Assembly (NCBI RefSeq): GCF_041435335.1
Contig: NZ_CP108430.1
Location: forward strand, 2,170,001 to 2,234,000
Source: Streptomyces sp. NBC_01283
Lineage (GTDB): Bacteria > Actinomycetota > Actinomycetes > Streptomycetales > Streptomycetaceae
Length of the DNA stretch: 64,000 nucleotides
Direction of reading: 5' to 3'
This document shows positions 1 through 64,000 of the stretch, one piece after another (positions within the stretch are counted from its first letter, which is position 1; each line of letters begins with the position of its first letter). The notes under the pieces are model-generated. The model was not told the origin of the DNA and did not search any database. It saw only the letters and a list, made by a program, of their open reading frames with translations. The translations under genes and the position numbers were made by a program.

Positions 1-2
1 GT

Positions 3-491
3 TACGTCCTGGACGCGGCACACAGAGGCGTGCGTTCGGTCGTGCTGTGCAACTCCCTCATCTACGGGCACGGCCGGGGGATGGCCCGCGACAGCGTGCA
101 GATTCCCGTGCTCGCGCAACAGGCCCGCGACAGTGGAGTCGTGCGGTACGTGGGAAGGGGCCGCAACATCTGGTCGACCGTGCACATCGACGACATGGCC
201 GACCTCTACCTGCGCGCCCTCACGCACGCCGCGCCCGGATCCTTCCACTTCGTCGAGAACGGCGAAGCCTCGTTCTCCGACATCTGCGCCGCGATCGCCT
301 CAGCACTCGGCCTCGGCCCCGCCGAGTCCTGGGACGCGGACACCGCCGTCGCCTTCTGGGGGCGCGAACTCGCCTCGTACGTACTCGCGTCCAACAGCCG
401 AGTACGAAGCGGCGGCGCCCAGCTGGGCTGGCGTCCGGCCCACTCCTCCGCCCTCGACTGGATCAAGAAGGATTACCCGCACTCCCCCTGA
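3..491 (+). CDS. NAD-dependent epimerase/dehydratase, C-terminal part
   Basis: The frame is open from the left edge of the window, so the gene is cut: 162 residues are visible and the N-terminal NAD-binding Rossmann part lies outside. The visible part reads like the C-terminal half of an extended short-chain dehydrogenase of the NDP-sugar epimerase/dehydratase type, with the typical STVHIDDMADLYLRAL stretch (about residues 57-72 of the visible part) and a short C-terminal substrate-binding region ending in a Trp/Lys-rich tail. The first GTG in this frame (position 30) is internal and should not be taken as the start. The family assignment is fairly safe; the substrate cannot be deduced. Confidence 0.8.
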   Translation, partial: YVLDAAHRGVRSVVLCNSLIYGHGRGMARDSVQIPVLAQQARDSGVVRYVGRGRNIWSTVHIDDMADLYLRALTHAAPGSFHFVENGEASFSDICAAIASALGLGPAESWDADTAVAFWGRELASYVLASNSRVRSGGAQLGWRPAHSSALDWIKKDYPHSP

Positions 492-514
492 CCCCCTTGC
501 CCCCCCGCTGACAT

Positions 515-530
515 CCGACCGTGTGGTCGG
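515..530. promoter_or_regulatory. short perfect inverted repeat between epimerase and MFS gene
   Basis: CCGACC and GGTCGG flank GTGT. The shape fits a TetR-type operator, but it could equally be a weak hairpin just after the epimerase gene. The rest of the 385-base gap before the transporter shows no gene I can support. Confidence 0.3.
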
Positions 531-876
531 TGCAGGAGGAGACGGCGCGGGCTGTCCGACTTGCCCCCGGCCGGCCCTGCCCGACAACCCCGCAGCACGT
601 GAGCTGCCGGCCGGTGTACTGCCTCGGCTCCACAGCGGGACCTACTGCGCCACGCCTACAAGGTCAGTGCCTCCGGCATGCGCGGAACCCTTCCTCGCGC
701 CGGCCGCGCCCCGACACAGGCTCCGGTTCTGTCGGTTCCGAAGCAACTCCTGCCTCCCGCCGGCACAGCCCCGCCGCAGAACCAATGCGCCCACGGTTCC
801 GCAGTCGAAGTGGCTCGCTCACCGCGCCACCCATGGGCCCCGTGGTTCAGCCCCACACCCACTCACGGTCAGGGAC

Positions 877-2100
877 ATGATGAAGCTACTACCGCCCGCA
901 GGGCCCCCGCGCACTCTCGCTCTGGCCCAGTTGAGCAACTCCGTCGGCGACGGTGCGTTCTACGTGACCTCCGCGCTCTACTTCACCCAGGTCGTCGGCC
1001 TCGCCCCCGCGAGCATCGGTCTCGGCCTCGCAGTGGCCTGGGCCGTCGGCTCGATCGTCGGAGTACCGCTCGGGCGCCTCGCGGACCGCAGGGGCCCGCG
1101 CGGTACGGCCGCGCTGCTCGCCCTCACGACCAGTGCCTCCGTCGCTGCGTTCCTCGTCGTACGGGACTTCCTGCCGTTCCTGCTGGCCGCCTGTCTGTAC
1201 GCCACCGCGCAGTCCGGCCTGGCCGCCGCCAGGCAGGCACTCCTTGCCGGCCTGATCGCCAGGGAAGAACGCACCGGCGCACTCGCCCACCTCCAGTCCA
1301 CCCTCAACGCGGGCCTTGCCATCGGCGCGGCCCTCGGCGGACTTGCCCTCTCCGCCGGTACCCGCAGCGCCTACCTGGCCGTTTTCGCAGTCGACGCGGT
1401 GAGTTTCCTGCTCTGCGCCCTCGTCCTGCTGCGCCTGCCGACGGTGGCCCCTCTTCCCGCGCCGAAGGGTGCCAAGCTCGCGGTGCTGCGCGACCGCCCG
1501 TACACCGTCCTCACCCTCCTCAACACGGTGCTGCTGCTGCGGATGCCCCTGCTCAGCCTCGGCCTGCCGCTGTGGATCACCGAACGCACCACCGCCCCCG
1601 CCTGGCTGGTCTCCGCGCTCTTCGTCCTCAATACCGTCGCGGTCATGTTCTTCCAGGTCCGCACTGCCCGCTCCGTCACCAGCACACCCAGCGCGGTCAA
1701 GGCCCTCCGCCGCTCCGGCTCCCTCATGCTCCTCACCTGCGCGGTCTTCGCCCTCTCCGCGGGAACGCCGACCTGGGCGGCCGTCGCCGCCCTGATCGCG
1801 GGCTCGGTACTGCTGGTCGCTGGGGAAATGCTCCAGTCCGCGGGTTCCTGGCAACTCGGCTTCGACCTGGCCCCGCCCGACCGGATCGGCGAGTACCAGG
1901 GCTTCTTCGGCACCGGCGTCACCGTCGCCCGTACCCTCGGCCCACTGGCGCTCACCACTCTGCTGATGTCCGTGGGAACCATGGGCTGGCTCCTGCTCGG
2001 CTCTCTCTTCCTGGCTGCTTCCTGTGCCATGGGCCCGACGGCCCGCCGGGCGGCCGGAACCCGCCCGCTCCCGGCGCCCGCAATGATCGAAGCGGCCTGA
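877..2100 (+). CDS. MFS transporter
   Basis: This 407-residue membrane protein has about twelve hydrophobic segments and a major-facilitator motif A (GRLADRRGPR, about residues 64-73) after the second segment, so it should be a drug- or metabolite-type exporter of the inner membrane. The open frame runs far upstream, but the first part is low-complexity shadow. I chose the ATG at 877 because it follows a purine-rich AGGGAC stretch and directly precedes the first hydrophobic segment; a second ATG follows at once at 880. Its length matches the family. The substrate is unknown. Confidence 0.8.
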   Translation: MMKLLPPAGPPRTLALAQLSNSVGDGAFYVTSALYFTQVVGLAPASIGLGLAVAWAVGSIVGVPLGRLADRRGPRGTAALLALTTSASVAAFLVVRDFLPFLLAACLYATAQSGLAAARQALLAGLIAREERTGALAHLQSTLNAGLAIGAALGGLALSAGTRSAYLAVFAVDAVSFLLCALVLLRLPTVAPLPAPKGAKLAVLRDRPYTVLTLLNTVLLLRMPLLSLGLPLWITERTTAPAWLVSALFVLNTVAVMFFQVRTARSVTSTPSAVKALRRSGSLMLLTCAVFALSAGTPTWAAVAALIAGSVLLVAGEMLQSAGSWQLGFDLAPPDRIGEYQGFFGTGVTVARTLGPLALTTLLMSVGTMGWLLLGSLFLAASCAMGPTARRAAGTRPLPAPAMIEAA

Positions 2101-2245
2101 ACCTGGTCTCTGGAACGCGAGCATCCTCGCCTCCCAAGCCAGCAAGTCGGCTCTGCAGGTGAAGGCCACGGTGGCGTCGCTCGATGTGGTGCAGTCGCCG
2201 GGCAACGCCTCGCGGTAGACGCTGAATTCGACCCGGAGATGCACG

Positions 2246-2338
2246 GTGGCTGGCCCTGACCACGATCAGCTGATCCGCCTGCTGGAGCCACTACGATCGA
2301 ACGACGGGCTGGAGATCGTCCGCGCCGCATCCGCATGA
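2246..2338 (+). pseudogene. possible N-terminal remnant of an IS256-family transposase
   Basis: A 30-codon frame starting with GTG encodes LLEPLRSNDGLEIVRA, which resembles the N-terminus of Streptomyces IS256-type transposases (LLxSLRxxDGxELVR) and then stops. No later transposase region, terminal repeat or target duplication is visible. The rest of the 2101-2654 gap shows no supported gene. This is a resemblance recalled from the family, not a computed hit. Confidence 0.25.
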
Positions 2339-2654
2339 GCAGCACCTGGTCGGCATGGCCCTGACTACCTGTCACAGCCCTGGGGACACCCCGGATCTGA
2401 CTCCGACCTTCTGACGGCACAGGGGTCGGCACGTTCGTTCAGGTTGCTCACGACCGGGCCGCTTCTCTGCCACTACACCCGCGTACGCGGCAACTGGGAA
2501 GCCGGCCGGGCTCAATCCGGTGGCACTGAGGGCCCGTTCGGTGGTTCCCTCGTAGGATCCCTGCCCGAAGGTAGCCGCTGAGTGACGACAGGACTACGGT
2601 GGGAGGACTGGCCCCAGCCCCCGGCTCCGCGAAAATGAGCGAGCAAGGCGTGTC

Positions 2655-3011
2655 ATGCAACGCACATTGAGGACGTACGAGGAGCGCTGGTCTCGAAAAG
2701 AGTCGCTCGTCTGGCAGAGCAGTCCTTCCGGCGAGGTCCAGACTCTTCGCTCGGAGAACGTGGAACTTCGCCGACGGCTGCGCAGGCGTGCGGTCACCAC
2801 GCGGGCTCAGGGCGTGGTCATGGCGCTCGTGCCCTGTTCCAGCGAACACGCCAAGGACTTTCTCGCTGATCTGGCCGATCATTGCGGCCTCACGGTGCGC
2901 GACGTCGCCCGGGCCCTCGTCGGCACGTTCGAGGGCCGTCCACTCACGGCGAAGATGCAGCGCGAGCTCGGCAGCGCAGTGGTGCGCCTCAAGGCTGGCG
3001 CTCCGGCCTGA
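2655..3011 (+). CDS. ANTAR-domain protein
   Basis: This 118-residue protein consists mainly of an ANTAR domain (about residues 35-95). It has a basic helix rich in Glu/Leu/Arg, the core RAVTTRAQGVVMALVPCSSE, and the closing LTVRDVARALV helix. ANTAR domains bind paired hairpins in nascent RNA and act as antiterminators, usually attached to GAF, PAS or receiver domains. Here no sensor domain is present, and the first 35 residues are short and polar. Small stand-alone ANTAR proteins of this size are common in Streptomyces. The gene stands alone, so no target can be named. Confidence 0.75.
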   Translation: MQRTLRTYEERWSRKESLVWQSSPSGEVQTLRSENVELRRRLRRRAVTTRAQGVVMALVPCSSEHAKDFLADLADHCGLTVRDVARALVGTFEGRPLTAKMQRELGSAVVRLKAGAPA

Positions 3012-3173
3012 GCGGGTGAGCCGCTCCTCCTTCCGGCCGCGCGCTCCTGTTCCCTCGGCCGAAGACGCACGACATGGATCAGACACCACGCCCCTGCGTC
3101 ACACGGACACACGCCGACGCGCAGAGGCCGCATCCGCTGTTGGAAGCGGAGACTTGAACCACGGGAGGTTCGC

Positions 3174-3743
3174 ATGCCTGAGGACCATGTCCGTAAGCCG
3201 AAGATCGACCGGGCGTTCCGCGTTTCGGACGGTCAACCGGTGGAGTTCGAGGGCAAGACAGTGCACCTTGCCTTCGGTATTTCCATGAAGTGGGCGACGT
3301 CCAGGCTGGCGATCGCCTTCACCTCGTCCGTGAGCAAGCCGCCCCAGGGCGTGTGTCTGGAACTGTCCGAGGGCGATCTGCTCGTCAACGGCTCCCGCTC
3401 GTCGGGGGTCTGCCTGTGGGCCGACTCGGCGCCGCCGGTGGTGTACTTGGAGCCGCTGATCAAACCCACCGCCACGTCGACGCTGCAGGTCTGGAACTGC
3501 TGGCGAGGCGGGGACGGGGAGCCCCAGATGTGGAGGGGCAACGCCGGTCTGCTCGTCGACCTCAACCCCGGCGCCTCATACCGCTTCAGCTGCAGCGACG
3601 GCACGGGGCAGGCCGACTTCACCGATCTCATCTTCGGCCTGGAGATCCAGGAGAAGACCAGCGACCCGTGGCTGAAGCCGTTGCCGCCCCGGACCTTCAC
3701 CCTGGGTACGGACTCCACTCACCCCCGCAGCGCCAACACCTGA
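3174..3743 (+). CDS. conserved hypothetical protein
   Basis: I do not recognise this 189-residue protein. It begins at an ATG preceded by a good ribosome site (GGGAGG, about 6 bases upstream). It has no signal peptide, no hydrophobic segment and an even composition rich in Trp, Cys, Gly and Ser, suggesting a beta-rich cytoplasmic fold. Codon use is normal for the organism, which supports a real gene. It stands alone between the ANTAR gene and a 660-base region without a convincing gene. Confidence 0.6.
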   Translation: MPEDHVRKPKIDRAFRVSDGQPVEFEGKTVHLAFGISMKWATSRLAIAFTSSVSKPPQGVCLELSEGDLLVNGSRSSGVCLWADSAPPVVYLEPLIKPTATSTLQVWNCWRGGDGEPQMWRGNAGLLVDLNPGASYRFSCSDGTGQADFTDLIFGLEIQEKTSDPWLKPLPPRTFTLGTDSTHPRSANT

Positions 3744-4407
3744 CCCATGAAACCTGCCTCACCCTGAGACGCTCGGGGATCGGATGCCGGTAACCGTCAC
3801 CGGTGATGCCGTTCGTCCCGGCGGCCCTGACGGTGGCGTCGGTAGCGGCGATCCCAGCGGTTTTGGCGGTCACCGGATTGTCGCTGCCGGGGACTGGGGC
3901 CGCATTTCGCAGCCTGGCCCTGTCAAGATCGCGAATACGTTTCGACGCCGCCGCATATCACCGTACGTACATGGCTCCGCATCCGGCAGCCGCACGCGGA
4001 GCGTGCAGAGATACTGCGGGGCCCTTGTTTGGGATCCGAGCGGCGGGCTACCCGAGCGGGGCGTCCGACGGTCGACCCGGGCGAAGGCGCCGGAGGGTTG
4101 GGGACACAGCTCCCGGTGCCGCCCGCAACACGCGCACGCCGTCACCACACCCGCCGCAAGAGCGCCTCAGCGCGCGGCGCGCTCGCCTGCATCTGCTCAG
4201 GGACTCAGGGCTCGGCTCGTCCTGTGCCGTGGTTCCGGTACCTCTCCTCCATGGGTGCCTCCCGCACCGGGTTCCCTCCCTGCTGGCACGGCTACCGGCC
4301 AAGCCATCATGTCGCCCTCGGACGCGGGCCGTTCGAGAGCGGGCGCAACGACTGGCCTGGTGGGGTGTCGCGGTCTCCCTCGTCGAGGCCGGCCTGCCTT
4401 TCGGGGA
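3744..4407. other. intergenic region without a supported gene
   Basis: Open frames here are long only because GC is high. One frame starting at 3803 opens with a hydrophobic stretch but turns into low-complexity Arg/Ser/Pro sequence with no ribosome site. I see no RNA gene or mobile element. Confidence 0.4.
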
Positions 4408-4809
4408 TCATTCGGGGGTGGCGGCTTCTTCGAGGCTGGTAAGGGGGTGAAGGCGGGTACGCAGGCCCGCAGTGTCGAGGATTTTGAGGTGCCAGGGGCG
4501 GATACAGACGAGGTGCAGTTGGCCTTGGTGCCGGCGGGCCTGGCGGTGGGCGCGGCAGAGCAAGGCGAGTACGGTGCAGTCCAGGAAGTCGGTGGACCGC
4601 AGGTCCACGATCACCTGGGCGCCGACGGGGATGGTCGCGGCGTCGAGGTGCTGCTGGACTTCGGGGGCGGAGGCGAGGTCGATCTCTCCGTGGAGTTCGA
4701 CGACGGTGACGCCCGGCAGGTGCACGGTGCGGACACGCGGGCCCGGTGACGGTATGTCCTGGGCGTGGGCCTGGTGGGTGACCGTCGGTTCTCGGTCAGT
4801 GATTCCCAT
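4408..4809 (-). CDS. STAS-domain anti-sigma factor antagonist-like protein
   Basis: This 133-residue protein carries one STAS domain (about residues 30-120) with the signature TVVELHGEIDLASAPEVQQHL and the phosphorylation-loop region VDLRSTDFLDCTVLALL. In SpoIIAA/BldG-type antagonists a Ser is phosphorylated by an anti-sigma kinase; here the loop reads DCT, so the acceptor, if any, would be Thr. I chose the ATG at 4809 because CAGGGGGA lies a few bases upstream, although the frame is open for 15 codons further. No anti-sigma kinase lies next to it, and the sigma factor at 24.4 kb is far away. Confidence 0.8.
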   Translation of the reverse strand: MGITDREPTVTHQAHAQDIPSPGPRVRTVHLPGVTVVELHGEIDLASAPEVQQHLDAATIPVGAQVIVDLRSTDFLDCTVLALLCRAHRQARRHQGQLHLVCIRPWHLKILDTAGLRTRLHPLTSLEEAATPE

Positions 4810-5317
4810 AGGGTTCCCCCTGGTGCATGAGCCTCGCGCGCGCAGCAAGCGCACGGGCGGGGCAAGCGGTCACCGGGGTCCGGGGTGCTGGCTCCCAGCG
4901 TAGGGAGCGACTCGGCGAAGAAACGCGCCTGTTGGCCAGAGGAGCACCCAAAGGATGAATCCAGCGGGTCCTCAGCTCGCCGGCCAGAGGTCGGATCAGG
5001 ACGACGGACGGCGCCCCAGCGACGAAGGCGACGACAGCGACGACAGCGCCGGGCATCCAGGCGTCGGCGCTCGCCCCGGCGGAATTGATCTCGACGAGGC
5101 TACGGCGCACCCGTGGATTCTTCGCACTCTGCGGTCAGACGAGGTCGAAGGCGGAACCGCAGAGGACTGATCGGTCCTCTCCCACGCGAGACCTCTCCCT
5201 CACGCAAGACCTCTCCCTCACGCGAGAGAAGAGTGGGCAGGGCGCCTGTCTATACCCATCGGCCGCAACATCGCCGACCCGGCGACCGCCGTTCCGAGCC
5301 CGAATATAATCTTGCGC
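4810..5317. other. intergenic region without a clear gene
   Basis: Apart from the tandem repeat at 5183-5227 I find no feature. A minus-strand frame of 104 codons (4796-5110) includes one hydrophobic stretch but has no ribosome site and ends inside the STAS gene start, so I do not call it. Confidence 0.35.
5183..5227. repeat. 18-bp tandem direct repeat, 2.5 copies
   Basis: The unit CACGCGAGACCTCTCCCT occurs at 5183-5200, again with one change at 5201-5218, and half a unit follows to 5227. It lies about 90 bases upstream of the gene at 5318. Confidence 0.7.
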
Positions 5318-5677
5318 ATGTCGAACCCTGACGAGCTGCTCGTTGACGTCGCCGCCCTGGTGGAATCCGGGCAGAGCAACCAGATGTCCCTGACCGTGGT
5401 CACCGGTGGTGCTGTCATCACCGGCCGCCTTGCTCCCGAAGCGGTGTGGAGGCAGAGGGTGTCGGAGGTACTCACGGCCTCGGACCGCCTTGCAGAGTTC
5501 TCCGCCATCTTCGATACCCCCGCGAAGAAGGACGGGCCACCCACACACCTGCACTTCCATGTCGCGCGGATCCTGCAGGGCACGGTAGGGATTCCCGAGA
5601 CGGGCGGGATGTACCGCGTGGCGATCGAGGACATCAACACCTGGACCGTGGGTGACTTCAGCTATTCCGACCACTGA
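5318..5677 (+). CDS. conserved hypothetical protein, possibly GvpU-like
   Basis: This is a 119-residue soluble protein starting with MSNPDELL. A TTG two codons upstream could serve instead; the ATG is the simpler choice. The sequence has a beta-strand pattern with LTVVTGGAVITGRLAP near residue 30 and a HLHFHVARILQG strand near residue 80. This faintly recalls GvpU-type accessory proteins, in which a short strand with GGxxVxG follows an N-terminal helix, but no gas-vesicle gene is nearby. I treat the function as unknown. The neighbouring reductase is on the opposite strand and convergent. Confidence 0.6.
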   Translation: MSNPDELLVDVAALVESGQSNQMSLTVVTGGAVITGRLAPEAVWRQRVSEVLTASDRLAEFSAIFDTPAKKDGPPTHLHFHVARILQGTVGIPETGGMYRVAIEDINTWTVGDFSYSDH

Positions 5678-5715
5678 GCGGCCACTCGGCAGGAACGCTC
5701 CACGCGAGGACGAGA

Positions 5716-6487
5716 TCACCCCGCTCCTTCGCGGCTGGGGAGCATGGTCAGGGCTCGGGAGCGCTGTGCGACGAGGTCGTCATAGGTGCCGTCGCGCTCG
5801 GCCCAGCGGTGCATGAGGGCCGCCTTCACGACGATTTCGCGGGGGGGGGGTGGGGTCCGCTGAGAGCAGGTGCATGACCTCGGTGGCGAAGTCGTCGAGC
5901 GGCAGCGCGTGCGGGTTCACCTTTTCCTGGCCCGCTGTGGCGACGGCCGGGGGGACGAGTTCGACGACGCCGACGCCGGTGCCGCCGAGTTGCGCGCGTA
6001 GTGCCTCGGAGTAGGCGTGCACCGCGGCCTTCGAGGCGGCGTAGGTGGGCATGGGCGGGAACGGCAGGAAGGCGATGCCGGAGGTGACGGTGATGAAGGT
6101 GCCGGCACCCCGCCGGACCAGGTGCGGGGTGAAGGCGTCGATGACCCGGATGGTGCCCATCAGGTTGGTGTCGATCGTCGTCTCGGCCGTCTCGAAGTGC
6201 GCGGGATCGCGCAGGTCCTCCAGGAGCATGACGCCCGGCATCGTCACCACGGTGTCCAGCTCGGGGTGCCGGGCGAGCACGGCGTCACGGGCTGACGTGA
6301 CGGAGGCATCGTCGGTGACATTGATGCTGATAGTGCCGAAGCCCTCTCGGGCGAGTTCCGACAGCGCCTCCTCGCTGCGGCCACCGACGGTCACGGTGCT
6401 GCCCGCCGCGGCGAACCGGCGAGCCAGCTCGCGCCCGATACCTGAGGTCCCACCGACGATGAGAACGGTGCGGTTGGAGAGATCCAC
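5716..6487 (-). CDS. short-chain dehydrogenase with a C-terminal frameshift (DltE-like)
   Basis: This is an SDR oxidoreductase with the nucleotide motif VGGTSGIG (about residues 11-18), catalytic Ser in VTSGIAF, and the YAASK motif near residue 145. It uses NAD(P)H, and its substrate is unknown. As read, the frame ends at 5780 with an aberrant Arg/Pro-rich tail. At the G10 tract 5841-5850 a one-base shift restores a normal C-terminus (REIVVKAALMHRWAERDG...) that runs to a stop at 5716-5718. I therefore annotate the full span. Either the homopolymer length is a sequencing error or the gene is shifted in this strain. It is divergent from the MmyB-type regulator, with a palindrome between them. 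Confidence 0.75.
5841..5850. repeat. G10 homopolymer at the reductase frameshift
   Basis: Ten consecutive G on the plus strand lie in the 3' part of the reductase gene. Nine would keep the conserved C-terminus in frame. Confidence 0.85.
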
Positions 6488-6544
6488 GAGATCTTCCCTT
6501 CAGTCCAGGCGTCGGCGGCGTTCGGGCGCGGCGCCCTCGGTGAT

Positions 6545-6565
6545 GTTCTGTGGTCCTCACAGAAC
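6545..6565. promoter_or_regulatory. perfect inverted repeat, likely operator of the divergent pair
   Basis: GTTCTGTG and CACAGAAC (8-bp perfect arms) flank a 5-base spacer, midway between the divergent reductase and regulator genes. This is the expected place for the MmyB-type regulator to bind and control both genes. Binding is an inference. Confidence 0.55.
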
Positions 6566-6673
6566 GCTGTTCTCGCAGTCTCGACAGAGTGTGCTGGGCG
6601 CGGGAGAGCCCCTGTGTTCCCTGGTCCTGCCAGGGCCCCCTCCGACACACCCGCACCGCGTTACGGTGACGCC

Positions 6674-7540
6674 ATGAGGGACGATGAATCCGGCAATCGG
6701 CTCGGCAGCTACCTACGCGCCCGGCGTGAGCTGGTCTCCCCGGCGCAGGCAGGGATCCCGCCCGGCGGCAACCGCCGCGTGCCCGGACTGCGCCGTGAGG
6801 AAGTCGCCCTGCTCGCCGGAATCAGCCCCGACTACTACCTGCGACTGGAACGCGGCCGCGACAAGAACCCCTCACCTCAGGTCCTCGAATCACTCGCGCG
6901 CGTCCTGCGTCTCGACGACGTCGAGCGGACGTATCTCCTCGGCCTGGCGGCTGCACGCCCCAGGGCGCCACGCCGCAAGCGACCCGAGCGCGTACCGGCA
7001 CGGGTGCACCAGCTCCTCGCCCACCTTCAGATCCCCGCGTTCGTCGAAGGGCGCGCTTTCGACGTCCTGGCCTCCAACCCCATGGCCGTCACGCTCTCCC
7101 CGCGCCTGCGGCCGGGCCAGAACCGGCTTCTTTCCCTCTTTCTCGATCCCGAGGAACAAGCCTTTCACCAGGACTGGACGGAAGCCGCAGCCAGCTTCGT
7201 CGCCGCTCTTCGCACCACCATCGGGGACGACACCGACAACCCCCGGTTCGTCGAACTCGTCGGAGAACTCGCACTGTCCAGTCAGCGGTTCCGCACGCTG
7301 TGGGCCCGACACGACGTCCGCAACCTCGACGGAGGCACCGCCACCGTCCACCATCCCGTCGTCGGTGAACTGCGGCTCCACCGCGACAAACTCCCCATCG
7401 ACGACGTCATCCTCGTTGTCTACTACCCCGACAAGGACAGCGACAGCGAGGAGAAGCTGCAACTCCTGGGCGCACTCTCACAGACCGAACGGGACCGCGC
7501 CCGGGGTGGGGTCGAGTGGCCTTCTGAACCGGGCGGTTGA
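6674..7540 (+). CDS. helix-turn-helix transcriptional regulator, MmyB type
   Basis: This 288-residue regulator has an N-terminal XRE-type helix-turn-helix (about residues 12-85) with the family hallmark VPGLRREEVALLAGISPDYY and LERGRDKNPS. A C-terminal MmyB-like ligand-binding domain follows (about 110-275, with ...LDPEEQAFHQDW... and VHHPVVGEL...). Such proteins commonly sit divergent from an oxidoreductase gene and repress it, possibly with a fatty-acid-like ligand. This matches its position head-to-head with the SDR at 5716-6487. The ATG at 6674 begins the conserved MRDDESGNRLGSYLRARR region; no strong ribosome site is seen. A second protein of the same family is at 12465. Confidence 0.9.
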   Translation: MRDDESGNRLGSYLRARRELVSPAQAGIPPGGNRRVPGLRREEVALLAGISPDYYLRLERGRDKNPSPQVLESLARVLRLDDVERTYLLGLAAARPRAPRRKRPERVPARVHQLLAHLQIPAFVEGRAFDVLASNPMAVTLSPRLRPGQNRLLSLFLDPEEQAFHQDWTEAAASFVAALRTTIGDDTDNPRFVELVGELALSSQRFRTLWARHDVRNLDGGTATVHHPVVGELRLHRDKLPIDDVILVVYYPDKDSDSEEKLQLLGALSQTERDRARGGVEWPSEPGG

Positions 7541-7563
7541 GGGCGACCGAGGCACCCGGCCCG

Positions 7564-7977
7564 TCACGCGTGGCGAAGGGTGCCGCTCGCCCGCGCCGCT
7601 CGCGCCATGATCGGCTCCGCGGCCTCCTCGGCCGTATCCGGAGGGACGACGATCAGGTCCCAGCGCCCTTGGCCGGGGGCGGTGAGGACGACGGTGTGCG
7701 CGGCGGCGGCGGTCCGGCGCCTTCGCAGGCAGACAACCTGACCGGCGACGAACATGCGTCCTGGCGTGGGCGACCATGGCGCGCCGTTGAGTACGACGCT
7801 GGCGATGTGACCCCAGCTGTGGGGCAACCCGGCGATCAGCGCGGGGAGTTCGGCGAGCAGGTCGTACGAGCGCGGCCACCACGCCCCGTCGATCGCGCGG
7901 GGCCCGCCGGCTTGGGGTGCCAGGCGCAGGCGGAGCAGGGGCTGGGAGGGAAGCGGGGAGATCGGTGCGAGTGTCAT
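7564..7977 (-). CDS. DUF5994 family protein
   Basis: This 137-residue protein shows the DUF5994 pattern: an N-terminal strand with LRLRLAP, then DGAWWPRSYDLLAELPALI (about residues 30-48), a WGHIASVVLN strand and a C-terminal GRWDLIVVPPDTAEEAAEPIM. The family is abundant in Streptomyces and has no known biochemical function. It is clearly related to the protein encoded at 9702-10253 and to the decayed copy near 9.4-9.5 kb, so this small area has been a site of DUF5994 duplication. It ends 23 bases from the convergent regulator gene. Confidence 0.8.
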   Translation of the reverse strand: MTLAPISPLPSQPLLRLRLAPQAGGPRAIDGAWWPRSYDLLAELPALIAGLPHSWGHIASVVLNGAPWSPTPGRMFVAGQVVCLRRRRTAAAAHTVVLTAPGQGRWDLIVVPPDTAEEAAEPIMARAARASGTLRHA

Positions 7978-8051
7978 GGGGTGTGGCTCCTGCCGACTGC
8001 TGTGCGTGGAGGCGGGGTTGCGGATGCTCGGGGACGTCCCGGAGGAAGCCG

Positions 8052-9038
8052 TCAGGCGCGGCGGGCGGCGACACGGGCCGGCGTCGGCCAGCGCACGTCA
8101 CGCACGAGGCCGAGGCGTTCGAGGAGGCGGATGACCGCGGCCGACGGGTCGAGCTGGCATCGCCCCACCCCGTGCCGGGCGCTGGTCGGGTCGGCGTGGT
8201 GGAGGTTGTGCCAGCTCTCGCCGAAGGAGAGCAGGGCGAGTGGCCACAGGTTGGTGGCCCGGTCGTGGCTCCGGGTACGGAACGGGCGCTCACCGATCAT
8301 GTGGCACAGCGAGTTCACGCTCCAGGTGACGTGATGCAGCAACGCGATACGGACAAGTCCCCCCCACAGCAGTCCGGTCACTCCGTGGAGCCAGCTGCCG
8401 CCGATCACCCAGCCCAGGCCGAACGGCAGGGCGAGGGTGATGACGCACAGCGCCGGAAAGGCGCGGGAGACCGCGCGGATGCCGCGGTCGGCCAGCAGGT
8501 CCGGGGCGTAACGCTCGGACGACGTAGGGTCGTTGCGGAACAGCCAGCCGACGTGCGCGTGCAGCAGTCCGCGCAACTGGCCGCGCAGATGGGTGCCGTA
8601 GCGGTACGGGGAGTGCGGGTCGCCCGGGCGGTCGGTGAACGCGTGGTGGCGGCGGTGCGTGGCGACCCACCCGATGACATCGCCCTGGAAGCTCATCGAC
8701 CCGGCCACCGCGAGCGCGACGCGCACGGGGCGGACGGCCCGGAAGCTGCCGTGCGTGAGACCGCGGTGGAAGCCGACCGTGACACCGAGACCCGTGACCA
8801 CGTACAGGGCGATCCCGAGCACCACGTCCCCGGGATGGATCAGACGCCCCCACAACAGCCATACGGCAGCGCCGAGCGCCACGAAGGGCAGCGCGACGAT
8901 CACCGCCGTCACCGCCACGTACAGGCGATCCCCGCCTTCCCGCGGAGGCGCCGAACTCCCCTCAGGAAACGGCGAGTTGCCGTCGTACGTCCGGTCCGGC
9001 GGGAGTGTGGTGACATCTGCGGTGGAGTTCAAGGACAT
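8052..9038 (-). CDS. fatty acid desaturase (acyl-CoA delta-9 type)
   Basis: This 328-residue membrane enzyme contains the three histidine boxes of the diiron acyl-CoA desaturase family: HRGLTH, HRRHH and, near the C-terminus, HNLHH. About four hydrophobic segments flank them in the usual order. It should introduce a cis double bond into a fatty acyl chain using oxygen and an electron-transfer partner. The ATG at 9038 gives a short polar N-terminus before the first membrane segment. No ferredoxin or reductase gene is adjacent. The DUF5994 gene follows 74 bases downstream on the same strand and may be co-transcribed. Confidence 0.9.
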   Translation of the reverse strand: MSLNSTADVTTLPPDRTYDGNSPFPEGSSAPPREGGDRLYVAVTAVIVALPFVALGAAVWLLWGRLIHPGDVVLGIALYVVTGLGVTVGFHRGLTHGSFRAVRPVRVALAVAGSMSFQGDVIGWVATHRRHHAFTDRPGDPHSPYRYGTHLRGQLRGLLHAHVGWLFRNDPTSSERYAPDLLADRGIRAVSRAFPALCVITLALPFGLGWVIGGSWLHGVTGLLWGGLVRIALLHHVTWSVNSLCHMIGERPFRTRSHDRATNLWPLALLSFGESWHNLHHADPTSARHGVGRCQLDPSAAVIRLLERLGLVRDVRWPTPARVAARRA

Positions 9039-9400
9039 CTACGGACTCCTCGGCCTGGTTGCGGATGGCGCGGCCGGGGTCGGGGGCTGGCTCTGAACGG
9101 GTGGCAAGGGTGAAGGTGGGTGCTCCGGAGTGATCGGGCAGCGGTTATATGCACGCCCTCGCACCCTCCACCGTACTCCTGCTCGCCCAGAAACGGACTG
9201 GACGTACGCCGGAGTCCACCGGGTGGTCCTCGTACGCCGACTCCGTTCGCCGTCACTGCCGGCGCACCACGCCCCGAGGCCCCGGGGCCCCACCACGCGG
9301 CCCCGCAACAGGGCGTGCGCCATGAACGCACCTACCGCCCCATCGAGTTCAACCGTCTCCGGCGGGTCCGAGTAGCACCCGCCGCTCGACCCGCGGTCCG
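9039..9400. other. intergenic region without a supported gene
   Basis: This stretch between the desaturase start and the decayed DUF5994 fragment must hold the desaturase promoter on the minus strand. No confident promoter element or gene could be identified. Confidence 0.35.
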
Positions 9401-9520
9401 GGCCGCTGGGACCTGCTTGTCGTGCCACCGCACAGCGAGACCGACGCGGCCATCCGGCCGATGAGCACGCCGGTCGACTCCGCTCTCCGCCCCACCGGGC
9501 CCGCGCTGACGGCGTCCGCG
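9401..9520 (+). pseudogene. decayed DUF5994 gene, C-terminal fragment
   Basis: In the frame that continues to a stop at 9649, this stretch encodes GRWDLLVVPPHSETDAAIRP followed by MSTPVDSALRPTGPALTAS. It matches, residue for residue in order, the C-terminal part of the intact protein 250 bases downstream (RWDLLVIPPETD... MSAACAPDGPPLTAT). The N-terminal DUF5994 region with DGAWWPRS is absent upstream, and there is no start codon with a ribosome site, so this is a remnant of a third copy. Confidence 0.6.
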
Positions 9521-9701
9521 GCACCGCGCCGGCAGGGAAGCCGACAACGGACGGCGACGGACTCGTCACCGAGCCGGCCTGCAGGAGTACCGTGTAGGCA
9601 CCAAGGGCACTTCGCACTCCGGCATCCACGCGGGTCTCGTCCTCGGTGACCATCTGGCATCGAGAGCAGCCGTCGCGCCGCTCCGAAGACGGGTTCGCCC
9701 C

Positions 9702-10253
9702 ATGATCGCGACCTTCACGCCCTCCCGCACCACCCTGCCTCTTCCGGCACCCACCGCCCGTGTGGCGCTGAAGTCCCCGACGGGCCGCGGCCTCCTCGAC
9801 GGCGCCTGGTGGCCCCGCTCGCGCGACCTGACCACCGAACTCCCCGCCCTGGCGGACGAACTCGATCCGCGGTGGGGCCGCATCACCCGGGTCGCCGTGA
9901 ATCCAATGCTCTGGCCCGTCGTCCCGCACAAGGTGACCGTCCACGACCGCGTGCTCAAGATCGGCTGGTTCACCCCTGAACTCGACCCCCACAAGCTGCT
10001 GTTGCTTTCCTACGGGGCCGACCGATGGGATCTGCTGGTGATCCCGCCCGAGACGGATGACGCGAGCGCCGCCCGGCTCATGAGCGCCGCCTGCGCCCCG
10101 GACGGGCCCCCGCTGACCGCCACCGATCTCATCGCCGCCGAAACCGCGCGCGACATGGCCGCGGGCGACCGGCCGCAGAGCGCGCAGGAGTCCTGGGAGT
10201 ACGAGGGCGGCGCCGCCTCCGCCCACGCCGTCCACACAGACACCAGGCGGTGA
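9702..10253 (+). CDS. DUF5994 family protein
   Basis: This 183-residue protein has the full DUF5994 pattern: LLDGAWWPRSRDLTTELPALAD (about residues 30-50), WGRITRVAVNPMLWP, the HKLLLLSYG strand and DRWDLLVIPPETDDASAARLM. After residue 135 it has a polar Ala-rich tail that the copy at 7564 lacks. The function is unknown. The stop overlaps the GTG of the next small gene in a GTGA arrangement, suggesting translational coupling. Homology to the decayed copy just upstream points to a local tandem duplication. Confidence 0.85.
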   Translation: MIATFTPSRTTLPLPAPTARVALKSPTGRGLLDGAWWPRSRDLTTELPALADELDPRWGRITRVAVNPMLWPVVPHKVTVHDRVLKIGWFTPELDPHKLLLLSYGADRWDLLVIPPETDDASAARLMSAACAPDGPPLTATDLIAAETARDMAAGDRPQSAQESWEYEGGAASAHAVHTDTRR

Positions 10254-10534
10254 CCACGATGGACGCCGCACTCACCACAGCCGCCTTCCTGCTCCCGATC
10301 ACCGTCGCCGCGTACGCGATGCACTGCCGCGACGCCCGCCACGCCGAAGGGATGGCCATGCACACCTACGGCCGAGCCCTGCCCGGTGGCAGGACCCCCG
10401 CCGGTCCGAGCGGCGGCGGGACTCTTCCCCGGCCCGCTCCGCCGGCCGACCGGCACGATCACCGCGACGGCGGCCGAGGACGCTTCGGGGCGCGCCGCCG
10501 CCGTGACCGCACCACGCACAAGCGGGCCCGCTGA
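10250..10534 (+). CDS. small hypothetical protein with one hydrophobic segment
   Basis: This 94-residue frame starts at a GTG overlapping the previous stop by four bases. The first 25 residues form a hydrophobic segment (LTTAAFLLPITVAAYAM); the rest is Pro/Gly/Arg-rich and poorly structured. An ATG three codons in (10259) is an alternative start. Overlap and the membrane segment favour a real gene, but the low-complexity tail leaves doubt. Confidence 0.4.
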   Translation: MTTMDAALTTAAFLLPITVAAYAMHCRDARHAEGMAMHTYGRALPGGRTPAGPSGGGTLPRPAPPADRHDHRDGGRGRFGARRRRDRTTHKRAR

Positions 10535-10643
10535 GCCGGTCCGCGCCGTAGGTGCCGCCACCGCACCGGACGGTCGTGTCACCTTGCTGTCACCAAGACC
10601 TTCGACGCACCGGGACCACAAGGGCCACACCGCCGGTACGGCG

Positions 10644-10680
10644 GCAGGGCCCGGAGCGCGTGATGCGGTCCGGGCCCTGC
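10644..10680. terminator. bidirectional hairpin terminator
   Basis: Perfect 12-bp arms (GCAGGGCCCGGA and its complement) flank a 13-base loop between the convergent genes ending at 10534 and 10713. Confidence 0.7.
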
Positions 10681-10712
10681 CTCGTGATGTGCCGCCCTGC
10701 GGCGGCGCTGCG

Positions 10713-10922
10713 TCAGCTCTGGGTGGTGTCGTCGCTCGGCTGGCCGGCGTTCTCGGCCTGGGCTGTCTTCTCGCGCATCTTGCGCACCAGCTCCGCCTTC
10801 TGGTCGGCGGCGCCCTTGCGGTCGAGGTTGCGGTGCGGACCGTTGTTCTGGCGCTCCGCGCGGGACAGCTTCTTGCGCTTGCCGCCGCCCATGCCCACGG
10901 GGTTGTTGATGTTCTTGCTCAC
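10713..10922 (-). CDS. DUF6243-like small basic protein
   Basis: This 69-residue, very polar and basic protein starts MSKNINNPVGMGGGKRKKLSRAERQ. The GxGGxRKKLSRAxxQ pattern is typical of DUF6243 proteins, which are widespread small Streptomyces proteins of unknown role. There is no signal peptide or membrane segment. The ATG at 10922 has CGGGAGAACCC directly upstream. It is transcribed convergently with the DUF5994 gene pair. Confidence 0.75.
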   Translation of the reverse strand: MSKNINNPVGMGGGKRKKLSRAERQNNGPHRNLDRKGAADQKAELVRKMREKTAQAENAGQPSDDTTQS

Positions 10923-11203
10923 GGGTTCTCCCGGAATGGTGTGAAGTGATCTACGGATTCATCGGTGGGGGACGGGCGCGGCGACGTCGGAGGACGTCAG
11001 CTGGGGCCCATCACGCTCTCACTCGTAAATCGGCGTCTGGAAGAACATGACCACGACGTTACCCGGTCCCGTCACCCTCTCACACCAATTTTCCACTCCG
11101 CGGTCATCTCATACGCGGCGGCCTGGCCAGGGGCGGGGCCGCGGCGCGGCCGGCGGGAGAGGCGCCGGGCAGGGTGCCGCAGGCCGCGTCGGCCGACCGG
11201 GCA

Positions 11204-12268
<1,065 letters not shown>

Positions 12269-12396
12269 CGTGTGCTCCTGTGTCTGTGGTGCTTGGGTGC
12301 TCGTCGTGCTTGGGGTGCCCGGGGTGCTTCGTCGCGCTTGTGGCCCCTTCCGACGTCGAGTCTGTGACCGCCGGGAGCCGGGGGTAAGGGAAGGAA

Positions 12397-12408
12397 GTTC
12401 CTGGGAAC
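12397..12408. promoter_or_regulatory. short inverted repeat between reductase and regulator
   Basis: GTTCC and GGAAC flank TG in the divergent intergenic region. The GTTC half-site recalls the palindrome at 6545-6565 in front of the other regulator of this family. It is a possible operator. Confidence 0.35.
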
Positions 12409-12424
12409 AGCAGTCCCACCCCGG

Positions 12425-12472
12425 CTGTTGGACCGGCCATGACGACCTGGCTGCTGGACCGCCCATGACGAC
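12425..12472 (+). repeat. 22-bp direct repeat duplicating the regulator start region
   Basis: Two 22-base copies, 12425-12446 and 12451-12472, differ at two positions and each contain CCATGACGAC. The second copy carries the regulator's ATG. The first ATG (12439) opens a nine-codon frame (MTTWLLDRP) whose TGA overlaps the real ATG. Confidence 0.75.
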
Positions 12473-13304
12473 GGACACCGTCGACCCGATACAGGAGCTG
12501 GCCGCGTTCCTGCGGGCCCGGCGCGAACGCCTGGACCCGCACGATGTCGGCCTGCCGCCGCGCCGGCGGTCCCGGCGGACCCAGGGGCTGCGCCGCGAGG
12601 AGGTCGCCGAACTGGCCGGGGTGAGCATCGACTACGTCGTGCGGCTGGAACAGGGCCGGGGGCTGCGGCCATCGGCGGACGTGGTGGAGGCGCTGTCCCG
12701 GGCGCTGCGCCTGGCCCCCGACGAACGCGCCTACCTCTTCGACCTGGCCCAGCGGCGCCCCCGCAGGGCGGCCGAGCCCGCCACCACGGCGGCGCCGCAG
12801 CTGGCCCGGCTGGTCGACGACCTGTCGCCGCTGCCCGCCATGCTGCTGAACCACCGCTACGACATCCTGGCCTGGAACACCGCGATGGCGAGGCTGCTCC
12901 TGGATTTCGACACCCTGCCGCCGTCGCGGCGCAACGTGATGTGGCTGTGCCTGATGCATCCGGGGATGCGTGAGGTCTATGTCGACCGCGAACGCGTCGT
13001 GCAGGAGGGGATCGCCCACTTGCGCGCCGCGTGGGCCGCGCATCCGGAGGATCAGGAGCTGGCCGATCGCATCACCGAATTCGCCGCGCATGACGCGGAC
13101 TTCGCGCGGTTGTGGGCCGAGCGGGACATCAAGGTCAACGGCCGCGGGCGCAAGGTGCTGCGGCATCCCGTCATCGGTGAGGTGGCGGTGCGGTTCGAGG
13201 TGCTCGTGCCGCTCCAGGACCCGGACCAGCAGTTGGTCATCTACCGTGCCGCGGACGAAGAGAGCCGGTCGGCATTGGACCGGTTGCCCGGGGCGCGTGG
13301 GTAA
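12465..13304 (+). CDS. helix-turn-helix transcriptional regulator, MmyB type
   Basis: This 279-residue regulator is the second MmyB-type protein in the window. It has an XRE helix-turn-helix (about residues 10-85) with TQGLRREEVAELAGVSIDYV and LEQGRGLRPS. The C-terminal ligand-binding domain (about 105-270) has the typical ILAWNTAMARLL and LRHPVIGEVAVRFEVL stretches. It likely represses the divergent aldo/keto reductase. The start is set at 12465, because the upstream ATG at 12439 is out of frame and encodes only a nine-residue peptide ending on this ATG. The duplicated start region could couple translation. Confidence 0.88.
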   Translation: MTTDTVDPIQELAAFLRARRERLDPHDVGLPPRRRSRRTQGLRREEVAELAGVSIDYVVRLEQGRGLRPSADVVEALSRALRLAPDERAYLFDLAQRRPRRAAEPATTAAPQLARLVDDLSPLPAMLLNHRYDILAWNTAMARLLLDFDTLPPSRRNVMWLCLMHPGMREVYVDRERVVQEGIAHLRAAWAAHPEDQELADRITEFAAHDADFARLWAERDIKVNGRGRKVLRHPVIGEVAVRFEVLVPLQDPDQQLVIYRAADEESRSALDRLPGARG

Positions 13305-13439
13305 GAGGGCGCCGGAGCTCTTGTCAGGGTGACTGTTTCCGCAGCAAGCTCCTATGACAGAGGAGTATTCAACTTCCGCTCTAAGGAGGGCCGTTCGGCC
13401 TCCGACCGCACTGCCCTTCCCGTTTCCTGGGGGGCGCGT

Positions 13440-15524
13440 GTGCGCGAGATGACCAAGGGCGCGAATGTCGCCCTGACTGCGCTCGGCGAGGACGCCGGTG
13501 CCGTGATCGTGCGGCTGAGCTGGAGCAGTCCCAGCGGTGAGGGCGACGCCGACGTGTCGGTACTGCTGCTCCGTGCGAACGGCCGGGTGGGCGGCAACGG
13601 CGACTTCTTCTTCTACAACAACCCGACGGCGGCGGACGGTTCCGTGGAGCTGCTCGGCCAGACCCCTACAGACAACGGCAGCGAGGACCGGATCAAGCTC
13701 GATCTGTCGGCGCTGCCCGCCGACGTGGGATGCGCGGTCGTCGCGGCGAGCCGCTACCGGCGCGCCGGGTTCGGCGAACTCGAGAACCTCCGGCTCACGC
13801 TCACCGACCGGACCGGCGAGGACATCATCGGCTTCTCCATCGGCGGGGCGTCCCAGGAGAGCGCGTTCGTCTTCGGGGAGATCTACCGGCGACAGGGCAC
13901 GTGGAAGTTCCGGGCAGTGGGCCAGGGCTACGATTCCGGGCTCGCGGGCCTGGCGACGGACTACGGGATCGAGATCGACGAGGACGACGAAAACGACGCG
14001 GACACAGCGGGTGGCGGGGAGGACGTGCCTTCGCGGACGGTGGCGGTGCCAGGGGCCGGGGCGGTGGCGGTCTCGTGCGCGGCGGCAGCCGTCCCGCCCC
14101 AGGCGGCGCCGCCCGCACCGTCCCCCGGACAGCCCACCCCGTCGCCCCCCGGGCAGCCCGCACCGCCTCCCGCACGGCCCGCACCGCCCCCCGTGCAAAA
14201 TGCGGTGTCCCCCGCGCAGCCCCCGCCGCGCCGACCACGTACGACCACGAAGAAGCGGACCACCCTCCCCAGAAGCACGCCCAAGCCGTCCCTGGCGGAG
14301 AACGATGCATGGCGGCAGGCGCGCCTCTTCCCCGTGCCGACGCTGAAGAGCGACAGGGACCGCGAGGTCCGGGCGACGTCGATCCTCCTCGCGGTGATGG
14401 CCCAGGTGCCGGAGTTCGGGCGGCGGCTGACCGCCGCGTTCGGAGCCCCCGCGGGCCGCATGGAGACCTTCACCGAGGTCGCGCTGCCGAACGCGGACCG
14501 GCCGCGGCGCCCCGACGGCGTCATCAGGGTGGAGCGTGCGGGAAAGCTCTGGACGGCGCTGGTGGAGACGAAGACCAACGGCAACCCGCTCAGGCCCGAA
14601 CAGGTCCAGGACTACGTGGACATAGCCGCCCGGCGTGGCTACGAGGCGGTCGTCACGCTCTCCAACGACGTGGCGCTGGACGGCAGCCCGCCGGTCGACA
14701 CGAAGGCCGACGGCCGCCGCCGGAACAAGGTCGCGCTCTGGCATCTGGCGTGGGCGGACGTGACGCACCAGGCGCAGCTCCTGCTCCTCCACGAGGGCGT
14801 ACGCCAGGAGCCGCACGCCTGGCTGCTGCGCGAGCTCCTGCACTACCTCCAGCACGAGAACTCGGGTTGCCACGGCTTCCAGAACATGGGCCCCGCCTGG
14901 GTCCCGGTCCGCAACGGCATCGACGACGAGACCCTGGTCCCCGGCGACTCACGCGCGGTCCTCGTCGTCGAGAGCTGGGAGCGCCTGATCCGCCAGGTGT
15001 GCCTGCGGCTGGGCGGCGAGCTCGGCGAGAAGGTGACCCCCGTCCAGCGGGCCAAGCGCGGCACGGATCCCCACTCACGGCGTCTGGCGCTGGCCAGGTC
15101 CCTCTGCGAGGAGGGCAGGCTGCACGCCGAGATCAGGATCGACGGCGCACCCGGCACCCTGCGGATCACCGCGGATCTGCGCCTGAGCCGCCTCCGTACG
15201 TCGATGGCGGTCCCCGCGCCCGAGCAGGGCTACCCGCTCCCCTGGGTGAAGCGCCTGATGAAGCAGCTGTCCGACGCCCCCGCCGACCTCCATGTCCAGA
15301 CGCTGATCCGCGGCGAGGTGCCGGGCCCGCGCGGCACCCTGGACAGGCTCCGCCCGGAACCGGCGGATCTGCTCCCCGCCCCCGGCAGCCCGATCACCGG
15401 ATTACGCCTGTCCCTCTCCTGCGGCCTCGGCAGCACGCGCGGCAACGGGGAGTCGGGTTTCATCCGCAGTGTCGACCAGGCGGTGGAGATGTTCTATAAG
15501 GGAGTGATCATGAACGTGATGTGA
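13440..15524 (+). CDS. TerD-domain protein fused to a PD-(D/E)XK nuclease-like domain
   Basis: This 694-residue multidomain protein has, at about residues 1-180, a TerD domain (MTKGANVALTAL..., VLLLRANGRV...DFFFYNNP, LDLSALP, IYRRQGTWKFRAVGQGY) of the calcium-binding tellurium-resistance/stress family. An acidic and then Pro-rich linker of about 100 residues follows. The remaining part contains DGVIRVERAGKLWTALVETKTNG near residue 365-385, the D...ExK pattern of restriction-endonuclease-fold nucleases, and then an all-alpha/beta C-terminal region. I chose the GTG at 13440 because TGGGGGG lies just upstream; ATG 13449 is possible. TerD fusions to nuclease folds fit a DNA-damage or phage-response role, but this is inference. 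Confidence 0.8.
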   Translation: MREMTKGANVALTALGEDAGAVIVRLSWSSPSGEGDADVSVLLLRANGRVGGNGDFFFYNNPTAADGSVELLGQTPTDNGSEDRIKLDLSALPADVGCAVVAASRYRRAGFGELENLRLTLTDRTGEDIIGFSIGGASQESAFVFGEIYRRQGTWKFRAVGQGYDSGLAGLATDYGIEIDEDDENDADTAGGGEDVPSRTVAVPGAGAVAVSCAAAAVPPQAAPPAPSPGQPTPSPPGQPAPPPARPAPPPVQNAVSPAQPPPRRPRTTTKKRTTLPRSTPKPSLAENDAWRQARLFPVPTLKSDRDREVRATSILLAVMAQVPEFGRRLTAAFGAPAGRMETFTEVALPNADRPRRPDGVIRVERAGKLWTALVETKTNGNPLRPEQVQDYVDIAARRGYEAVVTLSNDVALDGSPPVDTKADGRRRNKVALWHLAWADVTHQAQLLLLHEGVRQEPHAWLLRELLHYLQHENSGCHGFQNMGPAWVPVRNGIDDETLVPGDSRAVLVVESWERLIRQVCLRLGGELGEKVTPVQRAKRGTDPHSRRLALARSLCEEGRLHAEIRIDGAPGTLRITADLRLSRLRTSMAVPAPEQGYPLPWVKRLMKQLSDAPADLHVQTLIRGEVPGPRGTLDRLRPEPADLLPAPGSPITGLRLSLSCGLGSTRGNGESGFIRSVDQAVEMFYKGVIMNVM

Positions 15525-15583
15525 TGCGAGCAGGGATGCGAGCAGAGAGCCCCGGGCAGACAGCAACCCCGAAAGGACCAGGC

Positions 15584-16519
15584 ATGAGCGAGGCCCCGCC
15601 CTACGTCGACGCCGAGGCGATGGCCCGGCTCGTCCCGATGTCCACGGCGATCGAGGCGGTGGAGGCCGCCCTTGGGACGGGCCTGGACCCGGAGAAGGAA
15701 CCGCCGCGGGGAGTGGTGGACGTACCGGGCGGCCAGCTCTTGATGATGCCGTCGTCCACGCGGTCGTACACGGGGGTGAAGATCGCCACGGTCACCCCGC
15801 GGAACGCGGCCCGCGACCTGCCCCGCGTCCAGGGCGTGTACCTCCTCCTGGACGGAACGACCCACACGCCCGTCGCCCTGCTGGACGGCATCGCGCTGAC
15901 GTCGCTGCGCACCCCCGCGGTGTCGGGCGCGGCGATCAGGCATCTGGCGGTCCCGGAGGCCGGCCGTCTCCTGGTCTTCGGCACCGGCCCTCAGGCCTGG
16001 GGCCATGTGGAGGCGGTACGCGCGGTGCGCCCGACCCTGGCGCACGTGGACGTGGTGGCACGGAACCCGGAACGGGTGGCGGCCTTCGTCGAGCGGTGCC
16101 GCGACGCGGGCCTGTCGGCGGCGCCCGCGACTCCGGCGGACGTCGCCACGGCCGACGTGGTCTGCTGCTGCACGACGGCCCGCGAACCGCTCTTCGACAG
16201 CGCACTGCTCCCGTCCCACGCGACGGTGGCGGCGGTGGGCTCACACGAACCGGACGCACGCGAGGTCGACGAAAAGCTCCTGCGACGCGGCCTGGTGGTG
16301 GCCGAGTCGCACGAGGTGGCGATGCGGGAGTGCGGAGACATCGTCCTCGCGACGGCATCGGGCGCCTTCGACATGAACACCTTGCGGACGCTGGACGAGT
16401 TGGTACGGGGCGAGGTAAAGCTGCCCGATGGACAACCGCGGCTGTTCAAGTCGGCGGGGATGGCCTGGGAGGACCTGGCGGTGGCGGCGGCTGTCTACGA
16501 GGGAGTGAAGGCCGGCTAG
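15584..16519 (+). CDS. ornithine cyclodeaminase / mu-crystallin family protein
   Basis: This 311-residue protein has the OCD/alanine-dehydrogenase layout: an N-terminal substrate region with VYLLLDGTTHTPVALLDGIALTSLRTPAVSGAA, then a Rossmann nucleotide fold beginning LLVFGTGPQAWGHVEAV (about residues 128-144). The conserved Lys in YTGVKIATVTP (about 62-72) is present. Members reduce imines or deaminate amino acids with NAD(P). ATG 15584 follows GAAAGGACC. It lies 59 bases after the TerD fusion gene on the same strand and almost touches the convergent sulfite-oxidase-like gene (5 bases apart). The substrate is unknown. Confidence 0.87.
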   Translation: MSEAPPYVDAEAMARLVPMSTAIEAVEAALGTGLDPEKEPPRGVVDVPGGQLLMMPSSTRSYTGVKIATVTPRNAARDLPRVQGVYLLLDGTTHTPVALLDGIALTSLRTPAVSGAAIRHLAVPEAGRLLVFGTGPQAWGHVEAVRAVRPTLAHVDVVARNPERVAAFVERCRDAGLSAAPATPADVATADVVCCCTTAREPLFDSALLPSHATVAAVGSHEPDAREVDEKLLRRGLVVAESHEVAMRECGDIVLATASGAFDMNTLRTLDELVRGEVKLPDGQPRLFKSAGMAWEDLAVAAAVYEGVKAG

Positions 16520-16523
16520 GAGC

Positions 16524-17831
16524 TCACACCACCCGTACCGCATGTCGTACCACCGCGTCGAACAAGTAGCCCTGTGTGTTGTGTGTCGTCGTGGTCGGCT
16601 GGGTGTGGCCCGTGGTGTCCGTCGTGCGGGCCAGGAGCGTGGCCGGGCCGGGGGTGCTGGGGTGCCAAGGCGTGGTCCAGCGGGTCCAACTGCCCTGCCG
16701 GGGCTTGTCCTTGAGGTGGGCCTTGTGCCAGGTGCGGCCCGCGTCCGTGCTGATGTCCACGTGCGCAATCGCGCCCTTCGCCGACCATGAGCGGCCCGTG
16801 AGGTGGTGGGTCCGTCCTGCTGGAAGGGCCGCGTTCCAGGGGAGCTCGAAGGCCGACTTCAGGGTCTGGTGGGTCAGCGGGGTGCTGCCCTCCGGCGGGT
16901 AGGCCTCGCCGAACAGGCGGTAGAAGCGCGTGTTCCAGGGGGAGTAGAGCGGCGTCGACGAGACCTCGATGTCGCCCACCCATTTGATCGACGCGATGCC
17001 CACCCACGCCGGGACCAGGAGCCGCACCGGGTAGCCGTGGTCCGCGGGGAGCGGGGCGCCGTTCATCTCGTACGCCAGGATCACGTCGTCCATCGCCTTG
17101 GCGAGCGGCAGCGGGCGGCGGACCCGGCCCAGGTTCGTGCCGTCGTCCGCGACGTACTCCGCGTCCAGGCCACTCGGCATGACGTCCACGGCATGGCGCG
17201 ACACGCCTGCCAGCCGGAGGACGTCGGAGAGGCGTACGCCGCGCCAGCGCGCGTTTCCGATCGCTCCCAGGGTCCAGGGCGTGCCGGAGGCCGGCTGTCC
17301 CTGCTGGGTCGTGAAGAAGCTTCTGCCGTTGCCCGCGCATTCGACGAAGGCGGTGCGTGACGTCGACGGGAGGCGTTCGAGGTCGGCGAGCGTGAACTCC
17401 CTTGCCCCGCCGCCCTTCAGGCCGTCGCCCCAGATCTTCAGGCTCCACGTCTTAGCGTCCAGGCGTGGTGTCGCCGTGTGGTTTCGGACGAAGAAGTGGG
17501 AGGCGGGGGTGTAGTAACCCGTCCCTGCCAGCGCCTCGAACTTCGTTTCCGCGTTCGTGCCGCGGATCGTGAAGCGGTCCTCGGGAAGCGGTTTCACGAT
17601 CCCGGCGGCGGCCTTGGGTACGGAGTCGGCGGGGTCGGCCGCCACTGCCGTCGGTGCTCCCAGGGACGCCACCGCACCAGCGGCCCCGGCCGCCGCGAGG
17701 AGTCGCAGCATGTCCCTGCGTGCCACTCCGTCCGCCCGCGCCTCCCCCACGAGCCACTGGGCGTGCCGCCGTTCGTCATACGCCTCTTCGGATGGCCCCG
17801 CGGACGTCTCTCTGGAGATCATGAGCGTCAT
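16524..17831 (-). CDS. Tat-exported sulfite oxidase-like molybdopterin enzyme
   Basis: This 435-residue protein has a twin-arginine signal (ARRDMLRLLAAAGAAGAVASL, about residues 37-57). An oxidoreductase molybdopterin-binding domain (about 85-310) carries the Mo-ligating Cys in AFVECAGNGR, followed by a C-terminal Mo-co dimerisation domain (about 315-420) with SAFELPWNAALPAG and HVDISTDAGRTWHKA. It should act outside the membrane as a sulfite-dehydrogenase-type oxidoreductase; no cytochrome or heme domain is attached. The extreme C-terminus is Thr-rich. The long polar stretch before the RR motif is unusual, so a start nearer to it is possible. Confidence 0.88.
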   Translation of the reverse strand: MTLMISRETSAGPSEEAYDERRHAQWLVGEARADGVARRDMLRLLAAAGAAGAVASLGAPTAVAADPADSVPKAAAGIVKPLPEDRFTIRGTNAETKFEALAGTGYYTPASHFFVRNHTATPRLDAKTWSLKIWGDGLKGGGAREFTLADLERLPSTSRTAFVECAGNGRSFFTTQQGQPASGTPWTLGAIGNARWRGVRLSDVLRLAGVSRHAVDVMPSGLDAEYVADDGTNLGRVRRPLPLAKAMDDVILAYEMNGAPLPADHGYPVRLLVPAWVGIASIKWVGDIEVSSTPLYSPWNTRFYRLFGEAYPPEGSTPLTHQTLKSAFELPWNAALPAGRTHHLTGRSWSAKGAIAHVDISTDAGRTWHKAHLKDKPRQGSWTRWTTPWHPSTPGPATLLARTTDTTGHTQPTTTTHNTQGYLFDAVVRHAVRVV

Positions 17832-17875
17832 CGTACGAGCCGACCGTCGGTCAACTCACCGATGAAACACGCCAG

Positions 17876-18496
17876 TTACGGGGTTGTCGTAGACACTACA
17901 TAGACCATCGGGTGCTCCGGGTTGGCGCGGTTCACCACCACGTCGAGGGTCGGCACCGGGTCCTTCTGCACATGGGTGAGGCCGAGCCAGGGGCCCGGGT
18001 CCGTGAACTCCCAGCCGACCACCTTGCGGTCGCGCTTGCTGATGGTGATGTCGTTCTTCTTCAGCTTGTCGGTGCTCGTGCCGATCCGCTTGAGGAACTT
18101 GTCCAGGCCCTTGTTGCTCGTGAGGAACTGGGCGTACAGCCGGCTGGTGCGCCAGTTGTTCGTCTCGTAGTAGGCGACTTCCCGGGAGTACGGGGGGATC
18201 GGCACGTCGTAGAGACGGCGCTGCACCCTGGAGGGCCAGCCCGCGGTGAGACCCGTCGCGGAGTACTTGGCCTCCTTGTCGCGGCCGCTGTTGCGACTCT
18301 GGTTCGCGGAGATCACCAGATAGCCGGCCGGCACGCCGATCAGGAGCACGATGATCGTGGCCGTCAGCCAGCGGCGGCGGATCATGTGGCGGTGGTCCTC
18401 GCGGGGGCCGCCCCCGCCTGCGGACTCAGGGGAGCCCGAGGATTCCGGGGAGTCGGGCGAGTCCGGGGACGAGGGCTGGCGCGGCACGGTCATCAC
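17876..18496 (-). CDS. membrane-anchored hypothetical protein
   Basis: This 206-residue protein has a Ser/Pro/Glu-rich cytoplasmic N-terminus (residues 1-38), one hydrophobic segment (about 44-64, TATIIVLLIGVPAGYLVISA) and an extracytoplasmic domain of about 140 residues with LYDVPIPPYSREVAYYETNNW. I do not recognise the outer domain. The start overlaps closely with the end of the ROK kinase gene (the GTG follows its TAA directly; ATG 18493 is equally good), so the two are probably co-transcribed. Confidence 0.7.
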   Translation of the reverse strand: MMTVPRQPSSPDSPDSPESSGSPESAGGGGPREDHRHMIRRRWLTATIIVLLIGVPAGYLVISANQSRNSGRDKEAKYSATGLTAGWPSRVQRRLYDVPIPPYSREVAYYETNNWRTSRLYAQFLTSNKGLDKFLKRIGTSTDKLKKNDITISKRDRKVVGWEFTDPGPWLGLTHVQKDPVPTLDVVVNRANPEHPMVYVVSTTTP

Positions 18497-19654
18497 TTAC
18501 TGGGTTCCCTGCGAGGTGCGGTCGTTGGTGCGGCGCGCTTCCACGTACCGCTCGTAGCGTTCGTGGCGCTCCACGCGGCGGCGGTTCGCCCTGCGGAAGC
18601 GGCGGGCCACCAGTCGTGCCAGGTCGGCGGCGCCCACCATGCCCGCCTCGGGGCCGAGCTGGGCGCGGGCGATACGGGCCTCGGGGCGGTAGCCGCGGCC
18701 CGTGAGCTGGCGGCGGAAGGCGTCGCGGGCCGGGCCGATGAGGAGGTCGTCGGCGGCCGAGACGCCGCCGCCGATCACGAAGCAGGACGGGTCGAGGGCG
18801 GCGGCGAGGTTCGCGATGCCGACGCCGAGCCACTGGCCGATGTCCTGGAGCAGCTCCACGCACATCGCGTCGCCCTCGCGGGCCAGCTCCGTGATGAGGG
18901 GGCCGGTGATGTCGGGGATGTTGCCCTTGACCCGCTCGATGATCCCGTACGCGACCGGGGAGTCGGCCGCGGCGAGCTCGCGGGCCTCCCTGACCAGCGC
19001 GTTGCCGGAGCTGTACTGCTCCCAGCAGCCGCGGTTGCCGCACGGGCAGCGGTGGCCGCCGGGGACGACCTGCATATGGCCGAACTCCCCGGCCACGCCG
19101 AACTTGCCGCGCTTGACCTGGCCGTCCTCCAGGATCGCGCCGCCGATGCCGGTGCCGAGCGTGATCATGACCAGGTGGTCCTCGCCGCGGGCCGCTCCAA
19201 AGCGCCACTCCGCCCACGCGGCGGTGTTCGCGTCGTTGTCGACGAGCACGGGAACCGCGAGGCGGCCCGAGATGCGGTCGCGGAGGGGTTCGTTGCGCCA
19301 TGACAGGTGCGGGGCGAACAGGACGCGGTTGCGGTCCGCGTCGACCCAGCCCGCCGCGCCGATGCCCACCGCGTGCACGTCGTGCCGGTCGGAGAGGTCG
19401 AGGACCAGCTCGACGATGGTGTCCTCGACGACCTTGGGGCTCTTGGACTTGTCCGGGGTCTCCGTACGGAGCGTCTCCAGGATGTTGCCGTCGGCGTCGA
19501 CGACGCCCGCCATCACCTTCGTGCCGCCGATGTCGATGCCGACGGTGGGCACACGGGGCGCCGTCAGATGTGATCGGCGCTCCCGCGTGCCCACGGTACG
19601 CAGAACGGTGGCCCGGGCGGAGCCGCGGTGCGCGAGGTCGCGGTAGGTGCTCAT
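18497..19654 (-). CDS. ROK-family sugar kinase (glucokinase-like)
   Basis: This 385-residue sugar kinase has the phosphate-1 motif VGIDIGGTK (about residues 38-46), the catalytic Asp in VLVDNDANTAAWAE, the GTGIGGAI loop and the ROK zinc site GHRCPCGNRGCWEQ. No N-terminal helix-turn-helix is present, so it is a kinase and not a ROK repressor. The N-terminal 35 residues and the Arg-rich C-terminal 35 residues extend beyond the usual 310-320-residue glucokinase. The upstream sugar ABC operon on the same strand, separated by a strong terminator, suggests that it phosphorylates the imported sugar. Confidence 0.87.
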   Translation of the reverse strand: MSTYRDLAHRGSARATVLRTVGTRERRSHLTAPRVPTVGIDIGGTKVMAGVVDADGNILETLRTETPDKSKSPKVVEDTIVELVLDLSDRHDVHAVGIGAAGWVDADRNRVLFAPHLSWRNEPLRDRISGRLAVPVLVDNDANTAAWAEWRFGAARGEDHLVMITLGTGIGGAILEDGQVKRGKFGVAGEFGHMQVVPGGHRCPCGNRGCWEQYSSGNALVREARELAAADSPVAYGIIERVKGNIPDITGPLITELAREGDAMCVELLQDIGQWLGVGIANLAAALDPSCFVIGGGVSAADDLLIGPARDAFRRQLTGRGYRPEARIARAQLGPEAGMVGAADLARLVARRFRRANRRRVERHERYERYVEARRTNDRTSQGTQ

Positions 19655-19746
19655 TGCGGCGATTCTGCCTCACACTCGCGGGGGCGCGCACAACGGGACT
19701 CGGGGTGCCCCCGTAGGGACGCGGGGAACTGCGCGCTCAGCCGTCG

Positions 19747-19799
19747 AAAAGCCGCAGTCGCGTCTGCTGGGTGACCGAGCAGACGCGACTGCGGCTTTT
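19747..19799. terminator. strong terminator after the sugar ABC operon
   Basis: Perfect 22-bp arms (19747-19768 and 19778-19799) flank a 9-base loop. A run of A on one side and T on the other makes it functional in both directions. It separates the ABC operon from the ROK kinase gene. Confidence 0.88.
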
Positions 19800-19867
19800 T
19801 CGTGGTTGCTCGCGCCTCGCGGCGGAGCCGCTGATGACACAGCCCCGCGCCCCTGACGGGGCGCTGC

Positions 19868-20689
19868 TCAGCGCTTCTCCAGCTCGTGGCGCAAGTCGTC
19901 CAGCTCTGATCCGCCCGCCATCTGGCGGGTCAGTTCGTCCAGGGTGACCTCGTCGCGGGCGTAGCTGCCGAACATCGCGCCGCGCTTCAGGAGGACGAAG
20001 CGGTTGCCGACCAGGTACGCGTGGTGCGGGTTGTGGGTGATCAAGACCACTCCGAGTCCCGCGTCCCGCGCCGCCGCGACGTACTTCAGGACGACGCCCG
20101 ACTGCTTCACGCCGAGCGCCGCCGTCGGCTCGTCGAGCACGAGGACCTTGGCGCCGAAGTAGACGGCCCGCGCGATCGCCACGCACTGGCGCTCGCCGCC
20201 CGACAGGGTGCCGATGGGCTGGTCGACGTCGCGCAGGTCGATGCCCATGCGGAGCAGCTCGGCGCGGGTCGTCTCGCGCATCAGGTCGACGTCCAGGCGC
20301 TTGAAGGGACCCACGCCCTTCGTCGGCTCGGAGCCGAGGAAGAAGTTGCGCCAGACCGGCATCAGCGGGACCACGGCGAGGTCCTGGTAGACCGTGGCGA
20401 TTCCGCGGTCCAGGGCCTCGCGCGGCGAGCCGAGCTTCGCGTCCTCGCCGTCGATGCGGAATTCTCCCGCGTCGTGCCGGTGCAGACCCGCGATGATCTT
20501 GATGAGGGTCGACTTGCCCGCGCCGTTGTCGCCCAGGACGCAGGAGATCTCGCCCGCGTGGACCTCCAGGGAGACGCCTTCGAGGGCGCGGATGTTGCCG
20601 TAGTACTTACTGACGTCGTCGAGCTCGACGAGCGGGGTGCGGTCCGGTCCCGGTACCGCATCGGTGACGTCGGTCGGTTCGGTGGTCAC
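19868..20689 (-). CDS. sugar ABC transporter ATP-binding protein
   Basis: This 273-residue ABC ATPase has Walker [10 protein letters not shown], signature LSGGERQ, Walker [13 protein letters not shown] and the H-loop ITHNPHHA. It has a single nucleotide-binding domain, whereas RbsA/XylG-type partners of RbsC-like permeases usually have two; single-domain versions such as FrcA exist for this transporter class. The GTG at 20689 overlaps the permease stop by four bases (GTGA), and the long open frame further upstream is shadow. It energises uptake by the permease encoded just upstream. Confidence 0.92.
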
Positions 20690-21756
20690 TTCGTCGCCTC
20701 CGCGCGCTTGCGGACCCAGTGGTTGAGCAGGGTCGCCAGGAGCAGCATCACTCCGAGGAAGAACTTGAACCAGTCCGGGTTCCACTCGGCGAACACGATG
20801 CCCTTGCTGACCATGCCGAAGATGAGGGCACCCACGGCCGCGCCGACCGCGGAGCCGTAGCCGCCGGTGATCAGGCAGCCGCCGATGACGGCCGCGATGA
20901 TGTAGACCAGTTCGTTGCCGACGCCCTCGCCGGACTGCACGACGTCGTACGAGAACAGCAGGTGCTGGCCCGAGATCCAGGCGCCGAAGGCGACGCCCAT
21001 GTAGAGGCCGATCTTGGTTGCCGCGACCGGGACGCCGACCGCGCGGGCCGCGTCCTCGCCGCCGCCGACCGCGAAGATCCAGTTGCCGACGCGGGTACGG
21101 AGCAGAACCCAGGTGGCGACCGCGATCAGGGCCAGCCACCAGACGATCGTGATCTTGAAGTCGACGCCGCCGATGGTGATCGTCGAGGCGAAGACGTTCC
21201 TGGCGGAGGTGAAGCCCTCCATGTCGGCGATCGACTTCGTGGAGACCGTGCCGCTGATCAGCTTGGTGAAGCCGAGGTTCATGCCGGTCAGCATCAGGAA
21301 CGTGCCGAGCGTGATGATGAAGCTCGGCGGGTCGGTGCGCGTCAGCATCACGCCGTTGAAGACGCCGACCCCGAGGGTGGCGATCAGCGAGACGAGCACG
21401 CCGACCCAGACGTTCGCCGTCATCTGGTAGCTGAACATCGACGAGATCAGCGCGGACGTCGTCACCATGACGCCCGCCGACAGGTCGAACTCGCCGCCGA
21501 TCATCAGGAGCGCCACCGGCACCGCCATGATGCCGAGGGTCGATGCCGCGTAGAGGACCGTGGCGAGGCTGGTGGCCTGCAGGAAACTGTCCGCGGCGAC
21601 CGCGAAGAAGATGAAGACGGCGATGGCGCCGACGACGGAACCGAGCTCGGGGCGGCCCATCAGCTTCTTCAGCGGCGAGGCCTTCAGGAGGCGCTCGTCC
21701 GTCTTCGTGCCCGGAGAGCCGGGGGAAGGGGCGGGCGCCGGCGCTGTCGCTGTCAT
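20686..21756 (-). CDS. sugar ABC transporter permease (RbsC/FrcC type)
   Basis: This 356-residue membrane protein has 8-10 hydrophobic segments and the family stretches [19 protein letters not shown] and [19 protein letters not shown]. It ends near a conserved [23 protein letters not shown]. It forms the membrane channel of a ribose/fructose-type importer. Its start (ATG 21756) overlaps the stop of the binding-protein gene by four bases and its stop overlaps the ATPase start, so all three are translationally coupled. Confidence 0.92.
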
Positions 21757-22766
21757 CGGGTCCCTCGCTTCGCGTAATCCTCCAGCTTGGCGGCCTGGTC
21801 CTTGGTGATGATCTGCGGTCCGGTGAGGACCGGCTTGCCGCCGCCGAGCACGTCGTCGTTGTACTTGTAGAGCCAGAGCAGGTCCACGGCCTCGTAGCCC
21901 TGGAGGTAGGGCTGCTGGTCGACGGCGAAGCCGAGCGTGCCGTCCTTCAGGCCCGCCGCGACCTTCTCGTTCAGGTCGAAGGTGTCGACCTCGGCCTTGC
22001 TGCCGGCGCTGTCCGCGGCCTTCACCGCGGTGTCCGCGAAGGGCGCGCCGAGCGTGACGACCGAGTCGATGGACTTGTCGGACTGGAGCCTGGCCTCGAT
22101 GGAGGACTGCACGTCGGGCATGTTCGTGCCGGTCACGTACAGGTTCTGCATCTTGCCGTCGAAGGTCTTCTTGGCGCCCTCGCAGCGCTGCTCGTGGCCG
22201 ACGTTGCCCTGCTCGTGCAGGATGCAGAGCGCCTTCTTCTTGCCGCGCTTGTTGAGCTCCTCGCCGACGGCCTCGCCCGCGATCGTCTCGTCCTGGCCGA
22301 TGTGGGTGAGCGCACCGAACTCCTTGGACTCCGCGGAGCCTGAGTTCACCGTGATCACCGGGATACCGGCCTTCTTCGCGCGGGCCAGGGCGCCCTTCAT
22401 CGCCGCGGGCTTGGCGAGGCTGACGATGATGCCGTCGACCTTCTTGTCGATGTACGAGTCCACCAGCTGGGCCTGCTGCTGGGCCTCGGCGTTGTGGGAG
22501 TACAGGAACTTGATGTTGTCCTTGCGGGCCGCCTGCTCGGCGCCCTCCTGGACGATGTCCCAGAACGTGTCGCCGTCACCCGAGTGGGTCACCATTCCGA
22601 ACGTCCAGTTCGGCGTGTTCACCGCGGCCTTGCCCTGTGCCGTTGCCGCCTTGCGTGCGTCCTCGGCGCGCTTGCCACCGGTGCTGCTGCACCCCGCGAG
22701 GGATACCCCGAGCACCGCGACCAGCACGGCGCCCACCGCACGTACCCCTGTCTGAACCCTTGCCAC
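21753..22766 (-). CDS. sugar ABC transporter substrate-binding lipoprotein (copy 1)
   Basis: This 337-residue lipoprotein has the lipobox LAGC near residue 25 and a periplasmic-binding-protein type I fold starting [31 protein letters not shown]. The signature [16 protein letters not shown] and the C-terminal [23 protein letters not shown] place it with the ribose/galactofuranose-type binders. The start is taken as GTG 22766, just before the signal sequence, with GAAGGGCA upstream. It is clearly paralogous to the next upstream gene, over the whole length. Confidence 0.9.
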
Positions 22767-22861
22767 GACGCCGTGCCCTTCTAGCTCTGCTCCTCGGTGA
22801 GGCCGGTCCGGATCCCCGGCCCCAGCCGCCCAAGTATCGGTCACGCGGATCACGCATGTGT

Positions 22862-23863
22862 TCATCGGGTACCGCGGGCGGTGTACTTCTCCAGCTTCGG
22901 CACGTCCTTCTCGGTGACGATCGCGGGTCCGGTGAGGACGGGCTTGCCGCCGCCGAGGACGTTCGCGTTGGTCTTGTAGAGCCACAGCTCGTCGATGGCG
23001 AGGTAGCCCTGCAGGTAGGGCTGCTGGTCGACGGCGAAGCCGACCTCCTTGGCCTTGAGGCGCTTGACGACCTCGGCGTTCAGGTCGAACGTGTCGACCT
23101 CCGCCGTGCTCTTCGCGTCCTCCTTGGCCTTCACCGAGATGGCGGCGATCGGCGCGCCGAGGGTGACGACGGCGTCGATGCTCTTGGTCGCCTGGAGTTT
23201 CGCGCTGATGGAGGACTGGGCTCCGGGCGCGTTGGTGCCTTCGACGTTGAGATTCTCGACCGAGCCCTTGAAGGTCTTCTTGACGCCCGCGCAGCGCTGC
23301 TCCAGGGAGACGTTGCCCTGCTCGTGGATGACGCAGAGCGCCTTCTTCTTGCCGCGCTTGGTCAGCTCGTCGCCGACCGCCTCGCCCGCCACGGACTCGT
23401 CCTGGCCGATGTGGCTGAGCGCGCCGAAGTCCGCGGAGAACTCGCCGCCGGAGTTGATCGTGACGACCGGTATCCCGGCTGCCTCGGCCTTGCCGAGGAC
23501 CGCCTTCATCGCCTCGGGCTTGGCCAGGGTCACGACGATGCCGTCGACCTTCTTGTCGATCGCCGACTGGACGAGCTCGGCCTGCCCCTTGGCCTCTTTG
23601 TCGTTGGAGTAGAGGAACTCGACGTTGTCCTTGCGGGCCGCCTGCTTCGCACCGCTCTGGACGATGTCCCAGAAGGTGTCGCCCTCGCCGGAGTGCGTGA
23701 CCATCGAGATCTTGAGGCGGGGCGTGTTCACGCCCTTGCCGCCTCCCCCGCCGTCACCCGACGTGTCCTCGTCGTCCTTGCCGCCGGAGCTGCTGCACCC
23801 GGCGGCGAGCGCGATGACGGCCATGCAAACGGTGATGCCTGCTGCCCTGCGGGCTGTACGCAT
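22862..23863 (-). CDS. sugar ABC transporter substrate-binding lipoprotein (copy 2)
   Basis: This 333-residue lipoprotein has the lipobox LAAGCSSS near residue 23, a short Gly/Asp-rich spacer and a type I binding domain beginning [31 protein letters not shown]. It shares long blocks with the downstream copy, including IGQDES(V)AGEAVGDEL, KKKALCVIHEQGNV and [10 protein letters not shown]. Ligand-contact loops differ, so the two may bind different sugars or anomers for one permease. The ATG at 23863 follows AAGAGGTGG. It is the first gene of the operon, 83 bases from a perfect inverted repeat. Confidence 0.9.
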   Translation of the reverse strand: MRTARRAAGITVCMAVIALAAGCSSSGGKDDEDTSGDGGGGGKGVNTPRLKISMVTHSGEGDTFWDIVQSGAKQAARKDNVEFLYSNDKEAKGQAELVQSAIDKKVDGIVVTLAKPEAMKAVLGKAEAAGIPVVTINSGGEFSADFGALSHIGQDESVAGEAVGDELTKRGKKKALCVIHEQGNVSLEQRCAGVKKTFKGSVENLNVEGTNAPGAQSSISAKLQATKSIDAVVTLGAPIAAISVKAKEDAKSTAEVDTFDLNAEVVKRLKAKEVGFAVDQQPYLQGYLAIDELWLYKTNANVLGGGKPVLTGPAIVTEKDVPKLEKYTARGTR

Positions 23864-23945
23864 GGTGGGACCACCTCTTCTTCCGGCCGCCCGAGTGCGG
23901 CTGGAGGAGTTCTAGCGGCGGCCGCGCGGCAGCGTCAATGGCTTT

Positions 23946-23961
23946 GTCAGAACATTCTGAC
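23946..23961. promoter_or_regulatory. perfect inverted repeat upstream of the sugar ABC operon
   Basis: GTCAGAA and TTCTGAC (7-bp perfect arms) flank CA, 83 bases before the first gene of the operon. It is a likely repressor operator; the regulator is not in the immediate neighbourhood. Confidence 0.55.
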
Positions 23962-24054
23962 GACCGTTGGCGAGTTGGTATCTGCGGCGGCGCGCGCACA
24001 ACGCCGTCGGGGCGGCCCCGGAAGACGGGACCGCCCCAACAGTGCTGTGCGAGA

Positions 24055-24228
24055 TCAGTGCTTGCCGATGTCCTTGGTCTTCTCCTTCGCCTGCCGCGCG
24101 TCGCCCTTCATCTGCTGGGCGCGGCCCTCGGCGGTGAGGCGTTCGTTGCCCACGGCGCGTCCGGCGGCTTCCTTCGCGGCACCGGTGGCCTGCTCGGTCT
24201 TCGCCTTGGCCTTCTCGTTGGCGGTCAT
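24055..24228 (-). CDS. CsbD-like stress protein
   Basis: This 57-residue, Lys/Glu/Ala-rich helical protein has the CsbD pattern KAKAKTEQATGAAKEAAGRAVGNERLTAEGRAQQMKGDARQAKEK. CsbD proteins belong to the general stress response, and their molecular role is not established. I chose the ATG at 24228, which gives the usual family length; the frame is open for 14 more codons. It is divergent from the SigB/SigF-type sigma gene, consistent with a stress regulon cluster that also contains dps. Confidence 0.85.
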   Translation of the reverse strand: MTANEKAKAKTEQATGAAKEAAGRAVGNERLTAEGRAQQMKGDARQAKEKTKDIGKH

Positions 24229-24327
24229 GGTCCGCTCACGCTCCTTGGCATCGACATCATGTGCTGCCACTCCGAATGACCGCTCAGCCGCCCGTCAAAC
24301 ATCACCGCAATGCTCGGAATTGCGTGT

Positions 24328-24352
24328 GTGTGGGCGTCGGACGGCGGGGTAC
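24328..24352 (+). promoter_or_regulatory. possible SigB-type promoter of the sigma factor gene
   Basis: A GNNT element (GTGT, 24328-24331), a 15-base spacer and GGGTAC (24347-24352) fit the Streptomyces SigB/SigH consensus, about 50 bases before the ATG. This would make the sigma gene autoregulated or part of the SigB cascade. Confidence 0.4.
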
Positions 24353-24400
24353 ACGGGCGCTCGCCGAAGGAAGATTCGATCCTAAGAAGGAGCGGAACGC

Positions 24401-25267
24401 ATGAGCACCGCGGCGCTGGAGCAGACGCAGGACCCGGCCACCCGAGCCGGGGACGAACTCGCTGAACGCGCGTACACGGACCCCTCCTCCATCGCGCCGA
24501 GGGACGCGCGGGAGGTCGGCAAGCGTTTCTTCGACCGCCTCACCCAACTCGAAGAGGGCACGCACGAGTACCAGTACGTGCGCAACGCCCTGATCGAGAT
24601 GAACCTCTCCCTCGTGCAGTACGCGGCCTCCCGGTTCAAGCACCGCGGCCACCAGGAGATGGAAGACATCATCCAGGTCGGCACCATAGGCCTGATCAAG
24701 GCCATCGACCGGTTCGAGCTCTCCCGCGAGGTCGAGTTCACGTCCTTCGCCGTCCCTTACATCACCGGGGAGATCAAGCGGTTCTTCCGCGACACCTCCT
24801 GGGCCGTGCACGTGCCGCGCCGCCTGCAGGAAGCACGCATCGAACTGTCCAAGGCCACCGAGGAGCTGCGCACCCGTCTGGGCCGGATGCCCTCCACGGC
24901 CGAGCTGGCGGAACTGATGCAGCTCAAGCCCTCTGAGGTAGCCGAGGCGCAGAAGGCGTCCAACGGCTACAACGCCGTCTCCCTGAACGCGGCCGTCAAC
25001 GGCGCCGATGACGAATCCGACACGATGCTCGCGGACTTCATCGGCATCGACGAGCAGTCCTTCGAACTCGTCGAGAACTTCCACTCGCTCGCCCCGCTGA
25101 TCGCCGGACTCGACGAACGGGAACGCACCCTCATCCATCTCCGCTTCGTCGAGGAGCAGACCCAGCAGCAGATCGCCGACGCGCTCGGCTGCTCGCAGAT
25201 GCACGTCTCCCGGCTGATCACCCGTCTCGTGGGCAAGCTCCGCGCCGGCCTGCTGGCCACCGACTAG
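24401..25267 (+). CDS. SigB/SigF-family RNA polymerase sigma factor
   Basis: This 288-residue type 3 sigma factor has region 2 with NLSLVQYAASRFKHRGHQEMEDIIQVGTIGLIKAIDRFE, and VEFTSFAVPYITGEIKRFFRDTSWAVHVPRR. Region 3 spans about 130-190, and region 4 (about 225-285) carries the helix-turn-helix TQQQIADALGCSQMHVSRLITR. Such factors control stress and differentiation genes and are normally held by anti-sigma kinases, none of which is adjacent. AAGGAG lies 8 bases before the ATG. The dps gene follows on the same strand and is a classical target of this sigma class. Confidence 0.95.
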   Translation: MSTAALEQTQDPATRAGDELAERAYTDPSSIAPRDAREVGKRFFDRLTQLEEGTHEYQYVRNALIEMNLSLVQYAASRFKHRGHQEMEDIIQVGTIGLIKAIDRFELSREVEFTSFAVPYITGEIKRFFRDTSWAVHVPRRLQEARIELSKATEELRTRLGRMPSTAELAELMQLKPSEVAEAQKASNGYNAVSLNAAVNGADDESDTMLADFIGIDEQSFELVENFHSLAPLIAGLDERERTLIHLRFVEEQTQQQIADALGCSQMHVSRLITRLVGKLRAGLLATD

Positions 25268-25304
25268 CCCCGCGCGAACCGTCCGGGCGGTGGCGGGTGT
25301 AACG

Positions 25305-25332
25305 GCGGTCTCCTGGGGCACCAGGAGACCGC
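25305..25332 (+). terminator. hairpin in the dps upstream region
   Basis: Perfect 12-bp arms (GCGGTCTCCTGG and complement) flank a 4-base loop, 38 bases after the sigma gene and 37 before the dps start. There is no T-run. It may terminate the sigma transcript or be a 5' leader element of dps. Confidence 0.65.
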
Positions 25333-25369
25333 AAACCCGTACAGAACATACGAGACAGGAGGCAGTCCG

Positions 25370-25930
25370 TTGACTTCCGAGGCCACCCCCAAGTACACCG
25401 TCCCCGGCCTCACGGTCCGGGAGGCCGGCACGGTCATCGAGCTGCTGCAGCAGCGTCTGCACGCGCTCAACGATCTCCACCTCACGCTCAAGCACGTGCA
25501 CTGGAACGTGGTCGGCCCGCACTTCATCGCCGTGCACCAGATGCTCGACCCGCAGGTCGACCGCGTGCGTGACCTGGCCGACGACGCGGCCGAGCGGCTC
25601 GCGGCCCTGGGCGGCATCGCGCACGGCACCCCCGGCGCCCTGGTCAAGGAGCGCACGTGGGACGACTACAGCGTGGGCCGCGCCGACGCCATCGCCCACC
25701 TCGGCGCCCTCGACCTCGTCTACACCGGGGTCATCCAGGACGTGCGCGCGGCCATCAAGAAGGTGGGGTCCATCGACCCCGCCACCGAGGATCTGCTGAT
25801 CGAGCAGCTGCGGGCCCTCGAACAGTTCCAGTGGTTCGTGCGGGCTCACCTGGAGACGGCGGGCGGCACGCTCACCACGGACGGCGCCACGACCGAGGCG
25901 GAGGCCGCCGAGAAGTCTTCGGGCGAGTGA
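25370..25930 (+). CDS. dpsA: Dps family DNA-binding ferritin-like protein
   Basis: This 186-residue Dps protein has the ferroxidase-site residues in LTLKHVHWNVVGPHFIAVHQMLD and VRDLADDAAERLAALGG, and a C-terminal ferritin-like helix ending ALEQFQWFVRAHLETAGG. It stores iron, protects DNA from oxidants and compacts the nucleoid. The start is a TTG at 25370, supported by AGGAGG about 8 bases upstream. The protein has a short N-terminal and a longer Thr/Glu/Ala-rich C-terminal tail, typical of Streptomyces DpsA. Its place next to a SigB-type sigma gene fits stress control. Confidence 0.92.
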   Translation: MTSEATPKYTVPGLTVREAGTVIELLQQRLHALNDLHLTLKHVHWNVVGPHFIAVHQMLDPQVDRVRDLADDAAERLAALGGIAHGTPGALVKERTWDDYSVGRADAIAHLGALDLVYTGVIQDVRAAIKKVGSIDPATEDLLIEQLRALEQFQWFVRAHLETAGGTLTTDGATTEAEAAEKSSGE

Positions 25931-25955
25931 CTCCCCTCGCGGCTCCGCCGTTCCG

Positions 25956-25989
25956 GCTCCTCGTACGGTCCTAGGGGCGTACGAGGAGC
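25956..25989. terminator. bidirectional hairpin between dps and gntR
   Basis: Perfect 12-bp arms (GCTCCTCGTACG and complement) flank a 10-base loop. The stop codon of the minus-strand gntR gene lies in the loop, so the terminator overlaps the end of that gene. Confidence 0.7.
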
Positions 25990-26747
25990 TGGAACTCGAA
26001 GGAGTAGCGCGTGGCGCGGTAGATGTGCGACCCGAACTCGACCGCGCGGCCGGTGTCGTCGAAGGTCGTGCGCTGCATCGTGAGCAGCGGGGCGCCCGCG
26101 GGCTCGCCAAGCCGCTCGCCCTCGTCGGTGGCGGCCGCGCGGGCACCCACGGACTGGCGCGCGCTGTGCAGGGTGATGCCCGCGGCGCGCATCAGGCGGT
26201 AGAGGCCGGTGGCCTCCAGGCGTGCGGTGTCGAGGTCGATCAGCCCGGACGGGATGTGGTTGCGGAGACAGGCCATGGGTTCCCCGTGGGCCAGTCGGAG
26301 CCGCTCGATCAGGTGGACGTCGTCGCCCTCCGCGACACCGAGCGCGGCGGCGACCTCGGCGGACGCGGGCTCGACGGTGTTGCGCAGGACGCGGGTCTCG
26401 GGGCGCTGCCCCGCGGCCTCCAGGTCGTCGTAGAGGCTGCTGAGCTCAAGGGGGCGCTTGACCTGGCTGTGCACGACCTGGGTGCCGATGCCCCTGCGGC
26501 GCACGAGCAGCCCCTTGTCGACGAGCGACTGGATGGCCTGGCGGACGGTCGGCCTGGAGAGGCCGAGGCGGCCCGCCAGCTCGATCTCGTTGCCGAGCAG
26601 GGTGCCCGGCGTCAGGGCCCCGCGCTCGATCGCCGCCTCCAGCTGCTGCGACAGCTGGAAGTACAGCGGGACCGGGCTGCTGCGGTCGACGCCGAGCTGG
26701 AGCGAGACGGTCGGGTCCACGGCTGGTTTGTCGGCTGATGTGGGCAC
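25971..26747 (-). CDS. GntR-family regulator (HutC/FadR-like ligand domain UTRA)
   Basis: This 258-residue regulator has a winged helix (about residues 20-90) with VPLYFQLSQQLEAAIERGALTPGTLL and LAGRLGLSRPTVRQAIQSLVDKGLLVRRRGIGTQV. A UTRA ligand-binding domain (about 100-250) follows, with LIERLRLAHGEPMACLRNHIPS and the C-terminal RYSFEFQLLVRP. The start is taken as GTG 26747, which begins the conserved polar leader. It is divergent from a Gfo/Idh/MocA dehydrogenase gene and probably represses it through the palindrome between them, with a sugar or polyol-derived ligand. Confidence 0.88.
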   Translation of the reverse strand: MPTSADKPAVDPTVSLQLGVDRSSPVPLYFQLSQQLEAAIERGALTPGTLLGNEIELAGRLGLSRPTVRQAIQSLVDKGLLVRRRGIGTQVVHSQVKRPLELSSLYDDLEAAGQRPETRVLRNTVEPASAEVAAALGVAEGDDVHLIERLRLAHGEPMACLRNHIPSGLIDLDTARLEATGLYRLMRAAGITLHSARQSVGARAAATDEGERLGEPAGAPLLTMQRTTFDDTGRAVEFGSHIYRATRYSFEFQLLVRP

Positions 26748-26796
26748 GTGGCGAGCGTAGTCGCAGGGAATGATGACGGGAAGTTCTGAAGTTCTG

Positions 26797-26808
26797 TTGT
26801 CCGGACAA
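26797..26808. promoter_or_regulatory. 12-bp perfect palindrome, likely GntR operator
   Basis: TTGTCCGGACAA lies in the 100-base divergent region between gntR and the dehydrogenase gene. Two copies of AAGTTCTG precede it (26781-26796). A dyad at this place is the expected target of the adjacent GntR protein. Confidence 0.55.
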
Positions 26809-26847
26809 AGGATTGACAGGATCGCGGCGCGTGGCGAGGGTGGGTCC

Positions 26848-27891
26848 ATGCGCATCGGACTGATCGGAACGGGTCGTATCGGCACATTTCACTCCGCGGC
26901 CCTTCAGCGGCATCCGGAGGTGCATTCGCTGGTCGTCGCGGACGCCGACGCCGGGCGTGCGGCGGGGCTCGCGGCGCGGATCGGTGCGGCATCGGCGTCC
27001 TCGGTGGACGACGTCTTCACCGGAAGGGGCCGGTCGGGTGCCGTGGACGCGGTGGTGATCACCGCGGCGACCGCCGCGCACGCCGAGCTGATCGGCAAGG
27101 CGGCGCGCGCCGGACTGCCGGTGTTCTGCGAGAAGCCCATCGCCCTCGATCTGCCCGGTACGCTCGCCGCGCTCCGGGAGGTGGAGGCCGCGGGCACGGT
27201 GCTCCAGCTCGGCTTCCAGCGGCGATTCGACGCGGGGTACGTGGCGGCGCGCGAGGCCGTGCGGTCGGGGCGGCTCGGGCGGCTGCACACGGTCCGCGCG
27301 ATGACCTCCGACCCGGCGCCGCCGCCGGCCGCGTATCTCCCGCTCTCCGGCGGGCTCTACCGCGACTGCCTGGTCCACGACTTCGACATGCTGCGCTGGG
27401 TGACGGGCCGTGAGGTGACGGAGGTGTACGCGACCGGGTCGGACGCCGGGCCCTCGATGTTCCGCGACGCGGGCGACGTCGACACGGCCGCGGCGGTCCT
27501 CACCCTGGACGACGGCACGCTCGCCACGGCGACGGCCACGCGGTGCAACGGCGCGGGCTACGACGTACGGATGGAACTGGCCGGAGAGGACGACCAGATC
27601 GCGGTCGGCTTCGACGACCGCACACCCCTGTCGTCCGTGGAACCCGCGGGCCCGCCGCCGCCCGACAAGCCGTGGCCCGGCTTCCTGGAGCGGTTCACTC
27701 CGGCGTACGAGGCGGAGCTCGCGGCATTCGTGGATGTCGTGCGCGGCGAGCGGATCAACCCCTGCGACGGCCGCGAGGCTCTGGAGGCGCTGCGGATCGC
27801 CGAGGCGTGTGAACTGTCGCGGCGGGAGCGGCGGTTGGTGCCTTTGGCGGAGATCGCCGGGGTCCGATCAGCGGAGATCGCCGGGGCCTGA
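26848..27891 (+). CDS. Gfo/Idh/MocA family dehydrogenase (inositol dehydrogenase-like)
   Basis: This 347-residue NAD(P)-dependent oxidoreductase has an N-terminal Rossmann motif GLIGTGRIGTFHS and the EKP motif in VFCEKPIALD (about residues 92-101). The catalytic region GLYRDCLVHDFDMLRWVTG (about 171-189) carries the Asp-x3-His pattern of inositol 2-dehydrogenases. The start ATG 26848 opens the Rossmann strand directly. The last 14 residues contain a short repeat (AEIAG twice) created by a 24-base tandem duplication that spans the stop codon. It is divergent from, and presumably regulated by, the GntR protein. Confidence 0.9.
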   Translation: MRIGLIGTGRIGTFHSAALQRHPEVHSLVVADADAGRAAGLAARIGAASASSVDDVFTGRGRSGAVDAVVITAATAAHAELIGKAARAGLPVFCEKPIALDLPGTLAALREVEAAGTVLQLGFQRRFDAGYVAAREAVRSGRLGRLHTVRAMTSDPAPPPAAYLPLSGGLYRDCLVHDFDMLRWVTGREVTEVYATGSDAGPSMFRDAGDVDTAAAVLTLDDGTLATATATRCNGAGYDVRMELAGEDDQIAVGFDDRTPLSSVEPAGPPPPDKPWPGFLERFTPAYEAELAAFVDVVRGERINPCDGREALEALRIAEACELSRRERRLVPLAEIAGVRSAEIAGA

Positions 27892-27894
27892 TCA
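27847..27894 (+). repeat. 24-bp tandem duplication across the dehydrogenase stop codon
   Basis: Two adjacent 24-base units (27847-27870, 27871-27894) differ at two positions. In the first unit the triplet aligned with the stop is CGA; in the second it is TGA. Confidence 0.8.
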
Positions 27895-27927
27895 CCTGCC
27901 CGGTCGGGTCCCTTTACGGGGCGCGTG

Positions 27928-28599
27928 CTACTCCGCCCCGTCCAGCAGCCCCGCGTCATGCGCCAACAGGGCGACCTGCACCCGGTTGTTGAGGTCCAGC
28001 TTCGTCAGGACGCGGGAGACGTGGGCCTTGACGGTGGCCACGCTCAGATAGAGCTCCGCCGCGATGTCCGCGTTCGACGCGCCCCGCCCGACCGCGACCG
28101 CCACCTCCCTCTCCCGCTCCCCCAGCAGCGCCAGCCGCTCCAACGCTCTTTCACGACGGCCCTGTTGGGGGTCCACGCCCGTCACCTGCGTGATCAACTG
28201 CTGTGTCACCGTGGGCGAGAGCACCGGCTCCCCCGCCGCGACCGCCCGTACCGCCGCGACGATCTCGGCGGGCGGGGTGTCCTTGAGGACGAATCCGGCC
28301 GCCCCGGCCCGCAGGGCCCGCAGCACCTGTTCGTCGGCGTGGAAGGTGGTGAGGACGATGACCTCGGGGGCGTCGGGGCGCTTGCGCAGGGCCTCCGTCG
28401 CCGCGAGACCGTCCATCGTGGGCATCCGGATGTCCATCAGCACGACGTCGGGGCGGAGCTCGCCGACCAGCGGGGCCACCTGGGAGCCGTCCGCCGCCTC
28501 GCCGACGATCTCGATGTCGTCCGCGCCGCCCATCATGAAGGACAGACCGGCGCGGACCAGCGGGTCGTCGTCGACGAGAAGCACGCGGATCGGGTTCAT
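27928..28599 (-). CDS. NarL/LuxR-family response regulator
   Basis: This 223-residue response regulator has a receiver domain (about residues 1-120) with the acidic pair in LLVDDDPL, phospho-acceptor Asp in DVVLMDIRMP (about residue 55) and Lys in VLKDTPP. A C-terminal LuxR-type helix-turn-helix follows (about 155-215), with LGEREREVAVAVGRGASNADIAAELYLSVATVKAHVSRVLTKL. Its partner kinase is almost certainly the one encoded at 29573-30790 on the same strand; a thioesterase gene on the other strand now lies between them. Confidence 0.93.
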   Translation of the reverse strand: MNPIRVLLVDDDPLVRAGLSFMMGGADDIEIVGEAADGSQVAPLVGELRPDVVLMDIRMPTMDGLAATEALRKRPDAPEVIVLTTFHADEQVLRALRAGAAGFVLKDTPPAEIVAAVRAVAAGEPVLSPTVTQQLITQVTGVDPQQGRRERALERLALLGEREREVAVAVGRGASNADIAAELYLSVATVKAHVSRVLTKLDLNNRVQVALLAHDAGLLDGAE

Positions 28600-28837
28600 G
28601 GACCCACAGTAACGAGCTCCCGGGACCGCCGATCACGCGTGTCGCGCGAGGGCCCGCGGGAGGCCCGCCCGCATCTGTCCCGGCCGGTCAACTGCCCTGT
28701 GGTTCATCGGCACTGAGGCCTGGAGCGAGCCTCCTGGGTACGATCGCCGGGATGTCGGCCGGAGGGCGGCCAGGACACGACTGGTTCGTTGCGCGCGAAC
28801 CGCGGGGCGTTCCGCTGACCGGACAGGACGGTGTGCT

Positions 28838-29602
28838 GTGAGTGGTGGACAGGGGAGCGGCCGGAGCGCCTGGATACGGCGCTACACGCCGGCGGAGGAG
28901 GCGGACCGCCGACTGGTCTGCTTCCCGCACGCGGGAGGTTCGGCCAGCTACTTCCACGGCCTCACGCAACGCCTGGCCCCGGACGTCGACGTCCTTGCGG
29001 TGCAGTACCCCGGCCGTCAGGACCGCATCTCGGAGCCGTCCCTGGAGAACATCGCCGACCTCGCCGACCAGGCGTACGAGGCGCTGAAGCCGTGGACCGG
29101 CAAGCCGCTCGCGCTGTTCGGCCACAGCATGGGCGCGGTCGTGGCCTTCGAGGTGGCTCTGCGGCTCGCGGCCGACGGCACCGTGCCGCTGCGGCTCTTC
29201 CCCTCGGGGCGCCGGGCCCCCTCGCGCTTCCGCGAGGAGAACGTGCACCTGCGGGACGACGACGGCCTGCTGAGGGAGGTGGCGAGCCTCGCGGGCACCG
29301 ACAGCGCGCTGTTGGCCGACCCGGATATGCGGCGGATGATCCTGCCGTCGCTGCGCGCCGACTACCGCGCTGTCGAGACCTACCGGCACACCGGTGGCAA
29401 GCGCCTCGACTGTCCGGTGCTCGCGCTGGCCGGCGCGGACGACCCGAAGGCACCGCTCGACGACGTACGGGCCTGGGGCGAGCACACCACCCGGGAGTTC
29501 GCGATGGAGGTGTTCCCCGGCGGCCACTTCTACCTCACCGACGAGATGGCGGCCGTGGCCGCGTTGCTGCGCTCACACCTCACCGCCGCGACCGGGGGCT
29601 GA
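28838..29602 (+). CDS. type II thioesterase (alpha/beta hydrolase)
   Basis: This 254-residue protein has the type II thioesterase signature: VCFPHAGGSASYFHGL, nucleophile Ser in LFGHSMGAVVAFE, catalytic Asp in ALAGADDPKAP and His in VFPGGHFYL. It normally removes wrong or stalled acyl groups from carrier proteins of PKS/NRPS systems. No such system is adjacent; the nearest is the polyketide cluster about 18 kb to the right. The start is GTG 28838, with GGACAGGACGG upstream. Its 3' end overlaps the convergent kinase gene by 30 bases. Confidence 0.9.
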   Translation: MSGGQGSGRSAWIRRYTPAEEADRRLVCFPHAGGSASYFHGLTQRLAPDVDVLAVQYPGRQDRISEPSLENIADLADQAYEALKPWTGKPLALFGHSMGAVVAFEVALRLAADGTVPLRLFPSGRRAPSRFREENVHLRDDDGLLREVASLAGTDSALLADPDMRRMILPSLRADYRAVETYRHTGGKRLDCPVLALAGADDPKAPLDDVRAWGEHTTREFAMEVFPGGHFYLTDEMAAVAALLRSHLTAATGG

Positions 29603-30790
29603 GTCCCACGGCAGCCAGGCGTCGACGCGGAAGCCGCCGTCGTCCGCGGCCCCGTGCTCGATGCGGCCGCCCGCAAGCGTGGCCCGTTCCGTCAGGCCGA
29701 TCAGCCCCTGCCCGGAACCGGGGACCTTCGGCACCTCTCCGGGCGGCGGCGGGTTGCGCACCGACAGGGTGAGGCCCTCGCCCGGGGCGCCGGAGACCGC
29801 GACGGTCACCTCGGCGCCCGGGGCGTGCTTGCGGGCGTTGGTCAGGCCCTCCTGTGCGATGCGGTACGCGGTGCGGCCGACGGCGGCGGGCACGGCGGCC
29901 GAGTCGGGGACGCGGTGGTCGAGCGCGACCTTCATGCCCGCCTCGCGCGACTCGGCGACCAGGGTCTCCAGGGCGGCGAGGGTGGGCTGCGGCCGTCCCG
30001 ACGCCTCGCCGTCGCCGCCACCACGCAGGACGCCGATCACCTCGCGCAGGTCCTGCAGCGCTTCGTGCGCGCTTTCCCGGATGACACCGGCGGCGCGGAC
30101 GATCTCCTGTTGGGGCGCGTCCGGGCGGAACTCCAGGGCCCCCGCGTGCACGCTGAGCAGGGTGAGGCGGTGGGCGAGCACGTCGTGCATCTCGCGGGCG
30201 ATCGACTCGCGGGCCAGGCGCTGGGCCTGTGCGGCACGGAGCGTGGCCTCGTTCTCGGCGCGGATCGCGCGGTCGCGCAGGCTGAGCAGGAGGTGGCGGC
30301 GCGAGCGCACGAACATGCCCCAGCCGATGACGGAGGCGTTGACCAGCACCCCGAACAGGACGGCGACCAGGAAGGGCACGTCGGCGTCGGGCCGCACCCA
30401 GTAGATGAACGGCATCAGACAGATCGAGACCCCGCCGATCCAGCCGACGTACCGGAAGGGCCGGTGCACGGCGAGGGTGAACAGCGCCACGGCGGACGCG
30501 CCGCCCGCGGTGTCCGAGACCACGCTGACCAGCACCATGGCGACGGCGAGACCGACCGGCCAGCGCCTGCGCAGCCAGACGGCGGCGCAGGCGAGTGCGC
30601 CGATGACCTGGTCGGCCTCCGCGAGGCCGGGCGAGACGTGCGGGTTGTCGCCGACGGCGTCCGCGCCCACCATGCCGATGGCGACGGCGACGAAGAAGCA
30701 GGCGAAGTCGACGCCCCAGTCACGCAGGGTCCGCCGGGGCCTGCGCTGGCCGGGGACAGCCGGGGTCTCGTTGCCGCTCATGGTCGACAA
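29573..30790 (-). CDS. sensor histidine kinase (HisKA_3 type)
   Basis: This 405-residue kinase has four to six N-terminal hydrophobic segments (about residues 25-160). A dimerisation/phosphoacceptor domain follows, with the His in REMHDVLAHRLTLLSVHAG, and a HATPase_c domain with IAQEGLTNARKHAPG and GQGLIGLTERATLAGG. It autophosphorylates and passes phosphate to a NarL-type regulator, here most likely that at 27928-28599. The N-terminus has two Met choices (30790 or 30781). The last 30 bases overlap the convergent thioesterase gene, so antisense transcription across both ends is expected. Confidence 0.92.
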   Translation of the reverse strand: MSTMSGNETPAVPGQRRPRRTLRDWGVDFACFFVAVAIGMVGADAVGDNPHVSPGLAEADQVIGALACAAVWLRRRWPVGLAVAMVLVSVVSDTAGGASAVALFTLAVHRPFRYVGWIGGVSICLMPFIYWVRPDADVPFLVAVLFGVLVNASVIGWGMFVRSRRHLLLSLRDRAIRAENEATLRAAQAQRLARESIAREMHDVLAHRLTLLSVHAGALEFRPDAPQQEIVRAAGVIRESAHEALQDLREVIGVLRGGGDGEASGRPQPTLAALETLVAESREAGMKVALDHRVPDSAAVPAAVGRTAYRIAQEGLTNARKHAPGAEVTVAVSGAPGEGLTLSVRNPPPPGEVPKVPGSGQGLIGLTERATLAGGRIEHGAADDGGFRVDAWLPWDSAPGRGGEV

Positions 30791-30940
30791 ATCTACGCAC
30801 TGCCGGGGCCGTCGGGCGCGGCCCGGACACGATCACCTACCAAAGTCGCACGGGCGGAGACTTTGGGAGGGGGCCGAGGTGAAGAAGCCTCACCCCGTGG
30901 CCGATGTGCGTGGGGGGTCCACGGGGCGAGGCTCTTCGGC

Positions 30941-31147
30941 ATGAAGCAGGTACTTGAGGTCCTCGGCGTCCTTCTCCTGATCCAGGGCGTGGCCGCCCTG
31001 GTGCACGAGCTGACCGGCCGGCTGCGCGGCTGGGGCGTCGTGCAGCGGATCGGGTTCCTTGACGGCCACGAGATCTACGCGGGCGTCACGCTGATCGTGC
31101 TGGCGCTCGCGCTGTTCGGCGTCGCGGAGAGCCGCAGGGCCCGTTAG
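30941..31147 (+). CDS. small membrane protein
   Basis: This 68-residue protein has two hydrophobic segments (LEVLGVLLLIQGVAALVHEL and YAGVTLIVLALALFGVAE) separated by a short basic loop. I do not recognise a named family, but the compact two-helix layout, a proper ATG and normal codon use support a real gene. It is divergent from the kinase gene and convergent with the RNase gene. Confidence 0.6.
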   Translation: MKQVLEVLGVLLLIQGVAALVHELTGRLRGWGVVQRIGFLDGHEIYAGVTLIVLALALFGVAESRRAR

Positions 31148-31175
31148 TACCGTGCCGCGGAATCAGGTGCGTGGC

Positions 31176-31604
31176 TCAGCAGGTGTGGTCGACCAGGTCG
31201 AAGGACTCGTAGTGATCGGCGGTGTAGTAGTCCTCCTTGGTCTTCTCACCGGTCACGATGCGGCGCGCGCCGCGGTCCGGTGAGCCAGGGGTGACCACGG
31301 TGTACTCGTGGTAGTAGCTGGAGCTCTGCGCGGGCAGGACGCCTTCCCTGTTCTGGAAGACGGTGCCGTCCTGCGGGTACGGGTAGGGACCGCCCGCCTC
31401 GATCAGGTCCAGGGTGTCGTGGGCCTGGTCGGGCAGCTTGGAGTAGCAGATGTCGCCGACGGCGGCGGCGGAAGTGACGGAGTACGCCGTCGACGCGGGG
31501 GCGTGGTGGTCCGGGACCGCGCTCGCGGAGGCGGTGACGGGGCCGCCGAGGAGGAGGGCGGCGGCGAGGGCTGTGACGCTCACGATTCGTGGGGGGATTC
31601 GCAT
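31176..31604 (-). CDS. secreted guanyl-specific ribonuclease, RNase Sa family
   Basis: This 142-residue exoenzyme has a Sec signal peptide (residues 1-28) and a short propeptide-like stretch, then a domain that closely follows Streptomyces RNase Sa: DICYSKLP, TLDLIEAGGPYPYPQDGTVFQNREGVLP, YYHEYTVVTPGS, RGARRIVTGE, DYYTADHYESF and the terminal Cys. The catalytic Glu (YYHEYT), Arg (ARRIVTGE) and His (ADHYESF) are all present, as are the two Cys that form the N- to C-terminal disulfide. It cleaves RNA after G outside the cell. No barstar-like inhibitor gene is adjacent. Confidence 0.93.
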   Translation of the reverse strand: MRIPPRIVSVTALAAALLLGGPVTASASAVPDHHAPASTAYSVTSAAAVGDICYSKLPDQAHDTLDLIEAGGPYPYPQDGTVFQNREGVLPAQSSSYYHEYTVVTPGSPDRGARRIVTGEKTKEDYYTADHYESFDLVDHTC

Positions 31605-31696
31605 GCGACCAGTGTGACGCGCGTAGAGGTTGCCGTGTCAACGTCAAGTACGGTGAATTTTCCGGGAGTTAACCAAGCGCCCCCGGTCCGCCGCCG

Positions 31697-32131
31697 TCAG
31701 TCCTTCCGGGCCGCGTCCTTCTCGGCTCGGGCCGCGTCCTTCTCGGCGGCGACACGGGCGGCGATGCGGTGCTCCGCCATGTACTCGCGCATCCGCAGGC
31801 TGGTGGCCCCGCTGGTGTAGAGCACCGCGCCGCCCACCGAGAGCGGCACCGAAAGCCCCAGCCAGCCCAGCATCTCCGGCCACCGGCGCTCCGCGCGGCA
31901 GTCGTCCCACGTGGCGTCCGCCCAGGTCGGGGCGTCGTCGCCCTCATCCTCGTAGAACAGCATCGACTGGCACTTGCGGCTGCCGGAGGAGTCGTCGCCT
32001 TCGCTGAACGGCGCGATCAGCTGGTAGGCGAGCACGAGCCAGATGAGGCCCGCAGCGCCGAGCAGCGCGCCGCCCCAGGCCCGGCGCCGCTGCGCGCTCG
32101 TGGCGAAGTCCTGCTCGAAGTGCTCACTCAT
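31697..32131 (-). CDS. hypothetical membrane protein
   Basis: This 144-residue protein has two hydrophobic segments (about residues 18-38 and 88-108), a short acidic outer loop containing two Cys (SRKCQSM and WDDCRAE) that could form a disulfide, and a charged Lys/Ala/Asp C-terminal tail with a small repeat (AAEKDAARAEKDAARKD). The start ATG 32131 follows GGGGGAGCCC. I do not recognise a family. Confidence 0.65.
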   Translation of the reverse strand: MSEHFEQDFATSAQRRRAWGGALLGAAGLIWLVLAYQLIAPFSEGDDSSGSRKCQSMLFYEDEGDDAPTWADATWDDCRAERRWPEMLGWLGLSVPLSVGGAVLYTSGATSLRMREYMAEHRIAARVAAEKDAARAEKDAARKD

Positions 32132-32175
32132 GGGCTCCCCCTGCGTTCCCCCTGTTGGACTGGCCACGGAAGGTA

Positions 32176-33090
32176 TCACCGCACTCCACGGCCCCAGCTG
32201 GTCCCCACCAGAACCAGCACACCTCCCACCAGACCCACCACACCCAGCCGCTCCCCGCCCACCGCGATCCCCACCGCGGCGGCCCACAGCGGCTCCGTCC
32301 CGAGCAGCAGGCTCACGCGCGAGGGAGACGTCCTGCGCACCGCCCACATCTGCACGAAGAAGGCGAAGAGCGTGCAGAACACCGAGAGGAAGAGCAGCCC
32401 GGCCCACTCGCGCGCCCCGAATCCACCGGCGACGGACCAAGGCGCCTCCCCCGTGCCCGCGGCGGCAAGGACCGCGAACACGGCGACGGCAGAGCCCAGT
32501 TGGACGGTGGTGAGCGAGAGCGAGTCTGCGTCTTGGGCGGCCCGCACGGCCTTGATGCGCGACATCGCCAGGACGTGCACCGTGCGCGCGAGCGCCGCCA
32601 GGAGGATCAGGCCGTCGCCCGCCGACGGTCGCGTGAAGCCGCCGCCCTGGGTCAGCAGGACCACGCCGAGCACGGACAGCCCCGCCGCTGCGAGGAAGGC
32701 GCGCGGCGGCCGCTGCCGTGTCACGGCGGCCTCGGCGAGCGGGGTGAAGATCATGGTGAGGCTGATGATGAGGCCGGCGTTGGTCGCCGATGTGCGGACG
32801 ACGCCGTACGTCTCCAGGAGGAAGATCCCGCTCAGGATCAGCCCGAGCACCGCCGCCCCGCGCCACTGCGGCGCGGTCAGCGCGCGCAGGCCGCGCCATC
32901 CGGCCACCACGAGCGCGGGCAGCACGACGGCGAACCTCAGCACCAGGACGGCGACGACCGTGTGCGTCGTCGTGATGCCCTTCGCGGCGAGATAGCTGGC
33001 GCCCCAGACCACGGCCACGAGCAGGACGGGCAGATCGGTGAGCCAGGCGCGGCGCGCTGCGGGCGCGGCGGGAACGGCGAGCGTCGACAC
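32176..33090 (-). CDS. EamA-family (DMT) transporter
   Basis: This 304-residue protein has ten hydrophobic segments arranged as two EamA repeats, with GASYLAAKGI in the first half and TLFAFFVQMWAVRRTSPSRVSLLLGTEPLWAA in the second. DMT proteins of this kind export metabolites or amino acids. The start is a GTG at 33090. It is divergent from the SDR gene at 33291. The substrate is unknown. Confidence 0.88.
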   Translation of the reverse strand: MSTLAVPAAPAARRAWLTDLPVLLVAVVWGASYLAAKGITTTHTVVAVLVLRFAVVLPALVVAGWRGLRALTAPQWRGAAVLGLILSGIFLLETYGVVRTSATNAGLIISLTMIFTPLAEAAVTRQRPPRAFLAAAGLSVLGVVLLTQGGGFTRPSAGDGLILLAALARTVHVLAMSRIKAVRAAQDADSLSLTTVQLGSAVAVFAVLAAAGTGEAPWSVAGGFGAREWAGLLFLSVFCTLFAFFVQMWAVRRTSPSRVSLLLGTEPLWAAAVGIAVGGERLGVVGLVGGVLVLVGTSWGRGVR

Positions 33091-33290
33091 GGGGCGCGGT
33101 CTCCAACGGATGCGGCGGTGTGGAGACTTCGGCGGCTCTCACGTGGGTCGATCACCGTATCCGGCGGAGATCGGGCCGGGAAGGCGGTGTCCATTTCCCG
33201 CCAGCCCCTGTGCACGCCGACCGCTTTCATTGAACCCGCAAGCACTTCTCAGGCATTACCCCGCATACCCACGCGAATGAGGTTCAAGAA

Positions 33291-34031
33291 ATGTCTTCTC
33301 TAACCGGCAAGACCGCTCTCGTCACCGGTGGCAGCCGCGGCATCGGGGCGGCGATCGCCCTGCGGCTCGCACAGGAGGGAGCCGATGTCGCGATCACGTA
33401 CGTCAAGGAGGAGTCGGCCGCTCTCGACGTCGTCGCCAAGATCGAGTCGGCCGGACGGCGCGGGTTCGCCATCAAGGCCGACGCGGCCGACCCCGGTGAC
33501 GCCGCGGGCGCGGTGGAGCGCGCCGCCGACGACCTGGGCCGCCTGGACATCCTGGTGAACAACGCGGGCATCGGGGTCCTCGCCCCCATCGGGGACCTGG
33601 CGCTCTCCGACGTCGACCGGGTGCTCGACATCAACGTACGTTCGGTCTTCCTGGCCTCGCAGGCCGCCGCCGGACGTCTGGCCGACGGGGGCCGGATCAT
33701 CTCCACCGGATCGGCGCTCACCCGGTACTCCGGTGGTGGCGGCGGCACGCTCTACGCGATGAGCAAGGCGGCGCTGACCGGCATGACGAAGCCCCTGGCC
33801 CGGGAGCTCGCCGGGCGCGGGATCACCGTGAACGTGATCCACCCGGGCGCGATCGACACGGACATGAACCCGGCCGACGGCCCGTTCGCCGAGCCGCAGA
33901 AGGCGGGGACGGCGCTGGCCCGCTTCGGCTCCGCCGACGAGGTGGCCTCGCTCGTCGCCTATCTCGCCGGTGAGGACGCCGCGTTCATCACGGGCGCGGA
34001 GCTCGTGGCCGACGGCGGGTACACCGCGTAA
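33291..34031 (+). CDS. SDR oxidoreductase (3-oxoacyl-ACP reductase-like)
   Basis: This 246-residue classical SDR has TGGSRGIG (about residues 12-19), NNAGIG, catalytic Ser in IISTGSALTRYSGGGGGTLYAMSK (with YxxxK) and the C-terminal ITGAELVADGGYTA. It uses NADPH; the similarity to FabG is family-wide and does not by itself prove a role in fatty acid synthesis. It is a single gene with a terminator hairpin 20 bases after the stop. Confidence 0.88.
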   Translation: MSSLTGKTALVTGGSRGIGAAIALRLAQEGADVAITYVKEESAALDVVAKIESAGRRGFAIKADAADPGDAAGAVERAADDLGRLDILVNNAGIGVLAPIGDLALSDVDRVLDINVRSVFLASQAAAGRLADGGRIISTGSALTRYSGGGGGTLYAMSKAALTGMTKPLARELAGRGITVNVIHPGAIDTDMNPADGPFAEPQKAGTALARFGSADEVASLVAYLAGEDAAFITGAELVADGGYTA

Positions 34032-34051
34032 CCGCGCGCGGGCATGGTGAT

Positions 34052-34085
34052 GGGGCGCACCGGGGCTGTCCACCCGGTGCGCCCC
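34052..34085. terminator. bidirectional hairpin terminator
   Basis: Perfect 13-bp arms (GGGGCGCACCGGG and complement) flank an 8-base loop between the convergent SDR and allantoicase genes. Confidence 0.75.
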
Positions 34086-34116
34086 ACGTTCTTCAGGGGG
34101 CCTCAGCGGCTCCGGT

Positions 34117-35232
34117 TCAGCCGCCCAGCTCCTGGTGACGCGCCGTCAGGCGGCTCTGTCCCGCCTCGGTGAGCGAACCGAAGAGGTGCAGGCGGGAGAT
34201 GCCGCCGTCCGGGAAGATGTCGATGCGCACGTGCGTGCCGACGACCGGGGCGTCCAGGACGAAGCGGTGGTTGGTGTCGGGCTGCAGGCGGGTTCGGGGC
34301 AGGGCCTCGAACCACTCGCCGTCCTCGCCGTCACGGACCGAAAGCGCGGCCCAGCCCGCCGAGTTGCCCTTGAGGTAGGCGGTGTCGATCTCGACGGAGC
34401 GGATCTCGGACTGGGCCACCAGCTGGTAGCGGATCCAGTCGTTGCCGTTGTCGCGGCGGCGCCGGGTCTCCCAGCCGTCGTCCATCTTGCGGGAGCGGCC
34501 CGGCTGGATGGTGTTGGTGGCCGGGGAGTAGAAGCGGTCGGACGCGTCCTCGACCTGGCCGCCGTTCTCCAGGGCGGCGACGTCGAACGTGCCGAGTGCC
34601 GCGAGCCACTTGGGGTCGGCGACGACCTCGCCGTAGACGCGCAGGCGGGCGACGCCGCCGTCCGGGTGCTGGTTGACGCGCAGGTGCGTGAAGCGCTGCT
34701 CCAGGTCGACGGCGAAGCCGTTGGCCGCGTGGCCGCCGACCGCCGTGCGGGGCACGAGAGTCGTCCACTTCACGTCGTCCGAGAGGAGTTCCTCGGGGGT
34801 CGGCGAACCGTCGACGCTGGTGCCCTCGACGGACACGGCCTGCGGGTAGTTGCCGCGGAAGTGGGCGGTGTCGATGACGATGCCGCGCACGACGCCGGGG
34901 GCGCCGAGGCGTACGAGCGCCCAGTCGTGGTCGTCGGCGGTGGGCCACGGGTGCTCGCCGGAGACGCCGCGGCGGCGGCGGGTCTCCCAGCCGTCCATGA
35001 CCTTGCCCTTGTGCCCGAAGTGCTCCGGGTCGAAGACGGCCGGGTGCGCGAGGAGGAGGTTCTCGCGCATCGCGAAGAACTCGTCGTTGGCGGCGATCAC
35101 ACCGGCGCCGAGCTGCCGGTCGGCGAGGTTGGCGTACTGGGTGAAGGGGAAGTCCGCGGTGCGGTAGTCCGCGTAGGGGTCGCCGCCGCCGTAGGGGCTC
35201 GCGTCGCCGGTGAAGGTCGGTATCGCCGTCAC
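34117..35232 (-). CDS. alc: allantoicase
   Basis: This 371-residue enzyme is built of two homologous allantoicase domains. Each contains a KVMDGWETRRRR / RKMDDGWETRRRRDNGNDW block and an ARLRVYGEVV / SRLHLFGSL closing strand. It hydrolyses allantoate to ureidoglycolate and urea. The GTG at 35232 follows AAAGGAAC and lies 5 bases after the allantoinase stop, so the two genes form an operon. The longer open frame upstream is allantoinase in another frame. In the same block are the IclR regulator and, further on, malate synthase. Confidence 0.93.
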   Translation of the reverse strand: MTAIPTFTGDASPYGGGDPYADYRTADFPFTQYANLADRQLGAGVIAANDEFFAMRENLLLAHPAVFDPEHFGHKGKVMDGWETRRRRGVSGEHPWPTADDHDWALVRLGAPGVVRGIVIDTAHFRGNYPQAVSVEGTSVDGSPTPEELLSDDVKWTTLVPRTAVGGHAANGFAVDLEQRFTHLRVNQHPDGGVARLRVYGEVVADPKWLAALGTFDVAALENGGQVEDASDRFYSPATNTIQPGRSRKMDDGWETRRRRDNGNDWIRYQLVAQSEIRSVEIDTAYLKGNSAGWAALSVRDGEDGEWFEALPRTRLQPDTNHRFVLDAPVVGTHVRIDIFPDGGISRLHLFGSLTEAGQSRLTARHQELGG

Positions 35233-35237
35233 AGTGA

Positions 35238-36572
35238 TCAGTTGTTCCTTTCCAGAAGTCGGCCTGCGGGTTCGCTGAACTCGCCGCCGTGCAGGATGCG
35301 TTCGCCGCGCAGCCAGGTGGACTTCACGACGCCGCTGAGGGTCTTGCCCGCGTACGCCGTGACTCGGTTCCGGTGCTGCAGCTCCGCGGGGTCCACGGTG
35401 AAGGTCTCGTCGGGCGCGAGGACCGCGAAGTCGGCGTCGCGGCCGGCCTCGATGGCGCCCTTCTGGTCGAGTCCGACCAGTTCGGAGGTGCGCGTCGACA
35501 TCCAGCGCACCACGTCCTCGAGGCTGTGGCCGCGCTTGCGGGCCTCGGTCCAGATCGCGGGGAGGCTGAGCTGGAGCCCGGAGATGCCGCCCCACGCGGT
35601 CGCGAAGTCGTCGGTCTTGAGGTCCGCGGTGGACGGCGAGTGGTCCGTCACGATGCAGTCGATGGTGCCCTCGGCGAGCGCGTCCCAGAGCAGGTCCTGG
35701 TTGGCGGCCTCGCGGATGGGCGGGCAGCACTTGAACTCGCTCGCGCCGTCCGGGACTTCCTCGGCGGTGAGCGTGAGGTAGTGCGGGCACGTCTCGACGG
35801 TGAGCTTGACACCTTCGCGCTTGGCGGCGGCGATCAGGGGCAGCGCGTCCGACGACGACAGGTGCAGTACGTGGACACGGGCGCCGAGCCGCTTGGCGAG
35901 CCCGATGAGTCCCTCGATCGCGACGTCCTCGGAGACGCGCGGGCGGGTCTCGAGGTAATCCGTGTACTTGGGGCCGCTCTTGTGCGGGGCCGCGTCCAGC
36001 TCGTGCGGGTCCTCCGCGTGCACGATGAGCAGGCCGCCGAAGCCGGCGATCTCCGCCATGGAGGTGGCGAGGCGGTCCTGGTCCAGGTGCGGGAACTCGT
36101 CCACGCCCGACGGCGAGAGGAAGCACTTGAAGCCGTAGACACCGGCGTCGTGCAGGGGCTTGAGGTCGCCGACGTTGTCGGGCAGGGCGCCGCCCCAGAA
36201 GCCGACGTCGATGTGCGCCTTGGTGCGGGCGACGTCCTGCTTCGTGCGCAGGTTGTCGACCGTCGTGGTCGGCGGCAGGGAGTTGAGCGGCATGTCGACG
36301 AGGGTGGTGATGCCACCGGCGGCAGCGGCGCGGGTGGCGGTCCAGAAGCCCTCCCACTCCGTGCGGCCCGGGTCGTTCACATGGACGTGCGTGTCGACGA
36401 GTCCGGGCAGCAGGACGTCGTCGCCGAAGTCCTCGACGCGGGCTCCCGCCGGTACGTCGGCGTCATGCGCGAGCACGGCCGCGATCTTCCCGCCGGAGAC
36501 CGTGACCGACGCGGGGCGCGTTCCCTGCGGGGTGATCACGCGAGTCGAGCGCAGCACCAGTTCTACGTCCAC
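35238..36572 (-). CDS. allB: allantoinase
   Basis: This 444-residue cyclic amidohydrolase has the metal-binding [13 protein letters not shown] (about residues 58-70), the Lys in [11 protein letters not shown] that is carboxylated in the family, the His in LLIVHAED and VLHLSSS, and the Asp in CIVTDHSP. It opens the allantoin ring to allantoate, which the downstream allantoicase then cleaves. The start is GTG 36572. The upstream region carries several inverted repeats of the IclR-operator type. Confidence 0.95.
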
Positions 36573-36657
36573 GTCCTCAACGCCCTCTCTTCGCTGTTGC
36601 TTGGCAGCTGCTTCTGTTGCTTGGCTGTTCGTTCTTTTCCGCTACACAGACCATTCG

Positions 36658-36691
36658 ATTCCGCTAAACGGAATTCAACGTTCTGTTGAAT
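36658..36691. promoter_or_regulatory. paired inverted repeats upstream of allantoinase
   Basis: Two dyads overlap by two bases: ATTCCGCTAAACGGAAT (36658-36674) and ATTCAACGTTCTGTTGAAT (36673-36691), each with a 5-base spacer. They lie about 90 bases upstream of the allantoinase start and are likely sites for the divergent IclR regulator. Confidence 0.6.
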
Positions 36692-36747
36692 GAGTCTTCA
36701 CGGCCGACCCCGAGCCGTCAAGAGGCCACCTGAAGCACTCTGGACGT

Positions 36748-36772
36748 TTCCACAAAGTGGAATTAGAATTCC
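36748..36772. promoter_or_regulatory. second cluster of IclR-type inverted repeats
   Basis: TTCCACAAAGTGGAA (36748-36762, 6-bp arms) overlaps GGAATTAGAATTCC (36759-36772). Together with the pair at 36658-36691 this makes a multi-site operator between allB and the regulator gene. Confidence 0.6.
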
Positions 36773-36978
36773 GCAGGCCAGAACGTAGCTACGCACAACC
36801 GGGCCGTCAAACGATCACGAGGCGTGACGGCGGAGAAGCGGACAAAGGCTCCCCGACCGGTCCCGGACCGGTCTCTGACCGGCCCTGACAGGCACTGACG
36901 CCAAGGCCGCAAAGGGAGCCGTCGAGGAACCGCCCGGTAGGCTGCTGCCTTGCCCGTCAGCCCCGAAAGGACTGCGCC

Positions 36979-37794
36979 GTGCCGACGTCAAGCGCCAGCG
37001 ACGCCTCCACCGAAGTCGCCGCCTCCAAGCCGCCCGCTGCCAGCGGTGGTGTCCAGTCCCTTGAGCGCGCCTTCGACCTCCTCGAACGGATGGCGGACGC
37101 CGGAGGCGAGGTCGGCCTGAGCGAGCTCTCCGCCAGCAGCGGCCTCCCGCTGCCCACGATCCACCGCCTGATGCGCACCCTGGTCGCCTGCGGCTACGTA
37201 CGCCAGCAGCCCAACCGCCGCTACTCGCTCGGCCCGCGCCTGATCCGCCTCGGCGAATCGGCCTCGCGCCTCCTCGGCACCTGGGCCCGCCCCTACCTCG
37301 CACGCCTTGTCGAGGAGACCGGCGAGACCGCGAACATGGCGCTGCTCGACGGGGACGAGATCGTCTACGTCGCGCAGGTGCCGTCCAAGCACTCCATGCG
37401 GATGTTCACCGAGGTGGGCCGCAGGGTCCTCCCCCACTCCACGGGCGTCGGCAAGGCACTTCTCGCCCACACCCCGCCGGAGGAGGTACGGGCTCTGCTC
37501 GCCCGCACCGGGATGCCCGCCGCCACGGAGAAGACGATCACCACGCCGGAGGGTTTCCTCGACGCGCTGGAGGAGGTCCGCAGGGCGGGCTTCGCGGTCG
37601 ACGACAACGAGCAGGAGATCGGGGTGCGCTGCCTCGCGGTGTCGGTCCCCAACTCCCCCACGTCGGCGGCCATCTCGATCTCCGGCCCGGCGGGCCGCGT
37701 GACCGAGGCCGCGGTGGAGAAGATCGTGCCGGTGCTGCAGGAGGTGGCGGTGGAGCTTTCCGCCGCGCTGGCCAGCTCGGGGCCGGCGGCTTAG
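36979..37794 (+). CDS. allR: IclR-family regulator of allantoin genes (AllR-like)
   Basis: This 271-residue IclR protein has an Ala/Ser-rich leader (1-24) and a winged helix (about 25-90) with VQSLERAFDLLERMADAGGEVGLSELSASSGLPLPTIHRLMRTLVACGY. The IclR effector domain follows, with VLPHSTGVGKALLA and IGVRCLAVSVPN. It is divergent from allB-alc and is the obvious candidate repressor of that operon, responding to an intermediate such as allantoate or glyoxylate. The start is GTG 36979; CGAAAGGAC precedes it. Assignment to AllR rests on gene order and family, not on binding data. Confidence 0.87.
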   Translation: MPTSSASDASTEVAASKPPAASGGVQSLERAFDLLERMADAGGEVGLSELSASSGLPLPTIHRLMRTLVACGYVRQQPNRRYSLGPRLIRLGESASRLLGTWARPYLARLVEETGETANMALLDGDEIVYVAQVPSKHSMRMFTEVGRRVLPHSTGVGKALLAHTPPEEVRALLARTGMPAATEKTITTPEGFLDALEEVRRAGFAVDDNEQEIGVRCLAVSVPNSPTSAAISISGPAGRVTEAAVEKIVPVLQEVAVELSAALASSGPAA

Positions 37795-37797
37795 CCC

Positions 37798-37871
37798 CCG
37801 GGGCGGGGTGACGAAACGCCGGACGGGCTGGAGATCTCCAGCCCGTCCGGCGTTTCGTCACCCCGCCCCGG
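37798..37871. terminator. 74-bp perfect palindrome / bidirectional terminator
   Basis: Perfect 37-bp arms with no loop are centred on AGATCT. The palindrome starts 3 bases after the allR stop and extends across the stop codon and last few codons of the convergent response regulator. The arms contain CAGCCCGTCCGGCG, the same core as the repeat array at 41.8-42.1 kb. Confidence 0.85.
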
Positions 37872-38511
37872 CCCTGATCAGCCCCCGCGCCGTCGCCACC
37901 GCCACCGCCGCCGTGCGGGAGTCGACGCCGAGCTTCGCGTAGATGTGCACCAGGTGGGACTTGACCGTCGCCTGGCTCAGGAAGAGTTGGCGGCTGATCT
38001 GAAGGTTCGAGAGGCCCTCCCGCACCAGCCGCAACACCTCGAGCTCCCGCCCGGTCAGCGCCTCCCCCGGCGCCCGCATCCGGTCCATCAGGCGGTGGGC
38101 GATCGCGGGAGCCAGCGCGGACTGCCCAGCGGCGGCGGTCCGTACCGCCGCTGCCAGCTCTTCCGGCGGCGCGTCCTTCAGGAGGTAGCCCGCGGCTCCC
38201 GCCTCGACCGCGGCGAGGATGTCGGCGTCGGTGTCGTACGTCGTCAGGATGAGCACCCGCGGCGCTCCCGGCTCGGCGGTGATCGCCGCCGTGGCCCGCG
38301 CCCCGTGCATCCCCGTACCGAACTGAAGATCCATCAGGACGACGTCGAACCCGCCGGTCGCGGCGAGCGACACCGCGGCCTCGGCCGTCGCCGCCTCACC
38401 CGCGACAGCGAAGTCCGGCTCGGTGTCGAGCACGGCGCGCAGCCCGGCCCGTACGACGGGGTGGTCGTCGGCGAGGAGCAGCCGGATGGGCTCCGGCACC
38501 CCGGCGCTCAC
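37858..38511 (-). CDS. NarL/LuxR-family response regulator
   Basis: This 217-residue regulator has a receiver domain with LLADDHPVVRAGL, phospho-acceptor Asp in DVVLMDLQFG and Lys in LLKDAPPEE. A LuxR helix-turn-helix (about residues 145-210) follows, with LTGRELEVLRLVREGLSNLQISRQLFLSQATVKSHLVHIYAKLGV. The GTG start overlaps the kinase stop by four bases (GTGA), so kinase and regulator are coupled. Its last codons lie inside the large palindrome. The divergent ABC exporter upstream is the likely target. Confidence 0.93.
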   Translation of the reverse strand: MSAGVPEPIRLLLADDHPVVRAGLRAVLDTEPDFAVAGEAATAEAAVSLAATGGFDVVLMDLQFGTGMHGARATAAITAEPGAPRVLILTTYDTDADILAAVEAGAAGYLLKDAPPEELAAAVRTAAAGQSALAPAIAHRLMDRMRAPGEALTGRELEVLRLVREGLSNLQISRQLFLSQATVKSHLVHIYAKLGVDSRTAAVAVATARGLIRAGAG

Positions 38512-39818
38512 AGCGCCGCCGTCGGGAGCGGCAGCGTGACCGCGACGGCCGTTCCCTGCCCCGGCGCCGACTCCACGCTCAGCGTCCCGCCCAGCGAACG
38601 CGCCCGTGCCCGCATCGCGGGCAGCCCGAACCCCCCGTCGTCCCCGGTCTCCCGGGGCGCGGACGCCGGGTCGAAACCGCGCCCGTCGTCGACCACGTCC
38701 AGGGACACCGACGTGTCCATGAAGCTCAGCGTGATCTCGGCGCGCCCGGCGCCCGCGTGCTGGAACGTGTTGGCGAGGGCGGACTGTGCGGTGCGGAGCA
38801 GGGCGACCTCGTACGGGGTGGGCAGCTCGGCGGGCGTACCGCTCACGCTGAACTTGACCTGGACCTCGGTGGACGCGGTGTCCTCGGCGCCGGGCGGCGC
38901 GGACGCGGAGAGCCGCTCCAGCGCTCCGGCCAGCGAGCCGTGCTCCAGGTCGGGCGGGCTGAGGGCCCGTACGAAGCGGCGCGCCTCCGCGAGGTTGTCC
39001 TGGGCGGCGGCGCGGGCCTGCTCGATGTGCGCGGCGGCGGGCGATCCAGTCGGCAGGGCACGCTGCGCGGCACGCAGCAGAAGCTGGATGGAGGAGAGCC
39101 CCTGTGCGAGCGTGTCGTGGATCTCGCGCGCGAGACGCTCACGCTCGGCGAGGGTGCCCGCGGTCCGCTCGGCGGCGGCGAGCTCGGCGCGCGTGGCCAT
39201 GAGCTCGTCGATCAGCTCACGGCGCCGCTCGCTCTCCCGGTACAGCGCCTCGTACCCGAGGACGGTGGCGACCGCCATGGCCGCGCCGAGCAGCGGCCCG
39301 ATGAAGCTGCCCGGCGAGATGGGCGAGCCGTGCAGCAGGAAGCTGGCGATGGCAGCAGCGGCGGTGAGTGCTACGGAGGGCAGGGCCCAGCGCAACGGCA
39401 GCAGGTGCAGTTGCAGGAAGTACAGGGGGAAGGCCGTCCACAGCCCGTCCGGGGACAGGACGAGCAGCACCACCCAGCACACGCCGAGCGCCGCGAGCCA
39501 CACCGCTGCCGCGCGCTGCGAGCGCGCCACGGCCGGACCGAGCGTGCCCGCCGCGTAGACCGCCCCCATGACCAGCGCGGCGCCCACGACGGCAGCGCCC
39601 CGCGGTCCGCCGTCTGCGAGGGCCCGCACCGCGGCGAGCGCGAGCAGCCCGGCGAGCAGCGCGTGCAGGCAGAGGCGCAGGGTCAGGGCGACGGGGGTGG
39701 TCCGGGAGGGCGTCAGGGGGTCGGCGGAGAGCATTGGGGCCTCGGTCGGGGATGAGGGCGGAGTCGGGGGTCCGGCGCTCCCCACGGGCCGGGGCCAAGG
39801 CGCGGTGGAGGTGTTCAT
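38508..39818 (-). CDS. sensor histidine kinase (LiaS-like)
   Basis: This 436-residue kinase has five to six hydrophobic segments (about residues 45-200). A coiled segment then leads to HisKA_3 with the His in EREIHDTLAQGLSSIQLLLRAAQR, and a HATPase_c domain has VVDDGRGFDP and GFGLPAMRARARSLGG. The start ATG 39818 follows GGAGGGTCC; the open frame continues upstream only as shadow. With the response regulator and the divergent ABC transporter it forms a module of the kind that senses cell-envelope stress or peptide antibiotics. Confidence 0.92.
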   Translation of the reverse strand: MNTSTAPWPRPVGSAGPPTPPSSPTEAPMLSADPLTPSRTTPVALTLRLCLHALLAGLLALAAVRALADGGPRGAAVVGAALVMGAVYAAGTLGPAVARSQRAAAVWLAALGVCWVVLLVLSPDGLWTAFPLYFLQLHLLPLRWALPSVALTAAAAIASFLLHGSPISPGSFIGPLLGAAMAVATVLGYEALYRESERRRELIDELMATRAELAAAERTAGTLAERERLAREIHDTLAQGLSSIQLLLRAAQRALPTGSPAAAHIEQARAAAQDNLAEARRFVRALSPPDLEHGSLAGALERLSASAPPGAEDTASTEVQVKFSVSGTPAELPTPYEVALLRTAQSALANTFQHAGAGRAEITLSFMDTSVSLDVVDDGRGFDPASAPRETGDDGGFGLPAMRARARSLGGTLSVESAPGQGTAVAVTLPLPTAAL

Positions 39819-39953
39819 CGGACCCTCCAGCGTAGGCGCAGCCGCCCACGCTTCCGTCAACCGAAAGGTTGATCGCGGGCTCCCCCCTTCGATTCGGGTG
39901 AAGCGTGCTGTGGCGCGATGCCGTGGGGGCGTGCGCGGACGGAGGGTGGGGAC

Positions 39954-41045
39954 ATGTTCGTCGCATGGAGAGACCTTCGGTTCGCCAAGGGGCGGTTCGC
40001 CCTGATGGGAGCCGTCGTCGTGCTCATCACTCTGCTCGTGGGGCTGCTTTCCGGTCTCACCGCCGGGCTCGCCAGGGAGAACACCTCCGCGATCACCGGC
40101 CTGCCCGCCGACCATCTGGCCTTCGCCGCGCCGCCGTCCGGCCAGTCGGTCTCGTTCACCGCGTCCCAGGTGGAACAGCGCGCCTGGGAGAGCTGGGCGG
40201 ATCAGCCCGGCGTACGGTCCGCCGAGCCGGTCGGCATCAGCACTCTCAACGCCGCGGCGGGCGACCGCTCGGCCGCGGTGTCCGCGTTCGGCGTCGAGCC
40301 GGACTCAGCGATCGCGCCGTCCGGCATCGCACCGGGTGAGGTCGTGCTCTCGGAGAAGGCCGCGGCCGACCTCGGCGTCGGCCCCGGGGACGCGGTGCGC
40401 CTGGGCGGGGGCGGAGGCCGGGGCGAGGAGCGGGTCGCTCGGGTCGCGTCGGACGCCTCGTACAGCCATACGCCTGTCGTGTGGACCGCGCTCGACGACT
40501 GGCAGGGGCTCGGCCACCGGGGTACGTCGATGGACGACCAGGCCACGGTCATCGCGCTGCGGACCGGTGGCGGGGTGGATCTCGCGGCCGGGGACGAGGC
40601 GGCGGGCACGGAGACGAAGTCCCTCGACGGCGCGCTCACGGCCATCGGCTCCTACCAGGCGGAGAACGGTTCGCTGCAGCTCATGCGCGGCTTCCTCTTC
40701 GTCATCTCGGCGCTCGTCATAGGAGCGTTCTTCACGGTGTGGACGATTCAGCGCGCCGGTGACATCGCGGTGCTGAAGGCGCTGGGCGCGTCCACTCCGT
40801 ATCTGCTCAGGGACGCTCTCGGACAGGCCGTGCTGATGCTGGCCGCCGGGACCGCCCTGGGGACGGGGATCGCGGCATTGGTCGGTGCCGCGATCAGCGG
40901 CGGCGACGTCCCCTTCGTGCTCGATCCGCCGACCGTGCTGTGGCCCGCCGCCGTGATGATCGCCCTCGGGGCGCTGGGCGCGGGCCTGTCCGTCCGGCGG
41001 ATCACCGCCGTTGATCCGCTGACCGCGCTGGGGAGTGCCCGATGA
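39954..41045 (+). CDS. ABC transporter permease (FtsX/MacB type)
   Basis: This 363-residue permease has an N-terminal membrane segment (about 17-42), a large extracytoplasmic domain (about 45-245) and three C-terminal segments with GDIAVLKALGASTPYLLRDALGQA. The FtsX-like layout is typical of exporters linked to antimicrobial peptide resistance or lipoprotein release. The ATG 39954 has GGAGGGTGGGG directly upstream. It is divergent from the two-component system and overlaps its ATPase gene by four bases. Confidence 0.88.
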   Translation: MFVAWRDLRFAKGRFALMGAVVVLITLLVGLLSGLTAGLARENTSAITGLPADHLAFAAPPSGQSVSFTASQVEQRAWESWADQPGVRSAEPVGISTLNAAAGDRSAAVSAFGVEPDSAIAPSGIAPGEVVLSEKAAADLGVGPGDAVRLGGGGGRGEERVARVASDASYSHTPVVWTALDDWQGLGHRGTSMDDQATVIALRTGGGVDLAAGDEAAGTETKSLDGALTAIGSYQAENGSLQLMRGFLFVISALVIGAFFTVWTIQRAGDIAVLKALGASTPYLLRDALGQAVLMLAAGTALGTGIAALVGAAISGGDVPFVLDPPTVLWPAAVMIALGALGAGLSVRRITAVDPLTALGSAR

Positions 41046-41743
41046 GTCTGTCCCTCCACGACATCACGCTGACGTACCCGGACGGGGAAGGGAGGCTCAC
41101 GGCACTCGACGGCGTCGGCCTCGATGTCCCCGCCGGAACACTGACGGCGGTCGTCGGCCCGTCCGGCTCCGGGAAGTCCAGCCTGCTGGCGGTGGCGGCG
41201 ACGCTGGTGACGCCCGACCGGGGGCGGGTGGTCGTCGGCGGCACGGAGACGGGTCCGCTGTCGGCGGCGGAACGGGCGGAGCTGCGGCGCAGGAGGATGG
41301 GAATCGTCTTCCAGCAGCCGAATCTGCTGGCGTCGCTGACGGCGCTGGAACAGGTGGAACTGATGGCACGCCTGGACGGCGGTGCCGGCGGCCGTTCCGG
41401 CGCCGGCGCGATCCGGGCGAGGTCACGGGAACTCCTCGACACCGTGGGCCTGGCGGACCTCGCACACCGGCGCCCGCACCAGCTCTCGGGCGGCCAACGC
41501 CAACGGGTCGGCATCGCAAGGGCGTTGATGAACGCACCCGCGGTTCTCCTGGTCGACGAGCCGACCAGCGCGCTGGACCACGAACGGGGCGCGGCGGTCC
41601 TGGACCTGCTGGGCCGCCTCACGCGCGAGTGGGCCACGGCAACGGTCCTGGTCACCCACGACCGCGCGCGCCTGGGTGTCGCCGACCGGGTAGTGGAGAT
41701 GACGGACGGAAGGATGGGCGCTTTCAGCGCTTCGGGGGCGTGA
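41042..41743 (+). CDS. ABC transporter ATP-binding protein (LolD/MacB type)
   Basis: This 233-residue ATPase has Walker A GPSGSGKSS, Q-loop VFQQPNLLASLTALEQVEL, signature LSGGQRQR, Walker B VLLVDEPTSALD and H-loop LVTHD. Its ATG overlaps the permease stop (ATGA). Together they form an exporter of the DevDA/LolCD class, probably controlled by the adjacent kinase/regulator pair. A repeat array starts 24 bases after the stop. Confidence 0.93.
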   Translation: MSLSLHDITLTYPDGEGRLTALDGVGLDVPAGTLTAVVGPSGSGKSSLLAVAATLVTPDRGRVVVGGTETGPLSAAERAELRRRRMGIVFQQPNLLASLTALEQVELMARLDGGAGGRSGAGAIRARSRELLDTVGLADLAHRRPHQLSGGQRQRVGIARALMNAPAVLLVDEPTSALDHERGAAVLDLLGRLTREWATATVLVTHDRARLGVADRVVEMTDGRMGAFSASGA

Positions 41744-41766
41744 GGCCGCTGGGCGGTGGTGGGGGA

Positions 41767-42076
41767 ACTTCAGCACGTCCGGTACATGAGGCCACCGGAC
41801 CGTGGCGAGGGGATCTCAGCCCGTCCGGCGCGTGAGATCGCCGGCCGAGGCGGGGGGATTTCAGCCGTCCGGCGCGTGAGAGCCCGCCGAGCCGTGGCGA
41901 AGGATTTCAGCCGTCCGGCACGCGAGCCCGCCAGGCGGCGGGAGAATTCCAGCCCGCCTGACGCTTGAAGCCGCCGGGCCGAGGCGGGGATTGAGCCCGG
42001 CCAGCGCTTGAGACCGTCGGGACGGTGGATCTCAGCCCGTCCGGCGATTGAGGACGAGCTCGGCGGAGCCGGTGAG
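41767..42076. repeat. array of seven degenerate REP-like units
   Basis: Units of 39-48 bases begin at 41767, 41815, 41860, 41906, 41948, 41992 and 42031. Each starts with a form of CAGCCCGTCCGGCG, continues with TTGAG or CGTGAG, and ends with a G/C-rich stretch closing in GGAT or GAAT. The last unit is closest to the common Streptomyces intergenic core. The array fills most of the gap between the ABC ATPase gene and the DUF5955 gene. Confidence 0.75.
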
Positions 42077-42145
42077 CGACGGTGCCCGAAGGTTGGCGGG
42101 GCGGGGTTTCGTGCCTCGCCCCACCACCCGCAGCAGGTGTAAGCC

Positions 42146-42433
42146 CTACCTGGCTCCCGGCTCCCCGAAGAGGTCCACCGCTCCGCGGACCGCCGCGAGC
42201 CCCGTGGCGAGGGCGCTGACGGAGCCGATCGCTCCGGCGACGAGGAGCAGCGAGCGCCGCAGCCGAGGCACCTCCGGCGCGCCACTCAGTGCCATCGAGG
42301 CCAGCGCCGCCAGCTCTTCCTCGGCGATGCCCCGGTCGGGAAACTCGACCGGATGCGCGGCGAGCTCACGGCGCAGCCTCGACACCGCCGTGCCCAACTC
42401 CGCAACTCGCGGATCCTCATCGCTGCCGGTCAC
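42146..42433 (-). CDS. DUF5955 family protein
   Basis: This 95-residue protein has a charged helical N-terminus (VTGSDEDPRVAELGTAVSRLRRELAAHPVEFPDRGIAEEEL) and a hydrophobic C-terminal helix (RRSLLLVAGAIGSVSALATGLAAVRGAVDLFG). This matches the DUF5955 proteins found across Streptomyces, of unknown function. The start is set at GTG 42433, after AGAGGCGA. It may be peripherally attached to the membrane. Confidence 0.78.
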   Translation of the reverse strand: MTGSDEDPRVAELGTAVSRLRRELAAHPVEFPDRGIAEEELAALASMALSGAPEVPRLRRSLLLVAGAIGSVSALATGLAAVRGAVDLFGEPGAR

Positions 42434-42658
42434 TCGCCTCTGCCCCACGCTCCGCAACACAGCTCTCCCCCCTCGCACGACTCGTGCGTATGTTCTCGTG
42501 CAGATCTTGCCGTCCCCACGCGGCGTTGGTCAGACGCCAGAGGGACGCGGGCCAGTAAACGCCACAGGGCGCAGGACGCGCCACTTTGTGGCCGGAAGAC
42601 ACCGCCTCCGGCGCCGGGAGCCCGCGACCGCGCGGTCCGGGTGCGGTATGCAGGAGCC

Positions 42659-43270
42659 ATGACGAACCCGATGATCGCCGGTCTCCTCCTCGCCGCGGGC
42701 GGCGGGCGACGCCTCGGCGGCCGGCCGAAGGCGCTCCTCGACCACCAGGGGCGCCCACTGGTGGAACACGCGGTCCGCGTCCTGCGCGAGGGCGGCTGCA
42801 CGCGCGTGCACGTGGTGCTTGGCGCGGACGCCGATGTCGTACGGGAGAAGGCCTCGCTCCCCGGGTGCGTACTGATCGACAACCCCGAGTGGGCAGAGGG
42901 TATGGGTTCCTCGCTGCGGGCGGGGCTCGACTCCCTGCTCCGGAGCGGAGCCGAAGAGGGGGGCGCGGCGAGCGCCGCACTCGTCTCGCTCGTCGACCAG
43001 CCCGGCATCGGCCCGGCCGCGATCGCCCGCGTGCACGCCGCGTACCGCTCCCCCGCCACCCTCGCGGCCGCCGCGTACGACGGGGAGCGCGGCCACCCGG
43101 TGCTCTTCGGCGCCGACCACTGGGCGGGCATCGCGGCGAGCGCGGTCGGCGACCGCGGGGCGCGCGCCTATCTGAAGGAACACGCGGGAGAAATCACACT
43201 CGTCGAGTGCGGGGACGTGGCCGAGGCGTACGACATCGACACCCCCGCTGACCTGTTCCACCTTGAGTGA
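42659..43270 (+). CDS. MobA-like nucleotidyltransferase
   Basis: This 203-residue NTP transferase has the signature GLLLAAGGGRRLGGRPKALLDHQGRPLVEHAV (about residues 7-38), the metal-binding LVSLVDQPGIGP and DGERGHPVLFG. It resembles the molybdenum cofactor cytidylyltransferase/MocA group that prepares the cofactor for xanthine dehydrogenase-type enzymes. This fits a purine-catabolism block, but no xanthine dehydrogenase gene is in the window. The ATG 42659 follows CAGGAG. Confidence 0.85.
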   Translation: MTNPMIAGLLLAAGGGRRLGGRPKALLDHQGRPLVEHAVRVLREGGCTRVHVVLGADADVVREKASLPGCVLIDNPEWAEGMGSSLRAGLDSLLRSGAEEGGAASAALVSLVDQPGIGPAAIARVHAAYRSPATLAAAAYDGERGHPVLFGADHWAGIAASAVGDRGARAYLKEHAGEITLVECGDVAEAYDIDTPADLFHLE

Positions 43271-43336
43271 CCGGGATGGCACTCAGCGACACGTTCTGTC
43301 GATGAAGAGAATCTCGACATCAACAGACGATTGAAC

Positions 43337-43351
43337 TTCCACTATGAGGAA
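43337..43351. promoter_or_regulatory. IclR-type inverted repeat upstream of malate synthase
   Basis: TTCCACTATGAGGAA has the same length and left arm as TTCCACAAAGTGGAA at 36748-36762 in front of the allantoinase operon, with one mismatch in the right arm. It lies about 145 bases upstream of aceB. Confidence 0.5.
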
Positions 43352-43496
43352 ACTAGTATCCACTGTTCAGAAGCACCCGTTCCCTCAAGTGGGGTCCACG
43401 GCCGTATCTCGGCTCCTGTGGCACTGAGTGTCACTGAGACTGCCCGGCGGCCGCCGCGGCACCACCTGTGAAGCTCGCTGAAGGAAGTGACAGCTC

Positions 43497-45116
43497 ATGT
43501 CCGCACCAGCGCAGTCCCCGCTGGCCATCGTCGACGCGGAGCCTCTGCCGCGGCAGGAGGAGGTCCTCACCGATGCGGCCCTCGCCTTTGTGGCCGAGCT
43601 GCACCGGCTCTTCACGCCCCGCCGTGACGAGCTCCTCAGCCGCCGCGCCGAGCGCCGCGCCGAGATCGCCCGCACCTCCACGCTCGACTTCCTGCCCGAG
43701 ACCGCGGCGATCCGCGCGGACGACTCGTGGAAGGTGGCGCCGGCCCCGGACGCCCTGAACGACCGCCGCGTCGAGATCACCGGTCCGACCGACCGGAAGA
43801 TGACCATCAACGCCCTGAACTCGGGCGCCAAGGTCTGGCTCGCGGACTTCGAGGACGCCTCGGCGCCCACCTGGGAGAACGTGGTCCTCGGCCAGCTCAA
43901 CCTCACCGACGCCTACGAGCGCCGCATCGACTTCACCGACGACCGCAGCGGCAAGTCGTACTCCCTCAAGGACGCCGGCGAGCTCGCCACCGTCGTGATG
44001 CGCCCGCGCGGCTGGCACCTGGACGAGCGCCACCTGCAGTTCGAGGGGCAGCCGGTGCCCGGCGCGCTCGTCGACTTCGGCCTGTACTTCTTCCACAACG
44101 CCAAGCGCCTCATCGAGCTCGGCAAGGGGCCGTACTTCTACCTCCCGAAGACGGAGTCGTACCTGGAGGCCCGTCTCTGGAACGACATCTTCGTCTTCGC
44201 GCAGGACTACGTCGGCATCCCGCAGGGCACCGTCCGCGCCACGGTCCTCATCGAGACGATCACGGCCGCGTACGAGATGGAGGAGATCCTCTACGAGCTC
44301 CGCGACCACGCGTCGGGCCTGAACGCCGGCCGCTGGGACTACCTCTTCTCCATCGTCAAGAACTTCCGTGACGGCGGCTCCAAGTTCGTCCTGCCGGACC
44401 GCAACCTCGTGACGATGACCGCCCCCTTCATGCGGGCGTACACCGAACTCCTCGTCCGCACCTGCCACAAGCGCGGCGCGCACGCGATCGGCGGCATGGC
44501 CGCGTTCATCCCGTCCCGCAAGGACGCCGAGGTGAACAAGGTCGCGTTCGAGAAGGTCAAGAACGACAAGGACCGCGAGGCGGGCGACGGCTTCGACGGC
44601 TCCTGGGTCGCGCACCCGGACCTGGTCCCGATCGCGATGAAGTCCTTCGACGCCGTCCTCGGCGAGAAGCCCAACCAGAAGGACCGCCTGCGCGAGGACG
44701 TGAAGGTCGCACCCGGCGACCTGATCGCCATCGACTCCCTCGACGCGAAGCCCACGTACGACGGCCTGGTCAACGCCGTCCAGGTCGGCATCCGTTACAT
44801 CGAGGCGTGGCTGCGCGGCCTGGGCGCCGTCGCCATCTTCAACCTCATGGAGGACGCGGCCACCGCCGAGATCTCGCGCTCGCAGATCTGGCAGTGGATC
44901 AACGCGGGCGTCGTCTTCGAGAACGGCCAGACCGCCACCGCCGACCTCGCCCGCGAGGTGGCCGCCGGTGAACTGGCCGCCATCCGCGCCGAGATCGGCG
45001 AGGAGGCCTTCGAGGCCGGCAAGTGGCAGCAGGCCCACGACCTCCTCCTCCAGGTCTCCCTGGACGCGGACTACGCCGACTTCCTGACCCTCCCGGCCTA
45101 CGAGCAGCTTCGCTGA
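43497..45116 (+). CDS. aceB: malate synthase A
   Basis: This 539-residue enzyme condenses glyoxylate with acetyl-CoA to malate. It carries the family blocks KVWLADFEDASAPTWENVV, VVMRPRGWHLDERHL, YFYLPKTESYLEARLWNDIF, RATVLIETITAAYEMEEILYELRDHASGLNAGRWDY and the C-terminal LMEDAATAEISRSQIWQW with the catalytic Asp. Length and order match AceB. GAAGGAAG precedes the ATG. Next to allantoin genes its role is to use the glyoxylate released from ureidoglycolate; no isocitrate lyase gene is adjacent. Confidence 0.96.
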   Translation: MSAPAQSPLAIVDAEPLPRQEEVLTDAALAFVAELHRLFTPRRDELLSRRAERRAEIARTSTLDFLPETAAIRADDSWKVAPAPDALNDRRVEITGPTDRKMTINALNSGAKVWLADFEDASAPTWENVVLGQLNLTDAYERRIDFTDDRSGKSYSLKDAGELATVVMRPRGWHLDERHLQFEGQPVPGALVDFGLYFFHNAKRLIELGKGPYFYLPKTESYLEARLWNDIFVFAQDYVGIPQGTVRATVLIETITAAYEMEEILYELRDHASGLNAGRWDYLFSIVKNFRDGGSKFVLPDRNLVTMTAPFMRAYTELLVRTCHKRGAHAIGGMAAFIPSRKDAEVNKVAFEKVKNDKDREAGDGFDGSWVAHPDLVPIAMKSFDAVLGEKPNQKDRLREDVKVAPGDLIAIDSLDAKPTYDGLVNAVQVGIRYIEAWLRGLGAVAIFNLMEDAATAEISRSQIWQWINAGVVFENGQTATADLAREVAAGELAAIRAEIGEEAFEAGKWQQAHDLLLQVSLDADYADFLTLPAYEQLR

Positions 45117-45137
45117 TTTCTCGTACGCAGTTCATGG

Positions 45138-45173
45138 CTGAGCCCCCGGCACCGCACAGCGCCGGGGGCTCAG
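45138..45173. terminator. terminator after malate synthase
   Basis: Perfect 13-bp arms (CTGAGCCCCCGGC and complement) flank a 10-base loop, 21 bases after the aceB stop and before the convergent kinase-like gene. Confidence 0.8.
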
Positions 45174-45230
45174 TCGTGGGCCCCTCAAGGGGTGTGGGGA
45201 ACTGCGCGCCCAGACACAAACGGCCCGCGG

Positions 45231-46136
45231 CTAACCGAGATGCGAGGACCAGTCCTGTTCAGCCGCAGGCTTCCCGTGCAGATCAGGCACCCGCTTGAGC
45301 CAGGCGGGCCGCCCCTTCTCAGTAGCCGCAGCACGCCGGGCATCGGCGGCGGCAAGCTCACCCCGGGACGGGAAATCCACCGGCAGCCAGGCCGCCGAGG
45401 CCCGCGCCCGGGCCAGCAAGAAGGCAACGTACGCCTCCCGCACCTCGTCAGGCGACGAGAACCCCGGCTCATCCGCCAGCCACGCGTCAGGCACCAGGGC
45501 GGCGATGTCACGGAGAACGGTCTCCGTGACGAGAGGCGCCAGCTCGGCATCAGCGGCGGCCGTATCGGGCCCGTACCCCCCGAGGGCGTGGTGGCGGAAG
45601 TCGTAGACCTTGTCCGGTGCCGACGCGCCCCAGCGGTGGTGGAAGACCAGTGCCGCGCCGTGGTCGATGAGCCACAGCTTCGGCTCGTGGATGCCGAACG
45701 TGGGCCAGATCATCAGGTTCGAACTGTGCACCGTGCGGTCGACGTTGGCCGTGAGGGCGTCGAGCCAGACCACCTTGCCCGCCTCCAGCGGGTCCACGTC
45801 CAGCGCCTCGGGGGTGAAGTCCACGGCGCCCGGCAGGAGGTCCATGCCGAGGTTGATTCCGGCGCTGGCGTCCAGCAGGTCCCGCACCTCCTGGTGCGGT
45901 TCGTCCGTCGCCACCGCCGGGTCGAAGTCGACCAGGACGAGCTCGGGGAAGCGCAGGCCGAGCCGACGGGCCAGTTCGCCGACGATGATCTCGGCGACCA
46001 GCGCCTTGCGGCCCTGCGCGGACCCGGTGAACTTCACCACGTAGGTGCCGGAATCGTCGGCCTCGACCACGCCGGGCACGGAGCCCCCGGTGTGCAAGGG
46101 GTTCACGTACCGGGTCGCGATGACTTCTCTGAGCAC
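45231..46136 (-). CDS. HipA-like kinase family protein
   Basis: This 301-residue protein has features of the HipA/PI3-4-kinase-like fold: VKFTGSAQGRKALVAEIIVGELARRLGL with an ATP-site Lys (about residue 35), WLDALTANVDRTVHSSNLM, the catalytic-loop Asp/Asn, and LWLIDHGAALVFHHRW with the metal-binding Asp. It belongs to the short HipA-like group found widely in Streptomyces, not to HipAB toxins; no HipB antitoxin gene is adjacent. It lies 25 bases downstream of the P450 gene on the same strand, so it may be read through from the biosynthetic cluster. Confidence 0.78.
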   Translation of the reverse strand: MLREVIATRYVNPLHTGGSVPGVVEADDSGTYVVKFTGSAQGRKALVAEIIVGELARRLGLRFPELVLVDFDPAVATDEPHQEVRDLLDASAGINLGMDLLPGAVDFTPEALDVDPLEAGKVVWLDALTANVDRTVHSSNLMIWPTFGIHEPKLWLIDHGAALVFHHRWGASAPDKVYDFRHHALGGYGPDTAAADAELAPLVTETVLRDIAALVPDAWLADEPGFSSPDEVREAYVAFLLARARASAAWLPVDFPSRGELAAADARRAAATEKGRPAWLKRVPDLHGKPAAEQDWSSHLG

Positions 46137-46161
46137 CTCTCCAGGCTATACGGCCCTCACC

Positions 46162-47661
46162 TCATGATCCCGAGGTGCCGGTGACCGGGCACTTCTGCGC
46201 CGCCGTAACCGGCGCCGTGGAGGTGGACGCGGGTGCGGGTGCGGGTGCGGGTGCGGCCACCGTGCGGCTGACCGCTGCCGCGCCCTCGCGTGCCTTCACG
46301 CGCACCATGACGTCCTGCAAGGGGCGCAGCGAGATCACCGGTGAGCCGTACTGCAGGGAGTGGCCCGGGATCATGCTCAGCTTGAACCGCTGGTTGATCA
46401 TCGTCACGATCGTCCGCAGTTCGAGCAGCGCCATGGTGTTGCCGATGCACTGCCGCGGGCCCGCGCCGAACGGGAAGTAGGCCATGCGCGGGCGCTCCTT
46501 CACCGCCTCCGGGGTGAAGCGGTACGGGTCGAAGGCCAGCGGGTTGTCCCAGTGGAGCGGGTTGTGGTGGGACACGAGGGGTGAGAGCAGGATCGACGAG
46601 CCCGCCTCGATGTCGTAGCCGCCCAGGCTGTCCGGGCCGACGGCCGCGCGGGGGAAGATCCAGATCGGCGGGTGCATCCGCAGGCTCTCGTCCACCACCA
46701 TCTTGGTGTACGTCAGCGCGTCGGTGTTCTGCGTGTCCGGCAGGCCGCCGCCCAGGACCTGGGCGATCTCCGCGTCCAACTCCTCCTGCACCGGGGGGTG
46801 GTTGGCGATCGAGAGCAGGGTCCAGCAGAGCGACACCGCGGTCGTCTCGTGTCCCGCCAGGTAGATGGTCAGGAGTTCGTCGCGCAGTTCCTGGTCGGTC
46901 CAGGGCTCACCCGTGACGGGGTCCTTGGCCTCTTCCATCAGGGATATCAGCGAGCCCTCGCCGGTGCGCGCGTAGCTCTCGCGGACATCGGCGACGATCT
47001 TGTCGAAGACCCGGTGGATGCGGGCGATCTTGTGCTTGCGGTCGGTCGGCAGCCAGGACGGCATCATCTCGGACGGCGTACCGCGCCGGAACATCACCTC
47101 GACCACGTCGTCGACGATGTGCTTGAGCACCTTGGACGAGGGCTTGATGTCGTAGGCGAACAGCGAGCGGCTGAGCGTGATCAGGGTGAGCTTGAGCATC
47201 TCCGTCATCAGGTCGACGGGCTCGTCGCGGGCGGCCTTGGCCTCCCAATCGTCGAGCATCTCGTTCGTCGCGGTGACGATGTTCGGGACGATGTCGAGGA
47301 TGGTGTTCTTCTGGAACGCGGGCTGGACCGCACGGCGGTGCCCGCGCCAGTACTCGCCGTCCGTGGTGAGCAGACCCTTGCCCATGACGACGCTGAACTG
47401 CTCGTACAGCGGGCCGCGTACGTAGTTGCTGTTGTTCTTCACCAGGACCTGCTGCACCGCTTCGGGGCCGGTGATCTGGTGGACCGTCATCGGTCCGAGC
47501 CGCATGCGTACGGTCTCGCCGTAGTCGCGCTGCAGGCCGAGGAGGAACTCGGCGGTGTTGCGCCGCCAGGAACCGAGGCTGCCGAGCAGCGGGACTCCCT
47601 TGGGGCCGGGAGCACGGGCGGCGCCGCTGGGTGTGGTGGCGGGGGCTGTGGTGGCGGTCAT
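46162..47661 (-). CDS. cytochrome P450
   Basis: This 499-residue P450 has the I-helix AGHETTAVSL (about residues 266-275), ExxR in DESLRMHPP, and the heme loop FGAGPRQCIGNTMALLEL. Overall it resembles bacterial fatty-acid- or terpene-hydroxylating P450s of the CYP110/CYP183-like type more than small actinomycete macrolide P450s. A Pro-Ala repeat (APAPAPAPAS) encoded by a GCGGGT repeat forms part of a C-terminal tail not needed for the fold. Its ATG overlaps the stop of the upstream SDR gene by four bases. It probably hydroxylates the polyketide chain. Confidence 0.92.
   Translation of the reverse strand: MTATTAPATTPSGAARAPGPKGVPLLGSLGSWRRNTAEFLLGLQRDYGETVRMRLGPMTVHQITGPEAVQQVLVKNNSNYVRGPLYEQFSVVMGKGLLTTDGEYWRGHRRAVQPAFQKNTILDIVPNIVTATNEMLDDWEAKAARDEPVDLMTEMLKLTLITLSRSLFAYDIKPSSKVLKHIVDDVVEVMFRRGTPSEMMPSWLPTDRKHKIARIHRVFDKIVADVRESYARTGEGSLISLMEEAKDPVTGEPWTDQELRDELLTIYLAGHETTAVSLCWTLLSIANHPPVQEELDAEIAQVLGGGLPDTQNTDALTYTKMVVDESLRMHPPIWIFPRAAVGPDSLGGYDIEAGSSILLSPLVSHHNPLHWDNPLAFDPYRFTPEAVKERPRMAYFPFGAGPRQCIGNTMALLELRTIVTMINQRFKLSMIPGHSLQYGSPVISLRPLQDVMVRVKAREGAAAVSRTVAAPAPAPAPASTSTAPVTAAQKCPVTGTSGS
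46229..46256 (+). repeat. hexamer repeat (GCGGGT) in the P450 3' end
   Basis: Four and two-thirds copies of GCGGGT encode an alternating Ala-Pro tail on the minus strand. Length variation between strains is likely. Confidence 0.85.
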
Positions 47662-48581
47662 CGGCGGTCTCCTTCGTGGCGGGGCTGCGGTCGGGACTGC
47701 GGGCTCGGTGTCGCCCGGCGGGTCTCGTCGCGGGGCACCGGGAACACCCGCCGCACGAAAAGGTTGTCGAAGACGACGTCCGGGGCGAGGCGGCGCAGGG
47801 CGAGGGTGCTGCGGGCGAGGAATCCGACGGGGTAGCGGGCGCTCGGGCGTGGGCTGCGGACCGTGCGCTCCACCACCTTGGCGACGTCGTCGGACTGGAT
47901 GGCGAAGGTGCCGGCCAGGGAGCGGCGGCTGCCCGTGTAGATGGCGTCGAAGTAGTCGGCCGTGCGCCGGCGGAACGCTTCGTAGTCCTGGCTCACGGGC
48001 TTGAAGTTGGCCACGTAGGTGGCGCCGAAGTCGGTCGTACGCACCGGGCCCGGCTCGATGAGGACGACCCGGACGCCGAAGTCCGCGACCTCCAGGCGCA
48101 GGGCGTCGCTCAGTGCCTCGACCGCGTGCTTGGACGCCTGGTAGAAGCCGCCGCCGGGGACCGCGTAACGGCCGAAGATCGACGAGATGTTGATGATGGT
48201 CCCGCGCCGCGCGGCACGCATGGCGGGCAGCACGAGCTGGCTGAGGCGGGCGAGTCCGAACACGTTGGTCTCGAACTGCTGCCGCATGTCCTCGATTCCG
48301 ACCTCCTCCACGACGCCCGACGTGGCGTATCCGGCGCTGTTGACGAGGGCGCCGACCGAGCCGTGCTCGGCCTCGATGAGGTCGACGACCTCACGCATGC
48401 TCTTCTCGTCGGTGACGTCCAGGCGGAGCGTCCGGATGCCTTCGGCCGCCAGTGGGGCGAGGGTCTCCGGCCTGCGTGCCGTGGCGTACACGATCAGGCC
48501 GGACCGGTGCATCCGCAGGGCGCAGGCGCGGCCGATCCCGGAGGAACAGCCGGTGATGAGCACGGGCAGGGATGTCGTCAT
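47658..48581 (-). CDS. SDR oxidoreductase of the polyketide cluster
   Basis: This 307-residue classical SDR has LITGCSSGIG (about residues 8-17), NSAGYATSG, ISSIFGRYAVPGGGFYQASKHA with the catalytic Ser and YxxxK, and the PGPVRT loop. It resembles the 17-beta-hydroxysteroid-dehydrogenase-like group that reduces or oxidises lipid-like alcohols. The C-terminal 40 residues are Arg/Pro-rich. GGAGAGTGGG precedes the ATG. It is coupled to the P450 and separated from the SnoaL gene by a hairpin, so SDR-P450 may have its own promoter. Confidence 0.9.
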   Translation of the reverse strand: MTTSLPVLITGCSSGIGRACALRMHRSGLIVYATARRPETLAPLAAEGIRTLRLDVTDEKSMREVVDLIEAEHGSVGALVNSAGYATSGVVEEVGIEDMRQQFETNVFGLARLSQLVLPAMRAARRGTIINISSIFGRYAVPGGGFYQASKHAVEALSDALRLEVADFGVRVVLIEPGPVRTTDFGATYVANFKPVSQDYEAFRRRTADYFDAIYTGSRRSLAGTFAIQSDDVAKVVERTVRSPRPSARYPVGFLARSTLALRRLAPDVVFDNLFVRRVFPVPRDETRRATPSPQSRPQPRHEGDRR

Positions 48582-48600
48582 CCCACTCTCCTATTCTCTG

Positions 48601-48615
48601 CCCCGATCATCGGGG
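48601..48615. promoter_or_regulatory. perfect inverted repeat upstream of the SDR-P450 pair
   Basis: CCCCGATCATCGGGG has 7-bp perfect arms around one base, 20 bases before the SDR start. It could act as an operator or as a leader hairpin. Confidence 0.4.
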
Positions 48616-48649
48616 ATGTCCCTGTGCGGGGTACCGCGGCAGCAAGGGG

Positions 48650-48713
48650 AATTCGGGTCTCTTGGAATTCGGGTTACTTGAGATTCAGGCTTCTTGGAGT
48701 TCGGGGCTTGGGG
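48650..48713. repeat. degenerate 16-bp tandem repeat
   Basis: About four imperfect units of the form AATTCGGGTCTCTTGG lie between the SDR and SnoaL-like genes. The stretch is less GC-rich than its neighbours. Confidence 0.55.
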
Positions 48714-48720
48714 TCGCGCG

Positions 48721-48752
48721 CCGGCCCCGGCACCCGAGGGCGCCGGGGCCGG
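48721..48752. terminator. hairpin after the SnoaL-like gene
   Basis: Perfect 11-bp arms (CCGGCCCCGGC and complement) flank a 10-base loop just after the SnoaL-like stop. It probably reduces read-through from the PKS genes into SDR-P450. Confidence 0.65.
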
Positions 48753-48758
48753 TCCTTT

Positions 48759-49178
48759 TCAGCCCAGGGCGCCGAGCTGCTTGGCGAGTTCGAGGCCGTC
48801 CAGCGAGAACCAGCTCTCGACGATCTTTCCGTCCTTGAATTCGTCGATCACGATGCCGCTGACGGCGAATTCGCGGCCGATGGCCGGCACGCCCTCGTAG
48901 GGCTCACCGGTGTGGGTGCCGCGCGCGGTGAACCGGCTGACGACCTTCTCGCCCTCCAGGATCCAGTCGTCGACCGTCACGTGCAGGTCGGGGAAGGAAG
49001 CGCGCTGGAGGCGCACCCACTCCTTGAGGTGCTCGACGCCTTCCTTGCCGTTCGGGGCCGTGCCGTGGCTGATGTGGTCGTCACCGGCGCCCTCGTAGAT
49101 CACGTCGAGGTTGCCCTTGTTGAGGCACTCCTCGTAGTAGCGCTCCAGTACGGCCTTGTTCTCCTGCAGATTCGACAT
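48759..49178 (-). CDS. SnoaL-like polyketide cyclase/NTF2-fold protein
   Basis: This 139-residue protein has the SnoaL pattern: an N-terminal helix pair (ENKAVLERYYEECLNKGNLDVIYE), then HGTAPNGKEGVEHLKEWVRLQRASFPDLHVTVDDWILEGEKVVSRFTARGTHTGEP, and the C-terminal DGKIVESWFSLDGLELAKQLG. Members cyclise polyketides by aldol chemistry or act as hydrolases or isomerases. Within this cluster a role in ring closure or stereochemical editing is plausible. AGGAAAGG precedes the ATG. It is 73 bases after the KR-DH gene. Confidence 0.88.
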   Translation of the reverse strand: MSNLQENKAVLERYYEECLNKGNLDVIYEGAGDDHISHGTAPNGKEGVEHLKEWVRLQRASFPDLHVTVDDWILEGEKVVSRFTARGTHTGEPYEGVPAIGREFAVSGIVIDEFKDGKIVESWFSLDGLELAKQLGALG

Positions 49179-49251
49179 GTCTACCTTTCCTTATTTCCGT
49201 GCGGTGATATTTCGTGCGGTGATATTTGGAGCGTTGGTACAGGGGTGGCGG

Positions 49252-51666
49252 TCAGCCGTTTCCGACCGGCCCGCGCGGGCCCGAGACGCTCATGACGGGG
49301 GTCCCGGATTCCGCGTTCTTCACTTTCCACACCCCAAGGGCCGTGTCGCCCTCGACGAGGGAATTCCCGTGCTCCTCGGAATGGAGCGTGATGCGGCCGA
49401 AGACCAGCGGGTCCCTCGCGACCGAGACGCCTTCGCCCTGGCTGGCGCCGGCCCGGACCACGTTCTCCAGCGCGGAGACGGGCAGTACGGTGCGCGGCGC
49501 GTGGAGCGTCGCCCACAGGTCGTTGGGGACGCACGGCCGCACCACGGCGGTCAGGAGGCCGTCCGGCCCTTCGGACCAGTCGGCGGCGGGCACCACCGAG
49601 CCGCGCCAGCTCAGCAGCGGCGGGCCGGAGCGCCAGACGGTCGTCGGCTTCACGTCAGGCCGCGCCAGGACGGGAGAGCGGGTGCCTCCCGGCTCGTGGA
49701 CGACCCGCAGGCTCGCCTCGGGACCGTCCCCGGCGGCGTCCGAAGCCCGCCGGAAGCGCACGGTGACCACCCAGGTGTCCCCTTCGTGCGCACCGGTCAC
49801 CTCCCGCTCCCACACGGTCGCTCCCGCGTCGAGCCGCAGCAGGTCGAGCGGTACGACGACCTCCTCCAGGGAGCCCGCCCGCAGCGCCGGGAAGTCCTCG
49901 GGGACGATCCACTCCGCGCCGCGTACCGCGCTCTCCAGGAGGATGCTCACGGGGACGGCCGCCGTGCCGTCCACCTGGAAGTCGCCGAGGACCGGCGCCC
50001 GGTGACGGTCGAACGTCACCCGCGACACCATGCGCGCGTGCGGCTGATACGTCGTCACCTCCCCCAGGTGGAAGATCCGCGGGTAGGTGTCGGTGAAGCC
50101 GGGCAGGTCGGGCACGACGGGGTAGTCGGTGGCCTGGCCGGGGCTCATCGCCCTGCCCAGCGGCCCCACGAAGGTGACCTCCCCGTCGGATCCGGCCCGC
50201 AGCTCCGCCTGCCACTTGGCGAGGCCCTCGGTGATGTCGATGGCCGCCATGTAGCGCAGCGTCGCCGAGAAGTTGGAGATGAGGCCGATGCGGTCCCAGG
50301 TCGGCCAGGCCAGAGTCATCACGGGGAAGTCCGCGCGGCGGCTCGCCCACCGGCCGAGGCGGGCCAGGCCTTCGTTGGCCGCCGCGTATTCGAGCTGGCC
50401 GACCATGCCGCCGAGCCGCCCGGTGAGGGAGCCGACGCTGCAGAAGAACTTGAGCCGGTGGCCCTGCAGTTGGTCGAAGAGGTTGAGGAAACCCCCGATC
50501 TTCGTGCGGACGGTCCGCAGGATCTCCTCGTCGCTCTTCTTGGGCAGCCTGGCCGCGGTGTCCACGCCCGCGTTGTGCACGACTCCGGTCAGCGCGTCGC
50601 CCTCGCGCTCCACGAGGGCGCGCACCTGCTCCAGGTCGGTGAAGTCGCAGCGGGCGTAGTCGACGCGCAGCCCGCCTGCCCTGGCTTCGGTGATGTTCGT
50701 CGAGAGTTCCCACAGGCGGCGGGTGCGGGCGATGTCCCGCCGGATCTCCACCGGCGTCGCCCCCTGCCGCAGCCGGGCCCACAACTCCTTCTCGTACGCC
50801 TTGAGTTCGCTCTCCGCGGCGCCGAACCACGGTTCGTCGCCGGTGGGGAACTCCTCCCGGCCCGTCACCACGACCCGCAGGCCGTGGGTGGCGGCCAGCG
50901 AGCGGGCCAGCTCCCAGCCGATGCCCCGCCCGCCGCCCGAGATCAGCACGCAGTCGTCCGGGCCCAGCGGGACGGTGGGCCGCCCGGCGGGCCGGGCGAC
51001 GGGGGTGAGGGTCAGCCGCTGTCCGTCGCGGTGCCCGACCTCCAGCTCGCCGGGCCTGCCCAGTTCGGCGGCGACGATGCCCGGCAGGTCGGCGAGGGCG
51101 TCCAGGCCGGTGTCGACGACGCGTGCGTTGCAGTTCGGCAGTTCGCGGTGCAGCGTCTTCGCGAGCCCCGCCCAGATGCCGCCGAGCGGCTGCGTCAGGT
51201 CGTCATCGGGGTGGTGGCCCATGCCGCCGCCCAGGTAGGTCACGGCCAGGTAGTACAGGCGCCGTGCCGAGGTCTCGGCGGACCAGTCGTCGTAGTGCTC
51301 GCGCAGCGCGGCCACCGTCTGGAGGAGCGGCTCGCGCCAGGCCTCGCCCAGGTCGCCGGGGCCGGACGCGCCGCCGCCCACCGTGAGGTCGACGATCGCG
51401 TCCACGGCTCCCCCGGGAGCCGCCGGGTGGCGGCGCACCAGGGCGCCGTACCCGGTCAGTTCACGTTCCACGGCCGCGGCGGTCCCGTCGTCGCCGCCGA
51501 CGATCAGGACCCGCATCCCCGCGAGGCGCGCGGGGTCGGCGGGGGGCGCCGGCAGAGCGGTGAGGTGCCACTCCATCCGGCTCACCGCCTGCACGGAGGC
51601 CGGGGCGCCTCCCGCGCTGTCGGCGGCCACCGGCGAGGGCGGCCGTTCGCGTACGGATGTCGTCAT
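49252..51666 (-). CDS. PKS accessory protein: ketoreductase plus DH-like domain
   Basis: This 804-residue protein has a KR structural subdomain (about 30-200), then a catalytic KR (about 215-480) with SGGGRGIG, Lys in RTKIGGFLNLF, Ser in CSVGSLTG and Tyr in QLEYAAANEG. A double-hotdog DH-like domain follows (about 480-795). In the DH the usual DHxVxG motif reads GDFQVDGTAAVP, with Phe for the catalytic His, and the second-half motif reads SALENVVRAG instead of LLDAxxQ, so it is probably inactive. I chose ATG 51666, which has GAGGGAGGAG 8 bases upstream; GTG 51693, overlapping the PKS stop, is the alternative. No ACP is present. Confidence 0.9.
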   Translation of the reverse strand: MTTSVRERPPSPVAADSAGGAPASVQAVSRMEWHLTALPAPPADPARLAGMRVLIVGGDDGTAAAVERELTGYGALVRRHPAAPGGAVDAIVDLTVGGGASGPGDLGEAWREPLLQTVAALREHYDDWSAETSARRLYYLAVTYLGGGMGHHPDDDLTQPLGGIWAGLAKTLHRELPNCNARVVDTGLDALADLPGIVAAELGRPGELEVGHRDGQRLTLTPVARPAGRPTVPLGPDDCVLISGGGRGIGWELARSLAATHGLRVVVTGREEFPTGDEPWFGAAESELKAYEKELWARLRQGATPVEIRRDIARTRRLWELSTNITEARAGGLRVDYARCDFTDLEQVRALVEREGDALTGVVHNAGVDTAARLPKKSDEEILRTVRTKIGGFLNLFDQLQGHRLKFFCSVGSLTGRLGGMVGQLEYAAANEGLARLGRWASRRADFPVMTLAWPTWDRIGLISNFSATLRYMAAIDITEGLAKWQAELRAGSDGEVTFVGPLGRAMSPGQATDYPVVPDLPGFTDTYPRIFHLGEVTTYQPHARMVSRVTFDRHRAPVLGDFQVDGTAAVPVSILLESAVRGAEWIVPEDFPALRAGSLEEVVVPLDLLRLDAGATVWEREVTGAHEGDTWVVTVRFRRASDAAGDGPEASLRVVHEPGGTRSPVLARPDVKPTTVWRSGPPLLSWRGSVVPAADWSEGPDGLLTAVVRPCVPNDLWATLHAPRTVLPVSALENVVRAGASQGEGVSVARDPLVFGRITLHSEEHGNSLVEGDTALGVWKVKNAESGTPVMSVSGPRGPVGNG

Positions 51667-51685
51667 GCTGCGGTCTCCTCCCTCG

Positions 51686-54600
51686 TCAGTCACGGTCGGC
51701 CGAGACGGCTTCGCCCGTGCGGGCGTCGACGTAGCCGATCAGCGTCGCCTGCATGTCCTTCATCTGCAGGAGCATCCGGCCGTCGGGCCGGGTCGCGACG
51801 AACCGGTTGTCGATCAGGTCCGCCGTCAGGTCGAAGCCGGGCGGCGTGGCGTACAGCTCGATGTCGTCGCCGGACCGGGACAGGGACAGGTCGTTCGTGT
51901 CCTCGTACAGGTCGATGCGGCGGATCGACAGCGGCGCGGCGACGGGGATCAGATGGCCGTCGACGAGGTCGAGGACCCCGACCCGGGCCAGGCCGTCGAG
52001 CAGGATGCTCGGGACCGTGAACCGGGGCCACGTCGGGTCGCCGTCGGGCAGCGACAGGGCGTAGCGGCCCCGCTTGCCGTTGGGGTGGATACGGGTGTCG
52101 GTGGTCGACACGAAGGGACCGGTGAGCTGCACCGGTGAGCCCGGCTGGTGGTACGGGTCCGGTACCGGGGTGTCGTCCGCGGTGTCCCACGCCTCCCACC
52201 GCGGGGCGGTGGAGTAGGAGTCGGCGAGCAGGACGCGGGCCGTGAAGTGCACCCGGTCCTTGATGAGCACGACACCTGTCGGGGAGACCACGTCCTCGGT
52301 GATCCGCACCTCGACGGCGGTCGTGGAGCCGTCGGTCGACGCGATCCGCGCGTACAGCCGCTTGGGGGCCGTCGGCAGGTCGCGGTAGACCCGCAGGAAG
52401 TGCTCGAACCGCAGGTCCTCGAAGGCGACGACGTGCTGGTCGGGGACCAGGTACCGGGCGGCCTCCGCGGCCAGTTCGGTGACGAACGTACCGGGCAGGG
52501 TCGGCTCGCCGCGCACCGTGTGGTGCTCCAGATAGCCGTCGGTGTCCAGGTCGAAGCGGCACTCGAACTCGGCGGACGTGGCCGTCGACTCGACGAGGCG
52601 GCGCAGGAAGAAGCCTGGCTGCGTGGGCTCCGCCTCACCGGCGGCCGGGTCCTCCGTGAGGTAACCGGGGTAGAACTCCTCGACGGTGGCGCGTTCGGCC
52701 TCTCCCAGGTGCACGAGGGAGGGCCGCCTGACGGGCGCGTGCAGTTCCTGTACGAAGTGGTGCACGCCCTCGGGCACGGCCATGCTGCTGTAGGAGCCGG
52801 CCCGTTCGTAGTACGCCTTGGTCAGTTCGTTGGCCCCCATGCCGACACCGGCCCACAGCGTCCACCCGATGGTGAACTCGTCGAGTTCCGAGGTGGCCGC
52901 CGCATAGGTCGCCGCGGTGCCCAGGAAGTCGTTGGCCGATGCGTAGTCGGACTCGCCGAGCTGCCCGAAGTACCCGAGCAGCGAACCGAAGTTGCACCAC
53001 ATGCGGGGCGGTGCGTCGCGCAGCGCGTACTTGAGGTTCAGGTACGACTCGACCTTCAGGTCACGGATCGAGGTGAACTCCCCGAAGTCCTTGTCCTTGA
53101 TGAGTGCCGAGCGCTGCAGACCCGCGGCGTTGACCAGCAGGTCGATGCGCCCGTGCTCCTGGAGCACCGCGCCGATGGCCTTCTCCACCTGGGCGCCGTC
53201 GCGCATGTCGCACTGCACGTAGGTGACCCGGCCCGCGCCGCTGTGTTCCGTCATCGTGTCGAGGTTGTGGCGGGCGTCCCGGGCGTTGAGCATCCGGTCG
53301 AAGGACTTGTTGAGGTCCGCGACCGACGGGCCCTTGGCCGCGCCCTTGCCCTTGCCCCTCGCCTTGCCCTTGTTCTTGGACTTGGCCTTGGCGAGTTCCG
53401 TCTTGATGTACGCCGCCCGGCCCGCCGCGAACTCCTCGTCGCTGCCCTCGAAGACCGACGGAGGGTAGCTGTCCAGGTCGTTGCTGCCGAAGACGTGGAT
53501 ACGGGGGCCGAACTCGGCGGCGACCTCCTTGAGCACCTCGGCGGTGATGCCACGGGCGCCGCCCGCGACGACGACCACGGAGTCCCGGTCGAGCGCCGCC
53601 GGTGCGGAGGCGTCGAGGGCGATCGGCTCGTCGTGCAGCCGGGGGGTGCGGCGCACCCCGTCGGCGTCGACGACGACGGGGAAGGTGCGGTGCGCCCGGC
53701 TCTCCTCCTCCACGCGCCGCACTCCGTCGGCCACTTCGGTGGCCGAGGTGAGGAGCGCGAAGCTGGTGCTGTCGGTGAGCTCGCGTCCCGCGCTCTTGAG
53801 CAGGCCGGTGAAGAGCCCGGAGAAGGGGTGCGGGGTGCCGCCGGGCACCGCGTCGAGGAACAGCATGACGAGGGTGGACTCGGCGGTGGAGAGACCGGCG
53901 TGGGTGTTCTGGAGTGCCAGGTACGTCGCGTCGTGCAGGGCGAGTACCGGCGCCGAGCCCTCGGTGAGCGGCTGCCCGGCGGGCGCGGAGCTCCCCAGGC
54001 CCGCGAGGACCCGCAGGTGCGTGACCGGTTGCCCGGCGTCCGCCAGGGCCGCGCGGACCGTGTCGGGGGTGACCTCGGGCAGGTGGTGCCAGCCGGGCCT
54101 CGGGGCCTTCAGCGGGGTGGTGGACAGCACGGTCAGCGCGCTGTCGGGGCCCACCGCGTCGGCCAGCGGGCCGGGTATGTCGGTGACGACGAGTGCGCCG
54201 TCCGGCAGGAACGCGATGGGCTCCCGCACCTGCCGGGCCGGGATCGCCTCGAACACCGGAACCTGGCGGCGCACCCGCAGGGGAACGCCCTCCCCGGTGT
54301 GCGTGTCCGACACGAAGCTCGGCGGCAGGGTGCCGGTGACGGAGGACCCGTGCTCCCCGCCCTGTGCGGGGGCGGGTTCGACGGGACCGGGGACGGTCAG
54401 CCGCAGCCGGGCGCCCGGTGCGCCGCCGGTCTGGTCGCAGGAGACCTCCACCGTGCCGGCGGGCCCGTGCAGGGCCTTCAGCACGGCGAGGCCACCGGCC
54501 GCGCCCAGATAGCGGGCGTGCGCGGGCTCCGTGCACCGCACGGACTCCCGCTCGGGTGCGGCGCCGGGCTGCTCGGCGGCGCTGCCGAGCGGCTCGTCGA

Positions 54601-57600
54601 CGTACGCCAGGATCGGCAGGCCCTCGGCCACGGCCCGCTCCTCGGTGGCGAGGGCGAACAGGAAGGCGCCCTCGGCGAGTTCCTCCTCCTGCTCGGGGAG
54701 CAGGCCGCCGATCAGGGAGCGGTACGCGGGGAGGCTGTTGCCGTTGATGCCGCCGGCCAGTGCGAAGTCCAGCTCGCCGGTGCGCAGGTAGCGTCCGGCC
54801 GAGGTGATCGACGACAGCGCGGAGGCGAAGCCCGAGTCCATGGTCATGTTCGGGCCGTTGAGGTCGAAGTAGTTCGCGACCCGGGCGGAGATGATGTTGG
54901 GCATCTGGCCGGGGAACGCGTCCTCGTTGGACTCCGGGATCATCGCCTTGACCTGCTCGCGCAGCCGGTCGAGTACCTGCCCGGCGGCCGGTGAACCGGC
55001 CAGCGGCGAGTCGGCGACGGCCTGCCCGATGTCGTCGAGGTAGCAGCGGTTCGCGTACAGCATGGCGGCCCGGGTCGGGCCCATGTGCCCGACGAACACA
55101 CCGGTCTTGGCGGCCTGCTTGCCCCAGAAGTCGGGCATCTGGTCGCGGAGGCGGTGGGCGCACTGCAGGATCATCAGCTGGCAGCGGTCCAGGGCCCTGA
55201 TGGTCTTGGGGGGCAGCCGCACCTCGTTGAACGGCGGCGACGGATAGTCGGCGCCGAAGGTGTCCAGCGGCGGCTTGCCGCCGGCCAGCCAGTCCGAGAC
55301 CTCGTCACGGTCGGCGAGGCCGGGCAGGTGCGAGGACCAGCCGACGATGACGACGCGGCTGTCGGGGTCGGGCTTCTTGGTGGCGGGGATCGTCTCGGCG
55401 GGGGCCTCCGGTGCCTGTGCCTGTGCCTGCACGCGAGGTGTCTCAAGGCGCGGCTGGTTCTCGGCGACGATCAGATGCGCGTTGGTGCCGCCGAAACCGA
55501 AGCCGGACACGGCGGCGAGCCGGGGCCTGTCGCCGTGCTCGGACCACTGCGCCGCCTCGGCCGGGATGTCCAGCTGGGTGTCGGCGAGACGGAAGTCCTC
55601 GCGGGGGTTGGTGAAGCGGAACTGGCCCGGCACGGTCTGCTTCTCGAGGCCCTTGAGGTTCTCGATGAGCGAGACGACGCCCGCCGCCCAACCGGTGTGT
55701 CCGATCAGGGACTTGTTGGAGGTGACCGCGGTCGCCCGCGAGGTGCCGAAGTGCTCCCGCAGGGTGGAGAACTCGGCGAGGTCACCGGCGGGGGTGCCGG
55801 TCGCGTGCGCGTTGATCCAGTCGACGTCGTCGCCGTTGACGTCGCCGTTCTCCAGCGCGCGCTGCACGGCGAGGCTCTGCCCGGCCGAGTTCGGCGCGTA
55901 GATCGCCTTGCCCTTGCCGTCCGACGAGGAGCCGAACGCCCGCAGCACGCCGAGGACCTGGTCGCCGTCCGCCTGGGCCTTGCTCAGCCGCTTCAGTACG
56001 ACCAGGGCGGCGCCGTCGGCGAAGATCACGCCGTCGGCGGCCTCGTCCAGGGCGTGCACCTTGCCGCTCTTGGACAGTCCCTGGAGCTTGGAGAAGAGGA
56101 CGGTGCCGCGCGGCGCAAGGGCGAAGGCGCCGCCGCACACCGCGATGTCCTGCTTGCCCATCAGCAGGCCCTTGGCCGCGATGTCGATGGCGTACAGCGA
56201 CGAGGAGCACGCGGTGTCGACCATGTGCAGCTCGGTGGACGAGGGCAGGATGCCCTCCATGGCGAGCTCACCGACGCGGTGCGGCAGGAACCGGGAGGGG
56301 TTCTCGCCGCGGCGCCGGTAGCGGTCGGTGAGGGAGGTGTCGATGCCCCCGCGCAGCGCCTGCCGTTCGGCGTCGGTCATGGCCAGGTCGTCGATGATGT
56401 CGTGCGTCATCCTGGTGACGCTGTCGAGGACCCCGGCCTCCTCCAGGTGCTGGCTGCCGTCCGGGGTGTAGCCGACGACGAAGGAGCAGTTGTCGGTGTC
56501 GCTGCGGCGGACCCCGTCGAGCGCCTGGACCAGGCTGTGGCGGAGCCACTGGGTGGTGAACTCCTGGTCGTCGGGGCCTCCCTCCATGCCGTCGAGGGAG
56601 CCTTCGGCGGGCTCAAACCCGGTGATGAACACACAGTGGTCGGCGTACGCCTTGTCCTCGGCGGCGGTGTCCGGCGAGTGGAAGCGCTCGTGTTCCCAGC
56701 GGTCGGCGGGGACCTTGACGAACAGTTCGTCCCCCGTCATGCGGAGCTTCCAGAACTCCTCGGGGCTGTTCGCCCCCGCGACGGCGAGACCCATACCGAC
56801 GACGGCGATCGAATCGTCCCCGAACTCCGCCTCGGTGAGGGGCACTTCGGACCCCACGACCTGCACGGGCGCATCGTCCTGGGCCACGTCGGCCTGGGGC
56901 GCCTCGGCCACGGGCGACGAGGCCACGGGCGACGAGGTCACCGGCGCCGAGGCCACCGGCGCCACGACCGGCTCCGCAGCCGGCGCCGCCTCCGCCGGAG
57001 GCGACAGCAGCGCCGCGCCCAGCGTGAGGCCGCCGTCGGCGAGGACGACCTGGCCGGTGATCCAGCGGGCGTCGTCGGAGGCGAGGAAGGCCACCACGGT
57101 GGCGAACTCCTCCGGTGTGCCGAGCCGCCCGAAGGGGGTGGCCCGGGCGATGACGTCCTGCATCCGGTCCGCGTCGGGGAACTTGTCCGCCACCTCGCTG
57201 GTCAGCATGGCGGCGGACGCCGTGTTGACCCGGATGCCCAGCGGCGCGAGCTCCACGGCCAGGTAGCGCGACGCGGCCTCGGCCGCGGCCTTCGCCGGGG
57301 CGCAGGCCAGGTAGTTGGCCATCACCATCTGGGAGCCGCCGAGGGCGGAGACGGTGACGATCGAGCCGCCGCCGCCCCTGGCCATCAGCGGTGCGGCGCC
57401 GCGCGCGACGCGCAGCCCGCCCTTGTAGTTGGTCTCGATGGCCTTGTCGAGGTGTGCGTCGGTGACCTCGTCCACCGGCAGCAGCGCGCCGTCGGCGGCG
57501 CTGTTGACGAGGATGTCGAGCCGGCCGTGCAGCCGGTCGATCTCCGCGAACATCCGGTCGACCTGCTCCTGCCTGGCCACCGATGCGCGGATCAGGTCGA

Positions 57601-57772
57601 CGCGGTGGCCGTCGGCGGTCAGCTCGTCGCGGGTCGCCTTGGCCTGGTCGTGCGAATGGAAGTAGTTGAGGACGATCGAGGCGCCGCGCGAGGCCAGTTC
57701 ACGCGCGATGGCCTTGCCCACACCCTTCGATCCGCCGGTGACCAGAGCCACCTTGCCTGTCAGGTCTTTCAT
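51686..57772 (-). CDS. PUFA-synthase-like polyketide synthase: ER(FabL-like)-KS-CLF-KR-DH
   Basis: This 2028-residue core synthase has several domains. Residues 1-252 are an SDR with TGGSKGVG and a Y-x6-K pair (Tyr154, Lys161), the spacing of FabI/FabL enoyl reductases. A Pro/Ala/Val linker with a 15-bp repeat follows. The KS (about 318-775) has Cys522 in DTACSSSL, His656 in HATGT and His692. The second KS-like domain (about 805-1090) has Phe982 where Cys is expected, like a chain-length factor. The KR (about 1410-1750) has GGARGIT, Ser in NFGSLLG and Tyr in DYASAN. The DH (about 1790-2010) has LEHHTVRGEPTLPG and ILLDGLARVG. There is no ACP or AT inside; these come from the next gene. Confidence 0.92.
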   Translation of the reverse strand: MKDLTGKVALVTGGSKGVGKAIARELASRGASIVLNYFHSHDQAKATRDELTADGHRVDLIRASVARQEQVDRMFAEIDRLHGRLDILVNSAADGALLPVDEVTDAHLDKAIETNYKGGLRVARGAAPLMARGGGGSIVTVSALGGSQMVMANYLACAPAKAAAEAASRYLAVELAPLGIRVNTASAAMLTSEVADKFPDADRMQDVIARATPFGRLGTPEEFATVVAFLASDDARWITGQVVLADGGLTLGAALLSPPAEAAPAAEPVVAPVASAPVTSSPVASSPVAEAPQADVAQDDAPVQVVGSEVPLTEAEFGDDSIAVVGMGLAVAGANSPEEFWKLRMTGDELFVKVPADRWEHERFHSPDTAAEDKAYADHCVFITGFEPAEGSLDGMEGGPDDQEFTTQWLRHSLVQALDGVRRSDTDNCSFVVGYTPDGSQHLEEAGVLDSVTRMTHDIIDDLAMTDAERQALRGGIDTSLTDRYRRRGENPSRFLPHRVGELAMEGILPSSTELHMVDTACSSSLYAIDIAAKGLLMGKQDIAVCGGAFALAPRGTVLFSKLQGLSKSGKVHALDEAADGVIFADGAALVVLKRLSKAQADGDQVLGVLRAFGSSSDGKGKAIYAPNSAGQSLAVQRALENGDVNGDDVDWINAHATGTPAGDLAEFSTLREHFGTSRATAVTSNKSLIGHTGWAAGVVSLIENLKGLEKQTVPGQFRFTNPREDFRLADTQLDIPAEAAQWSEHGDRPRLAAVSGFGFGGTNAHLIVAENQPRLETPRVQAQAQAPEAPAETIPATKKPDPDSRVVIVGWSSHLPGLADRDEVSDWLAGGKPPLDTFGADYPSPPFNEVRLPPKTIRALDRCQLMILQCAHRLRDQMPDFWGKQAAKTGVFVGHMGPTRAAMLYANRCYLDDIGQAVADSPLAGSPAAGQVLDRLREQVKAMIPESNEDAFPGQMPNIISARVANYFDLNGPNMTMDSGFASALSSITSAGRYLRTGELDFALAGGINGNSLPAYRSLIGGLLPEQEEELAEGAFLFALATEERAVAEGLPILAYVDEPLGSAAEQPGAAPERESVRCTEPAHARYLGAAGGLAVLKALHGPAGTVEVSCDQTGGAPGARLRLTVPGPVEPAPAQGGEHGSSVTGTLPPSFVSDTHTGEGVPLRVRRQVPVFEAIPARQVREPIAFLPDGALVVTDIPGPLADAVGPDSALTVLSTTPLKAPRPGWHHLPEVTPDTVRAALADAGQPVTHLRVLAGLGSSAPAGQPLTEGSAPVLALHDATYLALQNTHAGLSTAESTLVMLFLDAVPGGTPHPFSGLFTGLLKSAGRELTDSTSFALLTSATEVADGVRRVEEESRAHRTFPVVVDADGVRRTPRLHDEPIALDASAPAALDRDSVVVVAGGARGITAEVLKEVAAEFGPRIHVFGSNDLDSYPPSVFEGSDEEFAAGRAAYIKTELAKAKSKNKGKARGKGKGAAKGPSVADLNKSFDRMLNARDARHNLDTMTEHSGAGRVTYVQCDMRDGAQVEKAIGAVLQEHGRIDLLVNAAGLQRSALIKDKDFGEFTSIRDLKVESYLNLKYALRDAPPRMWCNFGSLLGYFGQLGESDYASANDFLGTAATYAAATSELDEFTIGWTLWAGVGMGANELTKAYYERAGSYSSMAVPEGVHHFVQELHAPVRRPSLVHLGEAERATVEEFYPGYLTEDPAAGEAEPTQPGFFLRRLVESTATSAEFECRFDLDTDGYLEHHTVRGEPTLPGTFVTELAAEAARYLVPDQHVVAFEDLRFEHFLRVYRDLPTAPKRLYARIASTDGSTTAVEVRITEDVVSPTGVVLIKDRVHFTARVLLADSYSTAPRWEAWDTADDTPVPDPYHQPGSPVQLTGPFVSTTDTRIHPNGKRGRYALSLPDGDPTWPRFTVPSILLDGLARVGVLDLVDGHLIPVAAPLSIRRIDLYEDTNDLSLSRSGDDIELYATPPGFDLTADLIDNRFVATRPDGRMLLQMKDMQATLIGYVDARTGEAVSADRD
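56906..56965 (-). repeat. 15-bp coding repeat in the ER-KS linker of the PKS
   Basis: Four 15-base units at 56906, 56921, 56936 and 56951 encode a Ser/Ala-Pro-Val-Ala type linker on the minus strand. Confidence 0.75.
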
Positions 57773-57826
57773 GGAACACGTGCCCTTCTGGAGCCGGTTG
57801 GACGAGCGGAAGCCGGGAGCGGGCGG

Positions 57827-59317
57827 TCAGCCCGCCGCGACGGGCTCCCGGCCGGACAGCTCCGAGACCACGAAGTCGACGATCTTGTCCATGGTGTTGT
57901 AGTTCTCCAGGCGGAACCCGGCCTCCCGGGTGGGCAGGCCGTACCGCTTGGAGGCGCGGGCGAGCAGCTCGACCTGCTTCACCGAGTCGACGCCCAGCTC
58001 GGCCTCCAGCTGCACGCCGTCCTCGAAGACCTCCTCGGGGTACTCCAGGGCCTCCGCGTACAGGGTCCGCAGCTCGGCGTGGATCTCGGCGCGGTCCGGG
58101 GCGCCCGCGGCCGGAGCGGACGCGGCGGGAGCGGAGGCGGCAGGTGCGGCGGCGGGCGCCGGTGCCTGCACGGCCTTCTTCGGGGTGAAGGCGCCGATGT
58201 CGTCGGCGATGCGGCGGAGCACCTCGTCGCCGTGCTCGGCCCAGTACGCCTCGAAGACGTCGGCGGGCACAGTGGGGGCGAGCAGCTCGGCGAGGCCCGG
58301 GGCCTCGACCTCACCGGCGAGGCCCGCGTCGCGCAGGATCCGCAGGGTGGCGTCCAGCGCGAGGCCGCCGTCGCCGTCGATCGCGAGGGACGGCAGGGCG
58401 CGGATGTCCGAGCCCTTGGTCAGCCGGGCGACGAGCTTGGTCAGCGCGGCACGCCCGCCCGCCTCCACGAACGTGGTGACACCGGCGGCCTGAAGGTGGC
58501 GCACCGCGGCGGCGAACCGCACGGGGGTGACGAAGTGCTCGGCGAGGCGGTCGGCCAGGGCGTCGTCGGGCTCGTAGTAGCGCTGGAGGATCGGCGAGTA
58601 CACCAGGCGCTGCAGCGGGTGCTGGTCCAGCTTGCCGACGTACGCGGCGAATTCGGGGACGGCGGGGGCGAGCGCCGGGGTGTGGAAGGGGAAGGGGGTG
58701 TCGATCTCGATGGCGCCGATGCCGAGCTGTCCGGCGATCGCGATGACCCGGTCGAGGACCTCGCCGGGACCGCTCACCACGGTCTGCTCGTCGTGGTTCT
58801 CGGTGGCGACGGCGAGCAGCGGGTCGTCGAGCAGGTCAAGGAGGCGGCGGGCCCGGTCGGCGCCGGCCGACAGCGCCACCATGCGGCCCTCGATGCCCTT
58901 CTGCCGCTGGATGACCGCCACGCGCTGGGCGACGATCCGCACGCCGTCCTCGACGGAGAACGCTCCGGCGGCGACCAGTGCGGTGATCTCGCCGAGGCTG
59001 TGCCCGGCGAGGACGTCCGGGCGCACGCCCTGGGCGTTCAGGATCTCGTACGAGGCCAGACCGGCGGCGTAGATGGCCACCTGGGAGGCCCAGGCGTCGT
59101 CGTCGAGGAGTCCGCGCAGTTCGGCGCTGTGGTCCCCGAGGACCAGGTCGGTTATTCGACGCGAGAACAGGTTCATGGTCTCCGCATCAATGCGCTCGAA
59201 GACGCGCTTGACCTGCGGGTACTTCTGCGCGGCGCGGCGCAGGGCTTCGCCGTCGAAGCCGCCTTGGCCAGGGAAGAGGAAGGTGGTGCGCAGGTCCGCC
59301 GAGGTGTGGACGGTCAT
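57827..59317 (-). CDS. acyltransferase-acyl carrier protein (AT-ACP)
   Basis: This 496-residue protein supplies the AT and ACP that the large synthase lacks. The AT (about 1-330) has FLFPGQGG, nucleophile Ser107 in GHSLGE and His212 in FPFHTP, of the malonyl-using type. A disordered Ala/Pro linker leads to one ACP (about 415-490) with phosphopantetheine Ser445 in LEAELGVDSVKQVELL, the LGxDSxKxVE form typical of PUFA-synthase ACPs. A strong GGAGG site precedes the ATG. Having only one ACP is unusual, because PUFA synthases carry several in tandem. No phosphopantetheinyl transferase gene is visible in the window. Confidence 0.93.
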   Translation of the reverse strand: MTVHTSADLRTTFLFPGQGGFDGEALRRAAQKYPQVKRVFERIDAETMNLFSRRITDLVLGDHSAELRGLLDDDAWASQVAIYAAGLASYEILNAQGVRPDVLAGHSLGEITALVAAGAFSVEDGVRIVAQRVAVIQRQKGIEGRMVALSAGADRARRLLDLLDDPLLAVATENHDEQTVVSGPGEVLDRVIAIAGQLGIGAIEIDTPFPFHTPALAPAVPEFAAYVGKLDQHPLQRLVYSPILQRYYEPDDALADRLAEHFVTPVRFAAAVRHLQAAGVTTFVEAGGRAALTKLVARLTKGSDIRALPSLAIDGDGGLALDATLRILRDAGLAGEVEAPGLAELLAPTVPADVFEAYWAEHGDEVLRRIADDIGAFTPKKAVQAPAPAAAPAASAPAASAPAAGAPDRAEIHAELRTLYAEALEYPEEVFEDGVQLEAELGVDSVKQVELLARASKRYGLPTREAGFRLENYNTMDKIVDFVVSELSGREPVAAG

Positions 59318-59421
59318 GGTCGTGCCTCCAGGCTGGTAGTGCGGTATCGGGATGAGTACGTGAGATGCGTGAGGTACGTCAGGTGTGTGCGTGACGCGGG
59401 GTGCGCGCGCGAGGCGGTGGC

Positions 59422-60774
59422 TCAGGCGGCCAGGTACTGGCCCATGGGCCCGAGGTTCTTCGCCACGAGCCGGTCGGCGGTGCGGGTCGCGCCGGGGATG
59501 TGCCGGGGCGTCCCACGGGCCAGCCAGCGCACCATGCGCAGCTTCCAGCCCGGCGCGGCGCCGGGCTCCAGGTGGTCGAGCAGGGCGTGGATGCTGTCCG
59601 GTGAGTAGAACTCCGCCGGGTGGACCATCGTGGCGAACATGCCGACCATCGCGCGGCCGTGCGTGGGGCTGCGGTGCATGGCCTGGATGAACGCCAGTTC
59701 CTCCCGCGAGTGGTTCGCGATCGTCGCGTGGTCGCGGGTGTAGCGGTAGTGGCCGGTGACCAGGGCGTCGCGGTCACGGGCGTAACCGGCGAGGGCGGAC
59801 GACAGCGATTCGCTGCCGCCCAGGCCCGATCCGATGGCGGCGGCGAGGAGTTCGGCGCCGCGCAGTCCGTCGGTGATCCCGGCGGCGGTGATCGGGTCAC
59901 GGGTGTAACCGGCGTCTCCGGCGAGGGCCCAGCCGGGGCCGTGCGAGAGGCGCAGGAAGTTGGGCACGGACCCGGTCATCCAGCGGTCGACGCGCTTGGT
60001 CTCGCGCAGCAGCTGGGCCCGCTCCGGGTCCACCTCCTCGAACGCGGAGATGACCGTACGGTCGCGGTCCTCGTCGCTGGTGGCCTTGAAGTCGGCCACC
60101 GGCAGGGCCACTCCCACGATGGTGAGCCCGTCGTGGGTCGGCCAGGTGAACGCGTGCTTGCCGTTGTGGCGGTAGGTGCGGACCCGCCCGTCGTGCGGCA
60201 GGCCCTCCCAGTAGGACCAGTGGCTCTTGTTGAGGACCGGGTGCGCGTCGTACTTCGGTGCGTCCAGGAGCCGGGCCAGGGTCGAGTTGGAGCCGTCGGC
60301 GCCGACGACGACGCGGGCGTGTTCGACGACGGGGGTACGGTCCGCCGTCTCGCCGCGTATACCGGTGACCGTGCCGTCGTCGTCGGTGATCAGCTCACGG
60401 ACGGAGACGCCCGCGCGCAGTTCCGCCCCGGACTTGACCGCGGCGTCCAGCAGGATCTGGTCGAGCTTGCTGCGCTCCGGCGAGTACGCCTCGTCCACCC
60501 CGTCCTCGGCGGGCAGCCTGGCCATCAGCTCCACCGGGCCGCTGCGCAGCCCGTACTCGGTGATGGGCGGGCAGCCGGTGGCCTTCAACTCGTCGAGCAG
60601 GCCCCACCGTTTGAGGCGCAGGATGCCCGGCGGGTGGACCAGGTTGGTCGCCGCCGCCTTGCCGCCGGGGAACACGGCCCGGTCGAGGAGGAGCACCTTG
60701 TGGCCGGCCCGGGAGAGCAGCATGGCCGTGGAGGCGCCGCTGATCCGTGCGCCGACAATGATTGCGTCGTACAT
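59422..60774 (-). CDS. FAD-dependent oxidoreductase (geranylgeranyl reductase/monooxygenase-like)
   Basis: This 450-residue flavoprotein has the N-terminal dinucleotide motif IIVGARISGASTAMLLSRAG, the second FAD contact ARVVVGADGSNSTLARLL and the DG motif WALAGDAGYTRDPITAAGITDGLRGAE. It belongs to the group A flavoprotein superfamily that contains geranylgeranyl reductases, halogenases and aromatic hydroxylases; the lack of a clear halogenase WxWxIP motif argues against a halogenase. ATG 60774 follows a good GCAGGAG site, and the open frame beyond is shadow. It likely oxidises or reduces the polyketide chain. Confidence 0.88.
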   Translation of the reverse strand: MYDAIIVGARISGASTAMLLSRAGHKVLLLDRAVFPGGKAAATNLVHPPGILRLKRWGLLDELKATGCPPITEYGLRSGPVELMARLPAEDGVDEAYSPERSKLDQILLDAAVKSGAELRAGVSVRELITDDDGTVTGIRGETADRTPVVEHARVVVGADGSNSTLARLLDAPKYDAHPVLNKSHWSYWEGLPHDGRVRTYRHNGKHAFTWPTHDGLTIVGVALPVADFKATSDEDRDRTVISAFEEVDPERAQLLRETKRVDRWMTGSVPNFLRLSHGPGWALAGDAGYTRDPITAAGITDGLRGAELLAAAIGSGLGGSESLSSALAGYARDRDALVTGHYRYTRDHATIANHSREELAFIQAMHRSPTHGRAMVGMFATMVHPAEFYSPDSIHALLDHLEPGAAPGWKLRMVRWLARGTPRHIPGATRTADRLVAKNLGPMGQYLAA

Positions 60775-60835
60775 CTCGACTCCTGCCACTGGCTGGTCGT
60801 CTGCGGGCGATTGCGTACGGGGGTGTCCGGGGCCG

Positions 60836-62299
60836 TCAGTGCCGCGAGGGCTCAAGACGGTCCGCGGGCTCGGCGCCGCTGGTGTCCGGGCGCTCCTCTT
60901 CCTGCCACGCGGCGCCGTTCTCCTTGGAGCGGCGCGGTGCGACGAGGATGGCGACGCAGCCGAGGGCCGCGATTCCGGCGCCGATCCAGGTGGCAGGCAC
61001 CAGGCCGTCCACGAAGTCCTGCGGCGAGGCGTATCCGCCCTGCGCGGTGAACACCGACGTCAGCACCGCAACGCCGAGCACACCGCCGAGCTCACGGAAG
61101 GTGTTGTTGGCGCCGGAGGCGATGCCCTGGTCGCGCGGGGCGACGATGTTCATGGCCATCTCGGCGACGGGCGCGAAGAACAGTCCGAGCCCGATGCCGC
61201 CGAGCACGAGGCCGGGGACCTGGTCGGCGTACGCGGTGTGCACCTCGGTCACCAGGGCGAGCCAGCCGAGGCCGACGGCCTCGAACAGCAGACCCGCGGC
61301 GACCACGAGACGGTTGCCGAACCGGGCGGAGAGCAGCGCGGTGAGCGGGGCGACGAGGACGGGCATCGCGGTCCACGGCAGCATCCGCACACCCGCTTCG
61401 AGCGGCGAGAAGCCCTGGATGTTCTGCATGAACTGGGTCAACAGGAACACCAGGCCGAACATGGCGGCGAACATCAGCAGGCTGGCCGAGTTGACCGCGC
61501 TGAACGACCGGTTGCGGAACAGCCGCATCGGCAGCATCGGGTGGCGGGCGCGCAGCTCCCAGAGGACGAAGGCCGCGAGGATCACCGCTCCGGCGATCAG
61601 GTAGATCAGCACATGGCTGTCGGCCCAGCCGTACTCGGTGGTCCGGACGAGGGCGAACACCACGCCGAACATGCCGAGGCACACCAGGATCGTGCCCACC
61701 GGGTCGAGCGTGCTCTCCGGGTGCTTGCTCTCGGCGAGCTTCCACAGGCTGAGGGCCAGTACCAGCACGCCGATCGGCACGTTGACCCAGAAGATCCACT
61801 CCCAGGAGATCTTCTCGACGACGGCGCCGCCGATGAGCGGTCCGAGCGCGACGGCGAGTCCGCTCAGCGCACCCCAGACGCCCAGGGCGAGTGCGCGTCG
61901 GCGGGCCGGCACGGCGACCGTCAGGAGGGTCAGGGTCAGCGGCATGACGATGGCGGCGCCGAAGCCCTGCACGGCGCGGGCGATGATCAGCTGCTGGGAG
62001 GTGTCGGAGAGCGCGCACGCCGCCGATGCCGCGGTGAAGACGACGAGGCCCACCACGAACATCCGGCGGCGGCCGAAGCGGTCACCGGCCGCCGCACCGG
62101 CCATCAGGAAGACCGCGAAGGACAGGGTGTAGGCGTTCACCGTCCATTCGAGGTCCTGGAGGCTCGTGTCGAGGGACTCCTGGATGGCGGGCAGGGCGGT
62201 GATGACGACCAGGTTGTCGAGCGCCGCCATGAAGACGGCGAGGCCGGTGACGATCAGGGTCCACACGGAATGACCGCGTGAACTGGACCGACTGGGCAT
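60836..62299 (-). CDS. EmrB/QacA-family MFS exporter
   Basis: This 487-residue exporter with 14 hydrophobic segments has DHA2 motifs: the segment-1 motif VFMAALDNLVVITALPAIQESL, motif A GDRFGRRRMFVVG and motif C GLAVALGPLIGGAVVEKISWEWIFWVNVPIG. It should export the cluster product or give self-resistance. GGAAGG precedes the ATG. It is transcribed between the flavoprotein and the acyltransferase genes. Confidence 0.93.
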   Translation of the reverse strand: MPSRSSSRGHSVWTLIVTGLAVFMAALDNLVVITALPAIQESLDTSLQDLEWTVNAYTLSFAVFLMAGAAAGDRFGRRRMFVVGLVVFTAASAACALSDTSQQLIIARAVQGFGAAIVMPLTLTLLTVAVPARRRALALGVWGALSGLAVALGPLIGGAVVEKISWEWIFWVNVPIGVLVLALSLWKLAESKHPESTLDPVGTILVCLGMFGVVFALVRTTEYGWADSHVLIYLIAGAVILAAFVLWELRARHPMLPMRLFRNRSFSAVNSASLLMFAAMFGLVFLLTQFMQNIQGFSPLEAGVRMLPWTAMPVLVAPLTALLSARFGNRLVVAAGLLFEAVGLGWLALVTEVHTAYADQVPGLVLGGIGLGLFFAPVAEMAMNIVAPRDQGIASGANNTFRELGGVLGVAVLTSVFTAQGGYASPQDFVDGLVPATWIGAGIAALGCVAILVAPRRSKENGAAWQEEERPDTSGAEPADRLEPSRH

Positions 62300-62347
62300 G
62301 GGGAACCTTCCGGAAGGTGGGTGGCGGGTGGGGGGAAGGGCAACCGG

Positions 62348-63637
62348 CTAGGCCGCCGGCCGTGCGTCCATCCCGTCGAGCTCGTCGAGGGCCTCGCGCC
62401 ACAGCGCCGCCAGCCGGTGGGCACCCGGCAGCCTGCGGTCGTACAGGAAGCTCACCTGTACCCGTGAGCCGCAGGACAGCAGCGTCACGGACAGGGCGTT
62501 GCCCGGCAGCAGCACGCCGAGCGGGATGACGTCCACCACCGGGTCCTCGCGGAAGGAAAGACAGGCGGGGAGCGTGTAGTTGGAGGCGTAGAGCGGTGAG
62601 GCGCGGGGGCTGAGCAGGCGCTTGACCGTCCAGCGGATCAGGGACGCGGGCAGCAGCGCGATCAGGGCCCTGCTGGCGGGGCGCAGGCCGTTGGAGCGCA
62701 TGCGCTGGGTGCTGGCGACGAGTTGCGCGAACGCCTCGGCGGGCGGCACCTTGCGGCCGGGCAGGGTGACGACGGCCGTGGTGAGGTGGTTGCCGACGGC
62801 GTCCTCCTCGCCCGTGTACCGGGTGCTCAGCGGCATGCGGACGGGCACGGGTGACGCCCGGAACACCGAGCGCGCGTCGCGGCGGCCGTCGCCGGTCGCG
62901 CTCCAGGCGGACAGTGCGCCCCACAGCGCCATGAGGAAGGCGTCATTGACGGTGCCGCCGAACCCGCGGCCCAGTTCGCTCAGTTCACGCCGGGTCGCGC
63001 TCGTGCTGCACACGGCCAGGTTCTCCGCGGAGGGGCACGGCGCCTTGGGCCAGAGCCTGCCGGGTGCGAGCCCTCGCAGCATTCCGGCGCCCACGCTGAG
63101 CGCGCCGTGCAGCAGCTCGACGGGACCGGAGGTGAACAGCGGTCCGGTGCGCCGTCCGTCGCGCTCACCGCCCCGGGAGGTCCGGTCCGGGATCGGGGTG
63201 CCGAACAGGACGGCGGCGACGTGGGCCGCGCCCATCCCGTCCTCCAGGGCGTGGTGGACGCGGTAGCAGACGGCGTACTCGTCGTCGGCGTAACCGTGCA
63301 CGAGGTGGATCGTCCACAGGGGGCCGCTCTCGCACAGCGGCCGGCCGGCCAGTGCGCTGAGCACCTCGTCCAGCGAGGTGCCGGCCGGCAGCTTCAGTTC
63401 CTGCACGTGGTCGCGCAGGTCGAAGCCGGAGCAGGGGGCGCGGAACGCGCCGCGCCGTCCGGTCACCGCGCGGTGGGTCAGCCGGGGCAGGCCGGGCAGC
63501 CGCTTCGCCAGGTGGTCGTGGAGCTGGTCCAGCGAGGGCGCCGTCCCGCGGAAGCGCAGGAACTGCCCCTGGAGCAGGCCGAGTTCCCGGTCCATCGCGA
63601 GGAATACCTCGTCGATCGGGTTGAGTGGATGTTTCAC
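62348..63637 (-). CDS. wax ester synthase/DGAT-like acyltransferase
   Basis: This 429-residue protein has the WS/DGAT architecture: N-terminal NPIDEVFLAMDRE, the catalytic HHxxxDG motif as VHHALEDGMG (about residues 126-135), a variable middle, FGGTVNDAFLMALWGAL and the C-terminal PLYASNYTLPACLS plus VIPLGVLLPGNALSVTLLSCGSRVQVSFLYD. Family members join an acyl-CoA to an alcohol or diacylglycerol. Within the cluster it may esterify a hydroxyl of the polyketide or load a lipid acceptor. The start is GTG 63637 with GGGAGCGGAT upstream. Confidence 0.88.
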   Translation of the reverse strand: MKHPLNPIDEVFLAMDRELGLLQGQFLRFRGTAPSLDQLHDHLAKRLPGLPRLTHRAVTGRRGAFRAPCSGFDLRDHVQELKLPAGTSLDEVLSALAGRPLCESGPLWTIHLVHGYADDEYAVCYRVHHALEDGMGAAHVAAVLFGTPIPDRTSRGGERDGRRTGPLFTSGPVELLHGALSVGAGMLRGLAPGRLWPKAPCPSAENLAVCSTSATRRELSELGRGFGGTVNDAFLMALWGALSAWSATGDGRRDARSVFRASPVPVRMPLSTRYTGEEDAVGNHLTTAVVTLPGRKVPPAEAFAQLVASTQRMRSNGLRPASRALIALLPASLIRWTVKRLLSPRASPLYASNYTLPACLSFREDPVVDVIPLGVLLPGNALSVTLLSCGSRVQVSFLYDRRLPGAHRLAALWREALDELDGMDARPAA

Positions 63638-63704
63638 TATCCGCTCCCAGTCGATTGTGTGGGGGAATCCGGCGTCGGTACGGCGAGGCCGCCCGGGCGG
63701 CGGC

Positions 63705-63953
63705 TCATGCCGTGCCCCGGGCGCGGCCCGCGGGGCCGGGCCGGTGACTGCCGCCGGAGCGCCACGATCCGGCGGGCCGGGTACGGCCGTCGCCGCCCGC
63801 CCAGCGCGCGTGCGCCGGGCCCGGTGCCGCCTGCGGCGCTGCCGCGTCCGCCCGCTGGGCCAGCGCCCGCAGGACGGCGGTGACGGCGGCCAGTTCGACG
63901 TCGTCGGGGCGTCCGCGCAGCACCGTGAGCGCGGTGTCCGCCGGGGCCGTCAC
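63705..63953 (-). CDS. accE: acyl-CoA carboxylase epsilon subunit
   Basis: This 82-residue protein opens with ALTVLRGRPDDVELAAVTAVLRALAQ, the AccE/PccE helix pattern, and has a WAGGDGRTRPAGSWRSGG region near the C-terminus that matches the epsilon consensus. Epsilon subunits stabilise actinomycete acyl-CoA carboxylase complexes. Its GTG overlaps the carboxyltransferase stop by four bases (GTGA), so the two are coupled. Together they would provide malonyl-CoA for the PKS. Confidence 0.85.
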   Translation of the reverse strand: MTAPADTALTVLRGRPDDVELAAVTAVLRALAQRADAAAPQAAPGPAHARWAGGDGRTRPAGSWRSGGSHRPGPAGRARGTA

Positions 63954-64000
63954 GCGGGCGGGTTGCCGTGCTTGCGCGACGGCAGGTCGACGTCCTTGCT
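63950..64000 (-). CDS. acyl-CoA carboxylase beta subunit, extreme C-terminus (partial)
   Basis: Only the last 16 codons are in the window: SKDVDLPSRKHGNPPA and stop. The KHGNxP ending is the characteristic C-terminus of actinomycete acetyl/propionyl-CoA carboxylase beta subunits (AccB/PccB). The gene continues past the right edge. Confidence 0.8.
   Translation of the reverse strand, partial: SKDVDLPSRKHGNPPA

What the first reader, a model, noticed from the sequence alone, without database searches (positions are those of the whole stretch)
51686..57772. Rearranged PUFA-synthase-like PKS with an N-terminal FabL-type enoyl reductase
The 2028-residue synthase begins with an SDR whose catalytic pair has FabI/FabL spacing (Tyr154-x6-Lys161) and whose surrounding sequence (NYxxxxxxKAAxEAxxRYLAVELxPxxIxVN, FPxxxxxxxxxxxxTPxGR) follows Bacillus FabL, not an ordinary ketoreductase. 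Such an ER fused in front of KS-CLF-KR-DH is not the usual PfaA-PfaD or hglE layout, where the ER is an FMN enzyme (PfaD) or absent. If active, the synthase could fully reduce chosen cycles without a PfaD.
Basis: partly seen in the sequence, partly recalled or inferred. Interest (0 to 1): 0.85.

Follow-up and report, generated by a model that had tools for sequence, protein, structure and literature searches.

The report
Iterative synthase with fused FabL-like reductase
A Streptomyces-type gene cluster encodes a fatty-acid-like polyketide synthase that carries, at its front end, a reductase related to the fatty-acid enzyme FabL; the same arrangement recurs in several bacterial phyla, and I found no description of it in the papers I could search.

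Summary
ORF 51686-57772 (minus strand, 2028 aa) reads SDR-KS-CLF-KR-DH. Residues 1-252 are FabL-related: best PDB sequence hit B. subtilis FabL (174 bits, next 137), Tyr154-x6-Lys161, and a tree position outside FabG, ketoreductases and other SDRs, though rooting with FabI is unsettled. It is not FabL proper (235 bits; model cut-off 328).

It is no one-off. Of 213 proteins examined (the window's and 212 best-listed relatives), 202 carry a full domain and all 202 keep Tyr and Lys; they span Actinomycetota, Burkholderiales, Alphaproteobacteria, Bacillota and Chloroflexota. The domain is the best-conserved part of the synthase, with the lowest dN/dS in 5 of 5 comparisons. No PfaD relative was found in the window or 15 related loci; the genome's only strong PfaD is 6.8 Mb away in another cluster. 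In 105 of 114 mostly actinobacterial members the SDR Ser is Ala, arguing against ketoreduction.

Best explanation: an iterative lipid/polyketide synthase that took a FabL-type enoyl reductase in place of PfaD. Activity, cycles reduced and product are not shown. Ten literature searches listed no description.

The parts
57017..57772 (-). N-terminal FabL-like SDR domain, residues 1-252 (proposed enoyl reductase); Tyr154 codon 57311-57313, Lys161 codon 57290-57292; Asn115 kept, SDR Ser position is Ala143
56819..57016 (-). Pro/Ala-rich variable linker, residues 253-318
   Evidence: poorly conserved: 27-51% mean identity in the classes measured, where the ER is 74-94%
55418..56818 (-). Ketosynthase (KS), residues 319-785; C522, H656, K687, H692
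54473..55357 (-). Chain-length-factor-like KS (CLF), residues 806-1100; Gly981 at the Cys position in 121 of 121 rows
52703..53632 (-). Ketoreductase (KR), residues 1381-1690; K1573, S1597, Y1610, N1614
51728..52675 (-). Dehydratase (DH), residues 1700-2015; HxxxGxxxxP at H1751, D1926
57827..59317 (-). AT-ACP protein (496 aa), one ACP (DSVKQVE motif)
49252..51693 (-). KR partner protein (813 aa): intact KR plus a C-terminal part that Pfam leaves unassigned and that resembles the synthase's DH only weakly (Phe where the catalytic His would be); overlaps the synthase gene by 8 bases
48759..49178 (-). SnoaL-like protein
   Evidence: a SnoaL domain is fused to a relative of the synthase in P0321
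47658..48581 (-). SDR oxidoreductase (tailoring, inferred)
46162..47661 (-). Cytochrome P450; a P450 is fused to the KR partner in Paraburkholderia and to the synthase in Kitasatospora
59422..60855 (-). FAD-dependent oxidoreductase
60836..62299 (-). MFS efflux transporter
62348..63637 (-). WS/DGAT-type acyltransferase (called in 3 of 14 related loci)

Best explanation
The protein is the core of an iterative, PUFA-synthase-like type I polyketide/lipid synthase whose enoyl reductase is an SDR of FabL ancestry joined to the front of the KS by a variable linker. Proposed cycle: the AT-ACP protein loads malonyl units; KS-CLF condenses and sets chain length; the KR (or the KR of the partner protein) reduces the ketone; the DH dehydrates; in the cycles where the substrate fits, the N-terminal domain reduces the 2-enoyl-ACP with NADPH through Tyr154/Lys161. 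This takes the place of PfaD. The P450, SnoaL-like protein, SDR and flavoprotein then tailor the chain. Shown here: domain order, FabL relationship, conservation of the Tyr/Lys pair and of the other active sites, no PfaD relative found near the cluster, recurrence in several phyla, fusion partners. Inferred: enoyl-reductase activity, NADPH use, which cycles are reduced, chain length, product.
For: FabL is the best PDB sequence hit (174 versus 137 bits; with a profile 369 versus 230, but that profile's rows include FabL-like proteins), the best NCBIfam SDR model (235 versus 205 for the next) and the top Foldseek hit (41% identity). Tyr154/Lys161 are kept in 114 of 114 and 88 of 88 full domains. 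FabG/GDH/HdhA/AntM/own-genome SDRs form a separate side of the tree (100/99; median distance from the window domain to FabL 2.11, to other SDRs 3.33). The ER is the best conserved domain in each of four divergence classes and has the lowest dN/dS in 5 of 5 comparisons (5 of the 14 loci were used). The SDR Ser is Ala in 105 of the 114 domains; E. coli FabI has Tyr in that column, so Ser is not needed for enoyl reduction, while it is for classical keto reduction (recalled). No PfaD relative in the window, L036 or 15 related loci. Two ER-less synthases and two stand-alone ERs share source and contig length (P0309/P0135 9302; P0317/P0132 231962), pointing to a split form.
Against: The FabL model score is below its cut-off. 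The fold does not separate FabL from FabG. With FabI in the tree the position between FabL and other SDRs is unsettled. Eleven of 213 rows lack a full ER, and P0321 (AT-ACP-KS-CLF-KR-DH-SnoaL) is a long synthase without one. The genome has a PfaD elsewhere that could act in trans. No biochemical evidence.
Confidence: 0.74

Rival explanations
1. The N-terminal domain is an SDR that acts on a carbonyl or alcohol (an extra ketoreductase or dehydrogenase, possibly on an unusual intermediate) and only shares ancestry with FabL.
For: FabL and FabG folds are nearly the same; the FabL-model score is sub-threshold; FabL's own active site is described as a FabI/FabG hybrid (passage of PMC9260719); most members outside the set keep Ser or Thr at 143 (87 of 88).
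Against: The Yx6K spacing in 202 of 202 full domains is the enoyl-reductase spacing; Ala replaces the carbonyl-binding Ser in 105 of 114 domains; the synthase and its KR partner already hold two intact KRs.
Confidence: 0.13
2. It is an enoyl reductase that works on a tailoring or released intermediate rather than during chain elongation.
For: The cluster has several redox tailoring genes (P450, SDR, flavoprotein), and fully reduced cycles are not shown.
Against: It is fused to the KS in 202 of 213 rows, and the Nocardia locus L025 keeps the ER-bearing synthase next to AT-ACP where no KR-partner, SnoaL, FAD or SDR homolog was found.
Confidence: 0.07
3. The domain is catalytically dead and structural, or PfaD from the other cluster does the enoyl reduction in trans.
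For: Ala143 departs from FabL; a strong PfaD (641 bits) exists in the genome.
Against: Tyr, Lys, the Gly13/Gly19 positions and Asn are kept and the domain is under the strongest purifying selection of the protein; the PfaD lies 6.77 Mb away beside its own KS-AT-ACP genes.
Confidence: 0.06

Closest known systems
PfaA-PfaD polyunsaturated fatty acid synthases and the secondary-lipid synthase Types A-T of Shulse and Allen 2011 (PMC3098273)
   Same: Iterative KS-CLF, AT, KR and DH with an ACP of the DSxKxVE kind (ACP motif recalled); multi-gene layout
   Different: FabL-like SDR fused to KS instead of PfaD; one ACP rather than 4-6 in tandem; KR and DH on the KS-CLF protein; AT-ACP separate. I saw passages and section 7 of that paper: Type L (S. 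coelicolor) has a pfaD; the domains of Type M and Type Q are not given in the text I read, so identity with one of them is not excluded; figures and supplements were not available
Bacillus subtilis FabL (enoyl-ACP reductase III, PDB 3OIC/3OID)
   Same: 41% identity over the domain in Foldseek's alignment, Yx6K without the FabI Met, Asn kept
   Different: Stand-alone in B. subtilis; here fused to a megasynthase, below the FabL model cut-off, Ser to Ala at 143 and one extra residue before the Tyr
Modular PKS and animal-type FAS with MDR enoyl-reductase domains (recalled)
   Same: Covalently attached ER in a KS-containing chain
   Different: Those ERs are medium-chain dehydrogenases in the DH-KR region; here a short-chain dehydrogenase at the N-terminus
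Heterocyst glycolipid synthases (Hgl, Type F)
   Same: PUFA-like KS-CLF lipid synthases
   Different: The passages seen describe no SDR-type ER; HglC is KS-CLF-AT there

Membership tests
FabL (enoyl-ACP reductase III) | Score over NCBIfam NF005975 cut-off (328 bits) | tested here: not met
   235 bits; a named FabL scores 411, an ordinary SDR of this window 164
FabL (enoyl-ACP reductase III) | Tyr-x6-Lys pair without the FabI Met | tested here: met
   Y154-LACAPA-K161; 202 of 202 full domains keep Tyr and Lys
FabL (enoyl-ACP reductase III) | Asn-Xn-Ser-Xn-Tyr-x6-Lys signature (PMC9260719, passage) | tested here: not met
   Asn115 yes, Ser is Ala143 in the window and in 105 of 114 domains; Ser in 76 and Thr in 11 of 88 domains
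FabL (enoyl-ACP reductase III) | NADPH-dependent enoyl-ACP reduction | not testable with these tools
   needs an enzyme assay
FabI / divergent SDR enoyl reductases | Internal Met in Yx2(x)Mx3K (PMC9260719, passage) | tested here: not met
   YLACAPAK has no Met
FabG / ketoreductase SDRs | Yx3K | tested here: not met
   residue 157 is Cys, not Tyr
FabG / ketoreductase SDRs | Placement within the FabG/KR clade | tested here: not met
   11 other SDRs form one side of the tree, 100/99; 13 do so, where the rooting with FabI is unsettled
PUFA synthase (PfaA-D) | PfaD-type enoyl reductase in the cluster | tested here: not met
   no tblastn match at E<=1e-3 to the genome's own PfaD in window, L036, L018-L031, L038
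PUFA synthase (PfaA-D) | TIGR02813 PfaA cut-off (1010 bits) | tested here: not met
   273 bits
PUFA synthase (PfaA-D) | KS paired with a CLF lacking the active Cys | tested here: met
   Gly981 in 121 of 121 rows
PUFA synthase (PfaA-D) | Tandem ACPs | tested here: not met
   one PP-binding stretch in the AT-ACP protein, none in the synthase
PUFA synthase (PfaA-D) | KS phylogeny within PfaA/PfaC | not tested
   no KS tree against named Pfa sequences was built

The most novel reading that the evidence does not exclude
This is an undescribed class of iterative type I synthase in which a FabL-type short-chain enoyl reductase has been captured as a built-in domain, an evolutionary origin of programmed enoyl reduction separate from PfaD (FMN) and from MDR-type ER domains. 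The class is spread over four phyla (Actinomycetota, Pseudomonadota, Bacillota, Chloroflexota), and its actinobacterial branch carries an Asn-Ala-Tyr-x6-Lys site that neither FabL (Ser) nor FabI (Tyr) has.
Probability: 0.6. Interest if true: 0.75.

Novelty: new variant of a known kind. Interest (0 to 1): 0.62.

Why it matters
Enoyl reduction decides whether an iterative synthase makes a saturated, partly unsaturated or polyunsaturated chain. In PUFA synthases that step is tied to PfaD, and in most other PKS/FAS to MDR domains (recalled). A covalently attached FabL-type reductase gives a small, separable module with a solved structural relative, so cycle-by-cycle control of saturation could be tested by changing one domain. 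The family is large, conserved across phyla and, as far as these searches show, has no known product.

Tried and rejected
Ordinary ketoreductase: rejected on Yx6K, Ala143 and tree position. One-off fusion or assembly artefact: rejected, because 202 of 213 proteins have the full domain. S. coelicolor 'EPA' cluster SCO0124-0129: considered as the same system and set aside, since PMC3098273 files S. coelicolor under Type L with a pfaD and a KS-CLF-DH2-AT protein (section 7). Fold comparison as proof of ER identity: not usable, FabL and FabG tie. Tree with E. coli FabI as root: FabI end branch 3.15, position unreliable, reported but not relied on. DH identity of the KR partner's C-terminus: Pfam finds nothing, BLASTP with the PfaD cluster's KR-DH protein aligns the KR part only, the AlphaFold2 model has mean pLDDT 60.7 and was not interpreted, and hhalign with the synthase DH gives one weak match (E 0.0036, probability 9%). 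Prevalence across Streptomyces genomes: never obtained. MDR-type enoyl reductases were not searched for separately; none appears in the Pfam or NCBIfam tables of the nine operon proteins. Literature: ten searches listed no paper that I recognised as describing a FabL- or SDR-type ER fused to a PKS; not all ten asked that question (17 and 70 asked about locus names and a producer), four listings were capped (20 of 28, 20 of 34, 8 of 2,210, 12 of 302), and most subscription journals are not in that library. Papers: PMC3098273 passages and section 7; PMC13291983, PMC9260719 and PMC5932044 passages; the rest listings only.
Full report
WHAT IS THERE. The ORF at 51686-57772 is on the minus strand and encodes 2028 aa from an ATG. 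Its codon-position GC (0.71/0.49/0.95) is that of a real high-GC gene. Pfam finds, in order, an SDR (adh_short_C2, residues 16-250), ketoacyl synthase N and C domains, KR and a PKS dehydratase. Aligning it with the 120 relatives listed shows KS C522/H656/K687/H692 in 120 of 121 rows (one gap), Gly at 981 where a KS would have Cys in 121 of 121 (hence CLF), KR K1573/S1597/Y1610/N1614 in 121 of 121, and DH H1751 and D1926 in 121 of 121, with Arg rather than Gln at 1930.

THE N-TERMINAL DOMAIN. Against the PDB, FabL of B. subtilis (3oic) is first with 174 bits; the next chain has 137. With a profile of 45 rows the gap is 369 to 230, but those rows include FabL-like proteins, so this is not independent. 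Among NCBIfam models FabL is the best SDR model at 235 bits, ahead of a glucose dehydrogenase model (205) and FabG models (185 or less), but the FabL cut-off is 328. As calibration, a named FabL (P0209) scores 411 and an ordinary SDR from this window 164. In the whole genome this domain scores 229 on the FabL model and the second of 90 matches 164. Of the proteins below 50% identity, most that carry a function name are called FabL or enoyl-ACP reductase III (about 44-48% identity); many have no name.

ACTIVE SITE. Tyr154, Lys161 and Asn115 are kept in 114 of 114 full domains among the 121 rows. Among 92 further rows (91 new ones and the Paraburkholderia protein), 88 have a full domain, with Tyr and Lys in 88 and Asn in 87. 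The position of the classical SDR Ser is Ala in 105, Ser in 7 and Thr in 2 of the 114; in the 88 it is Ser in 76, Thr in 11 and Ala in 1. FabL has Ser and E. coli FabI has Tyr at this column (alignment). That Ser-to-Ala changes cripple carbonyl-reducing SDRs is recalled, not tested. On this reading the Ala-bearing branch would be poorly suited to ketoreduction and still able to reduce enoyl thioesters; the Ser-bearing majority of the second set does not give that argument.

CONSERVATION. In each of four divergence classes the ER is the most conserved domain: for relatives 55-65% identical to the window's protein from KS to DH, ER 74%, KS 66%, CLF 58%, KR 60%, DH 56%. In pairwise DNA comparisons with 5 of the 14 loci the ER has the lowest dN/dS each time, 0.17-0.33; in one of them, L029, part of the other protein looks frame-disturbed between CLF and KR, which does not touch the ER.

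DISTRIBUTION. The 120 proteins listed (the best of 1,811 hits) are mainly Streptomyces, with Actinosynnema, Nonomuraea, Streptosporangium, Nocardia, Actinomadura, Umezawaea and Saccharopolyspora among the named. A search with the Paraburkholderia relative (best 120 of 2,067) adds Burkholderia, Paraburkholderia, Methylocapsa, Labrys, Tumebacillus, Paenibacillus, Symbiobacteriaceae, Chloroflexi and Kitasatospora. Of 213 proteins in all, 202 have a full ER. The 11 without are P0033, P0040, P0051, P0069, P0076, P0116 (partial ER), P0121, P0302, P0309, P0317 and P0321. P0051 and P0076 begin inside the KS or later, and P0069 is marked partial. P0309 shares its source and contig length (9302) with stand-alone ER P0135, and P0317 shares 231962 with P0132, which suggests an unfused ER gene beside the synthase; the contigs themselves were not seen. 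P0321 is AT-ACP-KS-CLF-KR-DH-SnoaL with no ER.

CLUSTER. Fourteen loci (L018-L031) of the 18 returned carry the synthase; the other four are weak hits and were not used. AT-ACP is found in 14 of 14, the KR partner in 12, SnoaL in 12, the FAD enzyme in 13 and the SDR in 11; L024 and L029 are cut by contig ends. The Nocardia locus L025 shows AT-ACP and the synthase but none of the other four partners tested. On a Paraburkholderia ginsengisoli plasmid the same core sits with a P450 fused to the KR partner, an FMO, an ABC/LolA-like export set and a PPTase, near IS elements. In Kitasatospora (P0334) the P450 is fused to the synthase C-terminus, and in P0073 AT is fused to the front. These fusions tie P450, SnoaL and AT-ACP to the synthase. 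The KR partner keeps its KR Lys, Ser, Tyr and Asn in 13 of 13 rows; in its weakly DH-like C-terminus Phe stands where the catalytic His would be in 13 of 13. Right of the window lie an acyl-CoA carboxyltransferase and LuxR and IclR regulators.

NO PFAD NEARBY, ONE FAR AWAY. The genome's single strong PfaD (641 bits) is at C1:8992646-8993965, 6.77 Mb from the synthase, next to KS-AT-ACP and KR-DH genes of its own. A tblastn search with that PfaD finds no relative in the window, in the 18 kb to the right, in L018-L031 or in the Paraburkholderia locus.

MECHANISM AND LIMITS. I take the domain as an enoyl reductase acting during chain extension. The evidence is ancestry, active-site spacing, selection and the lack of another recognised ER in the cluster. 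What it reduces, how often, the chain length, the release step and the product are unknown. None of the nine operon proteins matched a thioesterase family, and the WS/DGAT acyltransferase, a possible release enzyme, was called in only 3 of 14 loci.

NOVELTY. Ten searches of the open-access library listed no description of an SDR- or FabL-type reductase fused to a PKS (limits under Tried and rejected). In the parts I read, the 2011 classification of secondary lipid synthases (PMC3098273, passages and section 7) names pfaD as the ER gene, and does not give the domains of every type. I rate this a new variant of a known kind: a PUFA-like iterative synthase with a non-homologous enoyl reductase.

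Noticed in passing
G000:C1:8984001-9002000 (L037, L041): A second PUFA-like cluster in the same genome with PfaD (641 bits), KS-AT-ACP, KR-DH and a gene of the NAD_binding_4 (thioester-reductase-like) family: a PfaD-type system in the same genome as the FabL-type one.
   Followed up: partly
G000:C1 ends, e.g. 136578-137375 and 9287663-9288460: Mirror-image pairs of matches, out to about 154 kb, whose coordinates sum to nearly the contig length point to terminal inverted repeats that carry type I PKS genes in two copies; not every pair near the ends is identical.
   Followed up: no
L038 (Paraburkholderia ginsengisoli plasmid NZ_CP066077.1): The homologous cluster lies on a plasmid among IS110 and IS6 transposases, with LolA-like and ABC genes and a PPTase, suggesting horizontal transfer and export of a lipid.
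   Followed up: partly
L040 (Streptomyces sp. YIM 121038 plasmid): A shortened relative: SDR lacking its N-terminal part, then KS-CLF whose KS part reads as if frame-disturbed.
   Followed up: no
window 49252-51693: C-terminal part of the KR partner is unassigned by Pfam and only weakly DH-like, with Phe at the His position in all 13 rows compared; its role is unexplained.
   Followed up: partly
window 45231-46136: HipA-like kinase gene (PF20613) next to the cluster's P450.
   Followed up: no
loci such as L019-L022 and L027, downstream of the P450: Neighbouring genes whose N-terminal sequences look like squalene/phytoene synthases and a FAD amine-oxidase-like enzyme, as in hopanoid clusters (recalled; no domain search run; sequences).
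   Followed up: no
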